A DNA stretch of 33,273 nt from an uncultured Bacteroidota bacterium (lineage in GTDB: Bacteria > Bacteroidota > Bacteroidia > Bacteroidales > GWA2-32-17). Positions 1 to 33,273 of the stretch are shown here, one piece after another. The first letter of the stretch is position 1, and every line of letters begins with the position of its first letter. The notes under the pieces are model-generated. The model was not told the DNA's origin. It saw nothing but the letters and a program-made list of their open reading frames with translations, and made no database searches. Made by a program: the position numbers and the translations under genes. The stretch covers positions 1-33,273 of the forward strand of contig CAILUD010000229.1 of the NCBI GenBank assembly GCA_903837285.1. Direction: 5' to 3'.

Positions 1-1209
1 GATTGGTTAATTTCTCCAGAAATTGACTTAGGCGCAACTCCTGGTGTATATCAACTTGATTTTAACCTTGCTTTAACTGCATATGCATCTAATGCTGCTC
101 CAGATTTAACTGGTACAGATGATAAATTTGCAGTTGTTATTTCTACTGATGGTGGACTTACATGGTCAAGTGCAAACACTTTAAAGTTATGGGATAATGC
201 AGGTTCGCCTGATGTTTACAATACTATTCCAACAACTGGAACACATGTTATTATTCCTTTAACCGGATATACTGGTATTGTTAAATTTGGATTCTATGGC
301 GAATCAACAGCAAGTAATGCTGACAATGATTTATTTATTGACAACGTTAGAATACGCAGACCACTAGATTTAACTATTACTTACCCAACTGATGGAACAC
401 ATAATGAATGTGGTTTATCGGCTTCAGAAATATTAAGTATATGTGTTAAAAATGTAAGTCCAGCTACAGTTAATGCCGGCCAGAATATTTATGCATGGTA
501 TAAAGTAGATTTAAATACTGCAGTAAAAGACACTATTACTTTAACCTCTAACCTACTTCCAAATGATTCTATTTGTTTTAATTTTACTCAGACACATAAT
601 TTCTCAGTACAAACTACTTATTTAGTAAATTACTGGATTAATTATTCTGAAGATTCAAATAATTCAAATGACACAACCAACACAGCTATTGTAAATGGAA
701 CATTATCAGTAGCAATACAAGGAGGCGACACAGTTCTTATTGACCCACAATTTATTCCATGGGAATTAAGCGCTCAGTTAACAGCTCAAACTTATGACAC
801 TTATTTATGGTCAAATTTTGATGGGTCTGTTACTGGAACTACTGCTGTATTTCTTGCACCTGCTTTAGGTTGGTATTATTTAACTGTTACCGGAAGCGGT
901 TGCTCTGCAAGCGATTCAGTATTTCTTGATAATATTTTATCTACTACAATTAATTCTTTAAATCAAGGTATCAGAGTTTTTCCTAATCCTACCGATGGTA
1001 AATTTATAGTTGAAATTACTGCAAAAAATAGTAGTAACTATAAACTTGAATTAATATCGTCAGATGGTAGAATTGTAAGCACAAAAAATTACTCTAATAC
1101 AAATCAGATTAGAATTGTATATGACGAAACTAATTTAGCAGAAGGTATTTATTACCTTAAAATAAATGGAGACGGAAAACAACAAATTGAAAAAGTTGTG
1201 ATATACTAA
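1..1209 (+). CDS. Secreted T9SS cargo protein, 3' part (type A sorting domain)
   Basis: The frame is open from the first base and ends in TAA at 1207-1209, giving 402 residues; the start lies outside the window. The first ~120 residues look like a jelly-roll/MAM-like module: DWLISPEIDL near the edge, an ISTDGGLTW strand at about 47-55, and FIDNVRIR at about 114-121. A middle part of about 120-310 has beta-sandwich character, is rich in Thr, Asn and Ser, and contains few cysteines. The last ~80 residues are a T9SS type A sorting domain: VFPNPTDGKF at codons 979-1008, then a GIYYLKI motif and a basic end (EKVVIY). In this family the domain directs passage through the outer membrane and attachment to or release from the surface. 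The N-terminal function is unknown. A terminator follows directly. Confidence 0.85.
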   Translation, partial: DWLISPEIDLGATPGVYQLDFNLALTAYASNAAPDLTGTDDKFAVVISTDGGLTWSSANTLKLWDNAGSPDVYNTIPTTGTHVIIPLTGYTGIVKFGFYGESTASNADNDLFIDNVRIRRPLDLTITYPTDGTHNECGLSASEILSICVKNVSPATVNAGQNIYAWYKVDLNTAVKDTITLTSNLLPNDSICFNFTQTHNFSVQTTYLVNYWINYSEDSNNSNDTTNTAIVNGTLSVAIQGGDTVLIDPQFIPWELSAQLTAQTYDTYLWSNFDGSVTGTTAVFLAPALGWYYLTVTGSGCSASDSVFLDNILSTTINSLNQGIRVFPNPTDGKFIVEITAKNSSNYKLELISSDGRIVSTKNYSNTNQIRIVYDETNLAEGIYYLKINGDGKQQIEKVVIY

Positions 1210-1227
1210 TTCTTCATAACAAATCGT

Positions 1228-1258
1228 AAAAAGGCTTCCAAAATGGAAGCCTTTTTTT
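1228..1258 (+). terminator. Rho-independent terminator of the first gene
   Basis: A 13-bp perfect stem (1228-1240 with 1244-1256) has an AAA loop and ends in a run of T, 19 bases after the stop codon at 1209. Confidence 0.9.
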
Positions 1259-1270
1259 ATTTCTACTAAA

Positions 1271-1288
1271 GTTAGAGATAACTCCAAC
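1271..1288. repeat. ATAA-loop hairpin repeat, degenerate copy
   Basis: This is related to the 24-base palindromes at 1398, 3819, 3904 and 4003. The loop ATAA and the right arm CTCCAAC are kept, but the left arm has decayed to GTTAGAG, so the stem has two mismatches. It is followed by TGGC as in the other copies. Confidence 0.6.
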
Positions 1289-1397
1289 AATGGCTAAAGA
1301 AATTGTTAGTGAGGACAAGAACCAGTGTAAGGAGGAAAAAGCTGTTTCGTCAGCCTAAGCGGATACCCGGCATAAAAATATTGAATCTCAATTAAAA

Positions 1398-1421
1398 ACT
1401 GTTGGAGATAACTCCAACAGT
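1398..1421. repeat. ATAA-loop hairpin repeat, perfect copy
   Basis: The arms ACTGTTGGAG and CTCCAACAGT pair perfectly over 10 bp around the loop ATAA, and TGGC follows. No poly-T follows on either side, so this is not an ordinary terminator. Confidence 0.8.
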
Positions 1422-1438
1422 GGCAGTTGATAGGAAAT

Positions 1439-1458
1439 GGTTCGTGAGGACACGAACC
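1439..1458. repeat. AGGA-loop hairpin repeat (CGTG stem)
   Basis: GGTTCGTG and CACGAACC form an 8-bp stem around AGGA. Members with different stems occur at 7234-7249, 14448-14469 and 14579-14594. A decayed copy (stem TTAGTG against CAAGAA) lies just upstream near 1306-1321. The copy at 1439 sits in a tail-to-tail gap. Confidence 0.75.
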
Positions 1459-1490
1459 AAGGAAAGGGGATATTAGATATTAGTTGAAAA

Positions 1491-1519
1491 TCCTCTCGTC
1501 CTCGTTTTTAACGAGGATG
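1491..1519 (-). repeat. CCTCGTT/AACGAGG hairpin repeat
   Basis: The 7-bp stem at 1500-1506 and 1510-1516 has loop TTT. Read on the minus strand it matches the copies at 7142-7164 and 7277-7299, including the trailing ACGAG. All three contain the GAGGAC core also seen in the AGGA-loop hairpins. Confidence 0.7.
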
Positions 1520-1543
1520 CCTAACACCAAGTATTTGTGCAAT

Positions 1544-1574
1544 AAAAAAAGCCTCGCAAATTGCAAGGCTTTTA
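1544..1574 (-). terminator. Rho-independent terminator of the 1595-3580 gene
   Basis: A 7-bp AAAGCCT/AGGCTTT stem is continued by a GCA/TGC stem. Read on the minus strand, the one odd position is a U-G wobble and the stem is followed by seven U. Read on the plus strand the same position is a C-A mismatch. The orientation therefore fits the minus-strand gene that ends at 1595. The same terminator is duplicated at 4074-4104. Confidence 0.88.
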
Positions 1575-1594
1575 AATATAAATAAGAAATGATA

Positions 1595-3580
1595 TTATTC
1601 AACAATCATTTTCTTGGTTACTTTTTGTGTACCAATTGTTACAGTATAGAAATAAATTCCACTTTCTAAATTAGCTGTATTTAAATTAATGCTATAACTA
1701 CCAGAAGCCAAACGTCCTTTATTTACAACAGAAATTGATTGACCAACCATATTTGTTATTTCTACAGAAACATTAGATGCCTCGGTAAGCGTAACTTTAA
1801 AACTTGTTGTTCCATTTGCAGGGTTTGGATAGTTTTGTGATACATTAAATATTTCTTCAACTTTTGAAGAAATTGAGGTAGACCGAGGAAATGATTCAGT
1901 ATACTCAGTATCATCAAAAGTAATCTCTGGTGCAAAATATATTACTTGAGACCCATCACCATTCAAACCACCATCACCTGCTACATCAATATAGGCTAAA
2001 GGCACATAAAATGTATTTCCTTGTTTTGCAACAATATCAGTTGTGTTTACAAAATAATATAAGCCACCATCAATAGGGTTTACAAAATCCTTTGAAAGTG
2101 TGGCCATATTGCTTAGAACATTCCATGCACGACCCTTAATATAAGGAATAATATTATCAGTACTGAAAGAAGGGTCTGTATCTGTCCATATAAAGAAAAT
2201 AGTAGCACCGTCTTCGCTGCGAGAAACATTTATACAATGTTCCCATCCTAAATTTCCGGTTGCTGAAACGATAGATGCTACATTAGTCTCGAGCACATTT
2301 GCAGAAAAAATCTTATCGATAAAACGAATATCCCAGGAATTTGTGGCTGCGGAATAAATAACATCAAATAAATACGTTGGATGATTAGAATATGAATAAC
2401 CTGACGAATCAATTATTCCATTTGGATCAACATAATTAGAGAAATATCCTTCTATTATTGCTGCCATATGTAAGTCGCCATTAGCATCTACAACACCAGG
2501 CATATTTTTTTCATCTAGAGAAGAGCCAGCTCTGAAAAACGGTTTGTATTGAAGCGGACCTCCACTGGTTTGAGAAGCCATGGTTGGCCAGATAGAATCA
2601 GTTAAATTAGATAGATTATTAAAATAATTACACGGTTCAATTGCAGTATATGTTTGTCCACCATCGGTAGTTCTAAAAATCTGAGGCAATTGTGAACCAT
2701 TATAATATTTATGAAGGGAATCAATTCCGGTACAGAAAGCATAACCGTTAATACCATCTGTTGCCCAAGCATGATTCCAGTTAAAATTAGCATCAACAAT
2801 ACCATTTGAAAAAACTCGTTTTCCCCATAATTTTGTTATCTGAGTTTGTGTTAATGACCAATCAAAAGAACTTGATCCTGAATTAAAAGCTCCTTTTCTA
2901 ACTTTAACAAATGGCAAATTTTCGGTACCATCATTATCCTGCGAAAGAATATAATAATTTCCATTACCACCTGAAAGGTTTATTCTTTCTAATGTTAATA
3001 AAATTGGATCCATTGGAATATAATTAGTATCAATTAATGTTTTATCTAATTTTTGAGAACAAAAATAGTTATGTGACCACATTGTACTAGTAGCAGAAGG
3101 ACCACAGATTACTGCAAAAGCATTTGTTGCTAATGTGTTACCAACTGGGTTATAAATAATTCCACCTGGATATCTTGGAAATTGTATTCCGTCGCTAGGA
3201 AATACGACTGAATCAATAGCGGAATTAAACCAGTCTGTTGAATATTTACATATAATATCATTACCACTTCCTCCCCATAAACCACCTGCACGATGTGTAA
3301 ACATAACGGTATTTGTAGCGGCATTAAAATCTAGCCAGTTTTGCGAAGCAGTAAGAAATCCATAAATATTCGTTGAACTTCCTATCATTATGCTTGTTAT
3401 TGCTTTTTTTTGAGCGCCATGTGGTTTTAATACGGGTAAAAATGGAATGTCTACATCAACAGTATTTTTAACTGTCGCTTTTTTAGAAAAATTTTTATTG
3501 TTGCAAGATGTATACTTGCTTTGAGCAATTGCACTAATAGTAAATGTAATTGCAATAAATAATAATAAATGTTTTTTCAT
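1595..3580 (-). CDS. Secreted T9SS protein, tandem paralogue 1 (661 aa)
   Basis: The protein starts with a signal peptide (hydrophobic core at about 4-18, probable cut after AIAQ at residue 20). It ends with a T9SS type A sorting domain over about the last 83 residues: YPNPANGTT, then SGIYFYTV, then a KKMIVE end. The 550 residues between look like an exported beta-propeller. There are short repeated strand motifs, including an Asp-box-like RTTDGGQTY near residue 307 and WTDTDPSF near 470, as in BNR/sialidase-type folds. No catalytic set is recognised, so no enzyme is claimed. The neighbour at 4125-6122 is its paralogue, similar along the full length and with a near-identical 3' end. The ATG at 3580 is chosen because the signal peptide starts there. 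Substrate and role are unknown. Confidence 0.85.
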   Translation of the reverse strand: MKKHLLLFIAITFTISAIAQSKYTSCNNKNFSKKATVKNTVDVDIPFLPVLKPHGAQKKAITSIMIGSSTNIYGFLTASQNWLDFNAATNTVMFTHRAGGLWGGSGNDIICKYSTDWFNSAIDSVVFPSDGIQFPRYPGGIIYNPVGNTLATNAFAVICGPSATSTMWSHNYFCSQKLDKTLIDTNYIPMDPILLTLERINLSGGNGNYYILSQDNDGTENLPFVKVRKGAFNSGSSSFDWSLTQTQITKLWGKRVFSNGIVDANFNWNHAWATDGINGYAFCTGIDSLHKYYNGSQLPQIFRTTDGGQTYTAIEPCNYFNNLSNLTDSIWPTMASQTSGGPLQYKPFFRAGSSLDEKNMPGVVDANGDLHMAAIIEGYFSNYVDPNGIIDSSGYSYSNHPTYLFDVIYSAATNSWDIRFIDKIFSANVLETNVASIVSATGNLGWEHCINVSRSEDGATIFFIWTDTDPSFSTDNIIPYIKGRAWNVLSNMATLSKDFVNPIDGGLYYFVNTTDIVAKQGNTFYVPLAYIDVAGDGGLNGDGSQVIYFAPEITFDDTEYTESFPRSTSISSKVEEIFNVSQNYPNPANGTTSFKVTLTEASNVSVEITNMVGQSISVVNKGRLASGSYSINLNTANLESGIYFYTVTIGTQKVTKKMIVE

Positions 3581-3818
3581 AATATTAGTTATTTGTTAAG
3601 TTATGTTTTTATTGTTAATGCTTACAAAATTTATTAAAAAAATGCTGCAATTTGTATGAAAATATTTCAAGAATAACTGTAAGACAATTTATATGCAGAA
3701 TTCGTTGCCTTTGGTATAAAATTAATAACTAATATAATAAATTAAAATAACAACCCTCCTAACAAAACATATGAGTCTCCTAACAAAGTGCCTTGCAGTA
3801 TTAAGTGTAATTTGCTAA

Positions 3819-3840
3819 CTGTTGGAAATAACTCCAACAG
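3819..3840. repeat. ATAA-loop hairpin repeat, one-mismatch copy
   Basis: CTGTTGGA and TCCAACAG pair around an A-C mismatch and the loop ATAA. On the minus strand the mismatch becomes a G-U wobble, as expected if it is transcribed with the minus-strand genes. Confidence 0.7.
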
Positions 3841-3903
3841 GGGCTAAAATATCTTTCTCACAGAGTCATCTGAAAGGGAATCTGTGCAAATTGCAAATTA
3901 AAA

Positions 3904-3927
3904 ACTGTTGGAGATAACTCCAACAGT
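3904..3927. repeat. ATAA-loop hairpin repeat, perfect copy
   Basis: Identical over 24 bases to the copy at 1398-1421. It is followed by TGGC and then by an AGGAGGAAAAAG segment that also occurs in the first gap at 1330. Confidence 0.8.
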
Positions 3928-4002
3928 GGCTAAAAGGAGGAAAAAGATGTTTTATCTCTAAGCGAATACTCGGTATTACAATATTGAATCTCAATTAAAA
4001 AC

Positions 4003-4020
4003 GTTGGAGATAACTCCAAC
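4003..4020. repeat. ATAA-loop hairpin repeat, 7-bp copy
   Basis: GTTGGAG and CTCCAAC pair around ATAA; the outer CT of the longer copies is missing on the left. It lies within the duplicated flank, matching the copy at 1398. Confidence 0.75.
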
Positions 4021-4073
4021 AGTGGCAGCTGAAAGATTTAACGAGGATGTTTAGCGCCAAGGATTTGTGCCAT

Positions 4074-4104
4074 AAAAAAAGCCCCGCAAATTGCGAGGCT
4101 TTTA
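4074..4104 (-). terminator. Rho-independent terminator of the 4125-6122 gene
   Basis: AAAGCC and GGCTTT with an inner CGCA/TGCG stem, followed on the minus strand by a run of U. It carries the same U-G wobble as its duplicate at 1544-1574. Two substitutions relative to that copy (CCCGC and GCGAG) keep the stem paired, so it has been under selection for structure since the duplication. Confidence 0.88.
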
Positions 4105-4124
4105 AATATAAATAAGAAATGATA

Positions 4125-6122
4125 TTATTCAACAATCATTTTCTTGGTTACTTTTTGTGTACCAACTGTTACAGTATAGAAATAAATTCCACTGTTTAAG
4201 TTAGCGATGTTTAAGTTAATAGCATAGCTACCAGCAGCAATGTGACCTTTATTTACTAAAGATACTGATTGACCAACCATGTTTGTTATTTCAACAGAAA
4301 CATTTGATGCTTCGGCTAAAGTAACTTTTATGCCTGTTGTTCCATTTGCTGGGTTAGGATAGTTTTGTGATACATTAAATGAATTAGCTTCTTTTGTATC
4401 AACACCAGTCATGCAAATTGAAGCTTGAATTGTAGCTACATCTGAAGGACCACATGGATCAATAAATTCAGATTCTGCAAAAGTTATATTATCTGCAAAA
4501 TATACAATTTGTGCTACATCACCACTATTACCAGCATCACCAGCTATGTCAATAAAAGTCAAAGCAACAGAATATGTAGATCCTTGTTTTGCTGCAATAT
4601 CAGCTGTATTTACATAATAATACAAACCACCATTAGGTGCTGTAAAATTCTTTGAAGGTGTAGCCATATTAGAAACTACATTCCATGCACGACCTTTAAT
4701 ATCTGGAACAATATTATCAAGACTCATAGAAGGATCTGTATCAGTCCATGTATAGAAAACAACAGTACCATCAGGACTCTTGGATACATTAATCCAATGT
4801 TCCCAACCCATATTTCCTGATGAAGAGATTACAGCTGCACCGTTATCATCAGCTACGTTTAAAGCAAAAATCTGGTCAATAAAACGAACATCCCAAAAAT
4901 CAGCAGATGCATCATAAATTACATCAAAAAGAAATGTTGGATGAGTTTGATATGAATAATCTAATGAATCTACATGATATGAAGAAAAACCTACAACAAT
5001 AGCAGCCATATGTAAATCGCCATTAACATCAACCACACCTGGAAGTGTATTATCATCTACAGAAGAACCTGCTTGAAAAAACGGTCTGAATTCAAGTGGA
5101 CCAGAACCAGCTGCAGAAAGAGCTGTAGGCCAGATTGAGTCAGTTAAGTTAGTTAACTTATCAAAACAAGCAAAAGGTGCAATTGCGCCATAAGTTAAAC
5201 CGCCATCCCAAGTTCTCCAGATTAGAGGAACCTGTGTTCCACTATAAACTTTATTAAGAGAGTCAATACCTGTACAGAATGCGTATCCATCAAGACCATT
5301 AGTAGCCCAAGCATGATTCCATGCATAATTTGCATCAGAAGCACCATTAGAGAAAAGACGTTTACCCCATAATCTTGAAATTTGAGTTGGAGTTAATGAC
5401 CAATCAAAAGCACTTGTTGTTGTATTAAATACACCTTTTCTAACTTTTACATATGGCAAATAGTTAGTTCCGTCATCATCCTGTGACATAACAAAAAGAT
5501 TACCATTTCCACCGGATAAATTAGTTCTTTCTAAAGCTGTTTCAGGAGCAACTATCGGATTGTAGAAATTAGTTAAAAGAGTTTTATCTAATTTTTGTGT
5601 GTGGAAAAAATTATCTGTCCAACCCGATCCACCAGTTACAGGACCTACTACTACTGCATAAGCATTTGTTGCAGTTGTGTTTCCAGCTGGGTTATAAATA
5701 ACACCACTTGGGTAACGATGTAATTGTGTTCCGTTTGTAGGAAATACAACAGAGTCGATAACTGATGCAAACCAATCTGTAGAAAATTTGCAACGGATAT
5801 CGCCACTGCTTCCACCCCATGCTCCACCAGCACGATGTGTAAACATAACAGCGTTAGTTGCTGGATCATAATCAACCCAATTTTGACCTGCTGTAAGATA
5901 TCCAAAAACATTTGCAGATGTTCCAACAATAACAGAGGTAACATCTTTTGTGTGTGCACCATGAGGTTTCATCACAGGAAGAAAAGGCACAACTACATCG
6001 TCAACAGTTGTAACATTTGCTTTTTTCATAAGCATGTTATTGTTGCTAGTAGCAAATTTGTTTTGAGCAACAGCACCTATCGTGATACCGATTGCCAGAG
6101 AAAAAAGTAGTAATCTTTTCAT
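4125..6122 (-). CDS. Secreted T9SS protein, tandem paralogue 2 (665 aa)
   Basis: This has the same architecture as the 1595-3580 protein: a signal peptide (core LLLFSLAIGITIGAVA, probable cut after AQ), a beta-propeller-like body with WRTWDGGLTY and YTWTDTDPSM motifs, and a type A T9SS sorting domain at the C-terminus (YPNPANGTT, SGIYFYTV, KKMIVE). It differs just before the sorting domain, where about 30 residues with two or three cysteines (IDPCGPSDV, SICMTGV) replace the Ser-rich linker of paralogue 1. A complete promoter lies 44 bases upstream. The two genes point the same way, with this one upstream, but a terminator and a 544-base gap separate them, so they are probably separate transcripts. 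No catalytic residues are recognised; the role is unknown. Confidence 0.85.
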   Translation of the reverse strand: MKRLLLFSLAIGITIGAVAQNKFATSNNNMLMKKANVTTVDDVVVPFLPVMKPHGAHTKDVTSVIVGTSANVFGYLTAGQNWVDYDPATNAVMFTHRAGGAWGGSSGDIRCKFSTDWFASVIDSVVFPTNGTQLHRYPSGVIYNPAGNTTATNAYAVVVGPVTGGSGWTDNFFHTQKLDKTLLTNFYNPIVAPETALERTNLSGGNGNLFVMSQDDDGTNYLPYVKVRKGVFNTTTSAFDWSLTPTQISRLWGKRLFSNGASDANYAWNHAWATNGLDGYAFCTGIDSLNKVYSGTQVPLIWRTWDGGLTYGAIAPFACFDKLTNLTDSIWPTALSAAGSGPLEFRPFFQAGSSVDDNTLPGVVDVNGDLHMAAIVVGFSSYHVDSLDYSYQTHPTFLFDVIYDASADFWDVRFIDQIFALNVADDNGAAVISSSGNMGWEHWINVSKSPDGTVVFYTWTDTDPSMSLDNIVPDIKGRAWNVVSNMATPSKNFTAPNGGLYYYVNTADIAAKQGSTYSVALTFIDIAGDAGNSGDVAQIVYFADNITFAESEFIDPCGPSDVATIQASICMTGVDTKEANSFNVSQNYPNPANGTTGIKVTLAEASNVSVEITNMVGQSVSLVNKGHIAAGSYAINLNIANLNSGIYFYTVTVGTQKVTKKMIVE

Positions 6123-6165
6123 TTTAATGGTTTTTAGTTAAACAATTGATTCGTTTGTTTAGCAG

Positions 6166-6194
6166 CAAATTTAATAATAAAAATTATAAACAAA
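6166..6194 (-). promoter_or_regulatory. Bacteroidetes-type promoter of paralogue 2
   Basis: On the minus strand, TTTG (6194-6191), a 17-base spacer, and TAAATTTG (6173-6166) match the TTTG / TAnnTTTG consensus. The -7 box is 43 bases from the start codon. Confidence 0.65.
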
Positions 6195-6308
6195 AAATTT
6201 ATTAAGAAATGCTTGGCTAATGTATACAAGACTTGTGAACATTTAATATAGTTGCATAATAATTACTTTTTTTTCATGTTTTTTAATTAGAATTAATAAC
6301 AAATGCTT

Positions 6309-6316
6309 TATATTTG
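6309..6316 (+). promoter_or_regulatory. Candidate -7 box of the Crp/Fnr-type gene
   Basis: TATATTTG fits TAnnTTTG and lies 35 bases before the ATG at 6352. No clear TTG is present 17-23 bases further upstream, so only half of the promoter is supported. Confidence 0.45.
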
Positions 6317-6351
6317 TGAAGTAAAATCTAGCTTCTTCGATATTTAATACA

Positions 6352-7053
6352 ATGAAAGCATACAAAAATCACGTTTGTAACTGTATTGACAACAGCACGT
6401 CAATATTTGGAAGACTACCAAAAAGTCAGGTTGACTTTTTAAGACAACATCATTCCTGTATAGGATACAAAAAAAATGAGATCATTTACCGCGAAGGCGA
6501 CAAACCTACTGGTTTAATAAGCTTATCTGAAGGTAAAGTGAAATTATTTAAAGAAGGTGTAGGCGGTCGCGAGCAAATTGTTAGGCTTGCCAAACCAGTT
6601 GGATTTATTGGATATCGTGCACTTTTTGCCGAAGAAAATTATCTTGCAACTGCAATAACTTTAGAAAACAGCTCAGTTTGCGTTATCGAGAAAGATGCTC
6701 TATTTGAAGTGCTTGCAAGCAATTCTGAATTAACTATGATTATTTTAAAATCATTAGCTACAGAGCTTGGGTTTTCAAATAGTCGTTGTGTAACACTAAC
6801 TCAAAAACATGTTAGAGGCAGATTAGCAGAATCGATTTTAGTACTCAAAGACACTTATGGTGTTGAAGATGATAACAAAACGATTAAAGCATTATTATCC
6901 CGTGAAGATTTGGCAAGTTTAAGCAACATGACTAACTCAAATGCAATTAGAACATTAAGCACATTTGCACAAGAAAAAGTAATTGAAATTGATGGCAGAA
7001 AAATTAAAATTCTTGACTTACATCAACTAGAAAAAATTAGCGAATTAGGATAA
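6352..7053 (+). CDS. Crp/Fnr-family transcriptional regulator
   Basis: 233 residues, the usual size for the family. Residues ~20-130 form the cyclic-nucleotide-binding-like beta barrel: Y46-REGD, G54-LISLSEGKVKLF, then the FIGYRALF stretch. Residues ~131-155 are the dimer helix, and ~180-222 the winged helix (LLSREDLASL, recognition helix with NAIRTL, wing IEIDGRKIKIL). In classical FNR the recognition helix carries E-x-x-SR; here the Glu is Asn197 and only Arg200 remains, so the operator may differ. Cysteines at 9, 11, 36, 110 and 146 do not match the FNR four-cysteine [4Fe-4S] pattern, so oxygen sensing is not claimed. It is transcribed away from the T9SS paralogues and followed by a strong terminator. 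The ligand and targets are unknown. Confidence 0.9.
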   Translation: MKAYKNHVCNCIDNSTSIFGRLPKSQVDFLRQHHSCIGYKKNEIIYREGDKPTGLISLSEGKVKLFKEGVGGREQIVRLAKPVGFIGYRALFAEENYLATAITLENSSVCVIEKDALFEVLASNSELTMIILKSLATELGFSNSRCVTLTQKHVRGRLAESILVLKDTYGVEDDNKTIKALLSREDLASLSNMTNSNAIRTLSTFAQEKVIEIDGRKIKILDLHQLEKISELG

Positions 7054-7074
7054 ATTAATTTGAAAAATATTTCT

Positions 7075-7106
7075 AAACCCGTTTCAAAAATTGAAACGGG
7101 TTTTTT
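7075..7106 (+). terminator. Rho-independent terminator of the Crp/Fnr-type gene
   Basis: A perfect 13-bp stem (7075-7087 with 7091-7103, arms AAACCCGTTTCAA and its complement) with loop AAA, ending in T6, 21 bases after the stop codon. Confidence 0.92.
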
Positions 7107-7141
7107 GTTTTTAAAATACCTTAAATGTTTTTGAGGAAAAT

Positions 7142-7164
7142 CCTCGTTACAAACGAGGACGAGG
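7142..7164 (+). repeat. CCTCGTT/AACGAGG hairpin repeat
   Basis: Stem 7142-7148 with 7152-7158, loop ACA, then ACGAGG, which can alternatively pair with the CCTCGT arm. A second identical copy is at 7277-7299. Confidence 0.75.
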
Positions 7165-7233
7165 ATGATTGACAATATAAATCAATATTTTTTTTGTAAT
7201 ATTTTCTTGTTTCGTGGGGACAGATATACTAGT

Positions 7234-7249
7234 TTCGTGAGGACACGAA
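7234..7249. repeat. AGGA-loop hairpin repeat (CGTG stem)
   Basis: TTCGTG and CACGAA pair around AGGA, and CCAAGG follows as in the copy at 1439. An incomplete copy (TTCGTGGGGACAGA) lies just upstream at 7211-7224. Confidence 0.75.
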
Positions 7250-7276
7250 CCAAGGAGTAGGAGTTTTTAGGAACAT

Positions 7277-7299
7277 CCTCGTTACAAACGAGGACGAGG
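7277..7299 (+). repeat. CCTCGTT/AACGAGG hairpin repeat
   Basis: Stem 7277-7283 with 7287-7293, loop ACA, then ACGAGG. It is identical over 23 bases to 7142-7164. Confidence 0.75.
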
Positions 7300-7320
7300 T
7301 TAAGTTAGTATTTATGTCAC

Positions 7321-7550
7321 AAGTGGACGCTCAATGTCATTGACTTAAGCTCAGACTTCCTCTAGTTCTCGATTGAACTCTTCGCCGCGGCGAACAAGCA
7401 TTGTAGTTATAGCTCCAAGCTCCTTTGCTAAGGATAAACAAATTCTATTTGCTTCTTCGTCCGCCGCGGCGGAGCGAAGCGTATCGAGAAGTTAGCAAAT
7501 GGGTTAACGAAATGAAATTTTCTTAAGTCAATGATATTGAGCGGACGCTT
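7321..7550. repeat. 230-bp imperfect inverted-repeat element (MITE-like)
   Basis: The first 28 bases (7321-7348) and the reverse complement of the last 28 (7523-7550) match at 24 of 28 positions, with core CTCAAT.TCATTGACTTAA. Inside, further dyads continue the fold: CTAGTTCTCGAT near 7362 against ATCGAGAAGTTAG near 7482, and two GC-rich palindromes, TTCGCCGCGGCGAA (7381-7394) and CCGCCGCGGCGG (7461-7472), which stand out in the AT-rich surroundings. It contains no gene. No target-site duplication is visible. Confidence 0.6.
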
Positions 7551-7561
7551 GCGCCAAAGAA

Positions 7562-7600
7562 TAAAGACCTAACAGGTTTAAAAAACCTGCTAGGTCTTTA
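7562..7600 (-). other. Long hairpin between the convergent genes
   Basis: TAAAGACCTA and TAGGTCTTTA, then CAGGTTT and AAACCTG, form a 17-bp stem with one odd position (7572/7590) and loop AAA. The odd pair is A-C on the plus strand but G-U on the minus strand, so the fold suits RNA read through from the pyrophosphatase gene. It lies directly behind that gene's terminator. No U-run follows. Confidence 0.55.
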
Positions 7601-7603
7601 TGC

Positions 7604-7637
7604 ACAAAAAAAGCCGCTTCAAAATTTGAAGCGGCTT
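7604..7637 (-). terminator. Rho-independent terminator of the pyrophosphatase gene
   Basis: AAAGCCGCTTCAA-type stem of about 13 bp (7610-7622 with 7625-7637). On the minus strand it is followed by a run of seven U (plus-strand A-run 7606-7612), 22 bases beyond the stop codon. Confidence 0.9.
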
Positions 7638-7659
7638 TAATTATAAAATTATAATAATA

Positions 7660-10179
7660 CTATTTCTCGATTCTCATTTTGTAGAATGATCTCCAAACAA
7701 AAATTAAAGCGATAGCAAAGAATCCTAAACCAAAATAAGAAGCAAAGTCTCTAAAACTTGGTGAAATTGCGATTTCCATTGCTAATAAACCAAATAATGT
7801 AGTAAACTTAATAATTGGATTTAATGCAACTGATGAAGTATCTTTAAATGGATCACCTACTGTATCACCAACAACTGATGCATCATGTAATGGAGTTCCT
7901 TTTTCTTTTAAATCAACTTCAATAACTTTTTTAGCATTATCCCAACAACCACCAGCGTTAGCCATGAAAATTGCCTGGAATAAACCAAAAACTGCAATAG
8001 AAATTAAATAACCAATAAATAAAGAAATTGGTTGAGAATATTTTACGACTAAAGCCTGTGCTGCAGAAAGTTCCGCACCTTGTAAAGTTTTAAGACTTTC
8101 AACTAATTCAGTTGATAATCCTTTAGGTGCAGCAAAACAAGCAAATGCTAATGCAAAGAAGAAAATACCAATAAAGATATTAAACATACCTTTTTGTGCA
8201 TATTGTGTACAAATTTTAACTACTTCGATAGATTTTGCAGTATCAGCTTTTTTAGGAGCGTTAGGATCAAGGTTGATGTTTTTCTTAATATATTCAACAG
8301 CTCTGTATGCACCTGTTGTTACAGCCTGCATAGAAGCACCTGTAAACCAATAGATAACACAACCACCAAGAATAAAACCAAGAATTGTATAAGGATTTAA
8401 TAGGTTAAGAATAAGCTCAGGAGTTACACCAGTTGATTTACTAATCATTAAAATTAATGAGAAAATCATTGTTGTAGCACCAACAACAGCAGTACCAATT
8501 AATACTGGTTTTGCAGTTGCTTTAAATGTATTACCCGCACCATCATTAGCCTCAAGATAATGTTTAGATTTTACCCAATCAGGTTTAAAACCAAATTCTT
8601 TTTCAATTTCAGCAGATGCTTTTTCTTTATCATCTTCGATTAAAGAAAGTTCGTAAACTGATTGTGCGTTATCTGTAACTGGACCATAACTATCAACAGC
8701 GATAGTAACAGGGCCCATACCTAATAAACCAAATGCAACCAAGCCAAAAGCAAAAACTGAAGGATAAATCATTAATGTATCTAATCCGAATGTACTTGCA
8801 AAATATGCAACAAACATTAAAACGAAGAATACAAGACCAGTCCAAATTGCGGAGAAATTACCAGCAACAAGACCAGAAAGAATAACTAATGAAGCACCAC
8901 CTTCGCGACCAGCAGCAACAACTTCTTTCACGTGAGCTGATTTAGGAGAAGTAAACATTTTAGTAAATTCAGGAATTAAAGCACCACCGATAGTTCCACA
9001 ACTAATAATAGTTGAAAGTATCCACCACATATCCGTATTTCCATTTAAGTTAGGAATTAGAACATACGATGCAGCAAATGTTACGATAATAGAAAGTATA
9101 GAAGTAATCCAAACCAAGCTTGTAAGTGGAGCTTCGAAATCTAAATCTTCTTTTCCTTTATATTTTGCATTGCTAAGAATTCCATTAATATAGAAAGCAA
9201 CTATAGAAGTAATAATCATAAGTATGCGCATTACAAATATCCATACTAATAATTCTACTTTTAAAGTAGAAGTGATTGCATCAGTCATACCTAAAGCAGC
9301 ACCACCAACAGCTAATAAAATAAAAGAGATTAATGCAACACCTGTTACACCATAAGTTTCAAAACCATCAGCAGTTGGTCCAACTGAGTCGCCAGCATTG
9401 TCGCCAGTACAGTCAGCAATAACACCAGGGTTACGTGGATCATCTTCACCAATTTTGAAAACAACTTTCATTAGGTCAGAACCAATGTCAGCGATTTTTG
9501 TAAAAATACCACCTGCAATACGAAGTGCAGAAGCACCTAAAGATTCACCAATTGCAAAACCAATAAAACAAGCACCAGCTAATTCACCTGGCATAAATAA
9601 TAAGATAACTAGCATCAACATTAATTCAACGCAAATTAAAACAACTCCAATGCTCATTCCAGCATCTAATGGAATATGTAAAAGTTTTAATGGGTCTTTT
9701 CTTAATGAAGCAAAAGCCATACGGGCGTTAGCTAAAGTATTCATTCTAATACCAAATGCAGCAACTGCATATGATCCTAAAATACCAATAACAGTCCAGC
9801 CAATAATTAAAGCTACTGAACCAAATCTAGCAGCAGCAGTTTCTCCGATTGGAGATAAAAAACCAAAGTAACCAGCAACAGCAGCTCCAATAAATAAGAA
9901 AAGAATTGCTAAAAATTTACCTTGCTGAATTAAATAAGCTCTACAAGTTTGGTAAATAACTTCTGCAATTTCTAACATTGATTTGTGTGCAGGAAGTTTT
10001 TTTACTTTCATGAATTGATATAATCCAAAAAGTAATCCTAAAATTGTTACCACAAAACCATAATAAAGGATGCTTTGTCCCTTTATTTCTTCTGGTATTT
10101 TTAAATCGGCTTCACTCGCCATGGATAGAATTGGGGCGAAAATTGCCACCATAAGTGCTAAAATGCCTCTTCTTTTCAT
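7660..10179 (-). CDS. hppA: Membrane-bound ion-translocating pyrophosphatase
   Basis: 839 residues. The enzyme hydrolyses cytosolic pyrophosphate and pumps H+ and/or Na+ across the inner membrane. About 16 hydrophobic segments are visible, preceded by a signal-peptide-like N-terminus (1-22). Hallmark motifs are DDPRNPGVIADCTGDNAGD (246-264), GPVTDNAQ (499-506), GDGAGN-type segment NDGAGNTFKATAK (545-557), GGCWDNAKK (743-751) and GDTVGDPFKDTS (771-782), all acidic or lysine residues of the PPi-Mg site. The residue known to set potassium dependence (Ala in K+-dependent enzymes, GNTTAA) is Lys553 here (GNTFKA), which in the family goes with K+-independence; this is inference. It is somewhat longer than the usual 660-800. 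It is a single gene with its own promoter and terminator. The ion pumped cannot be decided by eye. Confidence 0.95.
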   Translation of the reverse strand: MKRRGILALMVAIFAPILSMASEADLKIPEEIKGQSILYYGFVVTILGLLFGLYQFMKVKKLPAHKSMLEIAEVIYQTCRAYLIQQGKFLAILFLFIGAAVAGYFGFLSPIGETAAARFGSVALIIGWTVIGILGSYAVAAFGIRMNTLANARMAFASLRKDPLKLLHIPLDAGMSIGVVLICVELMLMLVILLFMPGELAGACFIGFAIGESLGASALRIAGGIFTKIADIGSDLMKVVFKIGEDDPRNPGVIADCTGDNAGDSVGPTADGFETYGVTGVALISFILLAVGGAALGMTDAITSTLKVELLVWIFVMRILMIITSIVAFYINGILSNAKYKGKEDLDFEAPLTSLVWITSILSIIVTFAASYVLIPNLNGNTDMWWILSTIISCGTIGGALIPEFTKMFTSPKSAHVKEVVAAGREGGASLVILSGLVAGNFSAIWTGLVFFVLMFVAYFASTFGLDTLMIYPSVFAFGLVAFGLLGMGPVTIAVDSYGPVTDNAQSVYELSLIEDDKEKASAEIEKEFGFKPDWVKSKHYLEANDGAGNTFKATAKPVLIGTAVVGATTMIFSLILMISKSTGVTPELILNLLNPYTILGFILGGCVIYWFTGASMQAVTTGAYRAVEYIKKNINLDPNAPKKADTAKSIEVVKICTQYAQKGMFNIFIGIFFFALAFACFAAPKGLSTELVESLKTLQGAELSAAQALVVKYSQPISLFIGYLISIAVFGLFQAIFMANAGGCWDNAKKVIEVDLKEKGTPLHDASVVGDTVGDPFKDTSSVALNPIIKFTTLFGLLAMEIAISPSFRDFASYFGLGFFAIALIFVWRSFYKMRIEK

Positions 10180-10280
10180 TTTTTAAAAATTAATTGTTTA
10201 TAATTATTGATTGTCTATTTTGCAGTGATAGTCTGTTTTTTAACATAGTTTATTACAATTTTTGTTAAAATTTCAGGCTG

Positions 10281-10311
10281 CAAAAGTAGGATACTTTTCA
10301 ATATCTAACAA
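10281..10311 (-). promoter_or_regulatory. Bacteroidetes-type promoter of the pyrophosphatase gene
   Basis: On the minus strand, TTG (10311-10309), a 20-base spacer, and TACTTTTG (10288-10281). The predicted leader is close to 100 bases. The rest of the gap 10180-10420 shows no gene. Confidence 0.7.
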
Positions 10312-10420
10312 GAGAAAATGAAAAAAATATTCAATTATATGTTTGAATTACAATAAGAATTAATATTTTTGTAGCTTGGACAAAAGTTACTTTTTTGTCG
10401 TTTTTACCCCAAGTTGTTTT

Positions 10421-11182
10421 TTAAAACAACTCTACAACAACCGGGCAATGGTCTGAATGAACAGCTTCTTGTAAAATACCAGCTGATTTTAAATTTGCTC
10501 TTAATTTCTCACTTACAAAATTATAATCTATTCTCCAGCCAAGATTTTTCATTCTTGAATTTTGTCTATAACTCCACCAACTATATTGGTCATGTTCCTG
10601 ATTAAATTCTCTGAATGTATCGATTAATCCAAGCTCTAAAAATGATGTCAGCCATTCGCGTTCTTCGGGTAGAAATCCCGACATTCCATTATGCTTTTCG
10701 GGATGATTAATATCTATTGGTTTATGACAAATATTAAAATCGCCTGAGATAATTAGTGATGGTCTTGTTTTTAAAAGTTCCTTAATATAATGGTAAAATG
10801 CATCTAAAAAATCCATTTTAAAAGCCTGACGAATATCGCCCATGGAACCAGATGGAACATAAACAGAAATTTGTGTTAAATCACCAAAATCGGCACGAAT
10901 TACTCTACCCTCACTATCAAATAACTCATTACCTATACCTATAACAACATTATCAGATTTTTGTTTCGATAAAAGTGCAACACCGCTATAACCCTTTTTT
11001 TGAGCACTATTCCAAATTGGATTATAACCCATTTCTATAAACTTATTTACATCAAATTGATCAGTAGTTGCTTTTAACTCCTGAAAACAAAGAATATCGC
11101 ATTTCGATTCAGTAATCCAATCTAGCAATCCTCTCGTCATTGATGCTCTTATTCCGTTTACATTGTATGAAAATACTTTCAT
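10421..11182 (-). CDS. xth: Exodeoxyribonuclease III (AP endonuclease, ExoIII family)
   Basis: 253 residues, a usual length for the ExoIII/ExoA family. It cuts DNA 5' to abasic sites and degrades 3' ends in base excision repair in the cytoplasm. The EEP fold motifs are in order: YNVNGIRA with Asn7, CFQELKA with Glu35, SVYVPSG with Tyr108, SGDFN with Asp148 and Asn150, WRIDYNF with Asp219, and SDHCPV with His245 at the end. All residues known to bind metal or act in catalysis in this family are present. It stands alone on the minus strand, upstream of the pyrophosphatase gene, which has its own promoter, and divergent from the ferredoxin-ATPase operon. No convincing terminator follows; an AGTTGTTTT/AAAACAACT palindrome spans the stop codon. 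Confidence 0.95.
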
Positions 11183-11208
11183 ATTTGATTATTTAAAAAA
11201 ATTATATT

Positions 11209-11216
11209 CAAAATTA
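11209..11216 (-). promoter_or_regulatory. Candidate -7 box of the exonuclease III gene
   Basis: TAATTTTG on the minus strand fits TAnnTTTG, 26 bases from the ATG at 11182. No TTG is seen at the usual distance. Confidence 0.4.
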
Positions 11217-11218
11217 GT

Positions 11219-11226
11219 TATTTTTG
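11219..11226 (+). promoter_or_regulatory. Candidate -7 box of the ferredoxin-ATPase operon
   Basis: TATTTTTG on the plus strand fits TAnnTTTG. Transcription from here would put the structured segment 11276-11370 into the leader. The nearest TTTG (11184-11187) is 31 bases upstream, which is too far, so support is partial. Confidence 0.35.
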
Positions 11227-11275
11227 TAATATTTAGAAACGGTTTTGAGATTTTTAAAATATAATATAGATATAT

Positions 11276-11370
11276 GATTTTCAACATTTACCCCGCCCTT
11301 AAGGGTGTGTTGAAAATCAATTTACTCCCTTTTGGGTATTGGGTAAATAAATTGATTTTATGGTAAATGT
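11276..11370 (+). ncRNA. Structured leader candidate with two exclusive folds
   Basis: Fold 1 is a three-way junction. P1 is ACATTTACC (11284-11292) with GGTAAATGT (11362-11370). P2 is CGCCC-TTAA-GGGTG (11294-11307). P3 is AAAATCAATTT (11313-11323) with AAATTGATTTT (11349-11359), topped by CTCCC/GGG. Fold 2 pairs GATTTTCAACA (11276-11286) with TGTTGAAAATC (11308-11318) over 11 bp and uses bases of both P1 and P3. P2 contains a G-U pair only on the plus strand, so the RNA would be co-directional with the operon that starts 55 bases later. No known riboswitch class is recognised. Confidence 0.4.
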
Positions 11371-11424
11371 ATTTATACATATGTTAACAGGAATTAAAGT
11401 TCAAAACAGTTTCTTACACTAAAA

Positions 11425-12249
11425 ATGATAGTTTCAATAATAGGTACAAGAGGAGGTATTGGGTCAACAACATTGTTGTCAAATCTTTTTACGCATGTAA
11501 AAAAAAATGAAACATCTCATGGCTGGTTATCACTTACAAGTCCATTTCCACCATTATTTGCAGGAAGTTCTACAAATTGGAAAAAAGTATTTTCTTTTAA
11601 AAGATATATTCCACAATGGAACAACGAAAAATGCACATACTGCAATGAATGTGTTTCTATTTGTGTAAACAATGCAATTTCTCCTTTACCTAATGGCTAT
11701 AACATATATAGTGAATTATGCAATTCCTGTAAAACCTGTATTAGTGCATGTAAAAGCGATGCAATAAAATTTGAATTAACCGATGTTGGGTTTATAGAGA
11801 TATCTAATGATACAAATTTTAACTTACACAGATTAAATTTAAACGAAAAAGAAATTATTTCTACATGGCACATAAAAGAAATATTTACTTTTTTAAGAGC
11901 TTATAAAGACCAAAACTCAACTTTTTTTATAGATATTCCATCAGGACTTCACGAATATTGGGAAGAAATTTTAAAGCTTTCCAGCTCAGTAATTATTTAT
12001 TCTGACGACCCTTTTACCTCTGATTTAATATACAAATCGCACTCTCCTAGACAGGCTAAATTAATTCTGGCAATTACACAAAATTCAAAAGCTGAATTCG
12101 AAAAAGCAGGTTATTCATTTGCTATTCCAATCCCTAAAAATAAAATAATTGCTTTTGATTCTATTCAAGGAAAAACAGTAACCGATATAGATTTTAATGC
12201 TGCTATTTTGAATTTGAAAAAAATAATACTTGAAAAAATTCCGTCATGA
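11425..12249 (+). CDS. MinD-like ATPase with two ferredoxin motifs, degenerate Walker A
   Basis: 274 residues, of the MinD-superfamily type with an inserted ferredoxin domain (COG1149-like). The N-terminal P-loop reads GTRGGIGSTT (7-16). In the family the motif is KGGxGK[TS], so the signature lysine is Arg9 and the catalytic lysine is Ser14. Two CxxCxxCxxxC motifs follow, C70/73/76/80 and C99/102/105/109, each able to hold a [4Fe-4S] cluster. A Walker B-like strand TFFIDIPSG lies at 167-174. There are no membrane segments, so it is cytoplasmic. Its stop overlaps the start of the next gene (ATGA), which encodes the intact partner, so the two are probably translationally coupled and form a pair. 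The target is unknown; relatives are linked to iron-sulfur or redox assembly. Frame and cysteines are sound, so it is not a pseudogene. Confidence 0.88.
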   Translation: MIVSIIGTRGGIGSTTLLSNLFTHVKKNETSHGWLSLTSPFPPLFAGSSTNWKKVFSFKRYIPQWNNEKCTYCNECVSICVNNAISPLPNGYNIYSELCNSCKTCISACKSDAIKFELTDVGFIEISNDTNFNLHRLNLNEKEIISTWHIKEIFTFLRAYKDQNSTFFIDIPSGLHEYWEEILKLSSSVIIYSDDPFTSDLIYKSHSPRQAKLILAITQNSKAEFEKAGYSFAIPIPKNKIIAFDSIQGKTVTDIDFNAAILNLKKIILEKIPS

Positions 12250-13031
12250 AAGAAGTATTACTTATATCAGACAAGGGCGGAACCGGTAAATCTTCGGTAC
12301 TTAATTCATTAAAAGAAATTTACGGCAAAGAAGCTATGTTTGCAGATTGCTCTTTTACATCAAGATATAACAATTTGCCTATATATTTAGAAGAAACATT
12401 TAATTCAAGATTTATATGTGCTATTAATAATAATATTTGTTTGTGTTGTGGAGATTGCGATACAATTTGCGAATTTAATGCACTTGTATTTAGTACCGAA
12501 GAAATAAAACTAGACCGCCACAAATGCACTGGTTGCGGACATTGCGTATATACTTGCCCATCAGGTGCCACAGAATTAAAGAAAATTCATTCCGGAAAAA
12601 TTATTATTTCTAAAGACGACAACAGTATTTTTATTTTCGGCATACTTCAGCATTTTAAACAAGATGGAACAAGACCTGTATATATTATTAGGAACAAAGC
12701 TTACGAAATAGCAACTGAAAATAAAAGGAAAATACTTGTAATAGAATCATCTCCTGGCTGGGATAGGCACACACGTTCACTAGCGCTTTATTCTACCATT
12801 ATTGTTCCGGTTATTGAGCCCCATGCTTTTGTTTTTGATTTTTTAGAAAAAGTGCGTAATTATACAGATCAGAATGGAACAGAAGTTAAGCTTATTGTTA
12901 CGAAATCTGACGCAAATCCAGCAATAACAACACGAATAATAAAGGAGTATCCCAATTGGGATATTAAATGTATACCGTGGAAAAACGACTTAAATATTAA
13001 AGAAAAAAATAATTTTGAAAATTTTTTATAA
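12246..13031 (+). CDS. MinD-like ATPase with two ferredoxin motifs, intact Walker A
   Basis: 261 residues. The deviant Walker A SDKGGTGKSS (8-17) keeps both lysines (Lys10, Lys15). Two CxxCxxCxxxC motifs follow, C65/68/71/75 and C94/97/100/104. A Walker B-like strand ILVIESSPG lies at 163-171, and a switch-like VPVIEPHAF at 187-195 resembles the MinD/Mrp pattern of a conserved Pro-x-Glu. The family uses ATP to drive or gate electron transfer or cluster transfer; the exact partner is not known. It overlaps the upstream gene by four bases and is followed one base after its stop by the next ATG, so the three genes are an operon. It is the likely active subunit of a heterodimer with the preceding protein. 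Confidence 0.9.
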   Translation: MKEVLLISDKGGTGKSSVLNSLKEIYGKEAMFADCSFTSRYNNLPIYLEETFNSRFICAINNNICLCCGDCDTICEFNALVFSTEEIKLDRHKCTGCGHCVYTCPSGATELKKIHSGKIIISKDDNSIFIFGILQHFKQDGTRPVYIIRNKAYEIATENKRKILVIESSPGWDRHTRSLALYSTIIVPVIEPHAFVFDFLEKVRNYTDQNGTEVKLIVTKSDANPAITTRIIKEYPNWDIKCIPWKNDLNIKEKNNFENFL

Positions 13032-13032
13032 A

Positions 13033-14433
13033 ATGGAACACGAAATTCTTTCATCTGAAAATAAAGCTTTAAAAATAAATTTAAACCCTCAAATTTTTGG
13101 AACTATAGCCGAAATTGGTGGTGGACAAGAAGTTGCCCGCGAATTTTTTAGGGCTGGTGGAGCCTCAAAAACGATTGCAAAATCAATTTCTGCTTACGAC
13201 AAAAACTTTAGCGATGCTTTATATAAATCAAAGTCGGGAAGGTATGTTTCGGAGATCAGACTTAAAAAAATGCTCGATACAGAGTATGCTGAAATAACAA
13301 AAATACTTACCAAAACAAGAGGCGAAAATTCTACCTTTTTTGCTTTTGCCAATACTGTTGAAACAATAAATTACAGAAAAGATAATCAGGGGCATGGCTG
13401 GTTAGGAATTAGATTTCAACTTACACCGTTAGCGGAACCAAATGAAATTATTTTACACACTATACTGCACGAAAACGACACCATACTGCAACAAAGAACA
13501 TTAAGTACTCTTGGAATAAATTTAATATTTGCATGTTATTATTTAAGTAATAATATTGATGATTTACTAATCTCATTACTTGATAATTTATCAAACGATA
13601 GGCTAGAAATTAACATGATTAGTATTTCGGGTCCTGATTTTGAACATTGTGATAACAGATTAGTGAGTGTAAAGCTTGTAAAACACGGCTTAACTTCCGT
13701 TAGTATTTTTGATAGATATGGGAAAGTACAGCAACCGGGCGATATGCTTTACAATAAAGACGTAATGGTTTTAAGAGGAAGTTTTAGACCTGTTACCTAT
13801 ATTGAATTAGATATGTTAAAATCTGGTTACGCTTTATTTAAAAAAGAAGTCAATTTTAATACCGAAACAAGTGTTGTGCTGTGCGAAATGACTCTTAATA
13901 ATTTGCTTGAAGAAGGCGAGTTTCACGAAAAAGATTTTCTTGATAGAGTTGACCTACTTAATGGTATGGGGCAAAATGTTATGATCTCGAATTTTAAAGA
14001 ATTTTACCGTCTTTCGGCATATTTTTCGCAATTTAACATTATTCAGCTACGACTAATAATGGGAGCAGATACACTTAGAAAAGTTATTGAAGAAAAATAC
14101 TATACTAACTTAAAAGGTGGTATACTAGAGGCATTTGGAAGATTATTTGGCAAACATGTAAAGCTGTATATTTATCCGTTTAAAGATAAAAAAGAAAATC
14201 CATTTTTAAATTCAAAAAATATAGAGATTGAATCGCATTTAAAATTGCTTTTTAATTATCTTTTATATAATGAAATGATTATTGATATAAACACTCATAA
14301 TTCTAAAAAGCTTTATATTTCTAATCGACTAGTAAGTAAAATGATAAAAGAAGGGACGCCTAACTGGGAAGAAATGGTTCCAAAATATATAAGTGAAAAC
14401 ATTATAAAAAAGGGATTGTTTGGGTATAAATAA
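13033..14433 (+). CDS. Conserved cytoplasmic protein of unknown function (466 aa)
   Basis: I take the ATG at 13033, one base after the preceding stop; a TTG at 13015 would add six residues overlapping the upstream gene. There is no signal peptide or membrane segment. The N-terminal third contains stretches that I remember from proteins found in several bacterial phyla: NPQIFGTIAEIGGGQEVAR near the start, SAYDKNFSDALY, FFAFANTV, GHGWLGIRFQ. Some database entries for this family carry unrelated names (for example a nicotinate-nucleotide adenylyltransferase label), and no such motif is visible here. The centre has a GSFRPVTY segment and EKDFLDRVDLLNGMGQNVMIS; the C-terminal part has a GGILEAFGRLFG motif. 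As third gene of the ferredoxin-ATPase operon it is a candidate client or partner. Function unknown. Confidence 0.85.
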   Translation: MEHEILSSENKALKINLNPQIFGTIAEIGGGQEVAREFFRAGGASKTIAKSISAYDKNFSDALYKSKSGRYVSEIRLKKMLDTEYAEITKILTKTRGENSTFFAFANTVETINYRKDNQGHGWLGIRFQLTPLAEPNEIILHTILHENDTILQQRTLSTLGINLIFACYYLSNNIDDLLISLLDNLSNDRLEINMISISGPDFEHCDNRLVSVKLVKHGLTSVSIFDRYGKVQQPGDMLYNKDVMVLRGSFRPVTYIELDMLKSGYALFKKEVNFNTETSVVLCEMTLNNLLEEGEFHEKDFLDRVDLLNGMGQNVMISNFKEFYRLSAYFSQFNIIQLRLIMGADTLRKVIEEKYYTNLKGGILEAFGRLFGKHVKLYIYPFKDKKENPFLNSKNIEIESHLKLLFNYLLYNEMIIDINTHNSKKLYISNRLVSKMIKEGTPNWEEMVPKYISENIIKKGLFGYK

Positions 14434-14447
14434 CAAGATACAGATAA

Positions 14448-14469
14448 GCTCAAGCGAGGACGCTTGAGC
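14448..14469. repeat. AGGA-loop hairpin repeat (AAGCG stem), 9-bp copy
   Basis: GCTCAAGCG and CGCTTGAGC pair perfectly around AGGA, 15 bases after the stop codon of the preceding gene. No T-run follows. Confidence 0.8.
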
Positions 14470-14490
14470 CATTAAGGGTTCGGATTCTAT

Positions 14491-14553
14491 CTCAGAGTCC
14501 TTTTATTAATGCTAATGTTTCCTAATGTATTATTCATTAAAAGAGACTCTGAG
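14491..14553. other. Hairpin with CTCAGAGTC/GACTCTGAG arms
   Basis: CTCAGAGTC (14491-14499) pairs with GACTCTGAG (14545-14553), continued by a partial TTTTATTAATG/CATTAAAAG stem around a 23-base loop. It is bracketed by the two AGGA hairpins. It could act as a terminator between convergent genes, but no U-run is seen. Confidence 0.5.
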
Positions 14554-14578
14554 TGAAAACAAGATTGAAAACAAGACA

Positions 14579-14594
14579 CAAGCGAGGACGCTTG
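14579..14594. repeat. AGGA-loop hairpin repeat (AAGCG stem), 6-bp copy
   Basis: CAAGCG and CGCTTG pair around AGGA. The same core as 14448-14469, with different flanks, preceded by ACAAGACA in parallel to ACAAGATA there. Confidence 0.8.
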
Positions 14595-14649
14595 CACCAG
14601 TGTATATGTACAATCAAGTTTGCTTACGGAAATAAAAACACATAACAAT

Positions 14650-16611
14650 TTACAAATAATTAGCTTCTTTTAAAACCTGAGCCATAGCAAAGTCAAGTTT
14701 TTTAAAGTCCATTGGTTTTGCAATAAAATGATTCATACCTGCTAGCTGACATTTTTCTTTTATTTCGTTTAACGCATGAGCAGTTAATGCAATTATAGGG
14801 ATGTTTTTATCGATAATATTTATACCGCCTTCACGAATTATCTGAGCAGCCTCTATCCCGTCCATTTCTGGCATTTCGATATCCATTAGAATTAAATCAA
14901 AAGAATTTTCTTTTACCTTTTCTAAAACAACCCTTCCGTTTTCGGCTACAGTAACCTTATGACCCGACTTTTCTAAAAAAGATTTTGCAACCTTAACATT
15001 AAGTACATTATCTTCGGCTAAAAGTATATTTAAATTTCTAAGTTTAAAATTGTCGACTTCTGAATTTGAATCTGAGAGTCCAATTTGTTTTATTGATTCT
15101 GTTCCAGGTAAACCAAAATTTATTGTAAAATAAAAATTACTCCCCTCGCCTTCTTTACTCTCAAACCATATTTTACCACTTAAAAGACAAATAAGGTGCT
15201 TGCAGATTGCTAATCCTAATCCAGATCCTCCATAACGGCGACGAGTTGAACTATCAGCCTGAGAAAATTTTTCAAATATATATTGTTCCTTACTCTTTGG
15301 AATTCCAATACCCGAATCGGAAACCTTAAACAATAATTCAATTTTATTTTCTACGTTATCAAACTTACTTAGGGTTACAGTTAAATTTACACCACCTGTT
15401 TCTGTAAACTTTACAGCGTTACCAATCAGATTAAATAATATTTGCCTGACATAACTTGGGTCGCCAGTTAAATATTGAGGCACTTTTTCATCAACTATCC
15501 CTTTCAGAAAAATTTCTTTATGTTTAGCCAGATTCATAAAAGAGCTTAACGAATAATTTACAAGCTCTTTAATATCAAACTTTACATTTTCAATTTCTAC
15601 TTTTCTTGATTCTATATGCGAAAAATCGAGCACATCGCCAATAACGTGCAACAAATGCTCCGACGCTCCCTTTATTGTTCTTAAATATTCCGATTGCTCG
15701 GAAGAAATACCAGATTGATTTAAAAGTGAAGACATACCAACAATTACATTTAGTGGTGTGCGAATTTCGTGACTCATTGTTGCTAAAAATTCTCCTTTTG
15801 CTTTATTTGCCTCCTGAGCTTTTTCGGCCAACTCCTCAGAATGTGTTAAACTTTCTTTTAATTGTTCCTGTGTTTTATTTCTTTCGGATATTTCACGACT
15901 AAGCTGAGCTGTTCTTTCTTCAACTTTTGCTTGTAAAAAACACCTGTAGTTTTTTTCCATTTTATACAATTTATAAGCAAACGGAAGTATTAGCAATGAC
16001 AAAAACAGCACTATTAAAGATGATATCAGAACTTCCTTCTTTAGTATTTCATTAATATATTTTAATTCATAATCGGCACCAAGAATATATAAATTTCCGC
16101 TTTTTGTAACAACGGGTACTAATACAGTTCTATATGTACCCCATCTGTCAAAAGTTGTTTCATAAACTATTTTTTGATTAATTGGGATATTAAGCATTTC
16201 CCTTGATGCTTCGGAATATTGGAGCAAATAATTAACTCCATTTTTATTTTTTAACTCTTGTAAATTAGTTGAACAACTTGTAAAATATGCTTTCCTATTT
16301 CTTATAATAACAGTATACAAATAATCTATCTTCATGCTGTTTGCCAAAGTTGTCAATGTTTTTATATTTAACAAATCTTCCTTTGCAGTTATAGATTCAG
16401 CATTTAATGCTCTATCATGAAAATCTGAAGGTAAAGCAGCTTTTACCGACTGAGCAGCAATAAATAAATTTCTATCAATTTGTTTTATTAATGAGGATTT
16501 TGTTCTTTGATAATTAATCAATGTAAAAAGAATTACACCAGTAAGATATACAATTACCGGAAAAATAAATTTTTTCCATTTAATTGCTTTCCTTTGTATA
16601 ATGTTATTCAT
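14650..16611 (-). CDS. Hybrid sensor histidine kinase with receiver domain
   Basis: 653 residues in the inner membrane. TM1 is at about 15-33. A periplasmic sensing region of about 160 residues follows, then TM2 at about 194-213. A coiled-coil linker lies at about 225-270. In the HisKA domain His281 is the phosphate site (MSHEIRTP). The ATPase domain has the N box around Asn398, G1 box DSGIG (432-436) and G2 box GGSGLG (461-466). The receiver domain from about 526 has acidic Glu533/Asp534, phospho-acceptor Asp577 (LILMD), Thr610 and Lys632 (AKP). It autophosphorylates and passes phosphate to its own receiver; no output domain or response regulator lies next to it, so the output is probably another protein. 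The extracellular stimulus is unknown. It is a single gene with no clear terminator. Confidence 0.92.
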   Translation of the reverse strand: MNNIIQRKAIKWKKFIFPVIVYLTGVILFTLINYQRTKSSLIKQIDRNLFIAAQSVKAALPSDFHDRALNAESITAKEDLLNIKTLTTLANSMKIDYLYTVIIRNRKAYFTSCSTNLQELKNKNGVNYLLQYSEASREMLNIPINQKIVYETTFDRWGTYRTVLVPVVTKSGNLYILGADYELKYINEILKKEVLISSLIVLFLSLLILPFAYKLYKMEKNYRCFLQAKVEERTAQLSREISERNKTQEQLKESLTHSEELAEKAQEANKAKGEFLATMSHEIRTPLNVIVGMSSLLNQSGISSEQSEYLRTIKGASEHLLHVIGDVLDFSHIESRKVEIENVKFDIKELVNYSLSSFMNLAKHKEIFLKGIVDEKVPQYLTGDPSYVRQILFNLIGNAVKFTETGGVNLTVTLSKFDNVENKIELLFKVSDSGIGIPKSKEQYIFEKFSQADSSTRRRYGGSGLGLAICKHLICLLSGKIWFESKEGEGSNFYFTINFGLPGTESIKQIGLSDSNSEVDNFKLRNLNILLAEDNVLNVKVAKSFLEKSGHKVTVAENGRVVLEKVKENSFDLILMDIEMPEMDGIEAAQIIREGGINIIDKNIPIIALTAHALNEIKEKCQLAGMNHFIAKPMDFKKLDFAMAQVLKEANYL

Positions 16612-16822
16612 TAATTATTACCTACTTATTAAACTAAAGGCAATTCTACGAAGTATAATCGGTAAATGTTTTTTAATTATTATCAAATTTGATTAATGAA
16701 TACCCATTCATTACCAATGCAATAATTAAGAGGATGGAAGCTTACTCAATTTTTACTATAAGTTCGATATAAATTCATTTTATATGAACTGTTAAGGCTC
16801 TATGACAAAAGGGAAATTAGAA

Positions 16823-16935
16823 TGTCATTCAGAGCGCAGCGAAGAAACTGGTTTGGATTTCTAACCAGATTTTGCTTCGCAAGAGAAAAGTTCTTCATTA
16901 CGTTACACTTCTCCGCCGCGGCGGACTGGATGACA
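16823..16935. repeat. 113-bp palindromic repeat element
   Basis: The outer arms TGTCATTCAG and CTGGATGACA pair with one G-U. An inner hairpin has GCGAAG (16839-16844) with CTTCGC (16875-16880) and CTGGTT (16848-16853) with AACCAG (16863-16868). The right half carries the palindrome CCGCCGCGGCGG (16913-16924), also present in the element at 7321-7550. Sequences with a GTCATTC.GAGCG.AGCGAAG core are a familiar dispersed repeat type in Bacteroidetes genomes (from memory). The rest of the gap 16612-17145 shows no gene. Confidence 0.6.
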
Positions 16936-17145
16936 ATCGTATATATTTGACTAATTTCATTAATGTTACTATTTATGACTCTATTTTTTTATAAGTTACG
17001 AAAAATAATTATTTGTCATTTATCTTCATGCATTTTTTACAAAATATTAAAACTCGGCATGACATTCTGGGTTGTTCGCATTTAATGATAATATATTCAT
17101 TACCATTATATATCTAGCTCGCGTTAACCAAGAATTTTATGATTC

Positions 17146-19584
17146 CTACTCTTTGCTTTCTGTATTAGTTTTTAAGCTTTTACGAATCTCGTAAAATACT
17201 GTACCAAATAGCAATAACACAAGAAATATTGAACTTGCAAATGACACTTTTTCTCCTATTCGATAACCGTCTGGTTCGAATTTGAATTCAATTTTATGTT
17301 TGCCAGCTGGAACAAGCATTGCTCTTAAAACATAATTAGCACGAAAATATGTTGCAGGCTTTTCATCAACAAAAACATTCCAGCCTTTGTCGTAATAAAT
17401 TTCTGAGAATACTGCTAATTGGCTAATGGTACTATTACTTTCGTAGCTTAAATAATTAGGTGAGTACTTTGTTAATTTTATATATGCAATTGAGTCAGAA
17501 TCGGATTTAAAAGTTGTAAGCATGCTTGAATAGCGTTTATCAACTATTGCTTCTTTTGCAGCATCAAAATTAGTTAGTGCGCTTAACTCACTATCTGCAT
17601 TTTCGACAAGCTTATAAGATTTAACAAACCATGCATTACCAAGTGCAGAAGGATTTTGTTGCAAAACGGGCCCTTGTTCTTTGGTTGGTACAATTACATA
17701 TTTTGTATTAAGCATATTTAAAACCTGCATATTGTTTTTACTAATTTGCTTATCAATTAGCTCTTGGTATCTTTTCATTTTTGCACCATGATAACCACCT
17801 ATTGATTTGTGAAAATATGATGTACTTGCATCGTTAAAAGTATTTGCAGCAACATTTAATACTCTAAAATCAGGATCTGTATCTTTTAAAATATCAAGGT
17901 TAGCCTGCGAAGGTAAAAAAGGTTTTTTCTGATCTGCCTTTGAAATAAACATACCATTATTTACATATCGTTTATTTACTGGCCATAAATCAGCAATAAA
18001 AATTACTCCAACAAGTAAAACTGCAAGTCCTGCTTTTAATTTCTTAAGTGCAGCAAAATAAACAACAGTAGCCATTAAAAGAATAAAAAGAAGTGAACGT
18101 AAACCATCCATTCTTAATAAAGATTCACGATCGGCAAGAAGCTCCTTCATTGGATATCCACTTTCAGCATATTGTGCATCGCCAGCGCAAGAAAAATCGA
18201 AAAAAGCAGAAGGCATAATTGTTAATATTAAAGTTATACCACCAACAATACCTAAAGACCATTTTAAATATTTAAAAAGCAACTTTCTTTCTACACCTTC
18301 TTTTAATATTTTATCTATTGTTAAAACTGCAAGAAGTGGTAAGGCAAACTCTGCAATTATTAATATCATGGATACTGTTCTGAACTTATTATATCCAGGA
18401 ACATAATCAAGGAAAAATTCTGTAAGACCCATAAAGTTTTTACCCCAGGCAAGTAATATTGAGATAATTGTAACTGACAATAACCACCATTTTAAATGAC
18501 CCTTTAATAAAAACATACCTAATACAAATAAGAAAATAACTGCTGCACCAGCATATACAGGTCCACTTGTGAATGGCTGGCTTCCCCAATAAAGAGGCAT
18601 TTGTTTTACAATTTGTTTTGCTTGTACCGAACCATATAAGTTATTAAAATAATCATATGTTTCTGAATTTGTACTTAGTTCACCACCAGAAGCGCCACCA
18701 TTAATATTTGGAATTAACAAACTAAAAGTTTCTGCCTTGCCATAACTCCATGCAGTTGCATAATCCTTTTCTAAACCAGAAGTCTGATTCTCTTTATCTG
18801 AAGTAAGTTCTGTTTTACCACGCATTGAATATTTTCCATATTCATATGTTAACCATAAATTTGTTAAATTACTTCCAATAGCTAAAATAGCTACAAACAA
18901 AAGCATTACACTTGCCTTAGCAAAATTTAAAATTAATTTTTCTTTTATTGCTCTAACAAATTCAAATATCGCTAAAACAGCAATAATAATAAAAGTATAA
19001 TAAGTTATTTGCAAGTGATTTGCAATTAATTGCATTGTTAAAAAAATTCCGAATAATATTGCACCTAGCAAAATTTTTCTGTTATAACACAAATAAACAC
19101 CGGCAACAACAACAGGTAAATATCCTAGTGCAACTGCTTTTGTTAAATGACCTGGTTCGAGTATTATAAAAAAGTATGACGAAAAGCCATATGCCAAAGC
19201 ACCCGCAATACTTAACCATGGATTTACCCTAAATGCAAGCAAAGCAATATAAAATCCTAACAAATAAAGAAAAACCATTCCCGCTGGCTTAGCGCCACCA
19301 AGAGTTAAAAGAGTGTGAAGTTTTATAAACAAATTTGAATTTGCAACACTAATAATTAAATATGTTGGCATCCCTCCAAACATACTATTAGTCCAAAGCG
19401 CAGTTTCTCCTGTTGCGTCTTTATAATCATGAGCCTCTTTTGACATTCCATAATAATTGGTAACATCACTTTGCTTTATTTGCTTACCTTCTAAAAGTGG
19501 CGAAAAATATGCATATGTTACTACTAAAAACAAGACAACAGCTACCACATGTGGAGCAATAGTTTTAAATGAAAATGCTTTCAT
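17146..19584 (-). CDS. YfhO-family polytopic membrane protein (812 aa)
   Basis: I use the Met at 19584; the frame is open upstream to 19653, but a full promoter (19604-19634) lies inside that extension and the Met at 19584 precedes the conserved start MKAFSFKTIAPHVVAV. About 13 transmembrane segments follow, with a short loop motif QSDVTNYYG and the conserved WTNSMFGGMPTY region at about 62-73, typical of the family's first external loop. The C-terminal ~250 residues are soluble apart from a final anchor segment near residues 785-805. In Bacillus, YfhO is linked to glycosylation of cell-envelope polymers and the fold resembles GT-C glycosyltransferases; for the Bacteroidetes members the donor and acceptor are unknown. 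It is a single gene. Confidence 0.85.
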   Translation of the reverse strand: MKAFSFKTIAPHVVAVVLFLVVTYAYFSPLLEGKQIKQSDVTNYYGMSKEAHDYKDATGETALWTNSMFGGMPTYLIISVANSNLFIKLHTLLTLGGAKPAGMVFLYLLGFYIALLAFRVNPWLSIAGALAYGFSSYFFIILEPGHLTKAVALGYLPVVVAGVYLCYNRKILLGAILFGIFLTMQLIANHLQITYYTFIIIAVLAIFEFVRAIKEKLILNFAKASVMLLFVAILAIGSNLTNLWLTYEYGKYSMRGKTELTSDKENQTSGLEKDYATAWSYGKAETFSLLIPNINGGASGGELSTNSETYDYFNNLYGSVQAKQIVKQMPLYWGSQPFTSGPVYAGAAVIFLFVLGMFLLKGHLKWWLLSVTIISILLAWGKNFMGLTEFFLDYVPGYNKFRTVSMILIIAEFALPLLAVLTIDKILKEGVERKLLFKYLKWSLGIVGGITLILTIMPSAFFDFSCAGDAQYAESGYPMKELLADRESLLRMDGLRSLLFILLMATVVYFAALKKLKAGLAVLLVGVIFIADLWPVNKRYVNNGMFISKADQKKPFLPSQANLDILKDTDPDFRVLNVAANTFNDASTSYFHKSIGGYHGAKMKRYQELIDKQISKNNMQVLNMLNTKYVIVPTKEQGPVLQQNPSALGNAWFVKSYKLVENADSELSALTNFDAAKEAIVDKRYSSMLTTFKSDSDSIAYIKLTKYSPNYLSYESNSTISQLAVFSEIYYDKGWNVFVDEKPATYFRANYVLRAMLVPAGKHKIEFKFEPDGYRIGEKVSFASSIFLVLLLFGTVFYEIRKSLKTNTESKE

Positions 19585-19603
19585 AAATAATATTTTAATT
19601 CCC

Positions 19604-19634
19604 CAAAAGTAGAAAGAAACGTAATTGAAACAAA
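19604..19634 (-). promoter_or_regulatory. Bacteroidetes-type promoter of the YfhO-family gene
   Basis: On the minus strand, TTTG (19634-19631), a 19-base spacer, and TACTTTTG (19611-19604). It lies 19 bases before the chosen ATG at 19584, so the leader is only about a dozen bases. Confidence 0.78.
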
Positions 19635-19674
19635 ATATGTTTTTTAGAGGCAACTAAATTTAAGAAATAATAAC

Positions 19675-19708
19675 ATAGCCCCATTAGTATAAAAACTTAT
19701 GAGGCTAT
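19675..19708 (-). terminator. Hairpin downstream of the padR-pspC operon, probable terminator
   Basis: ATAGCC with GGCTAT, then CAT/ATG and AGT/ACT, loop of six. The C-A mismatch at 19681/19702 becomes a U-G pair on the minus strand, so the RNA is probably the minus one. The following U-run is weak (GTTATTATTT). Confidence 0.5.
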
Positions 19709-19730
19709 ATTTTACAAACGAATCGAGAAA

Positions 19731-21263
19731 CTAATTTATTATCGGTTCTAAACCGCTGGAAGTCATTTTACAGGTTTTACCAACTATATCAGAATAGGAG
19801 TAATTACCAGAAATTTCTACATTATTTAAAATATCTTCAACATTCTTATTTATAAATATTTGAGAATTAACAGGCATATTTATTACTATTATTTGTTGTT
19901 GAACATGAAATTTTGCCTCTTTAGAAATTTTAAAATATTTTGATAATGAGACTACTGAATCTTTTACCTGAATTACTGAAGGAATATTTTTTGCTATTAT
20001 ATTTCCCGTTTTTTTACTTGATGATCTGCATTGACGGTCATCTGAAATTTTAACTGTAGAATCATTGCTGATTTTGATATTTAATGCAGTTTTTCCATAT
20101 AAATTACACTCATTTTCGGATGCTAATAAAAGATATTTATCAAAATCCATATTGTTTTCCAAATTGTTATTAACCGGTAAACTATCACTAATATTTACAA
20201 CTAAAGTTCTTGTTTTTAAAGAGTCGATAGCTACTAATTGATTAGTATTACTAACATACCTGAAATTTAAAAAATGATTAACCGCAACAAATGTGACTAT
20301 TATTAATCCGAATAAAAAAGTAAAGGCCAAGGTTCTGTTTAAATATTTAAATGAATGACGAATACCAAAAATAAACCGTACTCCCGTAATAATTAATGAA
20401 ATTACAGGAATGCAAAAAACTAAACATAAACCTATTACACCTGGCACAATTAAAGAGTTATCTATAAACGTGTTAGTTAATTCGGTTAAGCTGATATTGC
20501 TGGAACCTTCGAAAAAAATACCAATTGTAAATGCTACCAAAAATGCTGTACCAATAAGAATAAATATTATTCCCAGAGATACAGTAAATATCCTAAAGAA
20601 TATTTTTATAATTGAAAGTATTACATAACCTAAATTATTTACAAAACTTCTTGCTCTGCTCTTTGTTTTATTTGAAGTAAGATTATCTTTCACCTTACCA
20701 AATTCCTCTTTAATATTTTTCTCGATGTTAGTAAGATTTACAGGCTCACCGCGCATTTCGAGTTTCTGTGCTGTTGTTTTTGCTTCAGGAATAACAATCC
20801 ACAAAACCAAATAAATTAAAGGACCAGAAAAGAAAAAAGTTATTATTAAAATAATTCTAACAATTACTGGTTCAATATTAAAATAAGCAGCTAATCCACT
20901 ACATACACCACCAAGTATTCTGTCGTCTGGATTACGGTAAAGCCTTTTCGATTTGCTTTCTTTTTTATTTTCATTTTCCTGTTCAACTTTCTTTTCGCCT
21001 GTAACACCAAAATCTTCGGGTGTGCCAATAATTCCGATAGAATAATCAACATCATCCAAGTTTACTACTTCACGTGTGGTGCCTAATCTTTCTTTAAAAA
21101 TTTCGGCAAAACGAGCTTCAACATCACCAAGTATTTCTTTTCCTTCCTCTGTTCCAGAAAAATGATTCTCCAATTTTGTAAGATAGTTTTGTAATATTTG
21201 ATAAGCATCTTCATCAATATGATAAACCTGCCCCCATAAATTTATAGTGAGTGTCTTTTTCAT
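19731..21263 (-). CDS. PspC-domain membrane protein
   Basis: 510 residues. The first ~90 residues are soluble and resemble the N-terminal part of Bacteroidetes PspC proteins (TINLWGQVYHIDEDAY, GDVEARFAEIF). The PspC domain at about 106-162 has the diagnostic RLYRNPDDRILGGVCSGLAAYF followed by a transmembrane segment (VIVRIILIITFFFSGPLIYLVLWIVIPEA). Three or four further membrane segments follow at about 210-330, and then a ~170-residue, mostly beta, extracytoplasmic tail. In Enterobacteria PspC is part of the phage-shock envelope stress response; whether this protein does the same is unknown. It begins seven bases after the padR-type gene, so the two are co-transcribed and the regulator probably controls it. 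Confidence 0.88.
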   Translation of the reverse strand: MKKTLTINLWGQVYHIDEDAYQILQNYLTKLENHFSGTEEGKEILGDVEARFAEIFKERLGTTREVVNLDDVDYSIGIIGTPEDFGVTGEKKVEQENENKKESKSKRLYRNPDDRILGGVCSGLAAYFNIEPVIVRIILIITFFFSGPLIYLVLWIVIPEAKTTAQKLEMRGEPVNLTNIEKNIKEEFGKVKDNLTSNKTKSRARSFVNNLGYVILSIIKIFFRIFTVSLGIIFILIGTAFLVAFTIGIFFEGSSNISLTELTNTFIDNSLIVPGVIGLCLVFCIPVISLIITGVRFIFGIRHSFKYLNRTLAFTFLFGLIIVTFVAVNHFLNFRYVSNTNQLVAIDSLKTRTLVVNISDSLPVNNNLENNMDFDKYLLLASENECNLYGKTALNIKISNDSTVKISDDRQCRSSSKKTGNIIAKNIPSVIQVKDSVVSLSKYFKISKEAKFHVQQQIIVINMPVNSQIFINKNVEDILNNVEISGNYSYSDIVGKTCKMTSSGLEPIIN

Positions 21264-21270
21264 AACTATA

Positions 21271-21606
21271 TTATTTTTTAAGTTTATTATTCATGTAATC
21301 AACATTTGCCACAAGTTCTTGCCAAACAAGATGAAGTTCATTTAAAAAGTTATCTCCATCTTCGGTTAATTTGTAATATTTCCGTGGTGGACCTTGAAGC
21401 GATTCCTCCCAACGGTAAGCTAAAAGTCCATCGTTTTTTAATCTTGTTAGCAAAGGATATAAAGTTCCTTCAACCACAATAAGGTGAACTTCCTTTAATT
21501 TTGCAATAATGTCAGACGCGTACGCATCTCCCTGCGCAAGAACTGAAAGTATGCAATACTCCAGAACTCCTTTGCGCATCTGCGCTTTTGTATTTTCTAT
21601 ATTCAT
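21271..21606 (-). CDS. PadR-family transcriptional regulator
   Basis: 111 residues from the Met at 21606. The frame is open upstream to 21657, but that extension contains a promoter, so the shorter start is preferred. The PadR winged-helix domain is visible: MRKGVLEYCILSVLAQGDAYASDI, VVEGTLYPLLTRLKNDGLLAYRW, GPPRKYYKLTEDG, and a C-terminal helix for dimerisation. PadR proteins usually repress their own operon; here that would be this gene plus the pspC-type gene. The PadR + PspC pair is a known arrangement in Bacteroidetes. The inducer is unknown. Confidence 0.9.
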   Translation of the reverse strand: MNIENTKAQMRKGVLEYCILSVLAQGDAYASDIIAKLKEVHLIVVEGTLYPLLTRLKNDGLLAYRWEESLQGPPRKYYKLTEDGDNFLNELHLVWQELVANVDYMNNKLKK

Positions 21607-21625
21607 ATTATAGTACTTTTCGATG

Positions 21626-21657
21626 CAAAGATATATATTTATTTTAGTATTATGCAA
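21626..21657 (-). promoter_or_regulatory. Bacteroidetes-type promoter of the padR-pspC operon
   Basis: On the minus strand, TTG (21657-21655), a 21-base spacer, and TATCTTTG (21633-21626), 19 bases before the ATG at 21606. Confidence 0.72.
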
Positions 21658-21675
21658 TACATAGTAGTAAAAATA

Positions 21676-21713
21676 TTAAAAAAGTTGCAAAATATTTTCT
21701 GCAACTTTTTTAA
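21676..21713 (-). terminator. Rho-independent terminator of the fumarase gene
   Basis: A 14-bp perfect stem (21676-21689 with 21700-21713) with a 10-base loop. Both sides have A- or T-runs, so it can work in both directions; it lies just beyond the fumarase stop codon. Confidence 0.88.
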
Positions 21714-21728
21714 TTACTTAATTAACAA

Positions 21729-23345
21729 TTACTTTCTGTTATTATATTGATCAAAAAAATCATTCCCTTTATCATCAGTAATAATAAAGGCTGGCATATT
21801 TTCAACTCGTATCTTTCTAATTGCCTCCATTCCAAGATCTTCAAAATCTACCATCTCAACAGATTTAATATTTTCGGCTGCAAGAACAGCTGCGGGACCA
21901 CCAATAGATCCTAAATAAAATCCTCCATGTTTCTTGCAGGAATCTTTCACAGCGGCAGTTCTGTTTCCTTTTGCAACCATAATTAATGATCCACCAAGAC
22001 TTTGGAAAAGGTCAACATAAGAATCCATGCGCCCGGCAGTTGTTGGTCCAAAACTTCCCGATGGCATTCCTTCAGGAGTTTTAGCTGGTCCTGCATAATA
22101 AATTGGATGATTTTTGAAATATTCTGGCATTGGTTTACCTGCATCAATCAATTTTTTAATCTCTGCATGAGCAATATCACGGGCAACAATTAGAGTACCG
22201 GTAATACTCAAGCGAGTTTTGACAGGATATTTTGCAAGATCGGCAAGTACTTCTTTTATTGGTCTATCTATATTTATTTCAACAGGAGTTGAAATCTCTG
22301 GTGCTTGGGCTGGTAAAAAGCGAGCGGGATTCTTTTCTAATTCTTCTAAGAAAATTCCATCTGCTGTAATTTTTGCTTTTATATTCCTATCTGCACTACA
22401 GCTTACACCCATTGCAACCGGACATGAAGCAGCATGCCGAGGTAGTCTGATTACTCTTACATCATGAACAAAATATTTTCCTCCAAACTGAGCCCCTACA
22501 CCATATTCGTGGCATATTTTTTCTATCTTCTTTTCCCATTCTATATCACGAAAAGCGCGTCCACTTGCATTTCCGGTAGTTGGCAGATAATCATAATAAC
22601 CTGCAGATGCTTCTTTCACCGCCTTTAATGTTGCCTCGGCAGAAGTTCCGCCAATAACAATTGCAAGGTGATATGGAGGACAAGCAGAAGTACCAAGATC
22701 TTTAATTTTTTCGGTAACAAATTTTGTCAGCGACTCTTCATTTAACAATGATTTTGTTTGCTGATAAAGAAATGTTTTATTTGCAGAGCCACCTCCTTTA
22801 GTAACAAAAAGAAATTCGTAAGAATCATAAGGGGTAGAATAAATATCAATCTGTGCTGGCAAATTGGTTCCTGAGTTTTTCTCTTCGAACATAGAAAAAG
22901 GAACAACCTGAGAATACCTTAGATTTCTATTTTTATAAGTTTCGAAAATTCCCTTTGAAAGGTATTCTGCATCATTAACTCCTGTCCATACTTGTTCACC
23001 TTTTTTACCAATTACTATTGCAGTTCCTGTATCCTGACACCAGGGCAAATCTCCTTTAGCTGAAATAACGGTATTTTTAAGCATAACATATGCGACAAAA
23101 CGATCATTATCAGTCGCCTCAGGATCTTCAAGAATTTTAGCACATTTCTCAAGATGAGCTGTTCTTAAATAAAAAGACACATCAGATATCGCTTCTTTTG
23201 CAAGAAACTCAAGACCTTTAGGGTCAATTTTTAATATCTTTCGTCCATCAGCTTCAATAACTTGTACGTAATCTTTTGTAAGCAACTTGTAACTAGTCAT
23301 ATCCTTCTCAATTTGAAAAGGTTTCTCATAAATAAAATCTGCCAT
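21729..23345 (-). CDS. fumA: Fumarate hydratase class I ([4Fe-4S])
   Basis: 538 residues, close to E. coli FumA (548). It interconverts fumarate and malate in the TCA cycle, in the cytoplasm. The N-terminal domain (about 1-340) carries the cluster cysteines in the expected motifs, PWCQDTG (Cys103), [14 protein letters not shown] (Cys222) and GVSCSADR (Cys316), with the conserved KGGGSANK at 183-190 and [22 protein letters not shown] before Cys308. The C-terminal beta domain has [24 protein letters not shown] and [15 protein letters not shown]. All family motifs are intact. The class I, iron-sulfur type fits an organism that lives at least partly without oxygen. A single gene with a terminator directly after it; a TAATTTTG -7 box lies at 23381-23388. 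Confidence 0.96.
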
Positions 23346-23380
23346 ATTGATAATTTGTTAAGATTATAATTTAATAGTAT

Positions 23381-23388
23381 CAAAATTA
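23381..23388 (-). promoter_or_regulatory. Candidate -7 box of the fumarase gene
   Basis: TAATTTTG on the minus strand fits TAnnTTTG, 35 bases before the ATG at 23345. No TTG is seen at the usual distance. Confidence 0.4.
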
Positions 23389-23543
23389 TAGTTTTTATTG
23401 AAAATAAAAACTTCTATTGAAATATTTAAATTAGTTCTTTTACCTATTTTAAATCAGGTATTTATACTCAACATTTCAGGACTTTATCCTCTTTTTCCAG
23501 AATCTTTAATATTAAATCTTTGTATAAACAAATATTATAAGCC

Positions 23544-24227
23544 ATGAAAACAAAAATATTTACTACCATAATCTGTGTTTTTTGCATAAACTTTAGCTTT
23601 TCGCAAGATACACTTTTACTCTTAACAGGTAAAATGTATTCAGGTCAGATTACTGAAATCTCTAACAATTATATCAGAGTACGGGCAGAAGGTTTCCGTA
23701 TAAATAAATCAAAACTAATTTATAAAGATGAATTATTCTCATATTTTAAAAACAATTATAACAATATAATTTATACGCCCGATTCAATAAACGAAGCTGC
23801 TTTTAACACTTTAGAAATGGAGTATTTTATTAAAGGTATTCAGGCCGGAAAAAAACAATACCACGCACCATTTGCAACTTTGGGAGGATTTACAGCTGGA
23901 GTTACTGGGGGTGTTTTTGGTTTTTGGGGGGCCTTAATTCCATCTTCATATATTCTAATTACAGGTATTAAAACTCCAAAAGCTGAAACAAATTTTTATA
24001 ACACTAACAACATACAAATACCAGGCAATAACACTAATCTTAATTACGGTTTAAAATATACTTCAACAATGGAGGTATCTTCAACAGATAATCAAAAATA
24101 TTCTTCTTTTTATGAATCGGGATATAGGACTTCTGCTAAAGACAAAAAAATAAAAAATTCAATAAAAGGTTCTGTTTTGGGTATTATTACTTGTGTTGCA
24201 GCAACATTGATTTTTGTTCACAGATAA
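23544..24227 (+). CDS. Small exported or membrane protein of unknown function
   Basis: 227 residues, starting with a signal peptide (core IFTTIICVFCINFSFS, probable cut before QDT). Residues ~20-105 are beta-rich with LLTGKMYSGQITEISNNYIRV, which suggests a small SH3-like or barrel module. A glycine-rich hydrophobic segment (about 112-143, FATLGGFTAGVTGGVFGFWGAL) and a second one at the very end (about 210-225, VLGIITCVAATLIFV) could be membrane helices. The linker between them is Asn-, Tyr- and Ser-rich. I do not recognise a family. It is divergent from the fumarase gene and convergent with the tRNA. No promoter pair is clear; an AATCTTTG close to the -7 consensus lies about 20 bases before the ATG. 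Confidence 0.75.
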   Translation: MKTKIFTTIICVFCINFSFSQDTLLLLTGKMYSGQITEISNNYIRVRAEGFRINKSKLIYKDELFSYFKNNYNNIIYTPDSINEAAFNTLEMEYFIKGIQAGKKQYHAPFATLGGFTAGVTGGVFGFWGALIPSSYILITGIKTPKAETNFYNTNNIQIPGNNTNLNYGLKYTSTMEVSSTDNQKYSSFYESGYRTSAKDKKIKNSIKGSVLGIITCVAATLIFVHR

Positions 24228-24249
24228 AAATATTTTTTTCTAAAATTAA

Positions 24250-24273
24250 AAAGCTGCTTATTAAAGCAGCTTT
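24250..24273. terminator. Bidirectional terminator between the small protein gene and tRNA-Lys
   Basis: AAAGCTGCTT and AAGCAGCTTT form a 10-bp stem with loop ATTA. The minus-strand side has the longer U-run (TTTTTAATTTTA), as suits the tRNA; the plus-strand side has TTTCTT, for the gene ending at 24227. Confidence 0.8.
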
Positions 24274-24277
24274 CTTG

Positions 24278-24350
24278 TCGGTCCGGTGGGGATCGAACCC
24301 ACGACCCTCTGATTAAGAGTCAGATGCTCTACCATCTGAGCTACGGGCCG
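24278..24350 (-). tRNA. tRNA-Lys (anticodon CTT)
   Basis: 73 bases on the minus strand with a full cloverleaf: D stem GCTC/GAGC, anticodon stem TCTGA/TCAGA with loop CTCTTAA (anticodon CTT), T stem GTGGG/CCCAC with loop TTCGATC, and discriminator A. The CCA end is not encoded. In the acceptor stem CGGCCCG faces CGGACCG, so the fourth pair is a C-A mismatch. It reads AAG codons. A -7 box TACTTTTG lies 14 bases upstream. Confidence 0.95.
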
Positions 24351-24363
24351 AATGTTAAGTTTG

Positions 24364-24371
24364 CAAAAGTA
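24364..24371 (-). promoter_or_regulatory. Candidate -7 box of tRNA-Lys
   Basis: TACTTTTG on the minus strand, identical to the boxes of the pyrophosphatase and YfhO-family genes, 13 bases from the mature 5' end. The nearest TTG (24387-24385) is only 13 bases away and inside the preceding terminator, so the -33 element is unclear. Confidence 0.5.
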
Positions 24372-24388
24372 TAAAAAAAAGGAACAAT

Positions 24389-24420
24389 AAAAAAGCCAGA
24401 AATAAATTCCTGGCTTTTTT
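24389..24420 (-). terminator. Rho-independent terminator of the giant SprB-repeat gene
   Basis: An 11-bp stem AAAAAAGCCAG/CTGGCTTTTTT with a 10-base loop. On the minus strand it ends in a U-run, 15 bases beyond the stop codon. Confidence 0.9.
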
Positions 24421-24435
24421 AAAATCATTTTGGCT

Positions 24436-27400
24436 TTACCTAACCACCGTCACAGGCCCAACATACTCATGATATAAACCATTTACATCTTTCATTTTTA
24501 CAACCCAAGTATAGGTTCCAATTGGTACTATCTCGCCTTTGTTTTTGTACCTTCCATTCCAGCCACCATCTATCTCGGTAACACTTTCGGTGCCTGTAGG
24601 ATAAACAGTGGTCTCAAAAACAACCTGACCCCATCTATCATAAATACCTAAATAATAATTATTAGGATCGAAGCCCATTCCTTTTGGATAGAAGAAATTA
24701 TTATTTAAACCAGCATTTGGAGTAAAAGCTGATGGTGCATAAAATGTATGCTCATCTCGTATTATTAATGGAAGACTAGCTGTATCCATACAACCATTTA
24801 ATCCTCTAACAACAAGTATTACATTAAATGTATCTGCATAAGCATATTCATGCTGGGGGTTAGTAACAGATGCGTTTCCGCCATCTCCAAAACTCCAGCT
24901 CCATGATGTTGCATACGAAGACTGATCGTAAAAATGAATATTTGCATCAAACAAACCAACTTCAGTTGGGTACATATAAAAACTTGCAATAGGACTTGGA
25001 GTAACAACAACAAGATTTGGATAATTACTTACAAGCTGACAACCATACTGTGTTGTTAAAGTTAAACCTACATTATAACTTCCTACGGTTTCATACAAAT
25101 GAGTTGGAACTGTTTCACCAGATACATTACTCAATCCGGAAGAAGGATCTCCAAAGCTCCACACATACGATACAGAGTCTGTAGAGCTAACTACATTATT
25201 AAATGTTACGACTAAAGGATTGCAACCTGTTGCAGTAAGAGGAGGAGCTACAACAGAAGGTAAAGGATGAACAGTTATTACTAATGTATCATTATCTGTT
25301 GGTGAATTACAAAGATCGTTTACCGTAACAATATACGTAGTAGTAGATAATGGCGATACCTCATTTGGATTTCCACTGCCAATATTCCAATTATATAAAT
25401 AAGGACCACCATTGCCACCAGTTGTTGATGGTATTATTGAGTAAGTCTGGCCCTGACAAATATTAACATCAGCGGGAAGTGTTACATTTAAAGGTGGATT
25501 TACATAAACGATTACATTTCCTGGCACTGCTGAAGTGCAACCATGAGAGTCGGTTGCCGTTACGGTGTAATTTGTTGTGGTTAATGGATTAACTGTATAA
25601 GATTGTGAAGCTCCTCCACCATTCCACTGATAAGTATATCCAGGGGTTCCGCCATTGGCACTTGCAGATATTGTTATAGACTGACCTATACATATAGAAT
25701 CTGAACCGTTTGCAAAAACAACAACTGGGGTTGGTTGGTTTACTATTATAGGAGGAGTAATAATTTGACATCCATTTGAATCATATATTGAAACAACATA
25801 GGTTCCTGCCATTAAATTTGAAGAAATCGAATCAGGTCCTCCATAAGGTGACCACATATAATTAAATGGAGATAAACCATAATTAATATGAACCTGAATT
25901 TTACCATCACTAGAGCCATAACAACTTGTATTAGTAACATTAACACTCACTAGCTCTGGCATAGGCATTTCAGAAACCAAAATAGTTGTGTCTGCAAGAC
26001 AGTTATGTGAATCTATAATTGTTAACAAATGAATACCAGGTGCTAAATTATCAGCAGTTGGTAAAACACTTCCAGATGGGCTCCAATCATATGTGTAAGA
26101 TGGCGTGCCACCACTTACAGAAGCAAAAGCAAAACCATTGTCAATATTACACCTAGCAGGACTAGAAGTAGTCTGTATAACAATAGGACTTGGTTCTGAT
26201 ATATTAAAACTTGCTTGAGCAGTACATCCATTAATATCTGTAACAATTACAGTATAAGAATAATCCGCGGATAAATTTGCTGCTGTAGCTGTAGTTCCAC
26301 CATATGGCATCCAATTATAACTATATCCAGGTGTTCCACCCGTTTGTGTCGCTGTAATACTTCCATCACTTCCTCCATTACAATTCACAGCGATAGTTGT
26401 ACCTGTTGCCTGAACTTGGGTTGGTTGATTTATAACTGTATTTGCCATAGCAGTACACCCATTTGCATCTGTTACCATCACTGATACAAAACCGGCACAC
26501 AGACCTGAAGCATTCTGTGTAGTTTGGTTTAAAGGGTCTGACCAGATGTATGAATATGGAGGAGTTCCACCCACTGCTAATGGATTTGCACTTCCATTAC
26601 AACTTCCATAACATAATGTCGAAGAAGAAGCATTAATTATTGCATTCATTTGCTGTGGCTGAGCAATTACAGCATTTCCAGAAACCGTACAACCATTTGC
26701 ATCAGTAACTACAACAAAATAATTGCCTGCTGTTAAACCTATAGCTGTATTTGTTGACTGAACTGCAGGATCTGACCATTGCACAATATTTGTTGCTGTT
26801 GTACTTGTATAAGTTACGGTTGCTGTACCATTATTGCCTCCATTACAACTAACATTTGTTACAGCAATATTTGTAATTAAAGGTGCTAAGTTATTGTTAA
26901 CATTTACTGTTATAGTTGCAGTACAATTGTTCGCATCACTTACAGTTACTGTATAAGCACCAGCAATTACGTTGTTAATGGCACTACTACTGCTTACGTT
27001 TGGAGTCCATGTGTAAGAATAAATTGAACCTGTGCCACCACTTACTGCTACAGTTGCAGAGCCATTTGGTTGACCACAATCCGCATCTACCACACCTGTT
27101 ACAACAACTTGCAATGAAGGAGGTCCGGATATTGTAGCAGATGATATAATCGAACAACCATGAGAATCTGTTACGGTTACAGTATATGAACCTACACATA
27201 AATTATTAATATTGGCTGTATTCTGAGCATTAGTCCAAGCATATTGATAAGGTCCAGTACCACCAGTAATTGATGGACTTATAGAACCATTACATGCATT
27301 ATAACAACTCTCATTTATTGGAGATAATGCTACAGATAAAATTGGAGGTTCAGTTAAAGTAACCTGTGAAGTTGTTGTACATCCATTTAAATCAGCAACA

Positions 27401-30400
27401 GTAACACTATACACACCAGCAATTAAATTGCTTATTGATGGTGTTACCTGACTATTACTCCAACTAAAAGTATATCCTGGAGTACCACCAGAAGGAACTA
27501 CTTGTACAGACCCATTATTGCCACCAAAACAACTAATATTAGTTGGGTTACTTATTGATGAAACAAGCACTGTAGGCTGTGTTATTGTAACGTTAGAAGT
27601 TTGCAAACAACCATTTAAATCATACACAGAAACTGTATAAGCCCCTGCACACAATCCTGTAGCTGATTGAGTTGTTTGTGCCGACAAGCCACTCCATAAA
27701 TATGTATATGGAGGGATCCCACCTGAAGGAGTTGCTGTTGCAGTTCCATTACACGCAGCATTACAAAGAACAGGAGTTGAAGTCATTGCTATTGTTACAA
27801 ATGGTGGTTGTACCACATTAACAATATTTGAAGAGGTACACAAATTAGCGTCAGTAACTATTACAGTATAACTTCCTGCACACAATGAGTCTGCCGTTGC
27901 AAAATGATCGTTATTTGTCCAGTTATAAATATAAGGTGTAGTACCTCCAGCAACTAATACTGTTGCTGTTCCGTTACATAAGTTATTACATGAAGGTGCA
28001 ACAAATGAAGCATTAGACACCAATAATAAAGGTTCAGTAATAACAACGTTTGCAATAGCATTACAGTTATGAATATCGGTAACAGTTACAGAATGCGTAC
28101 CTACGCATAATGCGGTACCAGTCTGACTGGATTGTGCATTATCCCATAAGTATGTATATGGCGAAGTACCACCTGAACCCACTACTGTAGCAACACCATT
28201 ACACTGACCAAAACAAGAAACGTTTGTTGAAGAGGATATTGTTGCTGTTGGACCTGAAATATTATTTACAGCAAAAGTACCTGTGCCAGTGCATCCTTTA
28301 AAATCGGTTACGGTTACGGTATAACTTCCTGCAGGAATACCTGTTAAACTCTGAGTGTTTCCAGAATTTGACCAAATATATGTAAATGGTGCTGCACCAT
28401 TTGTTATAGTAAGTGTTAAGGCTCCATCTGATTGATTGCAATGAGCATCTAATGCTACTGCTGATGTAGTAATTTGAGGTGGTTGAGTAACCGTACCAGT
28501 TGCTACTATTGTACAAGCATTCGCATCTCTTATAGTTACAGAATATGTCCCCATACATAAAGAGGTTGCATTCTGATTTGTTTGTAAAGTTGGGTCATTC
28601 CACTGATACGTATATGGAGAAGTACCACCAATTACTGAGGTATTAAGAATACCGTCACAACCACCGTAACAAGTTGGACTAATTGGAGTCATTGTATTTA
28701 CCAAAACTGCTGGCTGAGTTATTGTTACAGAGGTTGTTAACATACACCCATTTACGTCTGTTGCAGATACAGAATATACTCCGGCACAAAGACCTGTAGC
28801 TGTTGCTAATATTTGACCATTTGACCATAAATATGTGAAAGGAGCTGCACCACCGCCAACTGAAACAGTTGCTGATCCGTTACATAAACCATTACATGTA
28901 ACATTTGTTTGTGAAGAAATACTTGCAATGCCTGGAGCTATATTTAAAACATTAACAGAACCAGTTGCGCTACAACCATTATTATCAGTAACGGTTATTG
29001 TATATAAACCAGCAGACAAACCTGTTGTTGTTGCCGATGTTGTTGTTACACCACCACTCCAATTATAAATATAGCCACCTGTTACTGTTCCGCCAGAAGC
29101 TACAACTGTTGCTGTTCCATTTGCCTGTCCACAGTTTTCACTCACAGATGAAGTAACAAGACTTAAAGGAGTTGGTTGAGTTATTGTTACAAAAGCCGTT
29201 ACTGTGCATAGATTTGCATCAGTAACAGTTACTGTATAATTACCTGCGCCAAAACCAACATTTGAAGCTAAGGTTGCCGATGTTCCACCATTCCATAAAT
29301 ATGTATATGTTGGCGAACCACCTCCTGCTGTTACTGTAGCTGTTCCGTTTGTTCCACCGCTACAGCTTACGTTTGTGCTTCCTGTAATGGCTGCAGTTAA
29401 TACTGTTGGTTGTGTAATTGTTACAGTATTTGTTATTGAACAACTATTTGCATCACTTATGGTAACAGTATAAATTCCAGCTATTACATTTGCTAAATCT
29501 TGGGTTAATGCACCATTTGACCAAATGTAAGTATATACTGGGGTTCCTCCAGAAACTGTTAAATCAGCACTTCCGTTTGAAGAACCATTACAAAGGGTTG
29601 CAGTGCCCACAACAGTTGATGTTACAACGGTTGGTTGTAAAATTGTAACACTAGCTACTGAAATACATCCGTTATTATCAGTTACGGTCACTAAGTGATT
29701 TCCGGCATTTAAATTCGATGCGGTAGCTGTTGTTATTCCATTATCCCAAAGATATGAAACTGCTCCTGGCATTGCAGCTGTAGCGGTCCCGTTTGAACCA
29801 CCAAAACAGCCCACTGGGCCACTTGCAGATATTAAAGCAATACCTCCAGCCAAATTATTAACTACTACAGAACTAATAACCGAACAACTATTTGCGTCAA
29901 ATACAGTAACTGTATAGGTTGCTGCCAATAATCCTGTTGCGGTTAATGTTGTTTGACTATTTGACCAAGTTGTTGTATATACAGGAGTTCCACCTGCAGG
30001 TACAACGGTTGCAGTACCATCTGGCTGACCGCAATGTGCGGCTACTGAAGACGTAGTTGCAGTTACAGCTGTTGGCTGAATAATATTTATACTGGCAACT
30101 GCTGTACAGAACATAGCATCTGTAACAGTTACTGAATAAGTACCTGCTGCAATACCTGTTAAATCTTCTGAAGTAGCTGTTGTTGTCCAGCTGTATGTAA
30201 ATGGTGATGTACCACCTAAAACAGTTAGATCTGCCGCTCCTGTTAATAGTCCATTACATAGAATATTTGTTCCAACAATATTTGCTGTAAGCAGCACTGG
30301 TTGAGTCATTGTTACTGTAGATACTGAAGTACATAAATTTACATCAGATACAGTAACTGACCAACTGCCATTTGTTAAAGTTGTTGCTGTTGAAGTTGTT

Positions 30401-33273
30401 TGAGCTGGAGCTGGATCGTTCCATAAATAAGTGTACGGAGCTGTTCCACCTCCGGCTGCTACCGTTGCAGTGCCATTTGAACCACCATTACAACTAACAT
30501 TAGTTTGAGAACCTATTGAGGAAGTTACTACCGATGGTTGTGTTATTACTGCAGTTGCGGTTCCCGTTATACCATTATTATCTGATACAGTAACAACGTA
30601 ACTACCTGCACACAAACTGGTACCAGTAACTGTCGTCTGGCCACTTGGCCACAAATAAGTATAAGGGCCAACACCACCACTTACACTAGAAGTAGCTGTT
30701 CCGCTACATACTCCATTACATAAAACATTAACTGTTGAGGTTATTGTTACAGTTAGAGCATTTGGCTCTACAATTGTAACAGTTGTTGTTGCTGTACATC
30801 CATTTAAATCGGTAACGGTAACAGTATATGTACCTGCACATAAAGCAGATGCTGTTGGGGTAGTCTGAGCAGGAGCTGGATCATTCCATAAATAAGTATA
30901 ACCAGGTGTACCGCTTGAACCAGCTGCTGTTGCAGAACCATCACACAATCCAAATCCAGTTGTTCCTATATTTGATGTTATAGCTACAGTTACTGCTGTA
31001 GGCTGAGATATTACTACTGAAGAAGTAATACTGCAGCCTAAATTATCAGTCACTGTTACATTATATGTGCCTGATGTTAAGCCTGACAAATCTTGTGTCG
31101 CCAAAGTATTTGACCAGTTATAAGTATAACCTGGACTACCACCTCCTACTGTTAAATCTGCCGATCCTGTTGTGCCACCATTACATAAAACATTAGTGCC
31201 AACTATAGAAGCGGTTAAAGCTGGTGGTTCAGTTATTGTTACTGTTGATACCGAAGTGCATAAGTTTGCATCGGATACAGTTACCGACCATGTGCCATTT
31301 GTTAAAGTTGTAGCTGTAGCTGTAGTCTGAGCCGGAGCTGGATCGTTCCATAAATAAGTATATCCGGTTGTTCCACCAGTTGCAGATACTATTGCAGTTC
31401 CGTTTGAACCACCATTGCAACTTACATTGGTTTGGCTTGATATTGATGACGCTAAAACAGTTGGCTGAGTTATTGTTACAGAGGCAATTGCAGTACACAG
31501 ATTTACATCTGAAACAGTTACGGTCCAAGTGCCTGCTGTTAAATCGGTTGCTGTTGCTATTGTTTGTGCTGGAGCTGGATCATTCCATAAATAAGTAAAT
31601 CCTGGAGTTCCGCCACCTGCTGTTACTGTTGCAGCTCCATTTGTACCACCATTACAACTAATATTTGTTTGAGCACTTATTGTTGCTGTTACTACTAACG
31701 GTTGAGTTATTGTGACGGTTGTTACTGCAGTACAAAGATTAGCATCGGAAACTGTTACTGACCATGTACCATCAGTCAAAGCAGTCGCTATTGGAGTAGT
31801 TTGAGCAGGTGCAGGATCGTTCCATAAGTATGTATAACTAGGAAGTCCACCACCTGCTGTTACAGTAGCTGTTCCATTAGTACCACCATTACAACTAACA
31901 TTTGTCTGGCTACTTATAGTTGAAGTCACAATTGGAAGTTGGGTTATAGTTACAGCATTTGTAGCTGTACATCCTTGTAAATCGGTAACTGTTACTTGAT
32001 ATGTTGCAGCACTTAATCCAGATGCTGTTGCTGCAGATTGACTATTCGACCAATTATATGTATAGCCAGGGGTTCCTCCAGAACCTAATACTGTTGCTGT
32101 TCCATTAGCACCACCATTACAAGTTACATTTGTTTGGGCACTTATTGTTGCTACTAATACTGGAGGTTGAGTTATCGTTACTGTTGACACTGAAGTGCAT
32201 AAATTTGCATCAGACACAGTTACTGACCATGTGCCATTTGTTAAAGCAGCAGCAGTTGCTGTTGTCTGAGCTGGAGCTGGATCGTTCCATAAATATGTGT
32301 ATCCTATTGTTCCACCACTTGCAGATACGGTAGCAGTAGCATTTGCACCTCCATTGCAGCTAACATTAGTCTGGGCTGTTATCGATGAAGTTAAAGCTGT
32401 TGGCTGAGTTATTGTTACAGAAGCGGTGGCCTGACAACCAATAAAATCAGTTACAGTTACTGACCATGTACCAACTGTTAAAGTTGTTGCAGTTGCGGTT
32501 GTTTGAGCTGGAGCTGGATCGTTCCATAAATAAGTATATGGAGAGGTTCCGCCAGCAGCAGTAACTGTTGCAGCTCCATTCGAGCCACCATTACAACTTA
32601 CATTTGTGCTCGCTGTTATATTTGCAGATGGCGCTCCTGAGTTATTTACGTTTATTGTATTTGTTGCAGTACATAAGTTTACATCTGTTACAGTTACAGT
32701 ATATGCACCTGCCAATACATTTGTTATCGCATTTGTTACTCCTGCATTTGACCATAAATAATTATATGGAGCAGTTCCACCTACTACTGCAATAGAGGCT
32801 GAACCATTAGCCATTCCGCATGTCGCATTTAAATTTGAAGGCGTTAAAGTCATTGCCACAGGTTGAGTTACAGTATAGGACGTTGTTACGGTACAACCAT
32901 TGAAATCTGTTACTGTTACGCCATAACTTCCTGCAATTAGTCCTGTTGCAGTTTGATTAGTTTGAAGGTTTACCCAACCATAAGTATAAGGAGTGGTTCC
33001 ACCAGTTGGTGTTACTGTTGCAGTACCAGTAGCTCCACCATTACATAATGCAGGAGTTCCTGTTGTTGTAGCTGCAAGCACTACTGGTTGAGTTATTATT
33101 ACACTAGTAGTTGTAGTACATAAATTTAAATCAGTTACAGTTACGGTCCAAGTACCTGCTGTTAGAGCAGTTGCCGTTGCTGTTGTTTGGGCTGGAGCTG
33201 GATCATTCCATAAATAAGTATAACCAGGAGTTCCGCCACCTGCAGCTACTGTTGCTGTACCATTTGAACCACC
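24436..33273 (-). CDS. Giant SprB-repeat surface protein with T9SS type B C-terminus (5' end outside window)
   Basis: At least 2,945 residues; the frame is open to the right edge, so the first Met or Val one might choose (33081) is internal. From the edge: one partial and 32 complete SprB-type repeats of 73-79 residues (25723-33273), each with CNGxxxGxATV, GGTxPYTYLW, a GTYxVTVTD strand, a second Cys and ITQP; then two Ig-like domains (25255-25722); then two PKD domains with WSFGD (24745-25254); then a ~100-residue type B sorting domain (24439-24744: APSAFTPN, YDRWGQVVFE, GWNGRYK, GTYTWVVKMKD) as in gliding-motility-associated C-terminal proteins. In Flavobacterium, SprB is a mobile surface adhesin for gliding. 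No PorP/SprF-type partner gene lies downstream. The role here is inferred as surface adhesion. Confidence 0.93.
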   Translation of the reverse strand, partial: GGSNGTATVAAGGGTPGYTYLWNDPAPAQTTATATALTAGTWTVTVTDLNLCTTTTSVIITQPVVLAATTTGTPALCNGGATGTATVTPTGGTTPYTYGWVNLQTNQTATGLIAGSYGVTVTDFNGCTVTTSYTVTQPVAMTLTPSNLNATCGMANGSASIAVVGGTAPYNYLWSNAGVTNAITNVLAGAYTVTVTDVNLCTATNTINVNNSGAPSANITASTNVSCNGGSNGAATVTAAGGTSPYTYLWNDPAPAQTTATATTLTVGTWSVTVTDFIGCQATASVTITQPTALTSSITAQTNVSCNGGANATATVSASGGTIGYTYLWNDPAPAQTTATAAALTNGTWSVTVSDANLCTSVSTVTITQPPVLVATISAQTNVTCNGGANGTATVLGSGGTPGYTYNWSNSQSAATASGLSAATYQVTVTDLQGCTATNAVTITQLPIVTSTISSQTNVSCNGGTNGTATVTAGGGLPSYTYLWNDPAPAQTTPIATALTDGTWSVTVSDANLCTAVTTVTITQPLVVTATISAQTNISCNGGTNGAATVTAGGGTPGFTYLWNDPAPAQTIATATDLTAGTWTVTVSDVNLCTAIASVTITQPTVLASSISSQTNVSCNGGSNGTAIVSATGGTTGYTYLWNDPAPAQTTATATTLTNGTWSVTVSDANLCTSVSTVTITEPPALTASIVGTNVLCNGGTTGSADLTVGGGSPGYTYNWSNTLATQDLSGLTSGTYNVTVTDNLGCSITSSVVISQPTAVTVAITSNIGTTGFGLCDGSATAAGSSGTPGYTYLWNDPAPAQTTPTASALCAGTYTVTVTDLNGCTATTTVTIVEPNALTVTITSTVNVLCNGVCSGTATSSVSGGVGPYTYLWPSGQTTVTGTSLCAGSYVVTVSDNNGITGTATAVITQPSVVTSSIGSQTNVSCNGGSNGTATVAAGGGTAPYTYLWNDPAPAQTTSTATTLTNGSWSVTVSDVNLCTSVSTVTMTQPVLLTANIVGTNILCNGLLTGAADLTVLGGTSPFTYSWTTTATSEDLTGIAAGTYSVTVTDAMFCTAVASINIIQPTAVTATTSSVAAHCGQPDGTATVVPAGGTPVYTTTWSNSQTTLTATGLLAATYTVTVFDANSCSVISSVVVNNLAGGIALISASGPVGCFGGSNGTATAAMPGAVSYLWDNGITTATASNLNAGNHLVTVTDNNGCISVASVTILQPTVVTSTVVGTATLCNGSSNGSADLTVSGGTPVYTYIWSNGALTQDLANVIAGIYTVTISDANSCSITNTVTITQPTVLTAAITGSTNVSCSGGTNGTATVTAGGGSPTYTYLWNGGTSATLASNVGFGAGNYTVTVTDANLCTVTAFVTITQPTPLSLVTSSVSENCGQANGTATVVASGGTVTGGYIYNWSGGVTTTSATTTGLSAGLYTITVTDNNGCSATGSVNVLNIAPGIASISSQTNVTCNGLCNGSATVSVGGGAAPFTYLWSNGQILATATGLCAGVYSVSATDVNGCMLTTSVTITQPAVLVNTMTPISPTCYGGCDGILNTSVIGGTSPYTYQWNDPTLQTNQNATSLCMGTYSVTIRDANACTIVATGTVTQPPQITTSAVALDAHCNQSDGALTLTITNGAAPFTYIWSNSGNTQSLTGIPAGSYTVTVTDFKGCTGTGTFAVNNISGPTATISSSTNVSCFGQCNGVATVVGSGGTSPYTYLWDNAQSSQTGTALCVGTHSVTVTDIHNCNAIANVVITEPLLLVSNASFVAPSCNNLCNGTATVLVAGGTTPYIYNWTNNDHFATADSLCAGSYTVIVTDANLCTSSNIVNVVQPPFVTIAMTSTPVLCNAACNGTATATPSGGIPPYTYLWSGLSAQTTQSATGLCAGAYTVSVYDLNGCLQTSNVTITQPTVLVSSISNPTNISCFGGNNGSVQVVPSGGTPGYTFSWSNSQVTPSISNLIAGVYSVTVADLNGCTTTSQVTLTEPPILSVALSPINESCYNACNGSISPSITGGTGPYQYAWTNAQNTANINNLCVGSYTVTVTDSHGCSIISSATISGPPSLQVVVTGVVDADCGQPNGSATVAVSGGTGSIYSYTWTPNVSSSSAINNVIAGAYTVTVSDANNCTATITVNVNNNLAPLITNIAVTNVSCNGGNNGTATVTYTSTTATNIVQWSDPAVQSTNTAIGLTAGNYFVVVTDANGCTVSGNAVIAQPQQMNAIINASSSTLCYGSCNGSANPLAVGGTPPYSYIWSDPLNQTTQNASGLCAGFVSVMVTDANGCTAMANTVINQPTQVQATGTTIAVNCNGGSDGSITATQTGGTPGYSYNWMPYGGTTATAANLSADYSYTVIVTDINGCTAQASFNISEPSPIVIQTTSSPARCNIDNGFAFASVSGGTPSYTYDWSPSGSVLPTADNLAPGIHLLTIIDSHNCLADTTILVSEMPMPELVSVNVTNTSCYGSSDGKIQVHINYGLSPFNYMWSPYGGPDSISSNLMAGTYVVSIYDSNGCQIITPPIIVNQPTPVVVFANGSDSICIGQSITISASANGGTPGYTYQWNGGGASQSYTVNPLTTTNYTVTATDSHGCTSAVPGNVIVYVNPPLNVTLPADVNICQGQTYSIIPSTTGGNGGPYLYNWNIGSGNPNEVSPLSTTTYIVTVNDLCNSPTDNDTLVITVHPLPSVVAPPLTATGCNPLVVTFNNVVSSTDSVSYVWSFGDPSSGLSNVSGETVPTHLYETVGSYNVGLTLTTQYGCQLVSNYPNLVVVTPSPIASFYMYPTEVGLFDANIHFYDQSSYATSWSWSFGDGGNASVTNPQHEYAYADTFNVILVVRGLNGCMDTASLPLIIRDEHTFYAPSAFTPNAGLNNNFFYPKGMGFDPNNYYLGIYDRWGQVVFETTVYPTGTESVTEIDGGWNGRYKNKGEIVPIGTYTWVVKMKDVNGLYHEYVGPVTVVR
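25723..33273 (-). repeat. SprB repeat array (32 complete units plus one partial)
   Basis: Units are 219-237 bp. By sequence they fall into four kinds: W units (GTWSVTVSDANLC, with WNDPAPAQTT), D units (NGxxxGSADLT), Q units (CGQxxGxA, ending in NN instead of ITQP), and CC units with two extra cysteines (CxxxCNG and LCAG). W units cluster at the N-terminal side (right) and are close at the DNA level too, with GGAGCTGGATCGTTCC recurring every 237-240 bp; the C-terminal units (left) have diverged more. Confidence 0.9.

Follow-up and report, generated by a model that had tools for sequence, protein, structure and literature searches.

We found that the window, by which we mean the whole 33,273-nucleotide stretch analysed (one contig of a 4.29-Mb genome), carries two overlapping genes, A and B, encoding a lopsided pair of MinD-like ferredoxin proteins, and that the finding is more general than the window alone, since remodelling of both subunits was confirmed across a Bacteroidales family. 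The pair is best explained as having arisen, specifically in this family, from the ordinary tandem pair of MinD-like ferredoxin ATPases found in Bacteroidales. With moderate confidence, we propose that it constitutes a specialised, probably heterodimeric, cluster module in which an ATP-dead A is joined to a nucleotide-binding B whose hydrolysis is weak or absent.

Gene A (11425..12249; all features of A and B are on the + strand) is an open reading frame of 274 aa for a putative MinD-like pseudo-ATPase with an inserted eight-cysteine (2x[4Fe-4S]-type) ferredoxin stretch. Gene B (12246..13031), an open reading frame of 261 aa, encodes a MinD-like protein that also has an inserted eight-cysteine ferredoxin stretch and keeps its Walker A. 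The genes overlap by four bases (ATGA), and in both proteins two CX2CX2CX3C motifs lie between the N-terminal P-loop region and the remaining MinD-like frame. The degenerate Walker A of A, TRGGIGSTT (residues 8-16, 11446..11472), stands in the context GTRGGIGSTT versus SDKGGTGKSS in B, where residues 9-17 read DKGGTGKSS and both sequence and alignment place an intact deviant Walker A, KGGTGKS, at residues 10-16 (12273..12293). The eight cluster cysteines are residues 70, 73, 76, 80, 99, 102, 105, and 109 of A (11632..11751) and residues 65, 68, 71, 75, 94, 97, 100, and 104 of B (12438..12557). An earlier note on this DNA had described two overlapping genes with two four-cysteine motifs each, which the reading frames and the four-base overlap confirmed; its reading of TRGGIGSTT with all eight cysteines in A and KGGTGKSS in B was correct to the letter.

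A profile of A, searched against 10 genomes of the window's Bacteroidales family, recovered the pair in eight. The two genomes without it are 74% and 88% complete, and the eight pair-bearing genomes are divided equally between two genera, g1 and g2, with four in each. In all eight, A and B were tandem and co-directional, each with two four-cysteine motifs (one cysteine is shifted in the A of genome G008), and the junction was an overlap or a 3-base gap, as expected for a stoichiometric pair. The named genome collection yielded five family loci, all from metagenome-assembled Bacteroidales/Bacteroidetes and including GWA2_32_17, together with three further, weak matches confined to the ferredoxin part. 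Outside the family, scoring the six best candidates per genome, we found no relative of the divergent A among 393 Bacteroidales genomes, where the six family members drawn matched at E ≤ 9.2e-118 and the best other match was 1.8e-26. The same scoring found none among 395 genomes drawn from the phylum (a sample that includes one family member, the window's own genome), in which the nearest match from outside the family was 1.1e-22.

Across the eight orthologues, the A motif read R/N/K-GGIG-S/V/I: RGGIGS in all four pair-bearing g1 genomes, and NGGIGV, NGGIGI, NGGIGV, and KGGIGI in g2. The claim that A has lost both lysines was right for the window, and right for the P-loop lysine in all eight orthologues; the signature lysine is absent from seven and is retained by G008 A, in which the P-loop lysine is gone too. 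These counts suggest that the P-loop lysine was the first to go. The P-loop glycines (GG-G) were retained while the lysines were lost. Elsewhere in the site, both switch I aspartate columns were Ser/Thr in all eight orthologues, the cysteine after switch II (GCP/SCP) was replaced by glutamate in all eight, the stretch with the asparagine that usually reads the adenine was deleted in all eight by alignment, and the Walker B aspartate was present in six. Because the P-loop lysine, both switch I aspartates, and the adenine-side asparagine stretch are gone, A is predicted to be unable to handle ATP in the usual way.

The cysteines of A fared differently from the other conserved residues. Seven of the cysteine columns were kept in all eight orthologues and the eighth in seven, the exception being G008 (locus L048), where one cysteine has moved by a residue to give CxCx3Cx3C. 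We compared the eight orthologues at the 49 columns with a conservation of 95% or more among 36 ordinary A proteins (8 cysteine and 41 other columns); these proteins, like the 34 ordinary B proteins used below, were chosen by a pattern with GKGGTGK, and their P-loop columns are thus conserved by choice. Seven of the eight cysteine columns were fully kept, compared with eight of the 41 other near-invariant columns (Fisher p = 0.0005). The change in A is a selective loss in which the cluster cysteines were spared, rather than decay. Pfam searches gave Fer4 matches for the window's A. Neither of the window's two proteins had a CbiA/ParA match at E ≤ 1, with only the insignificant AAA_16 (E 0.21) and RsgA_GTPase (E 0.021) in their place for B, whereas four ordinary proteins, two A and two B, scored against CbiA at E 8.3e-22 to 1.9e-12.

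In B, KGGTGK[ST] was retained in all eight orthologues, which are 33-89% identical to the window's B, and all eight cysteine columns were kept in every one of them. Measured against the 48 conserved columns of the 34 ordinary B proteins, the first switch I aspartate was kept in eight of eight, and the second (D36 of ordinary B) was changed to Ser/Thr in eight of eight; in the window, alignment with ordinary B shows D34-C35-S36 (12345..12353) replacing DxD. The Walker B aspartate, present in all 34 ordinary B proteins, was glutamate in all eight divergent ones, and in the window's B it aligns with Glu167 (12744..12746; ESSPGW versus DGPPGIGC at the Walker B/switch II position). All eight had also lost the GCP cysteine (Arg in seven, Lys in one), and the SGKLV motif of ordinary B had given way to xxRP and then V, M, or I. 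Divergent B is shorter (median 264 versus 291 aa in ordinary B), with roughly 20-25 residues lost, mostly from the C terminus. The adenine-side asparagine was Thr in three of the eight, and the K-x-D aspartate was kept in seven and was Asn in one; owing to these changes, the nucleotide choice or affinity of B may have been altered.

The second switch I aspartate is the hydrolysis residue in MinD, Soj, and NifH. Since this aspartate, which usually activates the water, is replaced, B likely binds nucleotide but hydrolyses it poorly or not at all. Hydrolysis could nonetheless survive a Ser/Thr at switch I together with a glutamate at Walker B, where glutamate can serve for aspartate. The contrast that the earlier note drew between the two subunits needs correcting for B, in which the second switch I aspartate, the Walker B aspartate, and the GCP cysteine are replaced in every orthologue. 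Judged by its residues, B is not an intact ATPase, and the pair is better seen as two remodelled subunits than as a dead one beside a live one.

Ordinary tandem pairs of Bacteroidales share with the window's pair the A-then-B order, the inserted 2x(CX2CX2CX3C) stretch, and the MinD-type frame; in contrast, they have both lysines in both proteins, a DxD switch I, and a cysteine after switch II. Both lysines were kept in 76 of 76 ordinary proteins outside the family (39 A and 37 B from 39 genomes), which agrees with the statement in the earlier note that tandem pairs usually keep both P-loops. The 76 proteins were selected by two four-cysteine motifs, length, and position, independently of the P-loop, from 42 outside loci (L012-L027, L052-L075, L146, and L147), with the weak ferredoxin-only loci L028-L033 excluded; 82 rows minus six repeat fetches of the same genes (L056, L066, and L067) gave the final number. 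Among the 393 Bacteroidales genomes, 130 from outside the family gave a match, and the proteins cover part of these. One ordinary B (L070, genome G330) read SGKNGTGKT, with Asn for one P-loop glycine and both lysines kept. Within the family, ordinary-A and ordinary-B profiles did not find an ordinary pair in the 10 genomes (one of which is 74% complete), and matches other than the pair itself were no stronger than E 7.4e-12 and were confined to the ferredoxin part or to the first ~48 residues. With none found, a coexisting ordinary pair that releases A from selection was rejected, and a local error in one assembly was rejected on the concordance of eight genomes.

The AlphaFold model of A (pLDDT 78.8, pTM 0.78) was least certain in the ferredoxin stretch (pLDDT about 60). 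Its top Foldseek match was MinD (3r9j; E 8.7e-6, TM 0.52), and comparison with 4v02_A (VIA) gave a Z of 16.0 over 204 aligned residues with an rmsd of 3.6. Because the predicted fold is MinD-type, we call A a putative pseudo-ATPase rather than merely a ferredoxin. When compared with solved structures by sequence, A had its best stretches in or around the ferredoxin part (among the best 60 of 87 matches), and ordinary B gave both MinD-type and ferredoxin-part matches. In a quick tree built with every second ordinary sequence (18 of 36 A and 17 of 34 B), the divergent A and the divergent B proteins each formed one group with a support of 100, the former on the ordinary-A side and the latter within the ordinary-B side. 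The branches leading to them are very long (4.8 changes per column for A and 2.9 for B), and the program flags possible mutual attraction. With branches of this length, the tree lends weak support to an origin of each divergent protein from its ordinary counterpart.

The gene neighbourhood of the family pair also differs from that of ordinary pairs. By tblastn, the 20 ordinary loci (10.7-15 kb) had NifX-like genes in 17, DUF134 genes in 16, DUF89 genes in five, peroxiredoxin genes in four, and an ExoIII-type gene in none, whereas none of the first four was found in the eight family loci (12.3-33.3 kb, although L045 has only ~1.1 kb before A) and the ExoIII-type gene was present in all eight; blastp on called reading frames gives slightly different counts. 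An ORP-like partner set was rejected, as it was absent beside the pair in all eight loci and PF02579 was found anywhere in the genome in only four of the eight pair-bearing genomes. In the window, the divergent neighbour of A is an endonuclease/exonuclease/phosphatase-family protein of 253 aa (10421..11182, − strand; PF03372, E 1.4e-26), which from its sequence we take to be ExoIII-type. The gene is head-to-head with A in all eight family genomes, with an intergenic gap of 20-242 bases. The third co-directional gene (13033..14433, + strand) is an open reading frame for a conserved 466-aa protein that matched nothing in Pfam or NCBIfam at E ≤ 0.001. It is an optional neighbour, lying directly downstream of B in five of the eight pair-bearing genomes and not found anywhere in the other three. 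It occurred in 22 of 99 genomes, two of this family and 20 of 97 Bacteroidales outside it. Being widespread without the pair, and with an AlphaFold model of mean pLDDT 44.0, it was rejected as a functional clue.

Known MinD-related cluster carriers provide partial likenesses to the pair. Cfd1-Nbp35 and the other Mrp/NBP35 cluster carriers are MinD-related dimers with [4Fe-4S] clusters, of which Nbp35-Cfd1 is a natural heterodimer, and these ATPases are not known to have an inserted ferredoxin stretch. They resemble the window's pair in being MinD-related and in carrying [4Fe-4S] clusters and differ from it in this stretch. A further difference is their CXXC motif, which, with a deviant Walker A, defines the class (PMC6345978). 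The same paper describes Orp3 and Orp4 (DVU2103/DVU2104) of the Desulfovibrio vulgaris ORP complex, which have two [4Fe-4S] ferredoxin motifs each and co-purify together with Orp8, a Di-Nase (NifX-type) protein. An Mrp-type carrier can supply them with clusters in vitro, and they are reported to have a MinD-like C-terminal amphipathic helix (PMC6345978). As two similar proteins with two motifs each, Orp3 and Orp4 are a physical precedent for a paired complex. The window-type pair differs from them in having no adjacent NifX-like/DUF134 gene (0 of 8 loci), and, with regard to the C-terminal helix, divergent B is C-terminally shorter than ordinary B. In the open-licence literature searched, titles and the starts of abstracts yielded no report of a lopsided pair of this kind.

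In MinD-type dimers, two ATPs are held at the interface, and each signature lysine reaches across. By analogy with the ORP complex, the likeliest arrangement of A and B is a heterodimer that carries four [4Fe-4S]-type clusters. A would bring its predicted MinD fold and two kept cluster motifs, with normal ATP handling lost, and B would bring the residues that hold the nucleotide, namely both lysines, the first switch I aspartate, and, in seven of eight orthologues, K-x-D. As the A site appears to be gone, at most one nucleotide site would be left in the dimer, in B, and A would present Arg, Asn, or Lys to it; the arginine at the signature position in g1 (or the lysine in G008) could touch the nucleotide bound in B. 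The B site would be a switch or clamp that works through binding and hydrolyses barely or not at all, and the unit would be a cluster or electron carrier whose partner is no longer the NifX-like/DUF134 set. We infer the heterodimer, its cluster loading, its nucleotide state, and the transfer of electrons or clusters from these features. Going further, and only tentatively, we suggest that a MinD-type redox or cluster machine once driven by ATP has become a non-cycling heterodimer, with one dead and one binding-only site, that serves as a fixed clamp for a new client.

Because B also shows losses, the main rival to a binding-only switch in B is complete ATP independence. The P-loop of B would then be structural only, and both proteins would be relics, polyferredoxin-like carriers on a MinD-shaped frame. 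The absence from B of the second switch I aspartate, the Walker B aspartate, the GCP cysteine, and roughly 20-25 residues fits such a scaffold, as does the lack of a CbiA/ParA match in the window's A or B. However, KGGTGK is unchanged in all eight B proteins at identities down to 33%, which argues for a selected nucleotide site, and the first switch I aspartate and, with one exception, the K-x-D aspartate were kept as well; we consider full ATP independence unlikely. A different asymmetry would leave B alone hydrolysing ATP through Glu167 and the neighbouring Ser/Thr, with the arginine of A acting in trans in g1. The two lysines of B, the fixation of arginine at the signature position of A in the four pair-bearing g1 genomes, and the lysine kept in G008 are in its favour, but asparagine at this position in three of four g2 genomes breaks any general trans-arginine rule, and no divergent B has the second switch I aspartate. 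We regard this hydrolysing pair as rather improbable and prefer a B that holds nucleotide with little or no turnover.

The neighbourhood raises the further idea that the pair now works in DNA repair alongside the ExoIII-type gene, to which it might, for instance, donate electrons or clusters. The head-to-head arrangement in eight genomes of two genera, which none of the 20 ordinary loci has, would be explained in this way. Yet the neighbourhood belongs to one bacterial family, synteny in a small family can be simply inherited, the distance between the two genes is variable (20-242 bases), and ExoIII-type enzymes are not known to be iron-sulfur proteins, so that we give recruitment to repair little credence. 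Simple decay, with A on its way out and persisting by chance, could account for the many residues conserved in ordinary A that have been lost and for an identity of only 32-39% between the genera (window versus g2 genomes). It is largely refuted by the open A frame of 267-274 aa in all eight pair-bearing genomes, by the 43 columns invariant among the eight family sequences, by the selective keeping of the cysteines, and by the substitution rates. In close pairs, NG86 dN/dS for A and B, respectively, was 0.099 and 0.107 (G000-G001), 0.150 and 0.158 (G000-G004), and 0.099 and 0.054 (G005-G009), showing that both genes are under purifying selection; in distant pairs it rose to 0.88 for A and 0.55 for B, where dS is saturated and the values are unreliable and evidence neither way. 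The earlier note had preferred specialisation to simple loss, with close relatives that have a normal P-loop in the first gene, and random decay elsewhere in its sequence, as the sign of the latter. This was not seen, all eight A motifs being degenerate at a dN/dS of ~0.1 in the closest pairs, and the conserved losses and kept cluster cysteines uphold the view that A is maintained as part of a MinD-like ferredoxin pair and has a putatively dead nucleotide site.

The reach of these results is one Bacteroidales family, in which the five named records are all metagenome-assembled. If the pair is indeed a non-cycling clamp with four clusters in line, nature would have uncoupled nucleotide binding from hydrolysis in this class of proteins. 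In the ordinary pairs examined, both ATP sites are intact, and the role of ATP for the clusters is hard to tell. Comparing ordinary with lopsided pairs could reveal what ATP does for the clusters, because the latter have kept their cluster cysteines but retain neither the first ATP site nor the residues for hydrolysis in the second.

Several other genes of the window, all on the − strand, were recorded in passing. A membrane pyrophosphatase (7660-10179; PF03030) is 89-96% identical among three relatives. Two neighbouring proteins (1595-3580 and 4125-6122) both have type IX secretion sorting tails and match the same protein in a relative, perhaps as a result of tandem duplication. A 2881-aa protein (24436-33081) has SprB repeats, PKD domains, and a CHU_C type IX secretion signal.
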